A stretch of DNA of 50,006 bases, taken from NCBI GenBank assembly GCA_947629245.1, contig CANRDC010000010.1, forward strand, positions 1 to 50,006, written 5' to 3'. The notes beneath the pieces were generated by a model. The model did no database searches, was not told where the DNA came from, and saw only the letters and a list, made by a program, of their open reading frames with translations. The position numbers and the translations under genes are program-made. Source of the DNA: an uncultured Oscillospiraceae bacterium (GTDB lineage: Bacteria > Bacillota > Clostridia > Oscillospirales > Oscillospiraceae). Below are positions 1 to 50,006 of this stretch, one piece after another (within the stretch, counting starts at the first letter, position 1; every line of letters begins with the position of its first letter).

Positions 1-364
1 TTTGCGGTTCCGGCGCAAGCCGGGAGCAAAACCGCCTAAAATCGATCTATAACAGCCGCCTTGCGGCTATTATAGCACGGCTGCTATGAAAAGTCGATAA
101 CAAATGCGCGACACAGATTTCCGTTTTTGTATAAGAGGACCATTTCAGGGCTTTTCCGCCAGCCTTTCGTGGGAAAAGGAGAAAGGCTTGCTCTGCTGCA
201 TCTAACGCGCTTTTGCATATTCCCTTGTGCGCTCCACAGACAAACGGGAAGTTATTATTATGGCCATGCTTGGCGGTTGCCGTGCAGGGGCGAGCACAGC
301 TCGCCCTTACACTTACACAGTTCCCGTTCTCTCGAATATGATCATAAACCGGTCCAATGGCAGC
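1..364. other. Gene-free left flank with two stem-loops
   Basis: No convincing gene is seen here; the short open frames lack ribosome binding sites and recognisable sequence. Two perfect or near-perfect hairpins are visible: arms at 47-59 and 63-75 (13 bp, one mismatch, 3-nt loop), and arms at 288-295 and 299-306 (8 bp, 3-nt loop). Neither is followed by a clear T-tract on the minus strand, so neither is an obvious terminator for the exporter gene ending at 365. Confidence 0.5.
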
Positions 365-1471
365 TTATGAGAACCACCAGCCAAAAAGCGGCGACAGCGG
401 TATCATAAAAACCGAAAAGATCATGGATGAGACGGAGATAAGAGTGGCCCGCTGGGTGGACGGGAATCGGTCATTCAGTTTCTTGTCGCTGACCAACTGG
501 AGGCCATCGTCCAGAAGCCCTGCCAGCAGGCCGGAAGCCATCAGCACCGGCAGGCACGTCCCTCGCGCCGCCAAGGCGCAGAGCAGAACGCCTCCTCCGG
601 TGAAGGCCGCTGCCTTCGGATAGGACAGGCGGTCCAGCCTGCCCGTCAGCAGTCCTGCCAGACCGCCGCCTGATCCCAGCGCGAACAGCGCCGGCCCCAG
701 CAGCGCTGGGACCGTCACCGCCGCCTCTACCTTCTCTTGCAGGTAAAATCCCGTCAGTGTTGCACATACCCCCACCAGGGCGTTGAGCACCATGATCCGG
801 ACGGCTGTGCCGTCCGATCTGAGGAGCGTCCAGGCGCCCTGGACTGTTTCCGCCAGGGCGGCGGGTAACGTCCGCAGCGTTATCCCAGGGGCGTCCCGTT
901 CCGGTTCGGTGACGGTCAGCGCGGCCGCCAAACCGATGAGGGTGATCCCCGTGTCCAACAGGTACGCCCTCCGCCACCCCAACAGCACCGTAGCCCCCGC
1001 CAGCAGCATAGCGCCGCCGCCGCTGAAGCGGTATACCCCGTTTTGCAGGGAGGAGAATTTCAGGTAGTCCGTCCCCTGTCCCGCTTGCAGCATGGATTCA
1101 TAGGTAATGGCCTCCAGTGTACCGGACTCCAGGTTGTACCCAAGGGCGGAAACAGCCAGAGACAGACATACCCCGGCCATCCCCTGGGAGGCCGCCATCA
1201 GCAGTGTGGAGAGCACAAACATCACATGGCTGGCCGTCAGGGTCCACTTCCGCCCCAGCACGTCCGCCAGAAGTCCCGAAGGCAACTCACAGCACAGGCT
1301 CACGACATGGAACACCGCCTCCGCCAGGCCGATCTCCACCAGGGAGAACCCCCGCAGAGCCAGCAGCAGGACCCACACGCTTCCCGCCGGACGGAAGCCT
1401 ACCGACCATTCCAGGACCAGAAGGGCCAGTTTTTGTCTGGAAATAGAAAATTGTTTACTATTTTTGGGCAT
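365..1471 (-). CDS. MFS family transporter, probably drug or metabolite exporter
   Basis: A 368-residue integral membrane protein with about ten to twelve hydrophobic segments. The N-terminal half carries the MFS loop 2-3 signature in the form GLLADVLGRKW, followed by long hydrophobic helices; the protein ends in a short hydrophobic tail. Small MFS proteins of this size are usually proton-driven exporters of drugs or small metabolites, but the substrate cannot be told. The ATG at 1471 follows AAAGGATGG. That ribosome binding site lies in a stable hairpin (1479-1519) and a 28-codon reading frame precedes it, which points to translational control. It is transcribed alone, away from the esterase operon to its right. 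Confidence 0.85.
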   Translation of the reverse strand: MPKNSKQFSISRQKLALLVLEWSVGFRPAGSVWVLLLALRGFSLVEIGLAEAVFHVVSLCCELPSGLLADVLGRKWTLTASHVMFVLSTLLMAASQGMAGVCLSLAVSALGYNLESGTLEAITYESMLQAGQGTDYLKFSSLQNGVYRFSGGGAMLLAGATVLLGWRRAYLLDTGITLIGLAAALTVTEPERDAPGITLRTLPAALAETVQGAWTLLRSDGTAVRIMVLNALVGVCATLTGFYLQEKVEAAVTVPALLGPALFALGSGGGLAGLLTGRLDRLSYPKAAAFTGGGVLLCALAARGTCLPVLMASGLLAGLLDDGLQLVSDKKLNDRFPSTQRATLISVSSMIFSVFMIPLSPLFGWWFS

Positions 1472-1478
1472 AAAAATT

Positions 1479-1519
1479 GCGCCATCCTTTCTTTTTCATC
1501 ATAAGAAAAGGATCGGCGC
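1479..1519 (-). promoter_or_regulatory. Hairpin covering the MFS ribosome binding site
   Basis: On the minus strand, GCGCC-G-ATCCTTT pairs with AAAGGATGGCGC (one bulged G), and the stem can extend by TCTT/AAGA around a small loop. The 3' arm contains the Shine-Dalgarno sequence of the MFS gene, so the structure would hide it from the ribosome. This is the geometry of a translation attenuator. The structure is read from the sequence; its role is inference. Confidence 0.55.
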
Positions 1520-1541
1520 GACCATTTACCGTGACCCGTAG

Positions 1542-1628
1542 TCACCGAAAAAAGGGCGCACTGATCCTATGGATGGCCATATCGCAACCAAGAAAATGCA
1601 GGATCAAGCCGTTCTGCATCCACCGCAT
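1542..1628 (-). CDS. Candidate 28-aa leader peptide upstream of the MFS exporter
   Basis: A 29-codon frame starting ATG at 1628 and ending TGA at 1542, read MRWMQNGLILHFLG at its start. It is preceded by an excellent ribosome binding site (GAGGAGGG, 7 nt from the ATG) and lies directly downstream of a good promoter (1659-1688). Its stop codon falls 70 nt before the MFS start and just before the hairpin that hides the MFS ribosome binding site. The arrangement resembles leader peptides that control antibiotic-resistance genes through ribosome stalling. No homologue is recognised; it could also be fortuitous. Confidence 0.5.
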   Translation of the reverse strand: MRWMQNGLILHFLGCDMAIHRISAPFFR

Positions 1629-1658
1629 CGTTGCACCCTCCTCTCATAAGATGGGGCA

Positions 1659-1688
1659 AGTATAACATGAGCGGACATGGAATTTCAA
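1659..1688 (-). promoter_or_regulatory. Promoter for leader peptide and MFS exporter
   Basis: Minus-strand TTGAAA (1683-1688) and TATACT (1659-1664) are separated by 18 bp; a TTATAC reading one base earlier gives 17 bp. Transcription would start near 1650, about 20 nt before the leader-peptide start. Confidence 0.6.
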
Positions 1689-2181
1689 GGGGATTCTTCT
1701 CCAAGCCAAAAGCCCCTCCGTTTTTTGATGACCTCTTCCATAAAAATCCCTCTCCTTCAAAATCACCAATTTCGATTTGTCGATTTGCCATACTATAACA
1801 CACAAAAACAAGAAAATCTGCAACGACCGTTACCCGCCATCACAGCCATTACTCCCTAGCAGAAGCCGCCGTTACTGTCAATGGTCAAGATGAATGGCTC
1901 CCCGAGCCGCCATTGACAGCCTCACCCGCTTCCGCTCTCCCTGCCTGTAAGAGGCGCGACAGCCATTCCTGCTGTCACGCCACTCATATTTTCTATTTCC
2001 TGCCGCGCCCTGGAGCAGCACCTTAAAAGCCTGGTCTGTATGTAATTGTTTAGAGCCTCTGGACCCTTTGCGCCCCAAGGGATTCAGAACGTCGATCCTA
2101 CCGCCCTAATACGATTTCCCTATTTCCCTCAAAAACCGGGGTTCATTGCGTGACATGCTTCAAAAGTTTTAAGCAGATCAC

Positions 2182-2224
2182 AGCAGACAACGGCTGGTGC
2201 ATTTCGCACCAGCCGCTGTCTGCT
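2182..2224. repeat. 19-bp inverted repeat (hairpin)
   Basis: Arms at 2182-2200 and 2206-2224 match over 19 bp with a single G-U-type difference around a 5-nt loop. It lies about 115 bp beyond the esterase stop on the minus strand. No T-tract follows directly on either strand, so a classical terminator is doubtful; an RNA 3'-end stabiliser or part of a non-coding RNA are alternatives. Confidence 0.6.
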
Positions 2225-2237
2225 CTGTCGATTCCAA

Positions 2238-2292
2238 TTCCGTAAGGCAGTTGCCACTGTTCAATTTTTCGGCGTCATACTGTCTTACGGAA
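2238..2292. repeat. 13-bp inverted repeat with 29-nt spacer
   Basis: TTCCGTAAGGCAG (2238-2250) is matched by CTGTCTTACGGAA (2280-2292) with one mismatch. The spacer is AT-rich and the repeat is followed by a small CCCC/GGGG hairpin. It abuts the hairpin at 2182-2224. The function is unknown. Confidence 0.55.
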
Positions 2293-2337
2293 CCCCTCCA
2301 TTGCGGGGGCCCGACATCTTCAGAAGCCTTTCGACGC

Positions 2338-3078
2338 TCAGAGTGGGAGATTGGAGAAGAAGTAGGGCAGCTGCTTGCGCCACCATGGCCAGTCATGGCA
2401 CACGTCCAGGCCCCAGTAGTCCGCCCAGACGGGCACGTCCTTCACATGCAGGATGGACTCTAGCCTCCGCTCGTGGGCCATCATCTCCTCGTCCCAGGCA
2501 CCCTGGCCGGAACACAGGACGATGTTCGACTGCCGGTACAGGTCCAGCCAGGGGTGGTCCAGCGGCATGTTGGGCAAAAACTGCAGGGGGGAGTTCGCAT
2601 AGGTCAGGTCGTCGTGGTAGTTGCCGAAGAAGAAGTTGGCGTCGAACAGCCCGCTCAGGGACACCACCGTGTCGAACAGGTCGGGCCGCCGGAAGAAGAA
2701 GTTGGCCGCGTGCAGCGCGCCCATGCTGCAGCCGGTAGTCATGGCCTTCACGCTGGCCGCGCCCAGCTGATACACCCTGGGCAGCAGCTCGTCCGTCACA
2801 TAGGCGAACCATTTCTCCTGCAGCTCCAGCCGCTGGCGGGGGTCGCCCTGCTCGTTGGACCAGGTCTCCCCGTCGATGGCGTCCACGCCCACCACCATCA
2901 CCCGGCCCTGCTCGACCCAGGGGGCGATGGTGTCCACCATGCCGTAGTTTTCAAAGTCGAAGAACCGGCCGTTCTGGGGCGGGAAGGCAAAGCAGGGCTT
3001 GCCCCCGTCGCCGTAGAGTTTGAACTCCATCTCCCGGCCCAGGATGTTGCTGTATTCCCTGAAATACCGTGTATTCAT
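2338..3078 (-). CDS. Esterase-family alpha/beta hydrolase
   Basis: A 246-residue cytoplasmic protein of the putative-esterase (esterase D-like) alpha/beta-hydrolase type. The nucleophile elbow GCSMG lies at residues 116-120 with Ser118, and a conserved His sits near the C-terminus (DVCHDWPWW). The open frame extends further upstream, but the start chosen is the ATG at 3078 because GAAGGAGG precedes it by 6 nt and the upstream part overlaps the ATP-grasp gene. It is the last gene of a minus-strand operon, 16 nt after the ATP-grasp ligase stop. It may hydrolyse an ester or amide made or activated by that ligase; that link is inference. Confidence 0.8.
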   Translation of the reverse strand: MNTRYFREYSNILGREMEFKLYGDGGKPCFAFPPQNGRFFDFENYGMVDTIAPWVEQGRVMVVGVDAIDGETWSNEQGDPRQRLELQEKWFAYVTDELLPRVYQLGAASVKAMTTGCSMGALHAANFFFRRPDLFDTVVSLSGLFDANFFFGNYHDDLTYANSPLQFLPNMPLDHPWLDLYRQSNIVLCSGQGAWDEEMMAHERRLESILHVKDVPVWADYWGLDVCHDWPWWRKQLPYFFSNLPL

Positions 3079-3094
3079 AGTTCCTCCTTCTATA

Positions 3095-4285
3095 TCACGC
3101 CCGCTCCAGCACGAAGCGGATAAATTCCCGCGCGTCCTCCTCCGAGGGCATGTGGGCCGTGTACATCTGGTTTCCCATGGCGTCGGCCAGGGCGTCCGGC
3201 ATCCGCTCGCACATGGCCATCCGCTCGCCGTAGCGCTCCAGCACCTGCTCGTGGGTATGCACATAACGGGCGCTGTCCCGGCGGCTGGCGTAGACGCAGA
3301 AGTGGTCCTCCCCGCCGGGCTGTTGGCGGCGCTCGTCAAAGGCCACCATGTCCGCCCAGGTCTGATAGACGTCGATGCAGTGGGCGAAATTGATCATGTC
3401 CGGGGTGTACCCGCCCGCGGGGCGCATGTTGACCTCCAGCCCCACGAAGTCCCCCACATCCCCCAGACCGGGCTTGGCCTGGGTCAGCTCGAAAAACTCC
3501 AGGTGCACGAACCGGCTCGCCGCGCCGAACGCCTTGGCCGTCCGGCGGCCCATGGCGGCCAGGGCCTCGGGTACCTTGTCCGCCACATAGTAGGCCAGGT
3601 CCCCCTGGTCGTTTACGATGTCCGCGATGGAGGGCGGGAACAGCGCCGAGGACTCCACCAGCGGCTCGCAATGAGAGTCCATGATCGCGTCGTAGGAGCG
3701 GATATTGCCGAAAATAAACTCCTCCATGACGTAGGGTTCGTCGGGCTTGTCCGCGAAGAACCGGTCCAGGTCCTCGTCGTTTTCCAGCTTCCAGGTGTGG
3801 GACGCGCCCACGCCCACGTCCGGCTTGACGATGACGGGCCAGCCCACACGGGCGATGAACCGCTTGGCCGCGGCGCGGGTGGTGACGTTGTGGCAGCGGG
3901 CGGTGGGCACCTTGGCGGCGGCGTAAAAGCGCTTCATGCCGGATTTGCTCTTGAAGGCCGCCACACCGGCGGCGTCCACGCCGGTGGTGATATGAAAGTC
4001 CGTGCGCAGGCGCGCGTCCTGCTCCAGCCAGTACTCGTTGTTGGACTCCAGCCAGTCGATCTTGCCGTAGCGGTAGGAGAAGTACGCCACCGCCCGGAAC
4101 ACCTGGTCATAGTTCTCCAGGCTGTCCACCTTATAATACTCGGTGAGGGCGTTTTTCAGCTCCGGGTCCAGCCCGTCGTAGGGGCAGTCCCCCACGCCCA
4201 GCACGTTCACGCCGTTTTTATGCAGCCGGTCGCAGAAGTTCCAGTATGTACGGGGAAAATTGGGTGAGATGAAAACAAAATTCAT
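3095..4285 (-). CDS. ATP-grasp carboxylate-amine ligase
   Basis: A 396-residue soluble protein with an ATP-grasp fold. After an N-terminal pre-ATP-grasp domain, the central part has VIVKPDVGVGAS (nucleotide-binding Lys and glycine-rich loop), then YVMEEFIFG, and then LEVNMRPAGG, which supplies the Mg-binding Glu and Asn. Such enzymes activate a carboxylate as acyl phosphate and join it to an amine or similar nucleophile, but the substrate here cannot be inferred. It lies between a CLC antiporter gene (29-nt gap) and an esterase gene (16-nt gap) on the same strand, so all three are likely co-transcribed. It is not purK, purD, ddl or carB. Confidence 0.8.
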   Translation of the reverse strand: MNFVFISPNFPRTYWNFCDRLHKNGVNVLGVGDCPYDGLDPELKNALTEYYKVDSLENYDQVFRAVAYFSYRYGKIDWLESNNEYWLEQDARLRTDFHITTGVDAAGVAAFKSKSGMKRFYAAAKVPTARCHNVTTRAAAKRFIARVGWPVIVKPDVGVGASHTWKLENDEDLDRFFADKPDEPYVMEEFIFGNIRSYDAIMDSHCEPLVESSALFPPSIADIVNDQGDLAYYVADKVPEALAAMGRRTAKAFGAASRFVHLEFFELTQAKPGLGDVGDFVGLEVNMRPAGGYTPDMINFAHCIDVYQTWADMVAFDERRQQPGGEDHFCVYASRRDSARYVHTHEQVLERYGERMAMCERMPDALADAMGNQMYTAHMPSEEDAREFIRFVLERA

Positions 4286-4314
4286 AGGTCCGCCGATCCT
4301 TTCCTTGGTTTGAT

Positions 4315-5574
4315 TTATTCCGCCTTTTTATCGATCCACTCCGTCCGGAATTTGGAATAGACGATCTTCTGCTCGCTGTACAGGCCGTAGTACCCGCTGA
4401 GCATATAGCTCACGGCGCAGCACAGCGCGTACAGCACCACCGCCTGGCCGCCGAACAGCTCATAGCTGAGCAGGACGGAGGTAATGGGGCAGTTGGTGAC
4501 GCCGCAGAACACCGCCGCCATGCCCAGCGCCCCGGAAAAGCCGTGGGGCAGGCCCAGCAGCGGGCCCATCCAGGTGCCGAAGGCGCAGCCCACGCACAGC
4601 ACCGGCACGATCTCGCCGCCCCGAAAGCCCGCGCCCAGCGTCAGGGCCGTGAACAGGATCTTCAGCAAAAACGCGTACCAGATGGTCTGGCCGCCGATGA
4701 GCCTGCGGATGAGCTCGTCGCCCGCGCCGCTATAGAGCTGGCTGCCCGCCAGCAGCGTCAAAGCCAGCACCAGCGCCCCGCCGATGGCGGCGCGAACGGT
4801 CGCGTTCGGTATGTATCTGGCGTACAGCCGGTGGGCCGTATGCATGACCTCGCAAAAGAGGATGGACACCAGCGCGCACAGAGCCCCCAGCGCCGTGGTC
4901 TGCAGCAGGGACGCCGTGCTCAGCGCCGCGGGAGTGCCCGCCGCGTAGCCTACCAGGCCGTGCAGGCCCATGGCCTTTGCCAGCAGAAAGCCGCTCAGAG
5001 ACGCGCACAGGCAGGGCACCAGCGCCGCGTAGTACATGACCCCCACGCTGACCACCTCCATGGCGAACACCGCGGCGGTGATGGGGGTGCCGAACAGGGC
5101 GGAAAAGGCCGCCGCCATGCCGCACATGACCATGATCCGCCGGTCCTTCTCGTCCAGGCCGACGAATCTTGCCGCACGGGACGCCATGGAGCCGCCCAGC
5201 TGCAGGGCCGCCCCCTCCCGACCGGCGGAGCCGCCCACCAGATGGGTCAGGATGGTGCAGATGAAGATCAGCGGCGCGGTCCGCAGCTGCATGGGCTCCG
5301 CGTCACGCACAGCCACCAGCACCAGATTCGTGCCCCGGTCGTTCTCCATGCCGCAGACCTTGTAAAGCCCCACGATGGCCGCGCCCGCCGCTGGCAGGAG
5401 CCAGACGAGCCAGGGATGCATGGTCCGCAGCGCCGTGGCCGTGCCGACGCCCCAGTGGAAGGCCACCGCCACCAGGCCCACCGCCACGCCCGTGACGCTG
5501 GAAAGCAGCACCCAGCGGAGAAACATCCGGCAATTGCCCCAGGCGTATTTCAGTTCCTCTCCCAGCCGCTTCAC
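4315..5574 (-). CDS. CLC-type anion channel or antiporter
   Basis: A membrane protein of about 419 residues from the CLC family. It has the GSAGREGAAL motif with the gating glutamate, and a later FRGGEIVPVL segment corresponding to the second anion-binding helix. The GGE-V/I-P form and short length recall the fluoride/proton antiporter branch (CLC-F), but that subtype call is tentative. The frame opens at a TTG (5592). The GTG at 5574 is preferred because GAGGAG lies 10 nt before it. It is the first gene of the CLC/ATP-grasp/esterase operon. No fluoride riboswitch was recognised in the short leader. Confidence 0.8.
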   Translation of the reverse strand: MKRLGEELKYAWGNCRMFLRWVLLSSVTGVAVGLVAVAFHWGVGTATALRTMHPWLVWLLPAAGAAIVGLYKVCGMENDRGTNLVLVAVRDAEPMQLRTAPLIFICTILTHLVGGSAGREGAALQLGGSMASRAARFVGLDEKDRRIMVMCGMAAAFSALFGTPITAAVFAMEVVSVGVMYYAALVPCLCASLSGFLLAKAMGLHGLVGYAAGTPAALSTASLLQTTALGALCALVSILFCEVMHTAHRLYARYIPNATVRAAIGGALVLALTLLAGSQLYSGAGDELIRRLIGGQTIWYAFLLKILFTALTLGAGFRGGEIVPVLCVGCAFGTWMGPLLGLPHGFSGALGMAAVFCGVTNCPITSVLLSYELFGGQAVVLYALCCAVSYMLSGYYGLYSEQKIVYSKFRTEWIDKKAE

Positions 5575-5610
5575 GTCTCTCCATCTCCTCAACCGCGCGA
5601 TCGGTTATAG

Positions 5611-5639
5611 AGTATAGCACATTCCCTCCGGTTTTGCAT
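5611..5639 (-). promoter_or_regulatory. Candidate promoter of the CLC/ATP-grasp/esterase operon
   Basis: Minus-strand TATACT (5611-5616) is preceded by TGTGC, giving an extended -10. The -35 region (ATGCAA) is poor. The start would be about 30 nt before the GTG start codon. Confidence 0.4.
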
Positions 5640-5879
5640 CACGCGCCGGGAAATTTCTCCAAAACAGACAAAGCGCCCGGCGCGCGGCCGGACGCTTATC
5701 GTACTGTTTTTAAAGCCCCGCCGCCAGCGCTCGCGCCCGCTCCTCCGCCCGGACCGCAGCGGCTCCGGGTCGGCGGCTGTTGTCCGGCCATCGCCGACGC
5801 GCCGCGCCTGCGGACATTGTACCCTTCCCATCCCGTTTTTGCAACCGGCGCGCACAGCGGGCAAAATCGCCGAAAACGC
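5617..5879. other. Divergent intergenic region
   Basis: This very GC-rich region separates the CLC operon from the BMP transporter operon. Short open frames here have no ribosome binding site and no recognisable product. Apart from the two flanking promoters nothing could be assigned. Confidence 0.4.
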
Positions 5880-5907
5880 TTGAATCAGGCGCAGAATGTG
5901 CTATAAT
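5880..5907 (+). promoter_or_regulatory. Promoter of the BMP-family transporter operon
   Basis: TTGAAT (5880-5885) and TATAAT (5902-5907) are 16 bp apart, and TGC directly before the -10 makes it an extended -10 element. It lies about 60 bp before the lipoprotein start. Confidence 0.75.
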
Positions 5908-5966
5908 CAACCATATAGCTATCCCGGCGGATCCCATAACTTTGACGAGATCGAGAGGTATGACTC

Positions 5967-6977
5967 ATGAAAAAACGCGTGTTTGCTCTTTTGATGACGC
6001 TGGCGCTGCTGGCCGGACTGACCGCCTGCGGCGGCGGGTCCGGCAAGGAGGAGACCGGCGGCGACGCTCTCTCCCTGGCCCTGGTGGTGGCGGACAAGTT
6101 CGGCGACCGTTCCTTCTACGACTCGGCCAAGGCAGGCTGCGACAAGCTGGCGGCGGACAAGGGCGTGAAGCTGACCACCATCGAGTGCAACGGCGAGAAC
6201 CACACCGCCCAGATCCGCAACGCCGCCGACTCCGCCCAGGTGGTGGTCTGCGTGGGCTGGGAGTTCTATGACGTGGAGACCGTGGCCCCCGAGTATCCCG
6301 ACGTGAAGTTCATCTGGATCGACAACGCCACCTCCGCGCCCGTGGAGAACGTTTTGAACATCACCTACGCCCAGAACGAGGGCTCCTTCCTGGCGGGCTA
6401 CATCGCCGCCGCCATGAGCGACAGCGGCGTGGTGGGCGCCGTAGGCGGCGAGGACGCCGACACCATCAACGACTTCATCGTGGGCTACGAGCAGGGCGCC
6501 AAATACTGGGCCGACGGCCACGACGCCGAGATCCAGGTCGTGCACAACTACGCCAACACCTACACCGACCCCGCCGTGGGCAAGGAGTGCGCCATCGCCC
6601 TGAACGACCAGGGCGCCGACGTGATCTTCCAGATCGCCTCCGCCACCGGCGACGGCGTGTTCGAGGCCGCAGCGGAGAAGGGCTTTTACGCCATCGGCGT
6701 GGACTCCGACCAGAAGTACATCGACGAGGACGTGATCATCTGCTCCATGAAGAAGGAGGTGGGCGAGTCCATCTACGCCGCCGTGTCCGAGCTTTTGGAC
6801 GGCGACGCCTCCCGCTGGGGCGGCACTTGGGTGGCCGACATGTCCACCGGCTACATCGGCATCGGCTACGGCGAGGAGGGCTCCGCCCAGCAGGTCCCCG
6901 ACGAGCTGAAGACCCAGGTGGAGGAGCTGGCCGAGGCCATCACCTCCGGCGAGATCAAGGTGGACACCACCCGGTAA
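5967..6977 (+). CDS. BMP-family ABC transporter substrate-binding lipoprotein
   Basis: A 336-residue protein with a lipoprotein signal peptide (lipobox LTAC, lipidated Cys21) followed by a glycine/glutamate linker and a basic-membrane-protein (BMP/Med) fold. Typical segments are DKFGDRSFYDSA near the N-terminus, VVVCVGWEF and FIWIDNA, and GVDSDQKYI in the second lobe. BMP-family binding proteins carry nucleosides such as guanosine, adenosine or inosine to a dedicated ABC importer. It is the first gene of a four-gene operon, with the ATPase and two permeases following in the order seen in other nucleoside importers. A strong stem-loop after the stop probably makes the lipoprotein mRNA more abundant. 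Confidence 0.9.
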   Translation: MKKRVFALLMTLALLAGLTACGGGSGKEETGGDALSLALVVADKFGDRSFYDSAKAGCDKLAADKGVKLTTIECNGENHTAQIRNAADSAQVVVCVGWEFYDVETVAPEYPDVKFIWIDNATSAPVENVLNITYAQNEGSFLAGYIAAAMSDSGVVGAVGGEDADTINDFIVGYEQGAKYWADGHDAEIQVVHNYANTYTDPAVGKECAIALNDQGADVIFQIASATGDGVFEAAAEKGFYAIGVDSDQKYIDEDVIICSMKKEVGESIYAAVSELLDGDASRWGGTWVADMSTGYIGIGYGEEGSAQQVPDELKTQVEELAEAITSGEIKVDTTR

Positions 6978-6991
6978 GTTCCTGCGTTTTC

Positions 6992-7025
6992 AAGGCGCGG
7001 AGTTTTGCAAAGCTCCGCGCCTTTT
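6992..7025 (+). terminator. Intra-operon attenuator after the lipoprotein gene
   Basis: AAGGCGCGGAG and CTCCGCGCCTT pair over 11 bp around a 10-nt loop, followed by TTTT. It sits between the binding-protein gene and the ATPase gene with no new promoter visible, so partial read-through is expected, a common way to make more binding protein than transporter. Confidence 0.75.
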
Positions 7026-7059
7026 CATACAGCCGCGACAAAAAGCGAGGTGAACTCAT

Positions 7060-8595
7060 ATGGACGATATCGCCGTGCGGTTCGAGCACGTGAGCATGGC
7101 TTTCCCCGGCGTGCTGGCCAACGACGACGTGTCCCTGGACATCCGCCGGGGCGAGGTGTTCGCCCTGGTGGGGGAAAACGGCGCGGGCAAGTCCACCCTT
7201 ATGAACGTGCTCTACGGCATCCACGCCCCCACGGACGGCAGGGTGTTCATCAACGGCCGGGAGCTGACCGACCACAGCCCGAAGGCCGCCATCGGCCTGG
7301 GCGTGGGCATGGTCCACCAGCACTTCATGCTGGTGCCCTCCTTCACCGTGGCGCAAAACATCGTTCTGAGCCGGGAGCCCCGGAGGGGCCGGGTGTTCTT
7401 CGACAACGCCGCCGCCCGGCGCAAAACGCTGGCCCTGGCGGAGGAATACGGCCTGGAGGTGGACCCGGACGCGGCCGTGGAGGAGCTGAGCGTGGGCTTG
7501 CAGCAGCGGGTGGAGATCTTAAAGACCCTCTACCGGGGCGCGGAGATATTGATCCTGGACGAGCCCACCGCCGTACTGACCCCCCAGGAGACGGAGGAGC
7601 TGTTCGCCGTCATCCGCCGGGTGGTCCGGGAAAAGCGCATGACCGTCGTCATCATCACCCACAAGCTGTACGAGGTGCTGGCCATCTCCGACCGGGTGGG
7701 CGTGATGCGAAAGGGCGCCCTGGTGGGCGTGCGCGACACCGCCCAGGTGGACGAGCAGACCCTGGCCTCCATGATGGTGGGACGGCCCATGCTCTACGAC
7801 AAGCTGGAAAAGACCGGCACGCCGGGAGAGGTGATGATCGAGGTAAAGGACCTGACCGTCCGGGACAACCGGGGCCTGGTGGCCGTGGACAAGCTGAGCC
7901 TCTCGGTCCGGGCCGGAGAGGTGCTGGGCATCGCCGCCGTGGAGGGCAACGGCCAGAGCGAGCTTCTGGAGGCCGTCACCGGCATGCGCAAGGCGGAGTC
8001 CGGCGCGGTGACCATCTGCGGCCATGACGCCACGGGCCTGGACCCCGGCGCCATCCGGGCCCTGGGCCTGGCCCATGTGCCGGAGGACAGGCTCTCCACC
8101 GGCGTGAGCCGGGACGCCACCGTCACCGACAACCTTCTCACCGGCAGACACCGGGAAAAGCGCTTCAACCGCTTCGGCTTCCACCAGCGGACCAGCACCA
8201 TCGAGCGCTACGCCCGCGAGATATACGAAAAATTCGACATCCGGGGCTCCGGCACGGACGTGCCTGTGGGCGACCTGTCCGGCGGCAACATGCAAAAGGT
8301 GGTCATCGCGCGGGAGTTCTCCTTCGACAGCCCCGTCCTGGTGGTGGCCCAGCCCACCCGAGGCGTGGACGTGGGGGCCATCGAGTTCATCCACCGCCAG
8401 ATCATCGACCGGCGCAACCAGGGCTGCGCCATACTGCTGTGCTCGGCGGACCTGGACGAGGTGTTCCGCCTGTCCGACCGGATCGTCACGCTCTACGAGG
8501 GGAAGATCACCGGCGAGTTTACCGGGGAATTTTCCAAGGACGAGATCGGCCTGTGCATGACCGGCGGACAGCGGGACAAGGAGGCGGCGTCATGA
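7060..8595 (+). CDS. Nucleoside-type ABC transporter, duplicated ATP-binding protein
   Basis: A 511-residue ATPase with two nucleotide-binding domains, as in sugar and nucleoside importers of the RbsA/NupO type. The first half has Walker A GENGAGKST, the signature LSVGLQQRVE and Walker B ILILDEPTAVL. The second half has a degenerate Walker A (VEGNGQSE), a conserved LSGGNMQKVV signature and Walker B-like LVVAQPTRGVD. It therefore probably has one catalytic and one weak site. The ATG at 7060 has GAGGTG upstream. Its stop overlaps the next start by 4 bp (ATGA), indicating translational coupling. Confidence 0.92.
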   Translation: MDDIAVRFEHVSMAFPGVLANDDVSLDIRRGEVFALVGENGAGKSTLMNVLYGIHAPTDGRVFINGRELTDHSPKAAIGLGVGMVHQHFMLVPSFTVAQNIVLSREPRRGRVFFDNAAARRKTLALAEEYGLEVDPDAAVEELSVGLQQRVEILKTLYRGAEILILDEPTAVLTPQETEELFAVIRRVVREKRMTVVIITHKLYEVLAISDRVGVMRKGALVGVRDTAQVDEQTLASMMVGRPMLYDKLEKTGTPGEVMIEVKDLTVRDNRGLVAVDKLSLSVRAGEVLGIAAVEGNGQSELLEAVTGMRKAESGAVTICGHDATGLDPGAIRALGLAHVPEDRLSTGVSRDATVTDNLLTGRHREKRFNRFGFHQRTSTIERYAREIYEKFDIRGSGTDVPVGDLSGGNMQKVVIAREFSFDSPVLVVAQPTRGVDVGAIEFIHRQIIDRRNQGCAILLCSADLDEVFRLSDRIVTLYEGKITGEFTGEFSKDEIGLCMTGGQRDKEAAS

Positions 8596-9680
8596 AGAAA
8601 AAGCGCGATTGGGGCTATCTGGGAAGCCTGTGTATCAGCGTGCTGCTGGCCTTCGTCATCGGCGCGGTCATCCTGGCCGTGGCCGGGTTCAGCCCGGTAA
8701 AGGCCTACGCCGCCATGGCCAGCGGGGCCTTTTCCAGCGCCCGGCACATCGGAGACTTTTTGGAATACGCCATGGTGCTGTGCCTGACGGGCCTTGCCTG
8801 CGTGCTGGGCTCCCGTGTGGGCATCTTCAACGTGGGCGGCGAGGGCCAGCTGCTGCTGGGGGCCGTGGTGGGCTGCCAGGTGGGGGTATGGCTGAACGGA
8901 CAGAGCCCGTGGCTGGCGATCCCCGCCGCGGCGCTGGCCGCCATGGCCGTGGGGGCTTTCTACGCCCTCATCCCCGGCTGGCTCAAGGTGAAGGTGAAGG
9001 TCAACGAGGTCATCACCACCATCATGCTCAACACCATCGCCGCGAGCCTGTGCCAGTACCTGGCCAAGGGCCCCTGGAAAAACCCCAACAAGAACATGGT
9101 GGCCGCCACCGCCCAGTTGGACCCCCGCTACTGGTTCAAGACCCTGATCCCCGGCTCCAATCTCTCCACCGCCATCATCGCCGCCGCCGTCGTCACCTTC
9201 CTGACCTGGTACGTCATGCAAAAGACCTCCACGGGCTACGAGATGAAGCTCACAGGCCAGAATCCCCGCTTCGCCTTCTTCTCCGGCATCAAAACGGATA
9301 GGATCGTGCTGGCGTGCATGTGCATTTCCGGGGCCATGTGCGGCCTGGTGGGCATGTTCCGGGTCTACGGCGCGGAGCATCTCTATCGCAGCAGCGTCAG
9401 CAACCAGTACTACTTCGAGGGTCTGACCGTGGCCATGATCGCCCGGTACGACCCCGTGACGGTCATCGGACTGTCCTTCCTCTTCGCCATATTGAAGATC
9501 GGCGCCCAGGGCATGGAGCTGTCCGCCGGGGTGCCCAACCAGATCTACCTGATCATCCAGACGGTCGTCATCTTCTGCATGGCGGCGGAGAGCGGCGTCT
9601 TTGCCTCCCTCCGGGCCGGGGCCCAGCGGAAAAAGGCGCGGGCCGACATCCGGCGAAAGGAGGAAGAGAGCCATGTTTGA
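8592..9680 (+). CDS. Nucleoside-type ABC transporter permease 1
   Basis: A 362-residue polytopic membrane protein of the BPD_transp_2 (RbsC/NupP) family. It has about ten helices with the characteristic GIFNVGGEGQLLLGA segment and the VNEVITTIMLN cytoplasmic coupling segment. The ATG at 8592 overlaps the ATPase stop by 4 bp; a longer open frame upstream is in the wrong context. The C-terminus is strongly basic. Its stop overlaps the next permease start by 8 bp. Confidence 0.92.
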   Translation: MKKKRDWGYLGSLCISVLLAFVIGAVILAVAGFSPVKAYAAMASGAFSSARHIGDFLEYAMVLCLTGLACVLGSRVGIFNVGGEGQLLLGAVVGCQVGVWLNGQSPWLAIPAAALAAMAVGAFYALIPGWLKVKVKVNEVITTIMLNTIAASLCQYLAKGPWKNPNKNMVAATAQLDPRYWFKTLIPGSNLSTAIIAAAVVTFLTWYVMQKTSTGYEMKLTGQNPRFAFFSGIKTDRIVLACMCISGAMCGLVGMFRVYGAEHLYRSSVSNQYYFEGLTVAMIARYDPVTVIGLSFLFAILKIGAQGMELSAGVPNQIYLIIQTVVIFCMAAESGVFASLRAGAQRKKARADIRRKEEESHV

Positions 9681-10611
9681 GGGCGTCCTCCGAAGCGTCT
9701 TTTCCGCCGGTACCTTCAATCAGATGCTCCGCTCCGCCACGCCGGTGGCGCTGGCGGCTCTGGGCGGGGCCATGACCGAGCACGCGGGCATCATGAACAT
9801 CGGCATGGACGGCATGATATTGATGGGCGCGTTTTTCGGCGTGCTGGGAAGCTATTTCTTCGGCTCCGCCGCGGCAGGGGTGGCGCTGGTGCTGGCCATG
9901 GGCGTTTTAGTGGGCCTTTTCTTCGCGCTTTTCGTGGTGAAGTTCAAATCCGACGAGTTCATCATCGGCACGGCCCTCAATACTTTCGCCCTGGGCCTGA
10001 CCAGCTTTCTCAGCCGCTCCATCTTCGGCGCGGCGGGCACCAAGGGCAACCCCGCCCTGCCCACGGTCCATATCCCCGGCCTGGACGCTGTCCCCTTCCT
10101 GGGGCGGGTGCTGAACGACAACTCCCTGTTCGTCTACGTCACCTGGGCGCTGGTGCTGATCATGTGGCTTTTCGTATACAGGACCCCCTACGGGTTCTGG
10201 CTGCGAGCCAGCGGCGAAAAGCCCGAGACCCTTCGCACCGCTGGCATCGCGCCGGAGAGGATGAAGTGGCTCGCCAGCGTTCTGTGCGGACTTCTCTGCG
10301 GTCTGGCGGGGGCCCACCTGTCCCTGGGTCAGCTGCAGGGCACCTTCGCCGAGGATATGGCAAACTCCCGGGGCTATATCGCCTTCGCCTGCGTCATCTT
10401 CAGCCGGGCCAACCCCGCCGCGGCCTACGGCGCGGCGCTGATGTTCGGCTTCTTTGACGCCATCGGCCTGCGTCTGCAGGACTACATCAGCTCGGACCTG
10501 ACCAACACCATCCCCTACGTCATCACCATCGTCATGATGGTCTACGTGGTGGTCCGCTCCCAGCGCAAAAAACGCCGCGCGGGCAAAAGACTTCCCGCCC
10601 GGCAGACGTAA
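9673..10611 (+). CDS. Nucleoside-type ABC transporter permease 2
   Basis: A 312-residue membrane protein of the same family (RbsC/NupQ-like). MTEHAGIMNIGMDGMILMGA corresponds to the signature of the first permease, and SDEFIIGTALN to its coupling segment. The ATG at 9673 has AGGAAGAGAG upstream inside the previous gene. It closes the operon and is followed after 11 bp by a strong terminator. The two permeases would form a heterodimeric channel driven by the double ATPase. Confidence 0.92.
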   Translation: MFEGVLRSVFSAGTFNQMLRSATPVALAALGGAMTEHAGIMNIGMDGMILMGAFFGVLGSYFFGSAAAGVALVLAMGVLVGLFFALFVVKFKSDEFIIGTALNTFALGLTSFLSRSIFGAAGTKGNPALPTVHIPGLDAVPFLGRVLNDNSLFVYVTWALVLIMWLFVYRTPYGFWLRASGEKPETLRTAGIAPERMKWLASVLCGLLCGLAGAHLSLGQLQGTFAEDMANSRGYIAFACVIFSRANPAAAYGAALMFGFFDAIGLRLQDYISSDLTNTIPYVITIVMMVYVVVRSQRKKRRAGKRLPARQT

Positions 10612-10622
10612 AAACGTACAGC

Positions 10623-10655
10623 AAACGCCCCGCGCACAGCGCGGGGCGTTTTTCT
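10623..10655. terminator. Terminator between the convergent BMP operon and secreted-protein gene
   Basis: AAACGCCCCGCGC (10623-10635) pairs with GCGCGGGGCGTTT (10639-10651), followed by more Ts on the plus strand. It ends the transporter operon and, being symmetric, may also end the convergent gene that stops at 10661. Confidence 0.9.
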
Positions 10656-10660
10656 CTGTG

Positions 10661-12079
10661 TCAGGAGACCTGCTCGATCGTGGCGCTGCCGTCTGCGGCA
10701 AAGGAAACGGTCACCGTCGCGTCAAGAAGGATATTGGAGTCTTCCCCAGTAAATCTCAATTCTATTTCCGTGTCGAAACCATCGGACGGAAAGGCGGTTT
10801 GCTGTTCGACTATCAAATAATTTGTGGCGCCGCCAGGCTGGATAATGTCACCGGAGGAAAGATATCCAAAGGAATAGGGGAACGAAGAGCCGTTGACCAT
10901 GACGTTTCGCGTGTAGAAATCAGTGCCGTTATTGCTGTTATTCTCAAAATAGAGAATGATCGCCTGAAACGATTCATCATAGGTCATACCGATCACGTAT
11001 TCTCCGTTGTTGCCCAGCGTGACCGTAGCGTCGGCGTCGGTCTCAGGGTCCGGGGCCCAGATCAGGTCGGCGTTTTCCGCCTTAACGGAGGATATACCCG
11101 CCGTCCCTTCCGTTGGCTGCGGGGTCTCCGGCGGTGTCGGGTCCGCTACCCAGGCGGCGGTGCCGTAAACGCTGGATGTGGCGTCCGCATAAGGGGATAT
11201 ATCCAATTCCACATTCCAAACCCCATCCCCAGAAAAAAGACCGGGAGTACCATCATACTTACCTAATGTCAGCATGATCCTGTCCATGCTGTCTGCGGAG
11301 GTGTATATTTTCCATCCGTGAGGGTCAGGAGAGGTAAACGCCAGCGCCTCTATCATTGTTTTTCCGGGCGGCAGAAGTCTGCTGATGCTTCTGGTATCGG
11401 CTGGAACTCCGTCGATATCAGCCCTCATATAAGGGGCAGCCAGCTTTTCACCGGTCCTGTTTTCGACGGATATGACCAGAGACACACCGGAGTCCTCGTC
11501 AACGTAGTAGTCATGGACGATGGCGGTGACTCCCTCGTCATCCACGATGGTCACCGGCTCAAAGTCCGTGTCGTATATGACATCCTCCGTGGCGGGGACG
11601 CCCATCTCTACAGCGGGGAAGGGCAGAGAGATGGGAACGGACAGCTCCTCGTCGTAGTTCCAGGACGGCGAGATGTAGCCCTCCGCGCTCTGCACATAGT
11701 TGACGCCCACCTGGGCTAGGGAGGACTTGTCCCATCCGGCGGAGATAGAAACCGTCTCTCCGGCATAGATATAAACGCTGCCATCATCGCTGAATTCCGG
11801 CAGTTTGGTCCAGGATAGAGGGCACATCCTGTCGTTGACGGAAAAGGCAAAAAGGTAGAATGCGTGCCCCTCGTCCGTCTTGTTTGTGATCTCCAAGGTG
11901 AAGGAGGCGGAGCTGTCCTCCGGCGAGTTGACCAGGTCCGTCACCACGACCTTGACCGACTCGTCGTCCGCCACGGTGACCGGCTCGAACGAGCTGTCCT
12001 CTCCGTCGGCGAGGGCCGGGACCGAGAGAAGCGAGAATGCCAGGAACAGCGCCAGGAAAACGCATAGGGTCTTTTTCAT
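10661..12079 (-). CDS. Secreted protein with three Ig-like repeats, function unknown
   Basis: A 472-residue exported protein. Residues 1-24 are a Sec signal peptide (MKKTLCVFLALFLAF, cleavage near ALA-DG). Two clear repeats begin with the phrase FEPVT-VDDE at residues 31 and 173, and a third, more diverged copy begins near residue 351. Each is about 120-140 residues of beta-strand-like sequence. A proline/threonine linker (DPTPPETPQPTEG) lies at 313-324. The family is not recognised. The ATG at 12079 has GGAGGT 8 nt upstream; the frame continues upstream but without a better start. No membrane anchor or sortase motif is seen. Confidence 0.8.
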   Translation of the reverse strand: MKKTLCVFLALFLAFSLLSVPALADGEDSSFEPVTVADDESVKVVVTDLVNSPEDSSASFTLEITNKTDEGHAFYLFAFSVNDRMCPLSWTKLPEFSDDGSVYIYAGETVSISAGWDKSSLAQVGVNYVQSAEGYISPSWNYDEELSVPISLPFPAVEMGVPATEDVIYDTDFEPVTIVDDEGVTAIVHDYYVDEDSGVSLVISVENRTGEKLAAPYMRADIDGVPADTRSISRLLPPGKTMIEALAFTSPDPHGWKIYTSADSMDRIMLTLGKYDGTPGLFSGDGVWNVELDISPYADATSSVYGTAAWVADPTPPETPQPTEGTAGISSVKAENADLIWAPDPETDADATVTLGNNGEYVIGMTYDESFQAIILYFENNSNNGTDFYTRNVMVNGSSFPYSFGYLSSGDIIQPGGATNYLIVEQQTAFPSDGFDTEIELRFTGEDSNILLDATVTVSFAADGSATIEQVS

Positions 12080-12418
12080 GTGAGATACCTCCAGTTTTTG
12101 ATTTTTCCTGGTCCCTGTCGGAAAGAAGATCCGCGCCAGCGTGTGTTGGCGTGTTTCCCGACAGTCGGGCCCGGAGCGGGATCTTACCCCCGCCCCATGG
12201 CCCTTCCGCCGGGATAACAAAAGGCGGCGCAGGGAGATATATCCCTACACCGTCATACACCAACGCACACCCCCAAACCTCGCCCTTGTAAAACAAGGGG
12301 CGAACGGTTATAATGGGGCTGGCGCAGATTTCTGCTGTGTGGGAGCCGTCTTCTCCTGCATAGGGGCGTGGAGTGGTTCCAGCACTTCACGTCCCGCCCT
12401 TGCTATCCCGTTTTGTCC
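12080..12418. other. Long leader of the secreted-protein gene
   Basis: About 330 bp between the predicted minus-strand promoter (12419-12447) and the secreted-protein start. It would be a long 5' untranslated region. It contains a stem with arms at 12115-12124 and 12154-12164 (minus CTGTCGGGAAA/TTTCCGACAG, enclosing an inner GCCA/TGGC stem) and a second small hairpin near 12284-12303. A plus-strand promoter-like sequence also lies inside it. No convincing gene is seen; an open frame running through it into the secreted-protein region lacks support. Confidence 0.45.
12286..12314 (+). promoter_or_regulatory. Antisense promoter-like sequence
   Basis: TTGTAA (12286-12291) and TATAAT (12309-12314) are 17 bp apart on the plus strand. 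No plus-strand gene follows; a transcript would run about 170 nt to the hairpin at 12462-12493. It would be antisense to the secreted-protein leader. Confidence 0.35.
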
Positions 12419-12447
12419 ATTATAGTGCCTGTCCCCCTTAAATGCAA
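12419..12447 (-). promoter_or_regulatory. Promoter of the secreted-protein gene
   Basis: Minus-strand TTGCAT (12442-12447) and TATAAT (12419-12424) are 17 bp apart. It lies just after the terminator of the isochorismatase-like gene and points at the secreted-protein gene, giving a leader of roughly 330 nt. Confidence 0.65.
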
Positions 12448-12454
12448 GGGGATT

Positions 12455-12493
12455 TTGCAAAAAGGGCGCGATGCGGCAACGCATCGCGCCCTT
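12455..12493 (-). terminator. Terminator of the nicotinamidase-like gene
   Basis: A 14-bp perfect stem (12462-12475 with 12480-12493, 4-nt loop) is followed on the minus strand by TTTTTGC. It sits 12 bp after the stop of the isochorismatase-family gene. Confidence 0.85.
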
Positions 12494-12504
12494 CCCTTTT
12501 CCTT

Positions 12505-13026
12505 TCACACGATCGCCACCTGGCACATCTTCATGGTCTGAAGCGCGGCGGCGTGGCTCTCCGGCGTCACGCCCGCGCAGGCGTCCGCGATCACCCGCAC
12601 GGGGGTCTCCGGCAAAAACGCCTTCACCAGCAGCGCGTTGGACACCACGCAGATGTCCGTGCACAGCCCTACGAGCGTGATCTCCAGGTCCTCCTTTTTC
12701 GCCAGCTCCGCGAGCTTTTCCGCCAGCACCACAGAGCCGAAGGTGGGCTTGTCGATGATCTCCGCACTCCCCAGGGCGGCGGCGACCTTTTCATCGAGCG
12801 CCCAGCCGGGGGTGCCCTTCACGCAGTGGACCACCGGCAGATTGCGGCCCTCCTGGGTGTCCAGATAGTTCTCGGGATGGGTGTCCCGTGTGGCGAACAC
12901 GTTTTCGGGAGGGTATTTGCCGATCTCCTCCACCACCCGGTCCACGATGGACACGGCCTCCGCCGTGCCCAGGGCCCCGTCGATGAAATCCTTCTGCATG
13001 TCGATGACCAAAAGCAGCTTTCTCAT
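12505..13026 (-). CDS. Isochorismatase-family hydrolase, nicotinamidase-like
   Basis: A 173-residue cytoplasmic hydrolase. It shows the nicotinamidase arrangement: Asp9 in IDMQKDF, the metal-site segment RDTHPENY (Asp48, His50), HCVKGTPGW, a catalytic Lys in DKPTFGS (Lys93) and the nucleophile Cys126 in LCTDICV. Nicotinamidases convert nicotinamide to nicotinate and ammonia in NAD salvage. The length is typical of the short bacterial form. It has its own promoter and terminator, so it is a single-gene unit. Another cysteine amidohydrolase of this superfamily cannot be excluded. Confidence 0.85.
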   Translation of the reverse strand: MRKLLLVIDMQKDFIDGALGTAEAVSIVDRVVEEIGKYPPENVFATRDTHPENYLDTQEGRNLPVVHCVKGTPGWALDEKVAAALGSAEIIDKPTFGSVVLAEKLAELAKKEDLEITLVGLCTDICVVSNALLVKAFLPETPVRVIADACAGVTPESHAAALQTMKMCQVAIV

Positions 13027-13065
13027 AGGTGCGCTCTCCTTTCATGCCCTCACCGGGCCCCTCAC

Positions 13066-13094
13066 AGCATAACAAATTATGCCCGAAATTACAA
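13066..13094 (-). promoter_or_regulatory. Promoter of the nicotinamidase-like gene
   Basis: Minus-strand TTGTAA (13089-13094) and TATGCT (13066-13071) are 17 bp apart, about 40 bp before the start codon. Confidence 0.6.
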
Positions 13095-13139
13095 GCTCCC
13101 CGCCGCCTATCCCCGTAACCCTCGGGTCTTTTGCCTGTG

Positions 13140-13172
13140 AAAATCGGCGGCGGGACCGAAGGGCCCCGCCGC
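13140..13172 (-). terminator. Terminator of the sigma/DUF4179 operon
   Basis: GC-rich arms at 13147-13157 and 13162-13172 (one mismatch) are followed on the minus strand by CGATTTTC. It begins 15 bp after the DUF4179 gene stop. Confidence 0.65.
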
Positions 13173-13186
13173 GGGATGTGTTTTGT

Positions 13187-14416
13187 TCACTTTGTAAACG
13201 TCAGGTCCAGAGCCACGTTCATCTCGGTCAGGCCCTCCCGGAGGGCGGTGCTGCTGGTCCACGTATCGCCCACCAGCTCCGGCTCCACCTCGACCCACGC
13301 CTGGTCATAGGGTACCGGCGAACCGTCGGCGTCCTGATAGCCGTTTCCGTCGCCCACGGCGGTCACGCTCTCCACCGCCGCCGGGTCCACCAGCCGGTTG
13401 AACACCCAGCGCTTTATCCCGCCGTCGACGGTGCCGACCCGGCTGTTCACCGTGTAGGGCTCCGCCAGCTCCACTACATACTCGCTGCCGTCGGTCATGT
13501 GCACGACCAGGTCTCCAAAGCCGTAGTCGTTGCCGTAGGGGTTGTCCGCCGGGGGCTCTATCACCAGCCCCATGGGGGACAGTTTGGCGGTCCAGCCGCC
13601 ATCCGCCGTCAGCACCGTCGTTTGCGCAGGTTCAGGCAAGGCAAGCGTGAGCTTATATGCCTCCGCCCTGTCCTGGTCTTCATCCAGGAAGAAGTAAACG
13701 TCCAGCGCGTCCGGCCAGGTCTCGTCCCCGAACAGGGCCATATAGACCGTGGCCTCTATTTTCGTCTCCGTGGCGCTCACAAGAGCCGTCCGCTCGTCCA
13801 CCATGCCCCCATCGCCGGGTATGAAGAGCAGCGGCGCGTTGAGCAGGCCCAGGTCGCCGTCGGCGGAGATGTCGTAGCCGTCGTCCCAGTAGAAATACCC
13901 CCACACCTGGTCCGTCACGGTCATGTCCGGCAGGCCGTCGGGGGCCTCCACGGTGTAGGTCAGCGCGCCCACGCCGTTGTCCGCCAGGACGATGTTCTCC
14001 ACCGCGCACGTTACGCCCCCTGCGGTGACGGACGCGCCCCCGGCCACGCTGCCGTCCAGGACCCGCTGGGCCGTCTCCTGATCCACCGGCTGGCCCTCGG
14101 TCACGATCTCCATGGTCCGCTGGTTGCCCTCGTCGTCCCAGCTGTCCAGGGGCAGATCGTAGGTCTGCTTGCCCGCGTCCTCGTCTCCGAACACGGTCTC
14201 GAAAAAGCCCGTATACTCCCCCACGGCGTAGGCCGTGACGCTCAGGGCCAGCACCAGCGCCGCCGCTACAGTCACGGTCCGCAGGGTGTTCCGGCCCGTA
14301 TGTTTCAGATGCTTTACCGCTTTGTCTCTCTCGATCATCGCAAAAACTTCCTCCAGGGTGTCGTCGGAGGCGTGAAGGGGCTCCAGGGCCCGCTGGATGC
14401 GTTTTCTTTCCGTCAT
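13187..14416 (-). CDS. DUF4179-type anti-sigma factor, membrane-anchored
   Basis: A 409-residue protein. Residues 1-45 form a short cytoplasmic segment with a LHASDDTLEEV motif. One membrane helix follows (about 48-66, TVTVAAALVLALSVTAYAV), then a large acidic extracellular part. This layout, directly downstream of a sigma-70-like gene, is typical of DUF4179 proteins, thought to hold the partner sigma factor inactive at the membrane. Its start overlaps the sigma stop by 4 bp. The signal sensed is unknown. A second, shorter relative lies at 36238-37260. Confidence 0.8.
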   Translation of the reverse strand: MTERKRIQRALEPLHASDDTLEEVFAMIERDKAVKHLKHTGRNTLRTVTVAAALVLALSVTAYAVGEYTGFFETVFGDEDAGKQTYDLPLDSWDDEGNQRTMEIVTEGQPVDQETAQRVLDGSVAGGASVTAGGVTCAVENIVLADNGVGALTYTVEAPDGLPDMTVTDQVWGYFYWDDGYDISADGDLGLLNAPLLFIPGDGGMVDERTALVSATETKIEATVYMALFGDETWPDALDVYFFLDEDQDRAEAYKLTLALPEPAQTTVLTADGGWTAKLSPMGLVIEPPADNPYGNDYGFGDLVVHMTDGSEYVVELAEPYTVNSRVGTVDGGIKRWVFNRLVDPAAVESVTAVGDGNGYQDADGSPVPYDQAWVEVEPELVGDTWTSSTALREGLTEMNVALDLTFTK

Positions 14417-14895
14417 AGTCTCTCAGCCTCCGTCAAGGTGAATTTCAGCTGTTGTCGGGCACGGGCCAGGCGCGTGCCCACGGTGGCGGGCGGCACGCCC
14501 AGAAGCTGGGCGGTCTCCCGGATGGAATAGCCCTCGTAGTAGTACAGCACGATCACCGCCCGGTACTTGCCGTCCAGGGCCATGACGGCGGCGTACAGCT
14601 CCCGATCCTGGGGCTGCTCGAATCGGAGGGTGTTTTCATAGTCCTCCAGAGGTTCGCCCCGCCTCCGCCAGGGAGAGCGCAGGATCTTCTTACACTCGTT
14701 CACCGTCACCCGGATGAGCCACGCCTTCATATGCTCGGCGCTTTCAAAGGCCTTGTCCGTCTTATACAGGGCAAAAAGCACGTTTTGCGTGGCGTCGTCC
14801 GCGTCCTCCCGGCTCTTCAGATAACTGAAGGCCAGGCGGAAGATCATGTCCATGTACTTTTGCGCCGCCGCCGTGAACCGTTCCTTTGACAACAT
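14413..14895 (-). CDS. ECF-type sigma-70 family RNA polymerase sigma factor
   Basis: A 160-residue sigma factor with region 2 (FRLAFSYLKSREDADDATQNVLFALY, and MKAWLIRVTVNECK) and region 4 with its helix-turn-helix (YYYEGYSIRETAQLLGVPPATVGTRLARAR). An in-frame ATG lies 10 codons upstream, but the ATG at 14895 is preferred because AGAGGAAA precedes it. It is co-transcribed and translationally coupled with the DUF4179 gene, which is probably its anti-sigma factor. ECF factors of this kind usually control their own operon plus a small envelope-stress regulon. Confidence 0.85.
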   Translation of the reverse strand: MLSKERFTAAAQKYMDMIFRLAFSYLKSREDADDATQNVLFALYKTDKAFESAEHMKAWLIRVTVNECKKILRSPWRRRGEPLEDYENTLRFEQPQDRELYAAVMALDGKYRAVIVLYYYEGYSIRETAQLLGVPPATVGTRLARARQQLKFTLTEAERL

Positions 14896-14937
14896 GCCGC
14901 TGTTTCCTCTCGAAAAGCTTTTCACCCATAATATCCG

Positions 14938-14970
14938 TCACGACCCCCTTATTTTTCAAGGGGGTCGTGA
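14938..14970. repeat. 13-bp perfect inverted repeat upstream of the sigma gene
   Basis: TCACGACCCCCTT and AAGGGGGTCGTGA pair perfectly around a 7-nt loop. It lies between the FAD-Rieske gene stop (14980) and the sigma start. A T6 run is found on the upstream side in the minus-strand sense, not downstream, so it is a poor textbook terminator on that strand. It may end the FAD gene, serve as an operator of the sigma operon, or both. A TATTAT box follows it on the minus strand. Confidence 0.55.
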
Positions 14971-14979
14971 AAAAATTTT

Positions 14980-16413
14980 TTAATTTATATCCCGCTGGGC
15001 CGGGCCGGAGAGAAGATGGCCGTCGGCGTCGAAGCGGGAGCCGTGGCAGGGACAGTCCCAGCTGTTCTCGTCCGGGTTCCAGGCCAGCTCGCACCCCAGA
15101 TGGGGACATTTGACCCGGACGGTGTGGTCGTTTCCCGCCCCGTCCCGGTAAAGGCCCACCTTCCGGCCCCCGGATTCCACCACGCCCCCGTGTCCGGCGG
15201 GCATGTCCGCCGCGCTGTCACGGGCCGTGCCGAAGGCGGAGCTGAGAAGGCTCTTGGAGGTGGTCCGCATGTCCTCCCACAGGGTCCCGAGGCTGGCTTT
15301 GAAGCGGAACCGGCGGGGCGTGAACACCTCCGCGTACTCGTTTTTCCGGCCCAGGACGGCGTCGGTGAGGAGCTGGGCCGCGACCATGGAGGTGGTCATG
15401 CCCCACTTCTGAAAGCCCGTGGCCACAGTCCAGTCCGGACGGGAGGCGGCAAACTGTCCGATGAAGGGCACCCCGTCCAGGGGGATGCAGTCCTGGGCGG
15501 ACCAGGCCGCCGTCTCCCGGCTGTCGGGCCAATAGGTCCTGGCCGCCCGGCGGAGGCGGGCGTACCGGCCCCCGGCGGCGTTCTCCCCGGTCCGGTGCGC
15601 GCCGCCGCCCAGCAGCAGCCGGTCCCCGGCCACGCGGAGGCTCAGTCCGGTCGGGTCCACGCCGTAGTACATCCCGTCCAGGTCCTGGGCCCCCTCCAAG
15701 GCGATCACATAGCTGCGCTCCTGGTGCATCCGGGCGAAGAACAGGCCGGGAAAATTCACGAAGGGAAAGTGGCAGGCGAAGATCACCTTGTCCGCCCGGA
15801 CCGTGCCCCGGTCCGTCACCAGCGTATGGCCCTCCGCCCGGAGGACCGGGGTGTTCTCATAGACGGTCAGGTCTTTGGCGATGGCCCGAAGGAACTTCAG
15901 CGGGTGGAACTGGGCCTGGCCGTCGAACCGCAGGGCCGACCCCACGGGAAAGGGCAGGCGCGTTTGGACGGTCAGCCGGGCGGGCAGGCCCAGCTGGGCC
16001 GCCGCGGACCACTCCCGCTGGACCGCCGTGGGGGAGACGGTGGTGTAGAGATAGGCCGGGAGCCGCCGGAAGTCGCAGTCGATGTTCTCCCGGGCGATCA
16101 GCTCCTCGTACTGATCTATGGCCTGCTGATTGGCCCTGGCGTACAGCCGGGCCCCCTCCGGGCCAAGCTGGGTGATGAGCCGGTCGTAAATGAGCCCGTG
16201 CTGGCTCGTGATCTTGGCGGTGGTGCCCCGGGTCTGGCCGGAGCCGACGCGGGCCGCCTCCAGCACCGCCACGGACAGGCCCTCCCGCTGCAGACAGTAC
16301 GCGGTGAGGCACCCGGCCAGCCCCGCCCCGATCACCGCCACATCGGTCTTGATATCCCCCGCCAGGGCCGGGCGGGGCGGTATGGCGATCTCTTCGCTCC
16401 ATATAGAATCCAT
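14980..16413 (-). CDS. FAD-dependent oxidoreductase with C-terminal Rieske domain
   Basis: A 477-residue protein. The DadA/GlpD-type FAD domain starts with the dinucleotide-binding GAGLAG motif (residues 29-34) and runs to about residue 400, including GFQKWGMTTSMVAAQLL near its end. A Rieske [2Fe-2S] domain follows with ligands in CPHLGC and CPCHGSRF. Such fusions pass electrons from an amine or amino-acid-like substrate to the cluster; the substrate is unknown. The ATG at 16413 follows GGGAGGGAT; an upstream ATG in frame lacks a ribosome binding site. It is a single gene, divergent from threonine aldolase. Confidence 0.85.
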   Translation of the reverse strand: MDSIWSEEIAIPPRPALAGDIKTDVAVIGAGLAGCLTAYCLQREGLSVAVLEAARVGSGQTRGTTAKITSQHGLIYDRLITQLGPEGARLYARANQQAIDQYEELIARENIDCDFRRLPAYLYTTVSPTAVQREWSAAAQLGLPARLTVQTRLPFPVGSALRFDGQAQFHPLKFLRAIAKDLTVYENTPVLRAEGHTLVTDRGTVRADKVIFACHFPFVNFPGLFFARMHQERSYVIALEGAQDLDGMYYGVDPTGLSLRVAGDRLLLGGGAHRTGENAAGGRYARLRRAARTYWPDSRETAAWSAQDCIPLDGVPFIGQFAASRPDWTVATGFQKWGMTTSMVAAQLLTDAVLGRKNEYAEVFTPRRFRFKASLGTLWEDMRTTSKSLLSSAFGTARDSAADMPAGHGGVVESGGRKVGLYRDGAGNDHTVRVKCPHLGCELAWNPDENSWDCPCHGSRFDADGHLLSGPAQRDIN

Positions 16414-16510
16414 TGTTATCCCTCCCGAAGCTATCATGATCATCGCAAGGCGTTGCGCCATCATATAGTCATTATCCTAAACAAACGGCGCAAAAAATAA
16501 ACGGTAGGAA

Positions 16511-16539
16511 TTGCCTCCGCCCGCATCCTGTGATATACT
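16511..16539 (+). promoter_or_regulatory. Promoter of the threonine aldolase gene
   Basis: TTGCCT (16511-16516) and TATACT (16534-16539) are 17 bp apart, with TGA before the -10 giving an extended -10. The start codon lies about 33 bp downstream. Confidence 0.75.
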
Positions 16540-16572
16540 TTCAGGTGGAAATAACGATTGGGGAGAATACAT

Positions 16573-17604
16573 ATGATCCGACTCAACAACGATTACAGCC
16601 AGGGCGCCCACCCCGCCGTTCTGAAAGCCCTGACCGAGACCAACGGCGAGAGCCACAGCGGATACGGCATCGACGACTGGTGCGAGAAGGCCGCCCAGGA
16701 GATCAAGAGCCATCTGGACTGCCCGGACGCGGCGGTACACTTCCTGGTGGGCGGCACCCAGGCCAACTTCATCGCCATCGCCGCCGCCCTTCGGCCCTAT
16801 CAGAGCGCCGTCTGCGCCGACAGCGGCCACATCCACGCCCACGAGACCGGCGCGGTGGAGCACATCGGCCACAAGATCACCACCCTGCCCTCCCCCGACG
16901 GAAAGCTCACCGCCGCCCAGGTGGCCGCGATCGCTGAGAACTACTGGACGAGCCCTATCCGGGAGCACATCACCCAGCCCAGACTGGTATACATCTCCTT
17001 CCCCACCGAATACGGCTCTCTCTACTCCCTGCAGGAGCTGACGGACCTGCACATGGTGTGCGAAAAATACGGCATGTACCTGTACATAGACGGGGCCCGG
17101 ATGGGCTACGGCCTGGCTGCCTCGCGGGACGTGACGCTCCGGGACCTGGCCGGTCTGGCGGATATGTTCACCATCGGCGGGACCAAGTGCGGGGCTCTGT
17201 TCGGGGAGGCGCTGGTCATCACGAATCCCGCCCTGACGCCGGATTTCCGCAGCTATATCAAGCAAAACGGCGCCATGCTGGCCAAGGGATGGCTGCTGGG
17301 GGTCCAGTTCTGCGCGCTGTTCGAGAACGGTCTCTATTTCGACATCTGCCGCAAGGCGGTGGCCCAGGCCCTGCAGATCCGCGCCGCCTTCGCCGCCCAC
17401 GGCATCCCCGCCTATGTGGACAGCCCCACCAATCAGCAGTTCGTGATCCTGTCCCATAAGCAGATCGAGGCGCTGGAAGAAAAATACGTCTTTGAGCCGG
17501 ACCACAACGTAAACAGCACCCACATGTGCGTGCGCTTCTGCACCAGCTGGTACACCTCGGACGAGGATGTGCACGCGCTGGTGGAGGACATCGAAAAACT
17601 GTGA
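16573..17604 (+). CDS. ltaE: Low-specificity L-threonine aldolase
   Basis: A 343-residue PLP enzyme of fold type I (beta-eliminating lyase group). It cleaves L-threonine or L-allo-threonine to glycine and acetaldehyde. Visible motifs are HFLVGGTQANF, the HIHAHETGA segment around the pyridine ring, YIDGARMGYG with the PLP-nitrogen Asp173, and IGGTKCG with the PLP-binding Lys205. Length fits the family. The ATG at 16573 follows GGGGAG. It has its own promoter; the FMN riboswitch transcript begins just after its stop. Confidence 0.9.
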   Translation: MIRLNNDYSQGAHPAVLKALTETNGESHSGYGIDDWCEKAAQEIKSHLDCPDAAVHFLVGGTQANFIAIAAALRPYQSAVCADSGHIHAHETGAVEHIGHKITTLPSPDGKLTAAQVAAIAENYWTSPIREHITQPRLVYISFPTEYGSLYSLQELTDLHMVCEKYGMYLYIDGARMGYGLAASRDVTLRDLAGLADMFTIGGTKCGALFGEALVITNPALTPDFRSYIKQNGAMLAKGWLLGVQFCALFENGLYFDICRKAVAQALQIRAAFAAHGIPAYVDSPTNQQFVILSHKQIEALEEKYVFEPDHNVNSTHMCVRFCTSWYTSDEDVHALVEDIEKL

Positions 17605-17614
17605 AAAATCACCA

Positions 17615-17643
17615 TTGCATATCCCGGCGAAGGGTGCTATAGT
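17615..17643 (+). promoter_or_regulatory. Promoter of the FMN riboswitch-ribU unit
   Basis: TTGCAT (17615-17620) and TATAGT (17638-17643) are 17 bp apart with TGC before the -10. Transcription would begin about 20 nt before the riboswitch. Confidence 0.7.
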
Positions 17644-17671
17644 AAGCGTTGACAACCGAATGAGCGAACGA

Positions 17672-17825
17672 TGTCTTCAGGGCAGGGTGAAATTCCCGAT
17701 CGGCGGTACAGTCCGCTAGCCTGAACCGGCGCGAGTGTGTCGGCCATTTGGCCGGTGCGCGCCGCTTAGGCCGACCCGGTGAAACTCCGGGACCGACAGT
17801 GACAGTCTGGATGGAAGAAGATGTG
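17672..17825 (+). promoter_or_regulatory. FMN riboswitch (RFN element)
   Basis: The conserved RFN core is plain: TCTTCAGGGCAGGGTGAAAT with TTCCCGATCGGCGGT at the 5' end, GTCCGC-AGCC in the middle, and GACCCGGTGAAACTCCGGG, GACCGACAGT and GGATGGAAGAAGA at the 3' end. It binds flavin mononucleotide and represses riboflavin genes. A terminator lies downstream at 17888-17932, directly before the ribU ribosome binding site, so control is probably by transcription termination. The variable middle stem is long and GC-rich. Confidence 0.96.
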
Positions 17826-17887
17826 TTGAGCGGCGCTGTTTTGGCGGCGGGCACGCAAGGCCCCTCGCCCATAGACGCGGCCCGATA

Positions 17888-17932
17888 TTGACACCTGGAA
17901 GGCACACGCGCTTTCAGGTGTCAAATATTTTA
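17888..17932 (+). terminator. Riboswitch-controlled terminator before ribU
   Basis: TTGACACCTGGAAG (17888-17901) and CTTTCAGGTGTCAA (17911-17924) form a 14-bp stem with one G-U pair, followed by ATATTTTAT. It ends just before the CGGAGG ribosome binding site of ribU, so FMN binding upstream would favour termination. Confidence 0.85.
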
Positions 17933-17948
17933 TCGGAGGTATCTCTCT

Positions 17949-18638
17949 ATGGACAGCCATCCCAACACAAACGTCAGACCCGCCAGCGCCCGCCGACCCG
18001 TTACCGTGGGCATGCTGTGCGCCGTGGCCTATGTGGTCATGCTGGTCACCCGCCCCCTGCCCGACGTACAGGGCATCCTCAGCTACGACCCCAAGGATGT
18101 GGTCGTGGTCATCGGCGGGTTCATCTTCGGCCCGCTGACCGCCGTGGCCATCTCCGTCATCGTCAGCTTTGTGGAGATGCTCACCGTCTCCTCCACCGGT
18201 CCCGTGGGCTTCGTCATGAACGTGGTGTCCACCTGCGCCTTCGCCGTGCCCGCCGCGCTGGTCTACAAAAAGTCCCGCAGCATGAAGGGCGCCATCGGGA
18301 GCCTTGTCACCGGCGTGCTGGCAATGGCCGCCGCCATGTGCCTGTGGAACTACGTCGTGACCCCCCTCTACCAGGGCGTGCCCCGGCAGGTGGTGGCGGG
18401 CATGCTGCCCACGGTATTTCTGCCCTTCAACCTGATCAAGGGCACTATCAACGCGGGACTGACGCTGCTGCTGTATAAACCCGTGGTCACCGCCCTGCGA
18501 AAGGCCAACCTGGTGGAGGAGTCCTCCTCCGCCGACGGCGGCGGCAAGGGCAGGGTGAACGTGGGCGTGATCCTGCTGGGCGCGGCCCTGGTGGTCACCG
18601 GCGTGCTGCTGATCCTGGTCATGCTGGGCGTGCTCTAA
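17949..18638 (+). CDS. ribU: Riboflavin ECF transporter S component
   Basis: A 229-residue membrane protein with five to six hydrophobic segments plus an extra C-terminal helix (about 205-228). VRPASARRPVTVGMLCAVAYV, GILSYDPKDVVVVIGGFIFGP and MPAALVYKK-like segments match RibU proteins, which bind riboflavin and dock to the shared ECF module (EcfA, EcfA', EcfT), not encoded in this window. The FMN riboswitch directly upstream settles the substrate. The ATG at 17949 follows CGGAGGT. Single-gene unit. Confidence 0.93.
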   Translation: MDSHPNTNVRPASARRPVTVGMLCAVAYVVMLVTRPLPDVQGILSYDPKDVVVVIGGFIFGPLTAVAISVIVSFVEMLTVSSTGPVGFVMNVVSTCAFAVPAALVYKKSRSMKGAIGSLVTGVLAMAAAMCLWNYVVTPLYQGVPRQVVAGMLPTVFLPFNLIKGTINAGLTLLLYKPVVTALRKANLVEESSSADGGGKGRVNVGVILLGAALVVTGVLLILVMLGVL

Positions 18639-18655
18639 AAGGCATCATTAGACAA

Positions 18656-18692
18656 CAGCCCCGGCGCATCCGCGCCGGGGCTGTACTATTTT
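18656..18692. terminator. Terminator between ribU and the XRE gene
   Basis: CAGCCCCGGCGC and GCGCCGGGGCTG (18656-18667, 18672-18683) form a 12-bp perfect stem, followed by TACTATTTTATT on the plus strand. It ends ribU and lies at the 3' end of the convergent XRE gene. Confidence 0.88.
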
Positions 18693-18936
18693 ATTCTTGC
18701 GTTTCTCCGCGTTCGTCCTCCGGGGGCACAAATTCCAGCAGGTCCCCGATCCGGCAGCCGAGCACCGTACATATCCGCGCCAGCACATCCGTGTCCAGCC
18801 GCGTGACCGTGTTGTTGTAATAATGGTTCAACTGCGTCCTCTGCATCTCCGCCCGCTGGCTGAACTTATTCTTGCTCAGGCCGCTTTGCTCCAACAGCTC
18901 CCGCAAATGTACGTTTATCTTTCCAAATCTCTCCAT
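18691..18936 (-). CDS. XRE-family transcriptional regulator, short
   Basis: An 81-residue protein that is essentially one Cro/CI-type helix-turn-helix: LLEQSGLSKNKFSQRAEMQRTQLNHYYNN, then LDTDVLARICTVLGCRIGDLLEFVPPED. Such single-domain regulators bind short inverted repeats, often their own promoter. It is divergent from a 50-aa small-protein gene; the shared 120-bp AT-rich region holds an inverted repeat (18964-18990). It may control both. Confidence 0.85.
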   Translation of the reverse strand: MERFGKINVHLRELLEQSGLSKNKFSQRAEMQRTQLNHYYNNTVTRLDTDVLARICTVLGCRIGDLLEFVPPEDERGETQE

Positions 18937-18963
18937 CTTCTACCTCTGCCACAGAAATTATAA

Positions 18964-18990
18964 TTGACAAAGGTAGTGTATATTTGTTAA
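18964..18990. promoter_or_regulatory. Candidate operator between XRE gene and small-protein gene
   Basis: TTGACAAA (18964-18971) and TTTGTTAA (18983-18990) form an 8-bp inverted repeat with one mismatch and an 11-bp spacer in an AT-rich divergent promoter region. Binding by the XRE protein is inference. Confidence 0.35.
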
Positions 18991-19057
18991 ACTCAGAATA
19001 TAAGTTGTAAGAAGTTATGTATTAGTAATTACACACCTTTAAAGGAGAATGCTTTCA

Positions 19058-19210
19058 ATGCCAAATTATCAAAAAATGTACAGTATCCTATGCGGCGCGG
19101 CCTCAGATGCGCTGGACCAGTTGCCAGCAAAGCCGGAAGAAGCCATACGCATCCTGCAAAACGCGTTGGATCAGACGGAAGAGTTATACATCCAAACATC
19201 TGACCCATGA
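19058..19210 (+). CDS. Small conserved-type protein, 50 aa
   Basis: MPNYQKMYSILCGAASDALD begins a 50-residue, mainly helical acidic protein ending in EELYIQTSDP. An AAAGGAG ribosome binding site lies 7 nt before the ATG, and a strong terminator follows the stop directly. It resembles a family of about 50-residue Firmicute proteins with an NYEKMY-type start and an AEELYI-type end, often found near mobile or regulatory genes; function unknown. Base composition of its upstream region is much more AT-rich than the neighbours. Confidence 0.75.
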   Translation: MPNYQKMYSILCGAASDALDQLPAKPEEAIRILQNALDQTEELYIQTSDP

Positions 19211-19245
19211 AAAACCGGGAGCGGAAACCGCTCCCGGTTTTTATT
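19211..19245. terminator. Bidirectional terminator
   Basis: AAAACCGGGAGCGG and CCGCTCCCGGTTTT pair around a short AAA loop with A- and T-tracts on both sides. It serves the 50-aa gene and the convergent DUF5808 gene ending at 19255. Confidence 0.9.
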
Positions 19246-19254
19246 GCTGATAAT

Positions 19255-20589
19255 TCACCGGACCAGTTCCCCGTACACCGCTTCGGTGTCGGATTCGCCG
19301 CCGCCCAGAAGATACAGCGCGCCGTCCGCCATGGTCACCTTCAGCCACGGCCCTGTCCGGGGGTCCAGGCACAACGTGGCGCTGCCCCACTCGGTGCTGA
19401 ACCTTCCCTTGAGGATGCTGTCCGCGCCGGTGCCCATGACCCGCGTCATCCCCTTCGGCAGCGTGTCGACGAGCTCCGCGTCCGCGACGTCCTCCAGGGG
19501 CAGGGCGTAATCCTTCCCCCAGCTCTCGGCCAGCAGAACGCCCTCCTCCACCTTCAAGGGCAGGGGCGCCTCACACATGGCGTCGAAGAAAAGGCCCGCG
19601 ACCGGCAGAGCCAGCAGCAGCGCCAGGGCCAGGACCATGAACGCCTTGCCGCCCGGCCGGGCCAGGTTCACGGTGGTGTTGACGCCGGTGCGGTTGTTGA
19701 CGATGACCCGGCTGTCGTTGGGGTCGTAGTAGAGCTGGCCCCAGAGCCACTTGTCGTCCTCGTCCACATAGAAGCCCTCGCCGCTGGCAGCGGTGAGCCT
19801 TTCCTGGATATGCCGGACCCGGAACTCCAGCGCCACGGCGATGACGCACAGGCCCAGGCCCAGAGCCATGGTGAGCCAGAACAGGACCTGACTGCCGGAG
19901 AAGAATCTCGCGCTCACCCACACGCCCACGTCGATGGCCGCCATCATCCAGGCGCACAGCAGCCACACCCGGTCCCAGGCCCGGCGGCGGACCCTGGTCA
20001 GGGCCGCCGTCACGGCGTCGTTCTCATCCACCGCCTCCGCCCGGTTCCGGTACAGGTACTTATCCCCCGCCCAACAAGCCAGGGCCAGCGCCGCATCCAG
20101 CGCATACATGACCCACAGGTCCCGGTCAAAGACCGCCGGTACCGCCGCGACCACAGCCGCCGCCACGAACCACCACACGCTGGTCCGCTTGACCGGCTCC
20201 GCCGCCGCGGTGACGCTGGCCGTCCGGACCGTGGGCACGGTCCAGCCCCGGGCCTTTTTCACCGCCTTGAGCTTGCCGTTCCAGCGGGCGGTACACACGA
20301 ATTCCGCCACGATCAGCAGGTCCACCCACAGGAACAACAGGCAAAAGCGCATCTCCGGCCAGGTCAGCGCCGCGCACAGAGCTCCCAGCGCCGCCAGGGC
20401 CAGGCAGATGATAAGCTGCTCCCGCCGAAAGCCCTTCAAAAGGCCCAGGACCTCCGGGTCCTCCCGTCCGGCGCGGGGGAACGTGACCCCCACGGCGATG
20501 TTTTTCTTGAATTTCGCCTCGTTGACGTTCAGGGCGTACATCACGGGCAAAAGCACCAGGCACGCGCCCCAAGAGATCAGCGACGTCAT
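19255..20589 (-). CDS. DUF5808-type membrane protein
   Basis: A 444-residue polytopic protein with about eight to nine hydrophobic helices. The DUF5808 hallmark is present as DKWLWGQLYYDPNDSRVIVNNRTG (about residues 282-305). The C-terminal 100 residues resemble a PH-like domain after the last helix. DUF5808 proteins usually sit behind GntR/YtrA-type regulators, as here: the gene overlaps the GntR stop by 4 bp. The function is unknown; related operons are linked to envelope stress and antimicrobial-peptide response. Confidence 0.8.
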   Translation of the reverse strand: MTSLISWGACLVLLPVMYALNVNEAKFKKNIAVGVTFPRAGREDPEVLGLLKGFRREQLIICLALAALGALCAALTWPEMRFCLLFLWVDLLIVAEFVCTARWNGKLKAVKKARGWTVPTVRTASVTAAAEPVKRTSVWWFVAAAVVAAVPAVFDRDLWVMYALDAALALACWAGDKYLYRNRAEAVDENDAVTAALTRVRRRAWDRVWLLCAWMMAAIDVGVWVSARFFSGSQVLFWLTMALGLGLCVIAVALEFRVRHIQERLTAASGEGFYVDEDDKWLWGQLYYDPNDSRVIVNNRTGVNTTVNLARPGGKAFMVLALALLLALPVAGLFFDAMCEAPLPLKVEEGVLLAESWGKDYALPLEDVADAELVDTLPKGMTRVMGTGADSILKGRFSTEWGSATLCLDPRTGPWLKVTMADGALYLLGGGESDTEAVYGELVR

Positions 20590-20957
20590 TTTGTCCCCTC
20601 CTTATACAGCTTCCTGCACAGCTCCATGGCCGCGTCCACATCTAACCCCGCCAGCCGCAGCTCTCCCAGCCGCAGCCGCAGGCCCTCCAGCGTTTCCTTG
20701 GACGGTCCGGCGTTTTGCTCCCGCCGGGCCACCACCGCGCCGCTGCGCCGGTCCGTGGCGATGACGCCCTCCTGCCGCAAAAGCTGGTACGCCTTGCTGA
20801 CGGTCATCATGTTGATGCCGCACTCCTCCGCCAGGGCCCGTACCGTGGGCAGCTTATCCCCGGCTGCCAGCTTTCCCCCCGCCACAGCCAGAACGATCTG
20901 GTCCCGGATCTGCATATAAATGGGCCGGTCCGAACCAAAATCCAGCTTTAAAAGCAT
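20586..20957 (-). CDS. GntR-family regulator, YtrA type
   Basis: A 123-residue protein with an N-terminal winged helix (PIYMQIRDQIVLAVAGGKLAAGDKLPTVRALAEECGINMMTVSKAYQLL) and a short helical C-terminus, as in YtrA-type GntR repressors. The ATG at 20957 is chosen over an upstream in-frame ATG because GGAGG lies 7 nt before it. It likely represses its own two-gene operon with the DUF5808 protein; the promoter overlaps repeated TTGCATTAT-like half-sites. Confidence 0.88.
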   Translation of the reverse strand: MLLKLDFGSDRPIYMQIRDQIVLAVAGGKLAAGDKLPTVRALAEECGINMMTVSKAYQLLRQEGVIATDRRSGAVVARREQNAGPSKETLEGLRLRLGELRLAGLDVDAAMELCRKLYKEGTK

Positions 20958-20989
20958 CCCATCGCCTCCTTGCATTGTTTGTATTAATT

Positions 20990-21018
20990 ATAATAATGCA
21001 AATAATGCAATCTGTCAA
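20990..21018 (-). promoter_or_regulatory. Promoter and likely operator of the GntR/DUF5808 operon
   Basis: Minus-strand TTGACA (21013-21018) and TATTAT (20990-20995) are 17 bp apart. The spacer contains TTGCATTATTTGCATTA, a direct repeat, and a further TTGCAT-like element in inverse orientation lies near the ribosome binding site. These are plausible GntR half-sites. Confidence 0.7.
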
Positions 21019-21049
21019 CAACTTTTTTCACCGCACCCATGAAAATGGG

Positions 21050-21078
21050 TTGCAAGGAGCCCCGGGCGGTTTTATAAT
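21050..21078 (+). promoter_or_regulatory. Promoter of the TM1266-regulator/ABC operon
   Basis: TTGCAA (21050-21055) and TATAAT (21073-21078) are 17 bp apart. Transcription would begin near 21085, leaving a leader of about 130 nt. Confidence 0.75.
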
Positions 21079-21084
21079 AGGAGC

Positions 21085-21192
21085 ATATAGAAACGTGGCT
21101 GACGCCAAAACGGGCAGTTACAGCGAAAGGCACGGCCAGGCGGGACGGCGGTCCCGCCTGTTTGGCCGCGCTTTGGATGGCGCGGCTTTTTT
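21085..21192 (+). promoter_or_regulatory. Structured leader ending in a terminator, class unrecognised
   Basis: After about 45 nt of leader, CGGCC-AGGCGGGAC (21133-21146) pairs with GTCCCGCCT...GGCCG (21151-21168, GTTT bulge). The final GGCCG also forms the 5' arm of a second hairpin, GCCGCGC/GCGCGGC (21165-21171 with 21180-21186), followed by six Ts. The two stems share bases and so compete, as in riboswitch or attenuator switches. No known riboswitch core (TPP, ZTP, SAM, cobalamin) was matched. It sits 26 nt before the first gene. Confidence 0.6.
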
Positions 21193-21217
21193 GCTTTATC
21201 AGGGGGAGGATACAGCT

Positions 21218-21478
21218 ATGATGGTAACGCGCGTGGCCGTGATCGGCATCATCGTGGAGGATCTGGACAGCACCGAGCAGCTCAACGCCATTTTGCACCG
21301 CTATTCCGGCTATATTCTGGGCCGGATGGGAATACCTTACCGTGAACGGGACATCAACATCATCAGCATCGCCGTGGATGCGCCTCAGGACGTGACCAAC
21401 GCCCTGTCCGGCGAGATCGGAGCGCTTCCCGGCGTCAACGCCAAGACCGCCTATTCCCACGTCATCACCAAATCGTGA
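21218..21478 (+). CDS. TM1266-family iron-only hydrogenase system regulator
   Basis: An 86-residue ACT-like protein: VTRVAVIGIIVEDLDSTEQLNAILH, then GRMGIPYRERDINIISIAVDAPQDVTNALSGEIGALPGVNAKTAYS. This is the pattern of the small TM1266 family found with [FeFe]-hydrogenase maturation genes (HydE, HydF, HydG). Its mechanism is not established. GGGGGAGG lies before the ATG at 21218 (a second ATG follows directly). It is followed by an ABC transporter, so it may regulate, or share a signal with, uptake of a hydrogenase-related metabolite; inference. Confidence 0.85.
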   Translation: MMVTRVAVIGIIVEDLDSTEQLNAILHRYSGYILGRMGIPYRERDINIISIAVDAPQDVTNALSGEIGALPGVNAKTAYSHVITKS

Positions 21479-21521
21479 ACTCAAGGGTCGGAAAAGGCGA
21501 GAATTCGGAGGGGACCTTTCC

Positions 21522-22490
21522 ATGAAACGTATTTTGACAACTCTGCTGGCCCTGGCCCTGTGCCTGGGCGTATGCTCCTGCGCCAAAGGTCCGGAGGCGG
21601 ACAGGGACCTGACCGTGAACGTCATGGTCCTGAACGGCACCACCGGCTTTGGCATGGCCAAGCTCATAGCCGACAGCGGCCAGGACAAGGCCCGGCTGAA
21701 TTACGCGTTCGACGTGGAGACGGACGCCAGCAACGTGACCGCCGCCCTGATCGACGGCGGGTGCGATATCGCGGCCCTGCCCACCAACGCCGCCGCCGCC
21801 ATGTACAACAAGACCCAGGGCGGCGTACAGCTTCTGGCTTTGAACACCCTGGGGGTGCTGTATCTGGTGGTGAACGGCGACGCGCTCACCGTGCAGAGCA
21901 TGGCCGACCTGGAGGGCATGACCGTGTACGTTCCGGCCCAGAACCCCACGTTCCTGTTCCGGGCCCTGTGCGACGCGGCGGAGGTGGACGTGACGGTGGA
22001 CGACTCCTACGCCCAGCCCGCAGACCTGCGCACGGCCCTGGCCGCCGGGGAGGTGGATATCGCCGTGCTGCCGGAGCCCATGGTGACCATCGCCTGCGCC
22101 GCCAACGAGAGCCTTGTCCCGGCGCTGGACCTGACGGCCCAGTGGGAGCAGGTCTATCCCGAGGGCAGCCTGGTCCAGGGCTGCGTGGTGGCCCGGACGG
22201 GATTTATCCAGGAACACCCGGCGGAGACGGCGGCGTTTCTGGAAGAATACGGAGCGTCCATCGCCTACGCCCAGGACGAGCCCGAGGAGGCCGCCAAGCT
22301 CATCGAGCAGACCGGCATATTCACCAACGCCGCTGTGGCCGAAAAAGCCCTCCCCCGCTGCAACCTGTGCTTCATCACCGGCGACGAGATGCGCGGCGAC
22401 ATGGACAGATTCTTGCAGATCCTCTACGGCGTGGCCCCCGAGTCCATCGGCGGGACCGTTCCCGACGAGGGGTTTTACTACAAAGGTTGA
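21522..22490 (+). CDS. ABC transporter substrate-binding lipoprotein, NMT1/SsuA-like
   Basis: A 322-residue lipoprotein (lipobox VCSC, Cys20) with a two-lobe periplasmic-binding fold: VNVMVLNGTTGFGMAKLI, GGCDIAALPTNAAAAMYNK, LEGMTVYVPAQNPTFLF and GEVDIAVLPEPMVT. These are typical of the NMT1/THI5/SsuA-type binding proteins for thiamine precursors, sulfonates, taurine or nitrate-like ligands. The ligand here is not known. It is 43 nt after the TM1266 gene, with GGAGGGG before the ATG. Confidence 0.88.
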   Translation: MKRILTTLLALALCLGVCSCAKGPEADRDLTVNVMVLNGTTGFGMAKLIADSGQDKARLNYAFDVETDASNVTAALIDGGCDIAALPTNAAAAMYNKTQGGVQLLALNTLGVLYLVVNGDALTVQSMADLEGMTVYVPAQNPTFLFRALCDAAEVDVTVDDSYAQPADLRTALAAGEVDIAVLPEPMVTIACAANESLVPALDLTAQWEQVYPEGSLVQGCVVARTGFIQEHPAETAAFLEEYGASIAYAQDEPEEAAKLIEQTGIFTNAAVAEKALPRCNLCFITGDEMRGDMDRFLQILYGVAPESIGGTVPDEGFYYKG

Positions 22491-22496
22491 CATAAT

Positions 22497-23264
22497 ATGA
22501 AGGGCTGGAGACTTCCGGCAAAACGGATACTGGCTCTGGCCTTCTGGCTGGGGGTCTGGGCGCTGCTGGCCATGGCCGTGGACCGGGAGCTGCTGCTGCC
22601 CGGTCCGGCGGTGGTGGCCCGGCGCCTTGTCGCGTTGGCGGGCAAGGCGTCCTTCTGGCGCACCACCGCCGTGAGTCTGCTGCGGATCGTGTGCGGGGCG
22701 GTGCTGGGCGTGGCGGCGGGAACGCTGCTGGCCGCCGGGACCGACCGCTACTCTCTGCTGGACGCGCTGTTCGCGCCGCTGCTCACCGTCATCCGGGCTA
22801 CCCCCGTGGCCAGCTTCATCCTGCTGGTGCTCATCTGGGTGGGGCGGGACATCCTGCCCTGCGTGATCGTGTTTCTGATGGTGCTGCCGGTGGTGTGGGC
22901 CAACGTGTCCGCCGGGCTCCGGTCCGCCGACGAGCGGCTTTTGGAGGTGGCCAGGGTCTACGGCTTCTCCCGGTGGAAAAGGACGAAGCTGATCTACGTC
23001 CCCTCGGTGGCCCCCTATTTCCTGTCGGCGTGCCGGGCCTGCCTGGGGCTGGCGTGGAAGTCCGGCGTGGCGGCGGAGGTGCTCACGGTCCCGGCCCGGT
23101 CCATCGGCCGGGAGCTCTACGAGGCCAAGCTCTATCTGGACACGGCGGACCTGTTCGCCTGGACGGCAGTGGTGGTGCTGTGCTCACTGCTCATCGAAAA
23201 TCTGCTGGACGCCGGTTTCGCCCGGCTGGGCCGTCACAGGAGGATGGGAGGCGGCGAGTCATGA
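22497..23264 (+). CDS. ABC transporter permease, SsuC/TauC-like
   Basis: A 255-residue permease with about six helices. The cytoplasmic EAA-type loop reads LRSADERLLEVARVYGFSRWKRTKLIYVPSVAPYF. It belongs to the BPD_transp_1 group that pairs with NMT1-like binding proteins. It begins 6 nt after the lipoprotein stop and overlaps the ATPase start by 4 bp. Confidence 0.9.
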   Translation: MKGWRLPAKRILALAFWLGVWALLAMAVDRELLLPGPAVVARRLVALAGKASFWRTTAVSLLRIVCGAVLGVAAGTLLAAGTDRYSLLDALFAPLLTVIRATPVASFILLVLIWVGRDILPCVIVFLMVLPVVWANVSAGLRSADERLLEVARVYGFSRWKRTKLIYVPSVAPYFLSACRACLGLAWKSGVAAEVLTVPARSIGRELYEAKLYLDTADLFAWTAVVVLCSLLIENLLDAGFARLGRHRRMGGGES

Positions 23265-23857
23265 TACGCTTTGACGCTCTGGCTCTGGCCTATGACGGCA
23301 AGCCGGTCCTGACCGGCGTCACGTTCCGCGCCGCGCCGGGAGAGCATATCGCCCTGATGGGGCCCTCCGGCTGCGGAAAGACCTCCCTGCTCCGGCTGGC
23401 GGCGGGACTGATAAGCCCTACGGCGGGGACGGTGGAACGGGGAGCCCGGCGACCGGCATACGCCTTTCAGGAGCCCCGGCTGCTGCCCTGGCTCACGGCG
23501 GCGGAAAACGTGAACGCCGTGCTGGAGGGGACCGCCGCATCCATGCCAGCGGCTTTGCGATGGCTGGACGCGGTGGGTCTGGCCGGGGCGGCGGACAGAT
23601 TTCCCCGGGAGCTGTCCGGCGGCATGGCCCAGCGGGTGAATCTGGCCAGGGCCCTGGCGCGGGACGGGGATCTGCTGCTGCTGGACGAGCCGCTCAAGGA
23701 GTTGGACGAGGCCCTCCGGGAGGATATCCTCTCTCTGCTGGAGCGCTGCGCCGCCGGAAGGACCCTGCTGATCACCACCCACGACATCCGCGTGGCTCAA
23801 GCGCTGGCGGACCGACTCTACGTATATCGAAACGGGACCTTCGTGCCGGGACCGTAA
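23261..23857 (+). CDS. ABC transporter ATP-binding protein, SsuB/TauB-like
   Basis: A short 198-residue ATPase: Walker A GPSGCGKTS, Q-loop AFQEPRLLPW, signature LSGGMAQRVN, Walker B LLLLDEPLKELD and H-loop TTHD are all intact. It lacks the C-terminal extension of many relatives. The ATG at 23261 forms an ATGA overlap with the permease stop; a longer frame reaching back into the permease gene is a shadow. Completes the importer. Confidence 0.92.
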   Translation: MIRFDALALAYDGKPVLTGVTFRAAPGEHIALMGPSGCGKTSLLRLAAGLISPTAGTVERGARRPAYAFQEPRLLPWLTAAENVNAVLEGTAASMPAALRWLDAVGLAGAADRFPRELSGGMAQRVNLARALARDGDLLLLDEPLKELDEALREDILSLLERCAAGRTLLITTHDIRVAQALADRLYVYRNGTFVPGP

Positions 23858-23865
23858 AAGACAGG

Positions 23866-23903
23866 CCAGGACCGCTGCCATCGGGCGGCGGTCCTGGGTT
23901 TAT
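23866..23903 (+). terminator. Terminator of the TM1266/ABC operon
   Basis: CCAGGACCGCTGCC and GGCGGCGGTCCTGG (23866-23879, 23884-23897, one mismatch) are followed by GTTTATC. The T-tract is weak. It lies 8 bp after the ATPase stop. Confidence 0.65.
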
Positions 23904-23910
23904 CAACGGG

Positions 23911-23925
23911 ATAAAGTTTACATAA
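23911..23925 (+). repeat. 15-bp direct repeat, copy 1 (half-dif-like)
   Basis: ATAAAGTTTACATAA occurs exactly here and at 27225-27239 in the same orientation. Its core AGTTTACATAA equals the conserved half of Firmicute XerCD dif sites; the other dif half is not present here. Confidence 0.6.
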
Positions 23926-23927
23926 TA

Positions 23928-24584
23928 TTAGCTCTGTACGTCCTCACTCTGTTTGAACATCTCCAGCAGTTCCTCGGTCTGCAGGACCACCGGCGGCTGG
24001 ATGGTCTCGCCCTGGCAGGCGCACACCGCCGCCAGATAGTCCTCGTCCAGCCAGAACTCCCCGAACTGCCAGCCCTCGGGCCCGTGGATCACGTCCTCCT
24101 GATCCAGGCTCAAAAGCTGATCCCGGCTCACGGCCTTGACCCATGCCTCCTTCCGGGTCCAGATCCGGAAAAAGGCCCGGTTCTGCTCCTCATGGGGCTG
24201 CTCCGCCAGCCAGTCCCGCTCCCGGAAGTGGAACCGGCGGGCCACCGACATATGCACGGGTCTGATCTGCTGCACGTCCGCGCCGATCTGGCGGTCGCTG
24301 ATGGCGCACATGGCGTAGGGCCCGGAGTGGGACAGGCTGAAATACAGGTCGTCCCGCTGGGCGAACACAGGCTTTCCCGCCTGCAGAAAGCGCACCGGTT
24401 CCTCCGGCTGCACACCGTGCCGCTCCATCACATATCGCCACAGAAGCCCCGCCCCCAGGCTGGCCTCCCGGGCCGGAGCGTAACGCAGCCGCTCCAGCCG
24501 CCGCCGCCGCCACCGGGGCAGGTAATGGGCCCCCTCCTCCGCGGGGGGCATGATCCCGTTCTTTAAAATGAAAACTTCCGTCAT
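23928..24584 (-). CDS. 4'-phosphopantetheinyl transferase, Sfp type
   Basis: A 218-residue enzyme that transfers the phosphopantetheine arm of CoA to a carrier protein. Conserved parts are GKPVF, FSLSHSGPYAMCAIS, GADVQ with the Mg-binding Asp103, and WTRKEAWVKA with Lys145/Glu146. The Sfp type usually serves peptide or polyketide synthases, or acts as the only such enzyme for fatty acid synthesis. No carrier protein or synthase is seen in the window. The ATG at 24584 is chosen, 5 nt after the transglutaminase stop and behind GAGGGTG; an upstream in-frame start overlaps that gene. Confidence 0.88.
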   Translation of the reverse strand: MTEVFILKNGIMPPAEEGAHYLPRWRRRRLERLRYAPAREASLGAGLLWRYVMERHGVQPEEPVRFLQAGKPVFAQRDDLYFSLSHSGPYAMCAISDRQIGADVQQIRPVHMSVARRFHFRERDWLAEQPHEEQNRAFFRIWTRKEAWVKAVSRDQLLSLDQEDVIHGPEGWQFGEFWLDEDYLAAVCACQGETIQPPVVLQTEELLEMFKQSEDVQS

Positions 24585-24589
24585 CACCC

Positions 24590-25897
24590 TCACCAATCCG
24601 GCGTGTACCAATAGTTGTAGACTTCATAATTCCGGATATGGAACAGATCCAGATCCCCGTGCCGCTCCGGACGGGCGTCCTCCAGCTCCACGTCGTAGAT
24701 CCAGTCCACCCCATCCTCCGGGATGACCACGAAGGAGTGGTCGCCGTAAAACTGGTTGATCTCCGCCGCCAGGATCCGGGCATTCTCGCCCAGAGCCCTG
24801 GCCAGCAGGCCAAAGGCCGCGGCATAGCCATAGCAGGTCCCGCCGCCGTAGCGGAAAAAGCGAAGCGCGCGCGTATTCTCCCAGCCGGTGCTGCCCACCT
24901 CTTCCGGTATCTCATCCCCCGGCGCCAGCTTGTACTCGAAGCTGTTTTTGACGTACAGATACGCCGCCTCCAGGGCCTCCCGGCCGGTCAGCTCATTGGC
25001 GCCGCTGGCCGCCAGCGCCCCGGCCAGCTCATCGTCCAACCGCGCGTTTCCCGTGGTGTAGCGCCCGTCCGGCCCGAAAGACCACACGCCATCCGTCTCG
25101 TCCGTCACGAGCGCTCCGTTCTCGTCGGCCTTATACAGCCAACCGTACATGCGAAAGATGCCCGGCGCCCGGCGTGGGATCTCCCCGGCCAGGCCCGCGT
25201 CCGCCATGAACGGCCACGTCCAGTCATCCTCGCTCACATCCAGCGGCTTCAGTCCCGCGGCGAACAGCCCTTCGCTCTCCGGCTCCCGCCCGGCCAGCCG
25301 CTCCAGCACAACGGCGGCTTCCCGCCTGGTGACGGCCTGCGTACCGTCCGCATCCTCCTCGCTTTCCAGCATCGCGCCCTGGGCCACAGCCGTGGCCACG
25401 GCGCGCACGAGCACCTGTTCCTCTCCCTCCATCTGCAGGCCCAGCTGGTCCAGCGTCCCGGCAAGCTCCTCCCGGGTCACGGCCCGCTCCGGCTGGAACG
25501 GCCTCTCATCCAGGTCCAGCAGCCCCGCCTCGGCCAGCCCGGCCGCGCCCCGATACGCGCCCTCCAGGCCCCCTTCATCCAGCCACATGGCCGCCGCGGG
25601 CTTCGGCAGGCCTTCTACCAGCACCTCCACGGCTCTGGCAAATTCCCCCCACGTCAGCGCTTCCTCCGGACGGAACGCGCCGTCTGCCCTCCTGTCCATC
25701 AGCGCCGGGTGATCGGTCCGGTCCGCCAGCGACAGCCGCGGCAGCGGGGTCGCCTCAGACGCCTCCAACGGTGTCTGGCCGTCCGCCGATACGTCCCGCT
25801 CCCCCGACGAGCGAATGCCGGCCAGCAAGAGGACCAGCGCCAGGGCGATCAGGACGTATCGAATGAGCTTTGCTATCTCTCTCATGCTCCTGGTCAA
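24590..25897 (-). CDS. Membrane-anchored SLH-like/transglutaminase-like protein
   Basis: About 435 residues. One N-terminal membrane helix (about 11-28) is followed by three SLH-like repeats: LMDRRADGAFRPEEALTWGEFARAVEVL (66-93), LDLDERPFQPERAVTREEL (127-145) and DADGTQAVTRREAAVVLERL (182-201). A transglutaminase-like domain follows with a complete triad: Cys355 in GGTCYGYA, His387 in DHSFV and Asp402 in YDVE. Such proteins are surface-associated and may act on peptides or the cell wall. The first codon is TTG at 25897; the ATG four codons on lacks proper spacing, so the start is uncertain. Upstream of the PPTase gene in one operon. Confidence 0.82.
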   Translation of the reverse strand: MTRSMREIAKLIRYVLIALALVLLLAGIRSSGERDVSADGQTPLEASEATPLPRLSLADRTDHPALMDRRADGAFRPEEALTWGEFARAVEVLVEGLPKPAAAMWLDEGGLEGAYRGAAGLAEAGLLDLDERPFQPERAVTREELAGTLDQLGLQMEGEEQVLVRAVATAVAQGAMLESEEDADGTQAVTRREAAVVLERLAGREPESEGLFAAGLKPLDVSEDDWTWPFMADAGLAGEIPRRAPGIFRMYGWLYKADENGALVTDETDGVWSFGPDGRYTTGNARLDDELAGALAASGANELTGREALEAAYLYVKNSFEYKLAPGDEIPEEVGSTGWENTRALRFFRYGGGTCYGYAAAFGLLARALGENARILAAEINQFYGDHSFVVIPEDGVDWIYDVELEDARPERHGDLDLFHIRNYEVYNYWYTPDW

Positions 25898-25944
25898 CGA
25901 TGCGCCCCGTTCCTTTCAGAACGGGACGCAGAATTTCCTTATCC

Positions 25945-26076
25945 TTATTCCCGCGCGCCCCCCTGTCCGGACACAGCGCCGCCCCGCGCGGCGGACACAC
26001 CGGCCTCCGTGTGGGTATAGGCGTTGAAAGACTGACCCGCGGCGGATGCCGGGGCCGGACGTTCTCTGAGGACCAT
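25945..26076 (-). CDS. Candidate 43-aa peptide gene
   Basis: A 44-codon frame from ATG at 26076 to TAA at 25945, beginning MVLRERPAPASAAGQSFNAY and rich in Ala, Gly and Ser. AAAGGAGG lies 5 nt before the ATG and a good promoter (26126-26154) lies about 50 bp upstream, so translation is plausible. No homologue is recognised. It precedes the transglutaminase/PPTase genes in the same direction with a 47-nt gap. It may be a small exported or modified peptide or simply a leader ORF. Confidence 0.45.
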   Translation of the reverse strand: MVLRERPAPASAAGQSFNAYTHTEAGVSAARGGAVSGQGGARE

Positions 26077-26125
26077 GGGGCCTCCTTTCTGGAGCGACGC
26101 GGACAGATACTGCTTTCTACTGTCT

Positions 26126-26154
26126 ATTTTATATGATTTGTAAGAAAATTACAA
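26126..26154 (-). promoter_or_regulatory. Promoter of the peptide/transglutaminase/PPTase operon
   Basis: Minus-strand TTGTAA (26149-26154) and TAAAAT (26126-26131) are 17 bp apart in an AT-rich stretch. The stretch 26155-26254 upstream of it holds nothing else assignable. Confidence 0.65.
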
Positions 26155-26254
26155 TCGAATCTTTGTCATGATTTGTACTGAAAATTCCCCTCTTCCTTGG
26201 AACATATTGCACGAAAACCGGCATTTTATGACCAAATTTCTCGGAAAATGCATC

Positions 26255-26291
26255 CAAAAATGCAAATATCCCAGGCCAACGGCCTGGGATA
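26255..26291 (-). terminator. Terminator of the NYN-domain gene
   Basis: TATCCCAGGCC and GGCCTGGGATA (26267-26277, 26281-26291) form an 11-bp perfect stem, followed on the minus strand by TTTGCATTTTTGG. It begins 14 bp after the gene's stop. Confidence 0.85.
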
Positions 26292-26305
26292 CAAGCTGTG
26301 CAGTT

Positions 26306-27172
26306 TTACATCTCCAGATCGCGGATATACACGATCTTGCTCCGGGGATCGGACTTGTCCTGCCGCTCCTCCACCTCGAACCGGTCGATGGCCTTCACCA
26401 TGCCGGACAGCTTGGAGTAGCCGTAGCTGCGGCTGTCAAAATCAGGCCGCTTCTTCTGGATGAGCTGGCCCACGGCTCCCAGGGACACATAGTCGTCGTC
26501 CGCCGTGCCGGACAGGTCCAGAATGGAGTCCGCGATGAGCCACACGATGCTGTCCGGTATCTGCCGGGTCTCCGCCGGACCGGGCCTGGCCGCGGGCTCC
26601 TGGGCCTCCGGCTCCGTTTTTTTGGCCTGTTCCGGCTTTTTGAGCTGCTCCGGTTTTTTGGTCTGCTCCGGCTTTTTCTTCCTGGCGGGCTGGCCGGTCT
26701 TGGCCGCCACCTTGGCAGACCGGTCCCGGATGACTTCGATATAGATGAACTTGTTGCAGGCGGCGATCAGCGGGCTGGGTGTCTTTTGCTCCCCGATGCC
26801 GATGACGAACTGCCCCGCCTCCCGCAGCCGCCGGGCCAGACCCGTGAAATCGCTGTCGGAGCTGACGAGCACGAAGCCGTCCGTGTTGCCGGAATAGAGG
26901 ATGTCCATGGCGTCGATGATCATGGCCGAATCCGTGGAGTTCTTGCCCTTGGTGTAGGCAAACTGCTGCATGGGGGTGACGGAGTTGTCCAGAAGCGCCT
27001 GCTTCCAGCCGGACAGGTTGCGGGTGGACCAGTCGCCGTAAGCCCGTTTCAGGTTGGGGGTGCCGTAGATGGCCACCTCCTCCATGATGCCCTGCAGACA
27101 GTCCCGCGGCGCGTTGTCCGCGTCGATCAGCACCGCCAGACGCAGGTTTTTGTCGTTGTCGGTCATGGGCAT
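26306..27172 (-). CDS. NYN-domain protein with C-terminal OST-HTH/LOTUS domain
   Basis: A 288-residue protein. The N-terminal NYN (LabA/DUF88) PIN-like nuclease domain has acidic residues in LIDADNAP (Asp17), STDSAMIIDAMD (Asp81, Asp87) and VSSDSDF (Asp106, Asp108). A Lys/Pro/Glu-rich linker (165-200) has four KKPEQ-like repeats. The C-terminal OST-HTH/LOTUS domain (about 203-288) contains GAVGQLIQKKRPDFDSRSYGYSKLSGMV. This architecture suggests an RNase with an RNA-binding module, perhaps in RNA quality control or defence; the target is unknown. The ATG at 27172 is chosen for its GGAGGGG. Confidence 0.88.
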   Translation of the reverse strand: MPMTDNDKNLRLAVLIDADNAPRDCLQGIMEEVAIYGTPNLKRAYGDWSTRNLSGWKQALLDNSVTPMQQFAYTKGKNSTDSAMIIDAMDILYSGNTDGFVLVSSDSDFTGLARRLREAGQFVIGIGEQKTPSPLIAACNKFIYIEVIRDRSAKVAAKTGQPARKKKPEQTKKPEQLKKPEQAKKTEPEAQEPAARPGPAETRQIPDSIVWLIADSILDLSGTADDDYVSLGAVGQLIQKKRPDFDSRSYGYSKLSGMVKAIDRFEVEERQDKSDPRSKIVYIRDLEM

Positions 27173-27196
27173 GCATATCCCCTCCATTTCCATCAT

Positions 27197-27225
27197 AGTA
27201 TACAGGAACCCGTCCCATTTTGCAA
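27197..27225 (-). promoter_or_regulatory. Promoter of the NYN-domain gene
   Basis: Minus-strand TTGCAA (27220-27225) and TATACT (27197-27202) are 17 bp apart. The start codon lies about 25 bp downstream. The 15-bp repeat copy 2 begins at the -35. Confidence 0.7.
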
Positions 27226-27239
27226 TAAAGTTTACATAA
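27225..27239 (+). repeat. 15-bp direct repeat, copy 2 (half-dif-like)
   Basis: Exact second copy of ATAAAGTTTACATAA, 3.3 kb from the first and in the same orientation. It lies just upstream of the NYN-gene promoter. Confidence 0.6.
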
Positions 27240-27285
27240 CTTCCACCGCGTTTGTGAACATTTTTCCTGATATTCGCAAAAAAAC

Positions 27286-27314
27286 TTGAAACAGGGGGAT
27301 GCTTGTACTATAAT
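27286..27314 (+). promoter_or_regulatory. Promoter of the foldase gene
   Basis: TTGAAA (27286-27291) and TATAAT (27309-27314) are 17 bp apart, about 40 bp before the start codon at 27356. Confidence 0.8.
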
Positions 27315-27355
27315 ATTATGGATTCATTCCAAAAAAGCGCAAGAGGTGTCAACAC

Positions 27356-28960
27356 ATGAGTGCATCCAAGGACAAGCGTACCCGCAAAGAGCAGATCGCG
27401 GCCGGGACCGACAAGCGTACCGCCGCCAAGGCCAAGGAGCTGGCCAAACAGCGTAAGTCGAACATCATCTATACCGTCGTCGGTATCGCGGTGGTGCTTT
27501 TCGTCGCCTTCGTGCTGTTTTACAATTCCTCCTTCATGGTCCGCCACACCACCGCCGTCACCATCGACGGCCAGGAGTACAGCGCGGCCCAGCTCAACTA
27601 TTACTACTCCAGCAACTACATGAATTTCTATAACAACTACGGCAGCTATATCTCCTACTTCTTCGACCCCGACGAGAGCCTTGCCGATCAGCCCTATGAC
27701 GAGAACATGTCCTGGCGGGAGTATTTCCTGAACAGCGCCGCCCAGGACATGGCCCGCATCCAGATGCTGGTGACCGAGGCCGAGGCCGCGGGCTTCACCC
27801 TGTCCGAGGAACAGCAGGCGGAATATGACGAGCAGATCGCCTCCATAGGGACCGCCTGGGAGAGTCTGGGCTACTCCAACCTCCAGCAGTATCTGAACAT
27901 GAACTTCGGCAAGGGCGTTGATTTCGACCTGCTCAAGCAGGAGATGTACCGTTCCTTCCTGGCCTCCGCCTTCTCCGAGAGCCAGTATGACAGCTATGAG
28001 TACTCCGACAGCGAGCTGGACGACTACTACGCCGAGCACGCCGACGAGCTGGACGTGATCGATTACACCTATTACAGCGTCCCGGTCCCCACCGAGGAGC
28101 CCGAGGATAGCGAGGACGCCGACGCGCCCGCCGAGGACGCTGAGGAGACCGAAGAGGCCGCTGAAGACACCGAAGAGGCCGCTGAAGGGACTGAAGAGGA
28201 CGCCGAAGAGGCCGAGGAGCCCGTTCCCTCCGAGGAGATCGCAGCCATCGCCGAGGCGGTGGACGGCACGGACGAGCAGACCTTTACCGACTATCTGGCG
28301 GAGGAAGCCGACGACGCCGCTCCCTCGCACCAGTCCCTGCCCGGCAGCAGCATCTCCAGCACCTACTCCGAGTGGCTGCTGGACGCCGAGCGTCAGCCCG
28401 GCGACGCCGCCGCCTTTGCCACGAACACCACGGAATATGTGGTGATGTTCCTGGGCCGGGATACCAACGACTATCCCACCGTCAGCTTCCGTCACATCCT
28501 GGCCATGGCCGATGACGCGGACGGCGACGGCACGTTCAGCGAGGACGAGATCCAGGCCGCGGCGGATGAGGCCCAGAGCGTCTATGACGAGTGGCAGGAC
28601 GGCGACGCCACCGAGGACTCCTTTGCGGAGCTGGCCAACGAGCGCTCCGAAGACGGCGGCTCCAACACCAACGGCGGCCTGTATGAGAACGTATCCAAGG
28701 GCAACATGGTGGAGCCCATCAACGACTGGCTCTTCGAGGATGGCCGCAAGGCCGGAGACACCACGGTCGTGTCCTATGACGGGGACAACTACACCGGCAC
28801 TCATGTGCTCTACTTCGTGGGTCAGGACGACATGACCTATGCCCACGCCCAGGCGGACGAGGCCCTCCGCAGCGACGCTTACAGCGCCTGGTCCGAGGAA
28901 AAGATGGCCGATTACGAGCCCGTCACCTCCCACCTTCGCATGTGCGGTAAAAACCATTGA
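27356..28960 (+). CDS. Membrane-anchored PpiC-type peptidyl-prolyl isomerase (PrsA/SurA-like foldase)
   Basis: A 534-residue protein. A basic N-terminus (1-35) precedes one membrane helix (about 36-56). A SurA-N-like helical region follows with many Tyr and Asn residues. An acidic low-complexity block (about 244-300, mostly Glu, Asp and Ala) precedes the parvulin domain (about 360-510), which has SFRHILAMADD, SEDGGSNTNGGLYENV and a late ACTGTHVLYFVG-like strand. The acidic block is unusual and may be a spacer. Such enzymes help exported proteins fold outside the membrane. An AAGAGGTG ribosome binding site precedes the ATG. Single-gene unit with its own promoter and terminator. Confidence 0.87.
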   Translation: MSASKDKRTRKEQIAAGTDKRTAAKAKELAKQRKSNIIYTVVGIAVVLFVAFVLFYNSSFMVRHTTAVTIDGQEYSAAQLNYYYSSNYMNFYNNYGSYISYFFDPDESLADQPYDENMSWREYFLNSAAQDMARIQMLVTEAEAAGFTLSEEQQAEYDEQIASIGTAWESLGYSNLQQYLNMNFGKGVDFDLLKQEMYRSFLASAFSESQYDSYEYSDSELDDYYAEHADELDVIDYTYYSVPVPTEEPEDSEDADAPAEDAEETEEAAEDTEEAAEGTEEDAEEAEEPVPSEEIAAIAEAVDGTDEQTFTDYLAEEADDAAPSHQSLPGSSISSTYSEWLLDAERQPGDAAAFATNTTEYVVMFLGRDTNDYPTVSFRHILAMADDADGDGTFSEDEIQAAADEAQSVYDEWQDGDATEDSFAELANERSEDGGSNTNGGLYENVSKGNMVEPINDWLFEDGRKAGDTTVVSYDGDNYTGTHVLYFVGQDDMTYAHAQADEALRSDAYSAWSEEKMADYEPVTSHLRMCGKNH

Positions 28961-28995
28961 TGCCGCGCCACGCGGCAGCTCCAACAAAAGCGGAT

Positions 28996-29037
28996 GTCCC
29001 GGACGTCTGATGGACGTCCGGGACGCTTTATTTTATT
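28996..29037 (+). terminator. Terminator of the foldase gene
   Basis: GTCCCGGACGTC and GACGTCCGGGAC form a 12-bp stem (28996-29007, 29013-29024), followed by GCTTTATTTTATT. It also lies at the 3' end of the convergent PSP1 gene. Confidence 0.85.
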
Positions 29038-30295
29038 CCGCGCTGGGCTTGCCGCCGCCTTCGCTCTTGGGGCGGCGATTATGGGGCCGACGGCGGCTGT
29101 AATAATTCTTGCTGCGGGCCTTCTGGCTCTGCTCCTGGGGCGTGGGCGCGTCGGCCTTGGGCCGCTGCTGCTGGGGGGCGCGCTGGCGGTCCTTGGGCGG
29201 GCGGTGCTTCTCCGGCTGGGAGTCTGGCCTGTCCGGCGCGGCCTGCTTGTCCTGCCGGGGCTTGTCGCCGCCCCGGTTCCGCCGACGGCGACCGCGGCGC
29301 TGGCCTTCTTCCGGGGCGGACGTCTCCGGCTGGGGCCTCGGCGAGGCGGCTCCCGCTTCCTCGCCGGGGACGGTGATGAGGCGCTCCGGCATCTCCCACC
29401 CGTCCTCTTCCGGCTCCGGCTCCGGCGCTTTTTTCGGTTTGAGCACCAGCACATGGGGCGGCTGGCTGCCGTCTCTGGGGCGGCCGCCGGGAATGGCCGC
29501 CACCTCGTCCACGTCATACTGACGGTAGGCGTCGTCCCCCTCCCCGTCCAGCTTCACCCGCACCGTCTGGCGCAGGATGTTCACCTGAGTCACGTTGCCG
29601 TAGCCGTCCGGCGTCTCCACAAAGGCGCCGTTCTTCGGCACGTTCTTCACCAGCTCCTCATAGGCGGGCTGCTCGTACCGCAGGCAGCACATCAGCCGCC
29701 CGCAGCAGCCGGATATCTTGGCCGGGTTCAGGCTCAGGGCCTGGACCTTGGCCATCTTGGTGGATACGGGCTTGAACTCGTCCATGAAGGTCCCGCAGCA
29801 GAAGGGCCGTCCGCAGATACCCAGGCCGCCCAGCATCCGGGCCTCGTCCCGGACGCCGATCTGCCGCAGCTCGATGCGGGTGCGGAACACCCCCGCCAGG
29901 TCCTTCACCAGCTCCCGGAAGTCCACCCGGCCCTCGCTGGAGAAGAAAAAGATGATCTTATTGCCCTCAAAGCTGCACTCCACATCCACCAGCTTCATGT
30001 CCAGGCCGTGGGCCTCGATCTTCTGCCGACCGATGACATAGGCCTCCCGCTCACGCTTGCGGCACAGCTCTGCGATGCGCAGATCGTCCTCGGTGGCCGC
30101 CCGGGCCACCGACCGCAGAGGCGTCACCACCTGGCTGTCCTCCACCTCATGGTTGCCCCGCACGACCGTGCCGATCTCCAGGCCCTTGGAGGTCGCCACC
30201 ACCGCCTGGTCCCCATCCTTCAGGGACAGACCCGCCGGGTCAAAGTAATAGCTCTTGCCCCGGTTGCGAAATTTGATGCTCACTACTTCCGTCAT
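29033..30295 (-). CDS. PSP1-domain protein (YaaT/RicT-like) with long basic tail
   Basis: A 420-residue protein. The PSP1 core (about 1-270) has the conserved cysteine cluster in GICGRPFCCGTF and ISGCCGRLMCCLRYE, which in RicT holds an Fe-S cluster within the RicA-RicF-RicT complex that guides RNase Y and sporulation or competence phosphorelays. The last 130 residues are a low-complexity tail rich in Arg, Pro, Gln and Lys, which is unusual and suggests RNA binding. The ATG at 30295 is used; upstream in-frame codons overlap holB. It follows holB by 8 nt, the usual gene order in Firmicutes. Confidence 0.9.
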   Translation of the reverse strand: MTEVVSIKFRNRGKSYYFDPAGLSLKDGDQAVVATSKGLEIGTVVRGNHEVEDSQVVTPLRSVARAATEDDLRIAELCRKREREAYVIGRQKIEAHGLDMKLVDVECSFEGNKIIFFFSSEGRVDFRELVKDLAGVFRTRIELRQIGVRDEARMLGGLGICGRPFCCGTFMDEFKPVSTKMAKVQALSLNPAKISGCCGRLMCCLRYEQPAYEELVKNVPKNGAFVETPDGYGNVTQVNILRQTVRVKLDGEGDDAYRQYDVDEVAAIPGGRPRDGSQPPHVLVLKPKKAPEPEPEEDGWEMPERLITVPGEEAGAASPRPQPETSAPEEGQRRGRRRRNRGGDKPRQDKQAAPDRPDSQPEKHRPPKDRQRAPQQQRPKADAPTPQEQSQKARSKNYYSRRRPHNRRPKSEGGGKPSAE

Positions 30296-30303
30296 ATCTC
30301 TCG

Positions 30304-31140
30304 TTACCTCAGTGTTTCCGCGGCCAGAAGGCCGAATATCTGTTTGGGCTGCACGTTGTGGCGCAGATAGTCCTCCGTCTTGTCCATGAGCGCGTCCAGA
30401 TGCAGCAGCGTCTCCCGTCCCAGGCCCGGATCGGCCAGCCGCCCGCACAGGATGTCGCACACCGCGTCCTTCACCTGGCCCGCGAATGCCTCCGTATCCT
30501 CACGGGAGAGCTTGGTCCGGTTCATGCAGAACATCACCGTCTCCGCTCTGTCCCCGGAGGCGGCGGCCTCCAGATAGCCCCGGACCAGGTCCGGCAGCTC
30601 ACGGCTCCGGGCCCTCCGCCCCGCGGCCTCTCCGGTCCGGACGCACCGGGAGCGCACCGTGGGCAGCAGCGCGTCCGCCGACGCGGCGCACAGGATGAAG
30701 CAGGCGTGGCCTGGAGGATCCTCCAGAGCCTTCAAAAGAGCGTTCTGCGCCTGTGCGTTCATCCGGTCCGCCTGGTCGATGATATACACTTTCCGGGCCG
30801 CCTCATTAGGGGCCAGCTGGGCGTCCGCAGTCATGGCCCGGATCTGGCCCACCACGATATCCTGCCGCAGGCCCTTGTCCCGGCTCTCCCGAGTCACCAC
30901 GGTCACGTCCGGGTGGATGCCGGCCAGGACCTTTCGGCAGTCCCGGCACTGGCCGCAGGGCGGCTCCGCCCCGGTGCACAGCAGCTCCGCCGCCAGACGC
31001 CGGGCGGCCTCGTCCCGCTCCGGCCCCTCCGGGGCGAGCAGCATATACGCATGGGATAGCCGTTTCTCCGCCATAACCGTTCCCGCCCGGACCGTTGACC
31101 GGTCCCCATTTCCGCTCGTTTGCCGGTCCGCTTTGGGCAT
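30304..31140 (-). CDS. holB: DNA polymerase III subunit delta'
   Basis: A 278-residue AAA+ clamp-loader subunit. It begins with LSHAYMLLAPEG and lacks a functional Walker A lysine, as expected for delta'. A zinc-binding CTGAEPPCGQCRDC motif, the VYIIDQADRMNAQAQNALLKALEDPP box and the SRC arginine-finger motif (VRSRC) are present. It is part of the complex that loads the beta clamp at the replication fork. The ATG at 31140 has GGAG 8 nt upstream. Operon with PSP1. Confidence 0.88.
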   Translation of the reverse strand: MPKADRQTSGNGDRSTVRAGTVMAEKRLSHAYMLLAPEGPERDEAARRLAAELLCTGAEPPCGQCRDCRKVLAGIHPDVTVVTRESRDKGLRQDIVVGQIRAMTADAQLAPNEAARKVYIIDQADRMNAQAQNALLKALEDPPGHACFILCAASADALLPTVRSRCVRTGEAAGRRARSRELPDLVRGYLEAAASGDRAETVMFCMNRTKLSREDTEAFAGQVKDAVCDILCGRLADPGLGRETLLHLDALMDKTEDYLRHNVQPKQIFGLLAAETLR

Positions 31141-31171
31141 TATGCTGTCTCCGTCCGGCTTGAATATGTCT

Positions 31172-31201
31172 ATTATATCATATTTTCATCGCGGCTTACA
31201 A
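31172..31201 (-). promoter_or_regulatory. Promoter of the holB-PSP1 operon
   Basis: Minus-strand TTGTAA (31196-31201) and TATAAT (31172-31177) are 18 bp apart, about 30 bp before the holB start. Confidence 0.75.
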
Positions 31202-31207
31202 TATCAT

Positions 31208-31236
31208 TTGCAACTTTCACAAAATCGTGGTAAATT
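31208..31236 (+). promoter_or_regulatory. Promoter of rex-mnmE
   Basis: TTGCAA (31208-31213) and TAAATT (31231-31236) are 17 bp apart. The spacer contains TTTCACAA (31215-31222), identical to one half of a Rex operator, but the partner half is poor, so autoregulation is only suggested. Confidence 0.55.
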
Positions 31237-31284
31237 TGAACTGTCAGGAGTTTAACATTGACGCACGGGCAAGGAGGCCGACCC

Positions 31285-31938
31285 ATGAAACGCACCAATG
31301 TTTCCAATAATGTGATCCGACGTCTGCCCCGCTATCTGCGGAAGCTGGACGATCTGGCCGCCAAGGGCGAGGAGCGCATCTCCTCCGACAAGCTGGGCCG
31401 TCAGATGGGACTCACCCCCTCCCAGATCCGGCAGGACTTCTCCTGCTTCGGCGAGTTCGGGCAGCAGGGCTACGGCTACAACGTGGATTTCCTGCGCCGG
31501 GAGATCGGCCAGATCCTGGGCACCTATCGCGGTTATTCCGCCATTCTGGTGGGCGCGGGCAACCTGGGCACCGCGCTGGTGCAGAACTTCGACTTCATCA
31601 TCGAGGGCTATGTGTTCCTGGGCGCTTTTGACATCAAGCCCGAGGTCATCGGCACGCAGATCGACGGCTTCCCCGTCTACGACGTGCGTGACCTGCCCGG
31701 TTTCGTCCGGGAGCACAAGGTGGACATTGCCATCCTGACAGTGCCCCGCCACGCGGCCCAGGAGCTGACGGATACCCTGGCCCAGGCCGGTATCCGGGCC
31801 ATCTGGAACTTTACCAACACGGAGCTGGACGTGGGCGACAGCGGTATCCTGGTGGAGAACATCCACTTTTCCGACAGCCTGCTGGTGCTTACCTATCACC
31901 TGGCCCAGCAGGACGACAAGGAGAAAAATGAAGTCTGA
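31285..31938 (+). CDS. rex: Redox-sensing transcriptional repressor Rex
   Basis: A 217-residue NADH-sensing repressor. The N-terminal winged helix contains the Rex signature LTPSQIRQDFSCFGEFGQQG (residues 43-62), followed by a Rossmann domain with VGAGNLG (89-95). Rex represses fermentation and anaerobic-respiration genes until NADH rises. The ATG at 31285 follows AAGGAGG; a TTG further upstream in frame was not used. It overlaps mnmE by 11 bp. Confidence 0.95.
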   Translation: MKRTNVSNNVIRRLPRYLRKLDDLAAKGEERISSDKLGRQMGLTPSQIRQDFSCFGEFGQQGYGYNVDFLRREIGQILGTYRGYSAILVGAGNLGTALVQNFDFIIEGYVFLGAFDIKPEVIGTQIDGFPVYDVRDLPGFVREHKVDIAILTVPRHAAQELTDTLAQAGIRAIWNFTNTELDVGDSGILVENIHFSDSLLVLTYHLAQQDDKEKNEV

Positions 31939-33292
31939 CGCGCCATTCGACACCATCGCCGCCATCTCCACCGGACAGGTCCTCGCCGCCATCGGCATCG
32001 TACGGGTCAGCGGCCCCGACGCCCTGGCGGTGACGGACCGGGTGTTCACGCCCCTGCGGGGCGCGCCCATGAGCCAGCGGCCCGACCGGCGGCTCATCCT
32101 GGGAAAATTGAAGGCTTCGGACGGGGCGGTGCTGGACATCTGCCTGGCCACCGTCTCCCGGGGCCCGGACAGCTACACAGGGGAGGACACCGCGGAACTT
32201 CAGTGTCACGGCTCCCCTGTGGTTTTGCGCCAGGCGCTGGAGAGCCTCTTCGCCGCCGGGGCCAGGCAAGCCAAAGCCGGGGAGTTCACCCGCCGGGCGT
32301 TTTTGAACGGCCGGATGGACCTGACCCAGGCGGAGGCCGTCATCGACCTGATCGACGCGGAGACCCCTCAGATCGCGGAGAACGCCGCCGCCCAGCTGGA
32401 CGGGGCCATCCGCAAAAATACGGACGCGGTCTACGACGATCTCACCGCCGTCTGCTCCCACTACCACGCGGTCATCGACTATCCGGACGAGGACATCGAG
32501 CCCTTTACGATGGAGCAATACCGCGCCACGCTGGAGGGCGCGGCGGCAAGGCTTTCCCGGCTGCTGGCCACCTTCCGGCGGGGGACCGTGCTGAAAAACG
32601 GCGTGCCCTGCGCCATCCTGGGCCGTCCCAACGCGGGCAAGAGCTCCCTTCTCAACGCCATTTTGGGCTACGACCGGGCCATCGTCACCGACATCCCCGG
32701 CACCACCCGTGACACCATCGAGGAAAAGGCGGTCCTGGGCGGGACGCTTCTGCGGCTGCTGGATACGGCGGGACTGCGGGACACGGACGACCCGGTGGAA
32801 CGGGAGGGCGTGGTCCGGGCCAAAAGCGCGGCGGAGGCGGCCCAGCTGGTGCTGGCGGTGCTGGACGGCTCGGAGCCCCTGACGGCGGAGGACGAAGCTG
32901 TGCTGGCCGCGGCCAAGGCCGCGCCGAAGAGCGTCATTTTGCAGAACAAATCCGACCTGCCCGCCCGCTGGACCATGGAGGGAGCCATCCCCATCAGCGC
33001 CCGCACCGGCGCGGGGCTGGACGCGCTGGAGGCGGCGGTATCCGCCCTGTTCAAGGAGGCGGAGCCCCTGCCCGTGGGCGAGACGCTGACCAACCCCCGG
33101 CAGGCGGACGCGGTGAGCCGGGCGCTGGACTACGTCCGGGCCGCCAGGGAGGCCATGGACACGGGCTTCGCCCCCGACGCGGTGCTCACCGAGATCGAGG
33201 GGGCCCTGAACGCCCTGGGAGAGCTGTCCGGCCGCATCGTCCGGGAGGACGTGACCAACGGGATATTTTCCCGGTTTTGCGTGGGGAAATAA
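31928..33292 (+). CDS. mnmE: tRNA modification GTPase MnmE
   Basis: A 454-residue GTPase that, with MnmG, installs cmnm5U at the wobble position of certain tRNAs. The N-terminal formyl-THF-binding domain (FDTIAAISTGQVLAAIGIVRVSG), the G domain with GRPNAGKSS, GTTRDT and DTAGLR, and the C-terminal CVGK with its essential cysteine are intact. Length is standard. Overlaps rex, so co-transcribed. No mnmG or rsmG follows in the window. Confidence 0.96.
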   Translation: MKSDAPFDTIAAISTGQVLAAIGIVRVSGPDALAVTDRVFTPLRGAPMSQRPDRRLILGKLKASDGAVLDICLATVSRGPDSYTGEDTAELQCHGSPVVLRQALESLFAAGARQAKAGEFTRRAFLNGRMDLTQAEAVIDLIDAETPQIAENAAAQLDGAIRKNTDAVYDDLTAVCSHYHAVIDYPDEDIEPFTMEQYRATLEGAAARLSRLLATFRRGTVLKNGVPCAILGRPNAGKSSLLNAILGYDRAIVTDIPGTTRDTIEEKAVLGGTLLRLLDTAGLRDTDDPVEREGVVRAKSAAEAAQLVLAVLDGSEPLTAEDEAVLAAAKAAPKSVILQNKSDLPARWTMEGAIPISARTGAGLDALEAAVSALFKEAEPLPVGETLTNPRQADAVSRALDYVRAAREAMDTGFAPDAVLTEIEGALNALGELSGRIVREDVTNGIFSRFCVGK

Positions 33293-33314
33293 GGACATGT
33301 CTGTGATGCGAAAA

Positions 33315-33350
33315 GAGGCGGGGCCTACGGCTCCGCCTCCTCTATTTCTC
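33315..33350 (+). terminator. Terminator of rex-mnmE
   Basis: GAGGCGGGGCC and GGCTCCGCCTC (33315-33325, 33329-33339) pair with one G-U, followed by CTCTATTTCTC. It lies about 20 bp after mnmE. Confidence 0.75.
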
Positions 33351-33467
33351 GTCTCGAATATATTCTCCCACGGCGCAGTCCAAGATCCCGCAAAACACAT
33401 CAATGGTGTGCGTACTGACGCTCTCGTTCCGCTTCAGCCTCGTGATCAGCGCAGGGCTGATGTTGAA
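33342..33467 (-). pseudogene. Truncated XRE-type regulator (3' part only)
   Basis: The last 41 residues, from FNISPALITRLKRNESVSTH through TIDVFCGILDCAVGEYIRD, match the second half of a small Cro/CI helix-turn-helix regulator of the STYTLI...SPALITRLKRNESVST type. The first half is missing: upstream of codon HPTF the frame runs into unrelated sequence next to the VOC gene. The break coincides with the start of an AT-richer patch, so an insertion or deletion removed the 5' end. Confidence 0.7.
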
Positions 33468-33524
33468 AGTAGGGTGCGGATCTGATATGCTCAAATAGAA
33501 AACTCGCGATTGTGGGAGGCAACT

Positions 33525-33908
33525 ATGAAAATTGAACACATAGCACTATATGTAAACGATCTGGAACATGCCCGAAACTTTTTTATGAAATATCTGGGTG
33601 CAAAATCGAACGATGGATACCATAACCCTCGGACGAATTTTCGTTCGTATTTTCTTTCGTTTGATGATGGTGCACGGCTTGAAATTATGAATAAGCCGGA
33701 AATGACGGATTTACCAAAAGAACTCGCGCGCACCGGATATGCACACATTGCATTTAGCGTGGGAAGCAAAGAGAAAGTAGATGCCTTGACAGCAGAACTG
33801 AAAGCGGACGGATATGCTATTGTGAGCGGTCCCAGAACAACGGGGGATGGTTATTACGAAAGCTGCATTGTTGCCATTGAAGAAAATCAAATTGAAATTA
33901 CGGTTTGA
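33525..33908 (+). CDS. VOC-family protein (glyoxalase/bleomycin-resistance fold)
   Basis: A 127-residue protein starting [20 protein letters not shown] with metal-ligand His5 position, a central [23 protein letters not shown] and a final ENQIEITV containing the last ligand Glu. It fits one vicinal-oxygen-chelate module, active as a dimer; possible roles include glyoxalase-like isomerisation or drug binding. GGGAGG lies before the ATG at 33525. Its AT-rich codon use is unlike the neighbours, suggesting recent transfer. Confidence 0.85.
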
Positions 33909-33957
33909 ACCTATATCTTCCACTTTTTCACTGAGATGAGTCGGGTTATGCAACAGG

Positions 33958-34023
33958 TGTGCATTTTGGATTTTTCGGGCTGAATTTCGGGCGAAATTTT
34001 GAGGAAAAATCCGAAAATGCACA
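33958..34023. repeat. Large AT-rich imperfect palindrome downstream of the VOC gene
   Basis: TGTGCATTTTGGATTTTTC (33958-33976) and GAAAAATCCGAAAATGCACA (34004-34023) are complementary with a single bulged base. The 27-bp centre holds a further AATTTC/GAAATT stem. The remaining gene-free bases up to 34177 show nothing assignable and are also AT-rich. A terminator role is possible, but the symmetry also recalls a short non-autonomous mobile element. Confidence 0.6.
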
Positions 34024-34172
34024 TGCCTGCATGTATTTGCTCAATTGGAATGTTTGATGATCCAAGAACTATTTTTGCTTCACGGGGAAGCCCGCAAGCT
34101 CCTTGTTCCGGCGCAGCAGAACGCAGATGAAGCATATATTTTCGAAAATAAGAACACGGCGCAAAAGACGAC

Positions 34173-34201
34173 AGGAAAGCCCGCGGTTGAGACCGCGGGC
34201 T
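34173..34201 (-). terminator. Terminator of the ammonium transporter gene
   Basis: AGCCCGCGGT and ACCGCGGGCT (34178-34187, 34192-34201) form a 10-bp stem, followed on the minus strand by TTCCTG. It starts about 20 bp after the stop. Confidence 0.7.
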
Positions 34202-34220
34202 CTTCCGAATATCTCGACTG

Positions 34221-35966
34221 TCAGTACTGCTCCACGTCCTGGAGGGCGTCGTAGCCCTCCTCGCCGGTGCGGACCTTGACCACGTTCTCCACGTCGTAGA
34301 CGAAGATCTTGCCGTCGCCGATGTGGCCGGTGTAGAGCACCTTCTTGGCCGTCTCGATGACCGTGCGGACGGGTACCTTGCTGACCACGATCTCCACCTG
34401 GATACGGGGCAGGAGGGTGATGTCCTGGACCACGCCCCGGTAATACTCCGGCTTGCCCTTCTGTACGCCGCAGCCCATCACGTTGGTCACCGTCATGCCG
34501 GTCACGCCGATGTCCAGCATGGCCGCCTTCAGAGCCTCGAACTTCTCCATATGCAGCAAAATGGTCACGTTGCTCATCTTCACCGAAGCGTCGGAGGCCA
34601 CCGGCCTGGGAGAGCGGACCTGTACCGGCACCGCCTCGTCCACGGGCGCGGCGGGCACGTCGCCCGGACGGCCATCTCCGGCGGCGGCCACGGCGGGCAT
34701 GCCCAGGGCGGGCATGAAGTCCGCGTAAGCGCTCACCAGGCCGTGCTCGGTCACGTCCAGACCCATCAGCTCCTCCTCCGGCTTCACCCGCAGACCGATG
34801 GTGGCCTTGATGAGCAGGAAGAAGATGGTGATGGTCACCGCCGTCCAGCCGATCACCGCCGCGATGCCCAAAAGCTGCACGCCCAGCAGGTGGAACCCGC
34901 CGCCGTAGAACAGCCCCGTCAGGCTGTCGTTGCCGGGGGCGGAAGTGGTGGCGAACAGTCCCACGGCGATGCCGCCCCAGACGCCGTTCAGGCAGTGGAC
35001 CGCCACGGCGCCCACGGGATCGTCCACCCGCAGCTTGTTATCCAAAAACCACACGCCGAACACCACCAGCAGGCCGGATACCGCGCCAATGGCGATGGCG
35101 CCCGCGCAGTCGGTCACGTCGCAGGGGGCCGTGATGCCCACCAGACCCGCCAGGGACGCGTTCAGGCACATGGACACGTCCGGCTTGCCGTACTTCAGCC
35201 ATGTGAAGATCATGCACACGGTGGTGGCCACGGCGGGAGCCACGGTGGTGGTCAGAAACACGCTCCCCAGCTGCTCCACGCTGGTGCAGGCCGCGCCGTT
35301 GAAGCCGTACCAGCCCAGCCACAGAATGAACACGCCCAGCTCTCCCAGAGGGATGTTGTGGCCGGGGAAGGCGTTGACCTTCACGACCTTGCCCTTGGCG
35401 TCCCTGGTGAACTTGCCGATCCGGGGCCCCACCAGGGCCGCGCCGATGAACGCGCACACGCCGCCCACCATGTGGATGGCCACGGACCCGGCGAAATCAT
35501 GGAACCCCAGCTGACTGAGCCAGCCGCCGCCCCAGATCCAGTGGGCCTCAATGGGATAGATCAGCGCCGAGATCACGCCGGAGTAGATGCAGTAGGACAA
35601 AAACTTCGTCCGCTCCGCCATGGCGCCGGACACGATGGTGGCCGTGGTGGCGCAAAAGACCAGGTTGAACACGAAGTTGGACCAGTCAAAGTTTTCGTAG
35701 GCCGTGAAGATGTCGAACCCCGGCTTGCCGATGAAGCCCAGCACGTCCTCTCCCAGCAGCAGACTGAAGCCGATGAGAATGAACACGCAGGTGCCGATGC
35801 AGAAGTCCATCAGGTTCTTCATCAGGATGTTGCCCGCGTTCTTCGCCCTGGCAAATCCGCTCTCCACCATGGCAAAGCCCGCCTGCATCCAGAACACCAG
35901 CGCCGCGCCGATCAGAAACCACACGCCAAATATCTCGCCCGACAGACTCTCCAAGATCTCTTCCAT
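34221..35966 (-). CDS. Ammonium transporter fused to a C-terminal P-II domain
   Basis: A 581-residue fusion. Residues 1-405 are an Amt channel with eleven helices, including the twin-histidine positions (AIHMVGG and VAVHCLNG). A Pro/Ala/Val-rich linker (about 415-460) leads to a complete P-II domain (463-581): T-loop GCGVQKGKPEYYRGVVQD with the uridylylatable-type Tyr, and TGHIGDGKIFVYDVENVVKVRTGEEG. P-II proteins normally bind and block Amt when 2-oxoglutarate is low; here inhibitor and channel are one chain. An AGGAGG ribosome binding site and an attenuator-like leader precede it. No glnK, glnB or glutamine synthetase gene is nearby. Confidence 0.92.
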   Translation of the reverse strand: MEEILESLSGEIFGVWFLIGAALVFWMQAGFAMVESGFARAKNAGNILMKNLMDFCIGTCVFILIGFSLLLGEDVLGFIGKPGFDIFTAYENFDWSNFVFNLVFCATTATIVSGAMAERTKFLSYCIYSGVISALIYPIEAHWIWGGGWLSQLGFHDFAGSVAIHMVGGVCAFIGAALVGPRIGKFTRDAKGKVVKVNAFPGHNIPLGELGVFILWLGWYGFNGAACTSVEQLGSVFLTTTVAPAVATTVCMIFTWLKYGKPDVSMCLNASLAGLVGITAPCDVTDCAGAIAIGAVSGLLVVFGVWFLDNKLRVDDPVGAVAVHCLNGVWGGIAVGLFATTSAPGNDSLTGLFYGGGFHLLGVQLLGIAAVIGWTAVTITIFFLLIKATIGLRVKPEEELMGLDVTEHGLVSAYADFMPALGMPAVAAAGDGRPGDVPAAPVDEAVPVQVRSPRPVASDASVKMSNVTILLHMEKFEALKAAMLDIGVTGMTVTNVMGCGVQKGKPEYYRGVVQDITLLPRIQVEIVVSKVPVRTVIETAKKVLYTGHIGDGKIFVYDVENVVKVRTGEEGYDALQDVEQY

Positions 35967-35998
35967 TTTTCATTTCCTCCTCATATGCCGAGTAATTC

Positions 35999-36049
35999 AA
36001 AAAACGGCAGGGACGCCCCGACTACCATGTCGCGACGTCCTTGCCGTTT
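35999..36049 (-). promoter_or_regulatory. Terminator hairpin in the amt-P-II leader
   Basis: On the minus strand AAACGGCA-A-GGACG pairs with CGTCC-C-TGCCGTTT, and the stem continues inward (one G-G mismatch, one U-G) to a hexaloop ATGGTA, then six Ts follow. It lies between the promoter (36060-36088) and the amt ribosome binding site, so it would stop transcripts before the gene unless antiterminated. The hexaloop has A at position 1 and G at position 4, as in ANTAR-protein targets, but only one such hairpin is seen. Confidence 0.6.
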
Positions 36050-36059
36050 CATTGTACGC

Positions 36060-36088
36060 ATGATAAACCCGCTTCGTTCTCTTGTCAA
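36060..36088 (-). promoter_or_regulatory. Promoter of the amt-P-II gene
   Basis: Minus-strand TTGACA (36083-36088) and TATCAT (36060-36065) are 17 bp apart. The transcript would start near 36053, directly before the leader hairpin. Confidence 0.7.
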
Positions 36089-36113
36089 GGCACAATGCCC
36101 AAATTCAGGCCCC

Positions 36114-36137
36114 GGATTTGAACATTTTGTCAAATCC
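36114..36137. promoter_or_regulatory. Inverted repeat upstream of the amt promoter
   Basis: GGATTTGA and TCAAATCC form an 8-bp perfect inverted repeat with an 8-bp spacer, centred about 40 bp upstream of the -35. It is a candidate binding site for a nitrogen-responsive regulator; which one is unknown. The rest of 36138-36237 shows nothing assignable. Confidence 0.4.
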
Positions 36138-36237
36138 TCTGGTCTTTGCGCCCATGAGGACCGCCGGATTTATCACATTTTGCTATAGCAACCATAAGAT
36201 GTTTTTATTTATCCGGGCGCATTTTTCATGCTTCCTT

Positions 36238-37260
36238 TCACTCCGGCATGGGCAGCATGACGCCCCCGGGCAGTTGTACATGATCTACCTCCGAGAGGAC
36301 CACCGGCGAGGGAAACTGATAGCGAAACTCCGCCTGACTGTCCCCGTACGCGCCGCCCAGATCGGTGGTTTTGATCTCGGTCCCGTCGGCCAGCACGACG
36401 GTCACGGGGAGGGTGAGCATTGCGCCCTTCTCCCTTGTGTCCGGGTCGTATTCCACCTTCGCCACGGCCCCCAGAGCCGTGAGCTGAAAGGATGTGACGG
36501 TCATGTCCAGGCTCTGCCGTTCATACCCCTCGCCCTCCCGAACCACCAGCCTCTCCCCCTGGCATGGGACCGGCTCCGGGGCCAGCTCCGCCGCCTCTCC
36601 CCCGCTGGTGGGGAGGGTCAGCGTGAACTCCCACGGACCCTCGACGACCGTGTCCGGGCCGACGCGCAGCCTTTCCAGGCGCACCGTCCGCTCCGCTCCG
36701 TCCAGGAAACTGAAGTTGCTGCCCTGTCGGGCCGTGATCCCCTGGGTCCAGACGCAGGTCAGACCGCCACCCTCCTCCGACCAAATGACGGCGGCGGTAT
36801 GGCCGCTGGCGGCGCCCTTGTCCGCGCCGTCCGCGCGGCCGATGGACAGGTCCCGCATGTCGATGACACCGCCGTCCGCGTCCAGCTTCGTCCCCGCCGG
36901 AGGATCGATCCGCAGCAGGATGCAGAAGTCGTATTGATCCGCCAGGGCCGAGCGGACCGTCACCGTCCAGCCGTTCACCGTGACGCTCTGGCCGATGTCC
37001 GCGGCGTTGGCATCGATATAGGCCGCCTGGCTGGCCGTGAGACCCCCTGACTTGTCCGCGAACCAGCTCTTGAACCAGTCCGCGCCGCCAAAATACCCGT
37101 AGGCCGTGGCGCTCAGGGCGAACACCAGCGCCGCCGCCAATGCCAGCGTCAGCGCCCGCCGTCCGGTCCGGCGGCGAGACCAGGCCACCTCCCTTGCTTC
37201 CTCCACCAAGGCCAGGTCCACCCCGCCGACAGCCTCCAGCAAAAGCTCGTTCCCCTTCAC
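36238..37260 (-). CDS. DUF4179-like membrane-anchored protein, probable anti-sigma factor
   Basis: A 340-residue protein with a short cytoplasmic N-terminus, one membrane helix (about 37-56, LTLALAAALVFALSATAYGYF) and a large extracellular part with a conserved TASQAAYIDANAADIGQSVTVNGWTVTV start typical of the family. Start is the GTG at 37260, which overlaps the upstream sigma stop (GTGA) and follows AGGAGG; the longer open frame across the sigma gene is a shadow. It likely restrains the sigma factor encoded before it. Confidence 0.78.
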   Translation of the reverse strand: MKGNELLLEAVGGVDLALVEEAREVAWSRRRTGRRALTLALAAALVFALSATAYGYFGGADWFKSWFADKSGGLTASQAAYIDANAADIGQSVTVNGWTVTVRSALADQYDFCILLRIDPPAGTKLDADGGVIDMRDLSIGRADGADKGAASGHTAAVIWSEEGGGLTCVWTQGITARQGSNFSFLDGAERTVRLERLRVGPDTVVEGPWEFTLTLPTSGGEAAELAPEPVPCQGERLVVREGEGYERQSLDMTVTSFQLTALGAVAKVEYDPDTREKGAMLTLPVTVVLADGTEIKTTDLGGAYGDSQAEFRYQFPSPVVLSEVDHVQLPGGVMLPMPE

Positions 37261-37814
37261 AGCAGTTCCTCCTTTTCCAGATATGCCCGCAGTCTTTTCC
37301 GGGTCCGGGCCAGCATGGACTTGACCTTGCTCTGGGAAAACCCGAACCGCGCCCCGATGTCCGCCACCGGGTCCAGATACCAGTACCGGCAGAGGAATAC
37401 CCGCCGCTCTGTGTCCGGCAGGCCCTTCACGAAGCCGTTCACCGCCGCCGTCAGCTCCTCCAGCTCCAGCCGGGACGCCGTGTCCTCCGACGCAGGGACG
37501 CACTGGGCCAGCTCCTCCAGGGCCAGCGGGACCTGTCCTCCGCCCCGCTTGGCGGCATTGGCTGCCTTCCGGCGGTTCAGGGCGATCCGCCGGGTGATGC
37601 AGCCCAGATACGCCCCCAGCCGGGCGGGTCGGTCCTGGGGCATGGCGTTCCAGGCCCCCAGCCAGGTATCGTTGACGCACTCCCGCACGTCCTCGGTGTC
37701 GGCCAGGATGTTTCGCGCGATGGCGCGGCAGTAGCCGCCGTATTTGCTCTCCGTCTCCGCCAGGGCCCGCTCGTCCCTGGCCCAGTACAGGTCCACGATC
37801 CGAGAATCCTCCAT
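37257..37814 (-). CDS. ECF-type sigma-70 family RNA polymerase sigma factor
   Basis: A 185-residue sigma factor: region 2 (YGGYCRAIARNILADTEDVRECVNDTWLGAWNAMP, then YLGCITRRIALN) and region 4 (FLCRYWYLDPVADIGARFGFSQSKVKSMLARTRKRL). The ATG at 37814 follows AAAGGGGGC; an upstream GTG in frame is less likely. It is coupled to the DUF4179-like gene and only distantly related to the sigma factor at 14413-14895, so the two pairs probably respond to different cues. Confidence 0.87.
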   Translation of the reverse strand: MEDSRIVDLYWARDERALAETESKYGGYCRAIARNILADTEDVRECVNDTWLGAWNAMPQDRPARLGAYLGCITRRIALNRRKAANAAKRGGGQVPLALEELAQCVPASEDTASRLELEELTAAVNGFVKGLPDTERRVFLCRYWYLDPVADIGARFGFSQSKVKSMLARTRKRLRAYLEKEELL

Positions 37815-37957
37815 GCCGCCGCCCCCTTTCACCTATATAGTCAACAAAAACCGGCCCCGGTCGCGCAAAACACAAAATGCCGCGCGCGTTTCCCGCCGGG
37901 GCGGTGAGTTTTCCGCTTGCGGACGCATACCTCGGAGCTCATTTCCGCCTGACCGGC

Positions 37958-37990
37958 AAAAAAACACACGGCAGGGTCCATCTGCCGTGT
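37958..37990 (-). terminator. Terminator of the kdu operon
   Basis: ACACGGCAG and CTGCCGTGT (37966-37974, 37982-37990) form a 9-bp stem; on the minus strand GTTTTTTTG follows. It begins about 23 bp after the last gene of the operon. Confidence 0.85.
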
Positions 37991-38013
37991 CTTTTGTTCT
38001 ATGCTCCGAGCGC

Positions 38014-38871
38014 TTATCCCGCGGCGTAAGCGGCCGCGATAAAGGTCCGGGCGGCCTCGGCGTTATCGTTGGTCGTATTCTCCAGCGTGGCCTGGATGAA
38101 GGGCTTGCGCTCCCGGACGAAGCGCAGGATGCGGCTGTAATCCATCTCCCCCGTACCGGCGGCGACGCTGCGCAGCTTGTCCCCTTCCCGGACGAAGTCC
38201 TTCAAATGGACCACCGCCACATACTCGCCCAGCTTGTCGATGGCGTCGGCAAACACCCGGTCCCGCTCGTCGGCGTTGCCGGTGTACAGCAGGTTCACCG
38301 GGTCCAGGATGATCCGCAGATCATGGCTGCCGATGCTCTTGAGCACCTTCAGGGCCCGGTCGGCGTTGTAGACGATGTGGTTCCACACCGGCTCGATGGC
38401 CACGGTCACGCCGTAGCTCTCCGCGCATTCCACCACCGGCGCCAGGCCCCGGATGAACGTCTCCAGCGCCTCGTCCGTGTGGGTGTTGGCGTCCAGCTTG
38501 TACTCGGCGTTGGGCGCGCCGGTCTCCGTGCCCACCACACCGGCGCCCATGATGGACGCCACCCGGATATGGCCGTAGTACCGGCTCTGGATCTCCCGGA
38601 GCTTCGCCGGGTCCGGGTGCGCCAGGTTCAGATAGCAGCCCAGCACGGCCACATCCAGCCCCGCCCGGGCGAACACGCCCTTCGCATACATCCCCAGCCC
38701 CTCCGTCAGGGCCGCGGCGTCAAAGCTCACGCCGCCGATCACCTTGGCAAAGGCCAGGTGCACGCAGGAAAAGCCCTCCTGCCTGGCCGTCCGGGCGCGG
38801 GCCTCCATGGTCTGCTTTTCCGGGCCCAGGCCCGCGTTCACATCGTGCAAACGGATACCGATCTGGATCAT
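38014..38871 (-). CDS. Sugar phosphate isomerase/epimerase family (TIM barrel)
   Basis: A 285-residue protein of the AP-endonuclease-2-like TIM-barrel family. Segments include IQIGIRLHDVNAGLG, FSCVHLAFAKV, VAVLGCYLNLAHPDP, VTVAIEPVWNH with a metal-ligand Glu, LRIILDPVNLL, VVHLKDF and the late ATLENTT. Members isomerise or epimerise sugars, inositol or hydroxypyruvate. In this operon a role on a uronate or ketodeoxy-sugar intermediate is likely. The ATG at 38871 follows AAAGGAG. Last gene of the operon. Confidence 0.85.
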   Translation of the reverse strand: MIQIGIRLHDVNAGLGPEKQTMEARARTARQEGFSCVHLAFAKVIGGVSFDAAALTEGLGMYAKGVFARAGLDVAVLGCYLNLAHPDPAKLREIQSRYYGHIRVASIMGAGVVGTETGAPNAEYKLDANTHTDEALETFIRGLAPVVECAESYGVTVAIEPVWNHIVYNADRALKVLKSIGSHDLRIILDPVNLLYTGNADERDRVFADAIDKLGEYVAVVHLKDFVREGDKLRSVAAGTGEMDYSRILRFVRERKPFIQATLENTTNDNAEAARTFIAAAYAAG

Positions 38872-38949
38872 AGCGCTCCTTTCCCGCGGCCCTCCAGGGC
38901 CGCGGCGTTCCAAAAAACGCAATGAGCGGGGCGTTCGCCCCGTCCATGC

Positions 38950-39729
38950 TTACGGCGTATAGGAAAATCGTTCGTTGAGCCAGGTCTGGCACAGGGGCAG
39001 CCAGGCCCGGCATACGCTGTCCGGCGTCTCCACCTCCTGGGTACAGGTGGAGGTTCCGTGTCCGCCCGTGGCGAACATGTGCAGTTCAAAGGGCACGCCA
39101 TGCGTTTTCAGCGCCGCGGCCAGCATCAGGCTGTTCTCCGGCGGAACGCTGTCGTCCTCGCCGCCGTGCCACAAAAACGTGGGCGGGAAATCCGCCGTCA
39201 CCCGCTCGGGCAGATGCAGCTTCGCCCGCATGGCCGGGTCGCCGCCGGACACCCACATGACGGACTCCTCATGGGCAAAGTCCTTCGTGCTGATCACCGG
39301 ATAGCACAGCGCCAGCGCGTCGGGCCGCACGCCCTCCGGCAGACCCACGGTCGGATCGTTCCAAAAGGCACCCAGACTGGCGGCCAGGTGCCCGCCCGCC
39401 GAAAAGCCCATCACGGCGACCTTTCCGGGGTCGATATGCCACGCCCCGGCGTTTTCCCGCACGAGGCGCACCGTCTCCGCCAGCTCCCACAGGGGCCGAA
39501 AATCCGCCGCCTTCTCCGCCCCGGAATATTCCAGGATGAACGCCTGGTATCCCATGGCCAGGAACGCGAACGCTGGCGGGTCCTCCTCCCGGGGGGAGCA
39601 CCAGCGGTAGGCTCCCCCGGGGCAGATGACCAGCGCCGGTCGGACCTTATGGGCCCGGAGGGTGTCGTAGTCCTCCTGGATATATCCCGTCACCCGGCCG
39701 TCCAGCGCCCGGAAGGAAACGGTCCGCAT
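38950..39729 (-). CDS. Alpha/beta hydrolase, BD-FAE/acetylxylan-esterase-like
   Basis: A 259-residue cytoplasmic esterase. The oxyanion segment CPGGAY, nucleophile elbow GFSAGGH (Ser110), acid in GGEDDSVP and His224 in TGGHG form a complete triad. Related proteins deacetylate sugars or remove feruloyl or methyl groups from plant polysaccharide fragments. Within a pectin operon, removal of acetyl groups from imported oligogalacturonides is plausible. There is no signal peptide. Its ATG overlaps the kduD stop by one base (TGATG). Confidence 0.83.
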   Translation of the reverse strand: MRTVSFRALDGRVTGYIQEDYDTLRAHKVRPALVICPGGAYRWCSPREEDPPAFAFLAMGYQAFILEYSGAEKAADFRPLWELAETVRLVRENAGAWHIDPGKVAVMGFSAGGHLAASLGAFWNDPTVGLPEGVRPDALALCYPVISTKDFAHEESVMWVSGGDPAMRAKLHLPERVTADFPPTFLWHGGEDDSVPPENSLMLAAALKTHGVPFELHMFATGGHGTSTCTQEVETPDSVCRAWLPLCQTWLNERFSYTP

Positions 39730-40529
39730 CAGGGCTGCTTGCCGATGTAGGCCAGGATGCCGCCGTCCACATACAGGATGTGGCCGTTGACGAAGTTGGA
39801 CGCGTCGGAGGCCAGGAACACCGCGGGACCCATCAGGTCCTCCGCCTCGCCCCAGCGGCCCGCGGGGGTCTTGGAGACGATGAACTGGTCGAAGGGATGG
39901 CGGCTGCCGTCGGGCTGGCGCTCCCGCAGGGGCGCGGTCTGGGGCGTGGCGATATAGCCGGGGCCGATGCCGTTGCACTGGATGTTGGCCTCGCCGTACT
40001 CGGAGCAGATGTTCCGGGTGAGCATTTTCAGGCCCCCCTTGGCCGCGGCGTAGGCGCTGACCGTCTCCCGGCCCAGCTCGCTCATCATGGAGCAGATGTT
40101 GATGATCTTGCCGTGGCCCTTGGCGATCATGCCGGGGATCACGGCCTTGGCGCAGATGAACGGGCCGGTCAGGTCGATGTCCACCACCTGGCGGAAGTCC
40201 TCGGCGCTCATCTCCAGCATGGGGATGCGCTTGATGATGCCCGCGTTGTTCACCAGGATGTCCACGCCGCCAAGGTCCGCCTGGATCTTCGCCACCAGGT
40301 CGGCCACCTGGGCCTCGTCGGTCACGTCGGCGATGTAGCCCTTGGCGTCGATGCCTTGCTCGGCATAGGCGGCCAGGGCCTTGTCCATATTGCTCTGGCT
40401 GCGGCAGTTGAAGACGATCTTCGCTCCCGCGCCCGCCAGGGCCTGGGCGATGGCGAAGCCGATGCCGTAGGCCGCGCCGGTGACCAGGGCCACCTTGCCC
40501 TCCAGAGAAAACTGTTTCATCATATCCAT
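39729..40529 (-). CDS. kduD: 2-dehydro-3-deoxy-D-gluconate 5-dehydrogenase
   Basis: A 266-residue short-chain dehydrogenase. It has the TGAAYGIG nucleotide motif, NNAG, and catalytic Ser/Tyr/Lys in CSMMSELGRETVSAYAAAK. It reduces 2,5-diketo-3-deoxygluconate to 2-keto-3-deoxygluconate, the step after KduI in uronate degradation. The adjacent kduI gene supports the identification over other SDRs. AGGAAGG lies before the ATG at 40529. Confidence 0.92.
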   Translation of the reverse strand: MDMMKQFSLEGKVALVTGAAYGIGFAIAQALAGAGAKIVFNCRSQSNMDKALAAYAEQGIDAKGYIADVTDEAQVADLVAKIQADLGGVDILVNNAGIIKRIPMLEMSAEDFRQVVDIDLTGPFICAKAVIPGMIAKGHGKIINICSMMSELGRETVSAYAAAKGGLKMLTRNICSEYGEANIQCNGIGPGYIATPQTAPLRERQPDGSRHPFDQFIVSKTPAGRWGEAEDLMGPAVFLASDASNFVNGHILYVDGGILAYIGKQP

Positions 40530-40552
40530 CGTACTATACCTTCCTTTCCCGC

Positions 40553-41395
40553 TCAGCGCAGGTCTGTGGAGTTGATGTTGTCCATATCGTCAAAGGCCTG
40601 GTTCTCGCCGCCCATGGCCCAGATGAACGTGTAGTTGGAGGTGCCGCAGCCGCTGTGGATGGACCAGGACGGGGAGATCACCGCGTCGAAGTTCTGCATG
40701 ACCAGATGCCGGGTCTGCTGGGGCTGGCCCATGAAGTGCATGACCACGTGGTCCTGGGGGATCTCAAAGTAGGTGTACACCTCCATGCGGCGCTCATGGG
40801 TGTGGCTGGGCATGGTGTTCCACACGCTGCCCGGCGCAAGCTGGGTCAGGCCCATGGAAAGCTGGCAGGTGGGCAGCACGTCCGGGTGGATGAACTGGTT
40901 GATGACCCGCTTGTTGGCGTTTTCCGCCTCGCCGCAGGGCCGGTGATTGGCCTTTTCATAGGTCAGCAGCGTGGTCTTGTAGCTGGTATGGGCCGGGGTG
41001 GAGGCCAGATAGAACCTGGCGGGCTGGGCGGGGTCGTCGCTGGAAAAGACCACCTTTTCCGCGCCCTTGGCGATGTACAGGCAGTCCTCGTAGCCCAGCT
41101 CGTAGCGCGTTCCGTCCACCTCGATGGCGCCCTTGCCGCCCAGATTGAACACGCCCGCTTCCCGGCGCTCCAGGAAGAAATTGGTGCCGAAGTTGGCCCA
41201 GACGTCGATGCCCTTGTCAATGGGCACCGCCTCGTGCACGGGCATGATGCCCATGACCACCATCCGATCCACGTGGGAGTAGGTGGCCTGGACCGTGTCA
41301 GGCTGATAGAGGTCGGTAATGAGAAATTCCCTGCGCAGCTCCTCGGTGGTATAGCGCTTCACGTCGTTGGGGCTGGCAGAATAGCGGATATCCAT
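40553..41395 (-). CDS. kduI: 5-dehydro-4-deoxy-D-glucuronate isomerase
   Basis: A 280-residue cupin-type isomerase converting 4-deoxy-L-threo-5-hexosulose uronate to 2,5-diketo-3-deoxygluconate. MDIRYSASPNDVKRYTTEELR at the start and the metal site MPSHTHERRMEVYTY (two His and Glu) with a later His in SIHSGCGTSNY are characteristic. The length fits the family. It lies between the ABC ATPase (15-nt gap) and kduD (23-nt gap). The genes for the next steps (kdgK, kdgA) are not in the window. Confidence 0.96.
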   Translation of the reverse strand: MDIRYSASPNDVKRYTTEELRREFLITDLYQPDTVQATYSHVDRMVVMGIMPVHEAVPIDKGIDVWANFGTNFFLERREAGVFNLGGKGAIEVDGTRYELGYEDCLYIAKGAEKVVFSSDDPAQPARFYLASTPAHTSYKTTLLTYEKANHRPCGEAENANKRVINQFIHPDVLPTCQLSMGLTQLAPGSVWNTMPSHTHERRMEVYTYFEIPQDHVVMHFMGQPQQTRHLVMQNFDAVISPSWSIHSGCGTSNYTFIWAMGGENQAFDDMDNINSTDLR

Positions 41396-41410
41396 AGAAT
41401 AAGGTCCTCC

Positions 41411-42490
<1,080 letters not shown>

Positions 42491-42544
42491 AATTGATGTC
42501 TCCTTACTCATTGGTTTTGCAGTTCGCGACATGGTCCGGGGCGC

Positions 42545-42572
42545 TGTATATTATCGTTATCCGTATGGACAA
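42545..42572 (-). promoter_or_regulatory. Candidate promoter of the kdu operon
   Basis: Minus-strand TTGTCC (42567-42572) and TATACA (42545-42550) are 16 bp apart in the short region between the kdu operon and the divergent AraC gene, which probably acts here. Confidence 0.5.
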
Positions 42573-42643
42573 AACCGACAAAATTTGATAAACTATACTA
42601 TCACGCGGTGGAAAACCCACCTGCGGAAAGGAGTCTGCGAAGG

Positions 42644-43411
42644 GTGTATTCGATCATCTATGCGGGCCGTCATCCGCTGACGACGGGCGTCTCCCGCCAC
42701 ATGCACACCACCTGGGAGCTGATCTTCTGCACCAGCGGCAGCGGCGCTCTCGTCTTTGACGACAGGACCCTCTCCTACGCGGAAAACGACGTGGCCGTCA
42801 TTCCCCCGCACATCCCCCACTCCAACCGGAGCGACGACGGCTTCACGAACATACATGTCAACATCTCGGACATGCCTCTCGCTTACACGGAGCCGGTGAT
42901 CGTCCGGGCCGATCCCAACGGCTTTCTGCTGGACGCCTTCAACGCGGTGTATTACTTCTTCACCGGCGGTAAGGAGGACAAGACCTTTCTCCTGCCCCTG
43001 TACGGCCAGCTCATCGCGGCCTTTCTGAAAGTCAGCCAGCCCGCCGGGTCCCGCAGCAGCGTCGTGCTGGATATCGAGAACAACATCCTGCAGAATTTTT
43101 CCGACTGCGGCTACGACCTGCACGCCTATCTCCGGACCCTGCCGTTCAGTCCGGAATACCTGACGAAGCTGTTCAAGCACGAGACGGGCATGACGCCCTT
43201 CCAGTACCTGAAAAACTGCCGCCTGGAAAACGCCGCCAATATCCTCACCGTGATGTACGGCCGGGGCAGCATCTCCGACGCGGCCCGCCTGTGCGGCTTC
43301 AACGACCCGCTGTACTTCTCCCGCCAGTTCCGGAAACGGTACGGCGTGTCCCCCCGAGACTTCAAATCGGTCATGGCCCCGGACGGGGACAGCGTGAAGA
43401 CTATGCTGTGA
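42644..43411 (+). CDS. AraC-family transcriptional regulator
   Basis: A 255-residue regulator. The N-terminal cupin-like sensing domain (HMHTTWELIFCTSGSGALVFDDR, VAVIPPHIPHSN) is followed by a C-terminal double helix-turn-helix (LPFSPEYLTKLFKHETGMTPFQYLKNCRLENAANIL and ISDAARLCGFNDPLYFSRQFRKRYGVSPRDF). It is divergent from the kdu operon and convergent with the GH105 gene, whose end it overlaps by 11 bp, so it is the likely activator of pectin genes. The GTG at 42644 is chosen because AAAGGAG lies 11 nt upstream; an earlier GTG lacks one. Confidence 0.88.
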   Translation: MYSIIYAGRHPLTTGVSRHMHTTWELIFCTSGSGALVFDDRTLSYAENDVAVIPPHIPHSNRSDDGFTNIHVNISDMPLAYTEPVIVRADPNGFLLDAFNAVYYFFTGGKEDKTFLLPLYGQLIAAFLKVSQPAGSRSSVVLDIENNILQNFSDCGYDLHAYLRTLPFSPEYLTKLFKHETGMTPFQYLKNCRLENAANILTVMYGRGSISDAARLCGFNDPLYFSRQFRKRYGVSPRDFKSVMAPDGDSVKTML

Positions 43412-44531
43412 GCCGCTTGATCTCCGTATAGGCCAGCACGAAGGGCGCCACGCCCTTGGCGTCGTTGGCCACCACCGGCTCGGAGATGTAGTACTCATAG
43501 GACCCGTCGCGTCGGCGGTTGTTCTCCGGCCCCAGGCCCGCCACCAGGCAGATACCGCCCAGGTCCAGGCCGCTGTCCGTGAAGGTCAGATACTTATCCA
43601 TGATGCCGTCGAAGGTCTTTTGGCCCTTGGCGGCATATTCCTTGCCCAAAACGCCCAGCCGCGCGCCCTTGAGCATGGCGTAGGCCATCATGGCGCTGCC
43701 GCTGGTCTCCAGATAGTTCCCTTCCCGGCCGCCCTGATCCGGCACCTGCCAGTAAAGGCCCGTCTCGCCGTCCGCATAACGGCTCACCGCCGCCATCAGG
43801 TCCGCGAAGATCCCCGCCAGCTCCCGGCGCTCCTCCCCCTCCGGGAGGATGTCCGTCAGGTCCGCCAGCGCCACGGCGAACCACCCCAGAGAGCGGAGCC
43901 AGAAATTCTTCGAGCAGCCGGTCACCGGGTCCGCCCAGAACGCGGTCCGGGAGGCGTCGTAGCCGTGGTAGTAAAGGCCCTTCTCCCGGTCCAGCATCCG
44001 CTCGTGGACCGTGCGGATCTGCCGGACGATGTCCGAGTAGTCCCTGCGGCCGAAGTGCTTTTCATACAGCGCCCGGAAGGGCTGGGCCATATAAAGGCCG
44101 TCCAGCCAGACCTGGTTGGGATAGATGGCCTTGTGCCAGAAGCTGCCCTCCGCCGTCCGGGGCTGGGCGTCCAGCTGCCGGGCCAGGCCGTCCGCCGCCA
44201 GGCGGTACTTCTCCTTGCCCGTGCGGTCGTACAGCTCAAAGAGGACCCGGCCCTCGTTGATGTCGTCCAGATTGTGGTCGTCCGGCTTGAAGGTGCGGAT
44301 GGAGCCGTCCTCCCGCACGAAGTGGTCCGCCACCTTCTCCGCGAAGGCCCCGTAGCGCCCGTCGCCGGTGATGCGGGTCATCTCCATGAGCGCGGTGAGC
44401 ATGCAGCCGTCGATATAGTTCCAGGACGCCTTCTTGCCCTCCCGGAGCTTCTCCATGTTCCAGGCGGTGCGCTCCGGGGTGGAGCTCTCCACCAGCTGGA
44501 GCACGTAAGCGTCGATCCTGCCGTAATCCAT
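43401..44531 (-). CDS. GH105 unsaturated rhamnogalacturonyl/galacturonyl hydrolase
   Basis: A 376-residue (alpha/alpha)6-barrel enzyme of the YteR/RhiN family, without a signal peptide. It removes the unsaturated uronate left by pectate or rhamnogalacturonan lyases. The general acid Asp144 lies in VWLDGLYMAQPF, matching Asp143 of YteR, and LDDINEGRVLFELY precedes it. The product feeds KduI. Its start overlaps the GH28 stop by one base (TGATG). It is the last gene of the right-hand operon; its 3' end overlaps the convergent AraC gene and no terminator is evident. Confidence 0.92.
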   Translation of the reverse strand: MDYGRIDAYVLQLVESSTPERTAWNMEKLREGKKASWNYIDGCMLTALMEMTRITGDGRYGAFAEKVADHFVREDGSIRTFKPDDHNLDDINEGRVLFELYDRTGKEKYRLAADGLARQLDAQPRTAEGSFWHKAIYPNQVWLDGLYMAQPFRALYEKHFGRRDYSDIVRQIRTVHERMLDREKGLYYHGYDASRTAFWADPVTGCSKNFWLRSLGWFAVALADLTDILPEGEERRELAGIFADLMAAVSRYADGETGLYWQVPDQGGREGNYLETSGSAMMAYAMLKGARLGVLGKEYAAKGQKTFDGIMDKYLTFTDSGLDLGGICLVAGLGPENNRRRDGSYEYYISEPVVANDAKGVAPFVLAYTEIKRLTA

Positions 44532-46099
44532 CAGTCCACCTCAAAATCCGTCTTTTCGATGTCCTCGCAGTGGTCCGCGATCAGGCCCTCGCCCTCCACG
44601 CCGGTAAGATGCACGTTATGCACCCGTATCCGGCGCACATTGTCCAGATACAGTCCCAAGCGGCAGCGATTCTGGGCGAAGTTCTGCATGGCGGGCACGC
44701 CGGGCTTCGCGTCCTCGGCAAAGCGGACGCTGATATCCGCCAGCTCCACCTGGTCGATGGGGCTCTCCGTGAGCCCGTCGATGTAGCAGGCCGCCACCTC
44801 CGCGCCGGTGCACTCCATGTTGCGGAAGGAGAATTTCCCCATGCGGGGGGTCCGGTCGTCGACGGGGAGTTTTTTACGGGACCAGACATACTCCGTGTAC
44901 CGGTCCGGGTCGCAGCAGTTGTACCACAGATTGATGACGATGGGCGTGAGTACGTTCTCCATGCGGATATTGTTAAAGGACACGTCGGTGATATAGCTGT
45001 CCTTGCCCCGGCCCCGGCGGGATTTGATCCGCAGGCCCCGGTCCGTGGCCCGGAAATAACACTGACTCACGCTCAGATTTTGTATACCGGCGGCCAGCTC
45101 GCTGCCCAGCGTCACCGCCCCGTGGCCGAACTGCATCAGGCAGTTTCGGATCATATGGTGGTCGGCGGGCCTTTTATATTTGCGGCCCATGTCGATCTTG
45201 CCGGACTTGATGGCGATGCAGTCGTCGCCCACGGAGAACCGGCAGCCGATGATATTGACCCCGTCGCAGCTCTCCGGGTCGATGGCGTCGGTGTTGGGGC
45301 TGTCCTTGGGAGCCGTGACGGCGCAGTCGTACAGGGACACGTCCTCGGAAAAGAAGGGGTGCAGGTGCCAGGACGGGCCGTTGGCCACCGTCACGCCGTG
45401 CAGGGTGATATGCTTCGAGCGGTTAAGGAACACCACCCTCGGCCGGGCGGCCGGGAAGCTTTTGAAGTCTCCCCACCAGTCGCCGTTTTGCCCGTTGCCG
45501 TCGATCACGCCCCGGCCCACGACGGTCACGTCCTCCGCGTAGGAGGCGTGCAGCAGGGACTGGTACATGTCCCCCTCGATGCCCTCGAAACCGGCCTGGG
45601 GCAGCTCCCGGCCCGTGACCGGGTCGACGCAGACGCCCCGGATGATGGGATAGCGCTCCCGCTCCGTGGAGCCCAGGAGCGTGGCGCCCTCCGAAAGCTC
45701 CAGGGTGATATGGCTCTTCAGCGCCAGCGGCAGCGTCAGATACGTCCCCGGCGGGAAAAACAGCCTGCCGCCCTCCGGCAGGAAGTTGATGGCCGCCTGG
45801 ATGGCGACCGTGTCCTCGTGGACGCCGTCGCCCGCCGCGCCGAAGTCCCGCACGCTGACGCAGCAGCGCTCGCTCCGGGTGCGGACCTGCGCCCGCTCCT
45901 CTCCGCCGGAGGCGAAGCGGACCGCGATCTCGTACTCCCTCTCCGGCGTCAGGCTGAACAGGGAGAACACGTTGGCGTCGCCCCGCAGGACCTGTACGCC
46001 GTCCACGCAGACGGTATATTCCTCCGGCGCGTAATACGGTCGGCTGCTCTCAAGCTCAAAGCACGCGGAACTGCTCCCGCGATAGAGGACGTGTATCAT
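44531..46099 (-). CDS. GH28 polygalacturonase, cytoplasmic
   Basis: A 522-residue right-handed beta-helix enzyme. An N-terminal fibronectin-like part (about 1-75) precedes the GH28 domain, with catalytic residues in NTDAID (Asp271), GDDCIAIKSG (Asp292, Asp293), FGHGAV (His326) and RIKS (Arg357, Lys359). There is no signal peptide, so it probably acts as an exo-enzyme on imported oligogalacturonides, releasing galacturonate. It lies between the transporter genes and GH105 and is translationally coupled to the latter. Confidence 0.93.
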   Translation of the reverse strand: MIHVLYRGSSSACFELESSRPYYAPEEYTVCVDGVQVLRGDANVFSLFSLTPEREYEIAVRFASGGEERAQVRTRSERCCVSVRDFGAAGDGVHEDTVAIQAAINFLPEGGRLFFPPGTYLTLPLALKSHITLELSEGATLLGSTERERYPIIRGVCVDPVTGRELPQAGFEGIEGDMYQSLLHASYAEDVTVVGRGVIDGNGQNGDWWGDFKSFPAARPRVVFLNRSKHITLHGVTVANGPSWHLHPFFSEDVSLYDCAVTAPKDSPNTDAIDPESCDGVNIIGCRFSVGDDCIAIKSGKIDMGRKYKRPADHHMIRNCLMQFGHGAVTLGSELAAGIQNLSVSQCYFRATDRGLRIKSRRGRGKDSYITDVSFNNIRMENVLTPIVINLWYNCCDPDRYTEYVWSRKKLPVDDRTPRMGKFSFRNMECTGAEVAACYIDGLTESPIDQVELADISVRFAEDAKPGVPAMQNFAQNRCRLGLYLDNVRRIRVHNVHLTGVEGEGLIADHCEDIEKTDFEVD

Positions 46100-46120
46100 A
46101 AACGGCTGTCACACCTCCCG

Positions 46121-46744
46121 TTATTTCGCGCGGCCTCGGAAAAGGCCCTTGAAAAACAGCTTGATCTGGATCAGCAGCACGTCGAAGCCCATGCAGAAGA
46201 TCCCGAACAGGATGGGCTCCACCCCCAGCGGCACGGTATCCGCCGCGCCGGTGAAGTGGATGATGGTCAGGTTGATGACGTTGTACAGCAGCGCCACCAA
46301 TATGAGGATCACATAGCCGTACAGGATATTCAGCGGGAAGCTGATAAATCCCTTCTTGGGGAACATCATCCACCGGTCGTTGGCCCCCTGGGTCTTGGAG
46401 ATGAAGCGCAGCACGTTGTTCGTCAGAAGGTCGGTGACGATGCCCAGAGCCGTGCCCGTGACGAACAGCATGTCCAACTGGTCGGCATAGTAGTTGCCCA
46501 GGCCCCACATGAAGAAGAAGCACACGGCCCCGGCGAACCAGGCCTTGATGAACAGCGCCTTCACCCAGTCGGCGATCTTCACCTTGCCGTGGGAACGGTA
46601 GGCCCGAAGCTCCTCCTCGGACACCTTGGGGGAGTTGGCCTCGTTGGCGGTCACAAGGTCGTCTACCGCCTTCGTATTCAGCTTGTAGTAGTCCTTCTGC
46701 CGGTCGATCTCAGGCTTGCCGCCCTTGGACGCGCGCTTGCTCAT
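46121..46744 (-). CDS. Four-helix membrane protein D of the pectin ABC operon
   Basis: A 207-residue protein of unrecognised family. A charged cytoplasmic N-terminus (about 60 residues) is followed by four predicted membrane helices (about 63-86, 89-107, 137-161, 172-197) and a basic C-terminus. There is no MalF/MalG EAA loop. It starts 10 nt after gene C and precedes GH28 by 21 nt, so it belongs to the ABC operon. One of four similarly sized four-helix proteins here; perhaps part of the channel or an accessory to it. Confidence 0.75.
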   Translation of the reverse strand: MSKRASKGGKPEIDRQKDYYKLNTKAVDDLVTANEANSPKVSEEELRAYRSHGKVKIADWVKALFIKAWFAGAVCFFFMWGLGNYYADQLDMLFVTGTALGIVTDLLTNNVLRFISKTQGANDRWMMFPKKGFISFPLNILYGYVILILVALLYNVINLTIIHFTGAADTVPLGVEPILFGIFCMGFDVLLIQIKLFFKGLFRGRAK

Positions 46745-46754
46745 GGGCGGTCCG

Positions 46755-47348
46755 TCAGGCCTCGCCGGAGATGTCTATCTCGTCCATGGCGCCGTTGTCC
46801 ACGACCTCCACAGATGTCTTGATCTTCCGGATCAGCTTGGAGTACACCGGCAGCAGCACGGTCAGCGCGATCCCGCCGCACAGGATGCCGATGTGCATGC
46901 GGACATATTTCTGGGCGGAGGCGATGTATGCGGTGGCGTCCGTGATGGTGATGGGGTTCTCCGCCCGGGTGAGGGCGTTGCTGATGCAGCGCAGGTAATA
47001 GGCGTCCGCGAAGATGACCACGCCCAGCATCGCGAACATCAGCGCCAGCATGGGCACGTTCACCTTTTTCCGGTAGGGGAAGGCGTTCATGAAGCACACC
47101 AGGCTCAGCATGGAAAACAGCATTGTCGCGAAGCCGGAAAGGCCCATGCCCGGCCCCTGGATCTTGGCGGTGGTATCGGACACGTGCATCAGGTTCAGCG
47201 AATACACCAGAAACCCTATTACCAGCACGACCAGCGGGATCATCTGGGGCCGGCGCTTGATGGACACCAGGAACTTCCGCCACGCCTCCTTGAGGCCAGC
47301 GGCGAGCCTCTGGCCAAAGGGTTTTTTCTCGCTCTGTTTCGTTGCCAT
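46755..47348 (-). CDS. Four-helix membrane protein C of the pectin ABC operon
   Basis: A 197-residue protein with a basic N-terminus and four predicted helices (about 36-56, 71-91, 98-118, 148-168), with a positively charged YRKK turn after helix 2. After helix 4 the C-terminus has KLIRKIKTS. Its topology mirrors protein A of the same operon. The ATG at 47348 lies 2 nt after the ATPase stop with AGGAAGGG upstream; a GTG two codons earlier is possible. No family recognised, no EAA loop. Confidence 0.75.
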   Translation of the reverse strand: MATKQSEKKPFGQRLAAGLKEAWRKFLVSIKRRPQMIPLVVLVIGFLVYSLNLMHVSDTTAKIQGPGMGLSGFATMLFSMLSLVCFMNAFPYRKKVNVPMLALMFAMLGVVIFADAYYLRCISNALTRAENPITITDATAYIASAQKYVRMHIGILCGGIALTVLLPVYSKLIRKIKTSVEVVDNGAMDEIDISGEA

Positions 47349-47350
47349 GC

Positions 47351-48433
47351 TCACTCACCCTTCCTTATGGCGTTGGTCGTCTCCTTGTCGAAAAAGTGCT
47401 TCCGTTTGAAGGAGAAGCTGATCGCATCGCCGGTCTTGTAGTCGCTCCAGCCCTTGAGCTTGGCGGAGATCTTCGCGCTGGCCGCCTTGGACGAACCGAT
47501 GTGCCCGTGGACCAGCGTGTTCATGCCCAGATTCTCGTTGCTGCTCACCGTGACGGGAACATCCGGGCCCTCCGTCACATCCTCAGGCCGCACGCCGAGA
47601 ACGATCGTCCTGCCGTTGTACGCCTTGAGGGTATCCTGCTCCTCCGCCGTCAGAGCCACCTGGAAGCCCTCGCCGGTGAGCGCGCCGCCGGAGACGGTCA
47701 CGTCGTAGAAGTTCATGGGCGGCAGGCCGATGAAACCGGCCACGAAGATGTTGGCCGGGGAGTCGTACAGCTCCAGGGGCGTGCCCACCTGCTGGACATA
47801 GCCCATGGACATGCACACGATCCGGTCCGCCAGGGTCAGGGCCTCGGTCTGGTCGTGGGTGACGTAGAGCATGGTGGCGCCCAGGCGCTTGTGCAGCAGC
47901 AGTATCTCCCGGCGGGTAGCGCCGCGGAGCTTGGCGTCCAGGTTCGACAAGGGCTCGTCGAACAGGAACACCTTGGGGTTGCGCACGATGGAACGGCCCA
48001 TGGCCACACGCTGGCGCTGGCCGCCGGACAGCTGGGCCGGTTTTTTATTCAACTGGCTGGTCAGACCCAGGATCTCCGCCGCAGCCAGGACTTTTTTATG
48101 GATCACATTGGGGTTTTCCTTGCGCATGGTCAGGGAGAAGGCCATGTTCTCATAGACCGTCATATGGCCGTAAAGGGCGTAGTTCTGGAACACCATCGCC
48201 ATATCCCTGTCCTTGGCGGGGGTGACGGTGATATCCTTCCCGTCCAGAAAGAGCCTGCCCGCGGAGATGTCCTCCAGACCGGCCACCATCCGCAGGGTGG
48301 TGGACTTGCCGCAGCCGGAGGGACCCACCAGCACGATCAGCTCCCCGTCCTTCACGTCCAGGTTGAAGTCAAAGACAGCCTGGACTTTATTGTCGTATAT
48401 CTTATCGATATGCTGTAAGCTCAATGTGGCCAT
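47351..48433 (-). CDS. Carbohydrate ABC transporter ATPase, MsmX/UgpC type (copy 2)
   Basis: A 360-residue ATPase: Walker A GPSGCGKST, Q-loop VFQNYALYGHM, signature LSGGQRQRV, Walker B VFLFDEPLSNLDAK, VTHDQ and a C-terminal TOBE domain. It lies in the middle of the operon, flanked by two small membrane proteins on each side, which suggests a dedicated ATPase for the importer that uses the solute-binding protein at 49680-50006. Confidence 0.93.
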   Translation of the reverse strand: MATLSLQHIDKIYDNKVQAVFDFNLDVKDGELIVLVGPSGCGKSTTLRMVAGLEDISAGRLFLDGKDITVTPAKDRDMAMVFQNYALYGHMTVYENMAFSLTMRKENPNVIHKKVLAAAEILGLTSQLNKKPAQLSGGQRQRVAMGRSIVRNPKVFLFDEPLSNLDAKLRGATRREILLLHKRLGATMLYVTHDQTEALTLADRIVCMSMGYVQQVGTPLELYDSPANIFVAGFIGLPPMNFYDVTVSGGALTGEGFQVALTAEEQDTLKAYNGRTIVLGVRPEDVTEGPDVPVTVSSNENLGMNTLVHGHIGSSKAASAKISAKLKGWSDYKTGDAISFSFKRKHFFDKETTNAIRKGE

Positions 48434-48445
48434 GTCTTCCCCTCC

Positions 48446-48940
48446 TTACGCGCTCTGGGTCTGGGTCTCGATGGTCTTCAGATGCGCCGCCAGCTCCCGG
48501 CAGCGGATGAAGTTGACCGCGGCGGACGCCAGCAGGCAGGCCGCCGACAGGAGCAGCAACGCCACCACATAAATGAACGTCTTGTCCCCCATGACGGAGA
48601 CGGTCTCGCCGTTGACAAGGGTGGCGGCGGCATGGGCACGGGCGGGGATGATGAAGATCCGCACGATCTGCCCCAGGCCGATCGCCGCCAGAAGCCAGGT
48701 GTAACCGGCCTTATAGTTCTTCACGCCCTCGGACGCCAGGAACACCGCCAGCAGGAACACCAGATTGTATACGATGGAGGCGCCGATCAGGATCGTGTAG
48801 TAGTACGTGCCCACGTCGGACTGGTAGATCCTGACGAAATAGAGCACGTCGAACAGGATGCCCAGGATCGCCAGGTTGGCGGCCAGGGAGTTTTTCACGT
48901 ATCTCATCCGGTCTCTTTTGACCATGCGTTCTTCCGTCAT
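48446..48940 (-). CDS. Four-helix membrane protein B of the pectin ABC operon
   Basis: A 164-residue protein with four predicted helices (about 21-40, 46-70, 78-98, 119-143) and a charged C-terminus. The sequence is hydrophobic with YYYTILIGASIVYNLVFLLA in the second helix. The ATG at 48940 overlaps the stop of protein A (TGATG) with AAGGAGG upstream; the longer upstream frame is a shadow of gene A. No family recognised and no EAA loop. It precedes the ATPase by 12 nt. Confidence 0.75.
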   Translation of the reverse strand: MTEERMVKRDRMRYVKNSLAANLAILGILFDVLYFVRIYQSDVGTYYYTILIGASIVYNLVFLLAVFLASEGVKNYKAGYTWLLAAIGLGQIVRIFIIPARAHAAATLVNGETVSVMGDKTFIYVVALLLLSAACLLASAAVNFIRCRELAAHLKTIETQTQSA

Positions 48941-49530
48941 CACGCCGCGGCCTCCTTTCCCGCTTTCACGAGCTTTGCTTCCTGTTTCATGAGGCAGGCC
49001 TTCCACACCGCGTTGGCAACCAGCAGCACGCTCACCAGCAGCACCAGGCCGAACACGCCGTAGTGGGCGTCGAACCAGAACGTGGACTCGGTATACAGCG
49101 TGCCCCACATATCCGCGTGCTCCTTCAGCGCGGCGAAATCCACCTGCAGGAACTGGCCCTTGAATATCTCGATGTAGCTGTGGGCAAACACCGACAGGGC
49201 AACGCCCGCCGCGGCGTACACGCCGGTGGCGAAATAGTTGCCGATATAGTAGCGCCGACGCGTATGGGTGTTGGTGACGAACAGCAGCACGGCCAGCAGG
49301 ATCAGGCCGATGCTGTACACCAGAAATACGCGGTTGAACTCCTGCATGTTGTAGTACACGATGGAGCCGGGCACGCTGGTCTGCGTCAGATCGTTGGGGT
49401 TGCGCATGGTGCTGTACAAGCTGTCATAGAGATCGGTCATGATCCCCAGAGAATAGAGGAACACTAACGCGCTCACAAAGATAGCCGCCAGGCACAGGAC
49501 CTTTTGCGCGAGCATCTGTTTTTTGTACAT
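48940..49530 (-). CDS. Four-helix membrane protein A of the pectin ABC operon
   Basis: A 196-residue protein with four predicted helices (about 12-34, 67-86, 94-117, 157-178); a cluster of Arg follows helix 2 (HTRRRYY) and a basic tail follows helix 4. Loops of about 30-40 residues lie between helices 1-2 and 3-4, probably outside. The ATG at 49530 follows AAGGAGG. It is the first gene after the solute-binding protein. No family recognised. Similar in plan to protein C, which may be a distant paralogue. Confidence 0.75.
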   Translation of the reverse strand: MYKKQMLAQKVLCLAAIFVSALVFLYSLGIMTDLYDSLYSTMRNPNDLTQTSVPGSIVYYNMQEFNRVFLVYSIGLILLAVLLFVTNTHTRRRYYIGNYFATGVYAAAGVALSVFAHSYIEIFKGQFLQVDFAALKEHADMWGTLYTESTFWFDAHYGVFGLVLLVSVLLVANAVWKACLMKQEAKLVKAGKEAAA

Positions 49531-49616
49531 GACAACCTCCTTCCGGGGGAAGCTCCGCCCCTGCACCGGGGAGCTTTCGCCCCCCGGCGCGTTGGGATCA
49601 GTATTTTTTCGGCAGT

Positions 49617-49643
49617 CCTCCGCCCGGTCGGACCGGGCAGAGG
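49617..49643. repeat. Intercistronic stem-loop after the solute-binding protein gene
   Basis: CCTCCGCCCGGTC and GACCGGGCAGAGG are complementary over 13 bp with one mismatch and a minimal loop. A second AAGCTCC/GGAGCTT stem lies nearby, around 49550-49576. No T-tract follows on the minus strand, so they probably protect the binding-protein mRNA or limit read-through rather than terminate fully. Confidence 0.55.
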
Positions 49644-49679
49644 CTGTCGCGCCAGGGTCAATGCGTTGGGGATAAGGTA

Positions 49680-50006
49680 TCAGCCGATGGTCGCGTAGTA
49701 GTCAAGAGCGCGGGTCCAGGCGTCCTGCTTCAGAGCCAGATACTGCTTGCCGCTCCAGGCGTTCGCCACGTGATCGGCGGAGCTGGCGGCGTCAGACATG
49801 TTGGCGTCGGTGTAGCCGGAGACGATCTCCTCGACCAGGATGTTGCTGCCGTCCTTGTTCTGGTTGAACTTCTCGGTCAGATCGGTATAACCGGCGATCA
49901 TCTCGTTCTCCTGCTGCGTGGTGGGCAGGACGGTGGGCACGGAGGTGTACCAGCTGTTCTCGGCAACGGCCAGCTCGGGGTGCTTGATGGTGCCCAGGGC
50001 GATGGC
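49680..50006 (-). CDS. Carbohydrate ABC transporter solute-binding protein, C-terminal part
   Basis: The reading frame is open to the right edge, so only the last 108 residues are present. They include HPELAVAENSWYTSVPTVLPTTQQENEM and end in DAWTRALDYYATIG. The style (helical, Asn/Gln/Thr-rich, ending shortly after a conserved hydrophobic helix) fits the C-terminal lobe of a family-1 extracellular solute-binding protein, and its place at the head of the operon supports that. The ligand is probably an oligogalacturonide, inferred from GH28, GH105 and kduID. Signal peptide and first lobe are outside the window. Confidence 0.75.
   Translation of the reverse strand, partial: AIALGTIKHPELAVAENSWYTSVPTVLPTTQQENEMIAGYTDLTEKFNQNKDGSNILVEEIVSGYTDANMSDAASSADHVANAWSGKQYLALKQDAWTRALDYYATIG

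Follow-up and report, generated by a model that had tools for sequence, protein, structure and literature searches.

A conserved nine-gene importer unit of Oscillospiraceae, Lachnospiraceae and Erysipelotrichaceae in which five additional membrane proteins are likely accessory subunits

Five membrane proteins, A to E, are encoded together with the permeases MalF (F) and MalG (G), the solute-binding protein (SBP) and the ATPase of an AlgM1-like ABC importer by nine consecutive genes, and we consider it likely that they are dedicated accessory subunits of that one importer. Binding-protein-dependent sugar importers are described as having two permeases and two ATPases besides a single binding protein. 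Here, the nine genes lie on a single strand in the order E-MalF-MalG-SBP-A-B-ATP1-C-D, complete in 53 of 63 related loci, and in the remaining 10 the only genes missing are those where a contig or stretch ends. This fixed order bears out the initial annotation, which had seen in A-D a conserved module tied to an importer. The importer records come from Oscillospiraceae, Lachnospiraceae and Erysipelotrichaceae.

In the window, which is the entire contig C10 (50,006 nucleotides) and whose end at 50006 falls within the binding-protein gene, the unit and its neighbors read as follows.
49680..50006, minus strand: last 108 codons (3' end) of the gene for the solute-binding protein, an open frame running off the contig edge.
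48940..49530, minus strand: gene A, a 196-aa membrane protein with four long helices and two long acidic extracellular loops (relatives, AlphaFold2, topology).
48446..48940, minus strand: gene B, a 164-aa membrane protein with four predicted helices, overlapping A (alignment, overlap, hydropathy).
47351..48433, minus strand: ATP1, the unit's own 360-aa ATPase, of MalK/MsmX type (both ABC_tran and OB_MalK exceed their Pfam cut-offs).
46755..47348, minus strand: gene C, a 197-199-aa membrane protein with four predicted helices (alignment, topology, hydropathy).
46121..46744, minus strand: gene D, a 207-aa membrane protein, probably with four helices (alignment, topology, co-occurrence with the MalF ortholog).
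44531..46099, minus strand: GH28 polygalacturonase (Pfam Glyco_hydro_28).
43401..44531, minus strand: GH105/GH88-type uronyl hydrolase (Pfam Glyco_hydro_88).
42608..43411, plus strand: AraC-family regulator (Pfam HTH_18).
41411..42532, minus strand: ATP2, a second MalK-type ATPase of a distinct clade (Pfam ABC_tran).
40553..41395, minus strand: KduI-like isomerase (N terminus nearly the same as that of KduI, itself above the NCBIfam cut-off, in the related locus L041 of Erysipelotrichaceae bacterium NK3D112).
39729..40529, minus strand: KduD-like short-chain dehydrogenase (Pfam adh_short; named from its position after KduI).

The nine genes are tightly spaced, the largest gap between neighbors across the 63 loci being 499 bases and only three gaps exceeding 300. 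The order A-B-ATP1-C-D, whose conservation the initial annotation had marked for checking, holds across these loci with only end genes missing. The module idea had been set against two signs in combination, MalF and MalG being present and the A-D order being absent elsewhere; the permeases are indeed present, but the order recurs elsewhere, and the idea therefore stands. Gene order persists down to ~20% pairwise identity of A-E (minimum 0.19-0.24 in the 47 loci with GH28 and GH105). Because A or D served to find the 63 loci, some of which are near-duplicates, the synteny counts are conditional. The sole test independent of this way of finding loci compares F with D and spans two genera: in the divergent family f69, 21 of the 151 genomes have D (one fragment besides 23 near-complete copies), and exactly these 21 have an F ortholog, in 23 copies, at a threshold of at least 465 bits set after a score gap was seen (the next-best F-like protein scores 221 bits). 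In genome G999 the unit is present twice, in diverged copies: L099 (in which E is cut by the stretch end, with everything upstream of E outside view) and L100. Since L099 and a further locus, L102, contain the unit with neither GH28 nor GH105 in the stretch fetched, it is the nine genes rather than the enzymes that look like a unit. Gene distances among the nine correlate at 0.81-0.98 over the 47 loci, against 0.70-0.87 between the nine and GH28/GH105, except for D (0.93). However, in the 31 closer loci the nine-gene correlations (0.60-0.93) are no better than those with GH28/GH105 (0.71-0.93), so common inheritance of the whole cluster explains much of the correlation.

Protein E, the fifth extra membrane protein, is encoded upstream of MalF, outside the view of the initial annotation. 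It is predicted to have the fold of an ECF-transporter S-component, even though it accompanies an importer core of type I (AlgM1-like). A Pfam scan of 23 members detected no S-component family, and E of L041 has no NCBIfam family. The resemblance to known S-components (PanT, ThiT, RibU) does not extend to a sequence match, and the core here belongs with the binding-protein-dependent type I importers. The predicted fold suggests an alternative: beside the MalF/MalG importer, and from the same operon, a further transporter of ECF type might be built from A-E, or from E and part of A-D, which would use ATP1 as well and might carry, say, a smaller product derived from galacturonate. An EcfT-like protein (PF02361) is encoded elsewhere in all 10 genomes tested and could partner an S-component that stands alone. 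We nevertheless find this reading improbable: no CbiQ/EcfT-like domain is found in A-D or encoded in the cluster, the nine genes stay together though EcfT lies elsewhere, and of the five helix 1 positions tested for the small-xxx-small pattern through which S-components contact EcfT, even the best has it in no more than 24 of 52 E sequences.

As for A-D, the open frames at the coordinates of the initial annotation, all on the minus strand around the 360-aa ATPase, encode real membrane proteins, and their dN/dS values of 0.12-0.44 against five relatives indicate genes under purifying selection. The proposal of four helices in each stands for B and C at a strict hydropathy threshold, at which A and D reach three; relatives of A-D mostly show three to four membrane segments by hydropathy. 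The AlphaFold2 model of A, which has 37 relatives at 65-89% identity, contains four long helices and one short (pLDDT 85.6, pTM 0.80), and its fold match is a generic four-helix bundle. In general shape, four long helices with two outer loops, A is like the eukaryotic tetraspan auxiliary subunits (TARP, FcepsilonRI beta, sarcospan). The charge pattern in 63-72 homologs places the N and C termini of A-D all inside, with the segments as placed, including the second helix of D, which was positioned by eye. Over 36 loci, the median overlap of genes A and B is 4 bases. C (197 or 199 aa by choice of start) has a basic N-terminal tail and a conserved C-terminal tail, and D has a cytoplasmic N-terminal tail of 65 residues. 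There is no detectable relationship among the four proteins, and the profile search that had been suggested for them returned no convincing Pfam match and no ABC-permease domain. As small unrelated membrane proteins with no recognized catalytic domains, A-E could be chaperones, that is, assembly or stability factors for importer biogenesis that remain outside the working machine, and this too predicts strict co-occurrence. Five separate factors for a single AlgM1-type core would be unusual, however, and the conservation of A's extracellular loops suggests contacts beyond the membrane. A related core, moreover, was active after purification without any such factors (PMC5717064), and we give the assembly-factor explanation a similarly small chance.

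The initial annotation also placed a solute-binding gene upstream and GH28/GH105 downstream of A-D, with which the open frames and, for the two enzymes, the Pfam domains agree. By a simple hydropathy criterion, hydrophobic segments are missing from all complete relatives of GH28 (54 of 54) and of GH105 (56 of 56), and since no export signal was seen in either enzyme, the substrate is probably imported before its final breakdown. Going by the neighboring genes alone, which two units do not have in their stretch, this substrate is most likely oligogalacturonides. The catabolic setting of A-D, with an AraC-type homolog in 48 of 63 stretches, would suit a regulatory or sensory role, with transport being signaled to the AraC protein or into a different pathway. 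Yet A-D contain no signaling domain above chance level, and L099 and L102 keep A-D with no AraC homolog in the stretch, which makes a regulatory role highly improbable.

The statement that no classical permease is in view is correct for the window but very probably not for the operon. Because the window is a whole contig ending inside the binding-protein gene, we read the missing permeases as an assembly-edge effect. The 108-codon piece at this edge looks, on inspection by eye, like the C-terminal end of binding protein P0006 (718 aa) of L041, and contig C16 of the same genome opens with four minus-strand genes: an N-terminal part of a same-family binding protein (open frame of 290 codons), then MalG, MalF and E. 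The MalF and MalG at the end of C16 are very probably the missing ones, F being 89% identical to that of L041. In relatives, MalF and MalG lie directly upstream of the binding protein, as had been suspected for the region just beyond the right edge. Both F and G of L041 are above the Pfam cut-off for the BPD_transp_1 domain and have loops recognizable by eye as EAA loops. Four membrane proteins around an ATPase in a permease-less window had suggested that A-D stand in for MalF/MalG as a permease pair, split or divergent, but complete permeases with EAA-type loops precede the binding protein in relatives, close homologs of both are on C16, and hhalign detects no link between A-D and F or G, at a sensitivity that is limited here (F versus G reaches only 58%), so that this idea has very little left in its favor. 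Finally, although gene clusters can be passed on whole, it is scarcely credible that A-D are operon passengers with no transport role, given zero internal losses in 63 loci, the dN/dS values and the 21/21 match with the F ortholog.

The accessory-subunit reading places A-E around a core that has known counterparts. The best solved relative of F in L041 is AlgM1 (E = 2e-64, aligned over residues 41-350), from which F differs by a conserved extra N-terminal part of about 40 residues. AlgM1 belongs to the Sphingomonas alginate importer AlgM1-AlgM2-AlgS-AlgS with AlgQ1/AlgQ2 (PDB 4tqu), which, like its Streptobacillus relative Smon0120-0123 and probably the present unit, has acidic sugar polymers as its substrate class. 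The published systems are described as a binding protein with two permeases and two ATPases (PMC5717064); in the present unit the five further membrane proteins A-E come in addition. The large binding protein, with a hydrophobic segment or leader in 55 of 59 sequences and a lipobox seen by eye in L041, is probably a lipoprotein. Its length of 707-1002 aa (open frames) contrasts with the 490-502 aa of AlgQ1 chains, and in L041 it has no Pfam or NCBIfam family and matches AlgQ1 very weakly (E = 9.7e-05, behind spurious WD40-design matches at 1.8e-06).

A MalK-type ATPase with a regulatory OB-fold domain, as in type I (CUT1) importers of the AlgM1/AlgM2 branch, is present as ATP1; other membrane subunits would be expected to be absent from a CUT1 system, whereas A-E accompany the core wherever the contig allows a view. 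ATP1 aligns with AlgS (E = 2.3e-97), and its best solved relative is MsmX (6yir, E = 2.4e-104), in agreement with the MsmX-type label first given to the ATPase between A/B and C/D. It scores 434.2 bits against the NCBIfam UgpC subfamily (cut-off 432), and TOBE_2 is under its cut-off (18.8 of 21 bits). The contact residues of the multitask ATPase MsmX are D77, R104, E110 and K154 (PMC7658222). ATP1 has D77 in 62/62, R104 in 61/62 and K154 in 62/62 sequences, but V, I, T or L rather than E at position 110 in 62/62; the residues that it keeps are as a rule absent from ATP2, which is about 50% identical to it (locus L004).

The Dickeya oligogalacturonate importer TogMNAB is an ABC system for uptake of pectic oligomers (a title cited in PMC12838403), the likely role of the unit here too. 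Bacillus subtilis YtcQP-YteP and YesOPQ have a role in the uptake of polygalacturonan/rhamnogalacturonan fragments and are probably energized by MsmX; the available part of their description gives a binding protein and two permeases, with accessory membrane proteins absent from it (PMC5730181). Here, ATP1 is encoded inside the unit. TogMNAB is not known to have A-E. Our literature search found no description of a nine-gene importer with A-E.

Gene order, co-occurrence, selection, the probable topology, the predicted folds of A and E and the absence of recognizable export signals from GH28 and GH105 are computational results; we infer a single complex of all nine proteins, its substrate, and the positions and roles of A-E within it. 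Its core would be like the Sphingomonas AlgM1-AlgM2-AlgS-AlgS-AlgQ importer: the binding protein would bind negatively charged oligogalacturonides and then dock on F/G, with two ATP1 copies powering transport. The five extra proteins would most likely be packed around F/G, A facing the binding protein and the sugar chain via its long acidic outer loops, C and D touching ATP1 or the N-terminal extension of F via their conserved inner tails, and E contributing a subunit with the S-component fold. A cytoplasmic pectinesterase, GH28 and GH105 would then finish long or still methylated fragments. A bolder and rather doubtful extension is that this nine-protein machine represents a hybrid importer class, with a type I core, an ECF S-component-fold subunit and four tetraspan subunits, in which A-E, as a widened outer vestibule or a ring on the lipid side, pass long pectin chains that are still methylated across the membrane, to be cut only in the cytoplasm.

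In the loci examined, contig ends aside, the AlgM1-like importer never occurs without the five extra membrane proteins, none of which has a convincing family match and one of which (E) has a predicted ECF S-component fold. Five families of hypothetical proteins thereby gain a testable role. If A-E are subunits, they would define a new importer architecture linking two hitherto separate classes of ABC importers, and may explain the uptake, by some gut Firmicutes, of pectin fragments beyond the range of ordinary importers.

The four small membrane proteins A to D, which the initial annotation had placed around the MsmX-type ATPase ATP1, are indeed found there. They are 164–207 residues long and, with a strict hydropathy threshold, display three (A), four (B), four (C) and three (D) membrane segments; a structural model of A predicts four long helices, and we have taken each of the four to be a four-helix protein. 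Placing the segments by eye and averaging loop charges over 63–72 homologs puts both the N and C termini inside in all four. A exhibits two long, acidic outer loops (35 and 40 residues), which are about as conserved as its helices (0.65 and 0.67 vs. 0.62). In D, the outer loops are short and variable (0.39 and 0.37), and the 65-residue inner N-terminal tail scores 0.58. The window is the whole of contig C10 (50,006 bases) and the assembly holds no sequence beyond position 50006, but a search with a profile of E, a fifth extra membrane protein, located this gene on another contig of the same genome, C16. The relevant features are as follows.

Window, right end, minus strand: last 108 codons of the binding protein SBP, then A, B, ATP1, C, D, a GH28 enzyme and a GH105-type enzyme
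Window, next past the GH105-type gene, plus strand: AraC-type regulator
Window, past the regulator, 41411-42532, minus strand: ATP2, a second MalK-type ATPase, in a separate clade
Window, following ATP2: KduI-like gene, then KduD-like gene
C16, start: 290-codon open frame for an N-terminal part of an SBP-family binding protein
C16, after this part, minus strand: MalG (G, 296 aa), MalF (F, 351 aa) and E (193 aa)
C16, beyond E: pectinesterase-like gene, divergent

After the KduD-like gene, 38014-39978 (minus strand) encodes a TIM barrel resembling sugar isomerases, together with an esterase of the BD-FAE type that could deacylate imported pectin. At 34221-35966 (minus strand) an ammonium transporter and a P-II nitrogen regulator domain are fused in one frame.

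The idea that A–D form a split permease is rejected, since MalF and MalG are present on C16 and, in relatives, lie directly upstream of A together with E and SBP. Because the C16 gene set directly precedes A in relatives, a nine-gene operon is very probably divided between C10 and C16.

Scanning a collection of 84,980 species with A, a method that reaches close relatives only, yielded 37 loci (65–89% identical) in records whose titles name Oscillospiraceae, Lachnospiraceae, Erysipelotrichaceae or Clostridia. With seven further stretches and 19 loci from a divergent family (f69), this gives 63 loci, some of them near-duplicates, such as L115 and L116, which have equal profile scores and lie ~20 kb apart on one contig (G1076:C1) through either a recent duplication or an assembly artefact. 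The order E-F-G-SBP-A-B-ATP1-C-D is complete on one strand in 53 of the 63; the other ten are without some of the genes, each time at a contig or stretch end. Gaps between neighbors never exceed 499 bases and are above 300 in three, and A–E are present beside the core wherever the contig lets them be seen. The proposed module now has more support and includes five extra proteins instead of four. The same stretches often contain GH28 (55/63), GH105 (56/63), pectinesterase (43/63) and ATP2 (41/63), the last mostly absent near the unit in f69 (2/19). Mean identity is 85.8% for ATP2 vs. 86.6% for ATP1 (80 pairs, 25 loci of the closer group). Neither GH28 nor GH105 occurs in the L099 and L102 stretches, the former of which does not cover the region upstream of E. 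Right after D in L099 (genome G999) comes another SBP-family binding protein (7157-9565, minus strand), and the genes past it resemble, by eye, proline biosynthesis genes rather than pectinases.

Since the 63 loci had been found via A or D, we performed a reciprocal test on 151 f69 genomes. F-like permeases are common there (72 genomes, E ≤ 1e-20), with a gap in score between 23 copies at 465–668 bits and all the others, which reach 221 bits at most; the cut was set after this gap was seen. D was detected in 21 of the 151, as 23 near-complete copies plus a fragment, and the genomes carrying the 23 high-scoring F-like copies are these 21 and no others, G999 and G1076 having two such copies each. 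The 21 belong to two genera and hence are not 21 independent events. Among 200 genomes from the family to which the window belongs, 11 carry D, the window's own genome included, and two sampled genomes from its genus do not. Of 391 genomes from the class, 4 match A clearly, with three further weak matches, and 3 have E; of 398 from the phylum, the window's own is the one that has B, two further matches being weak. The system is therefore patchy in distribution, and the unit may have been passed between lineages as a whole.

Some observations weigh against reading A–E as subunits. Much of the correlation signal comes from common inheritance, because in the 31 closer loci gene distances within the nine correlate no better than with GH28/GH105; across all 47 loci that have these eleven genes, the nine, except D, correlate better with each other. 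A related core was active without accessory proteins (PMC5717064), and B. subtilis has importers of polygalacturonan fragments, probably energized by MsmX, for which the relevant portion of PMC5730181 does not mention A–E-like proteins. In principle, E could act with an EcfT-like protein encoded elsewhere, and such a gene is present in all ten genomes tested. Most likely, A–E are subunits of the importer.

The F/G/ATP1/SBP core would function as in the Sphingomonas alginate importer AlgM1M2S2Q, with A facing outward, C and D contributing inner tails, and E adopting an S-component fold. SBP is larger (open frames of 707–1,002 aa) than AlgQ1 (490–502 aa). The L041 binding protein (7674-9830, plus strand) resembles AlgQ1 only weakly, has no match among Pfam or NCBIfam families, and could represent a new family of binding proteins. 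We rate the importer as a variant of type I ABC importers, with a real chance of a new hybrid architecture.

By a simple hydropathy criterion for export signals, a hydrophobic segment is found in none of 54 complete GH28 and 56 complete GH105 proteins, in 1 of 39 pectinesterases (two more hydrophobic N-terminal windows are possibly start-site extensions), and in 55 of 59 binding proteins. Since the adjoining sugar-cutting enzymes show no export signal, import of oligogalacturonides, which may still be methylated, probably comes before their processing inside the cell.
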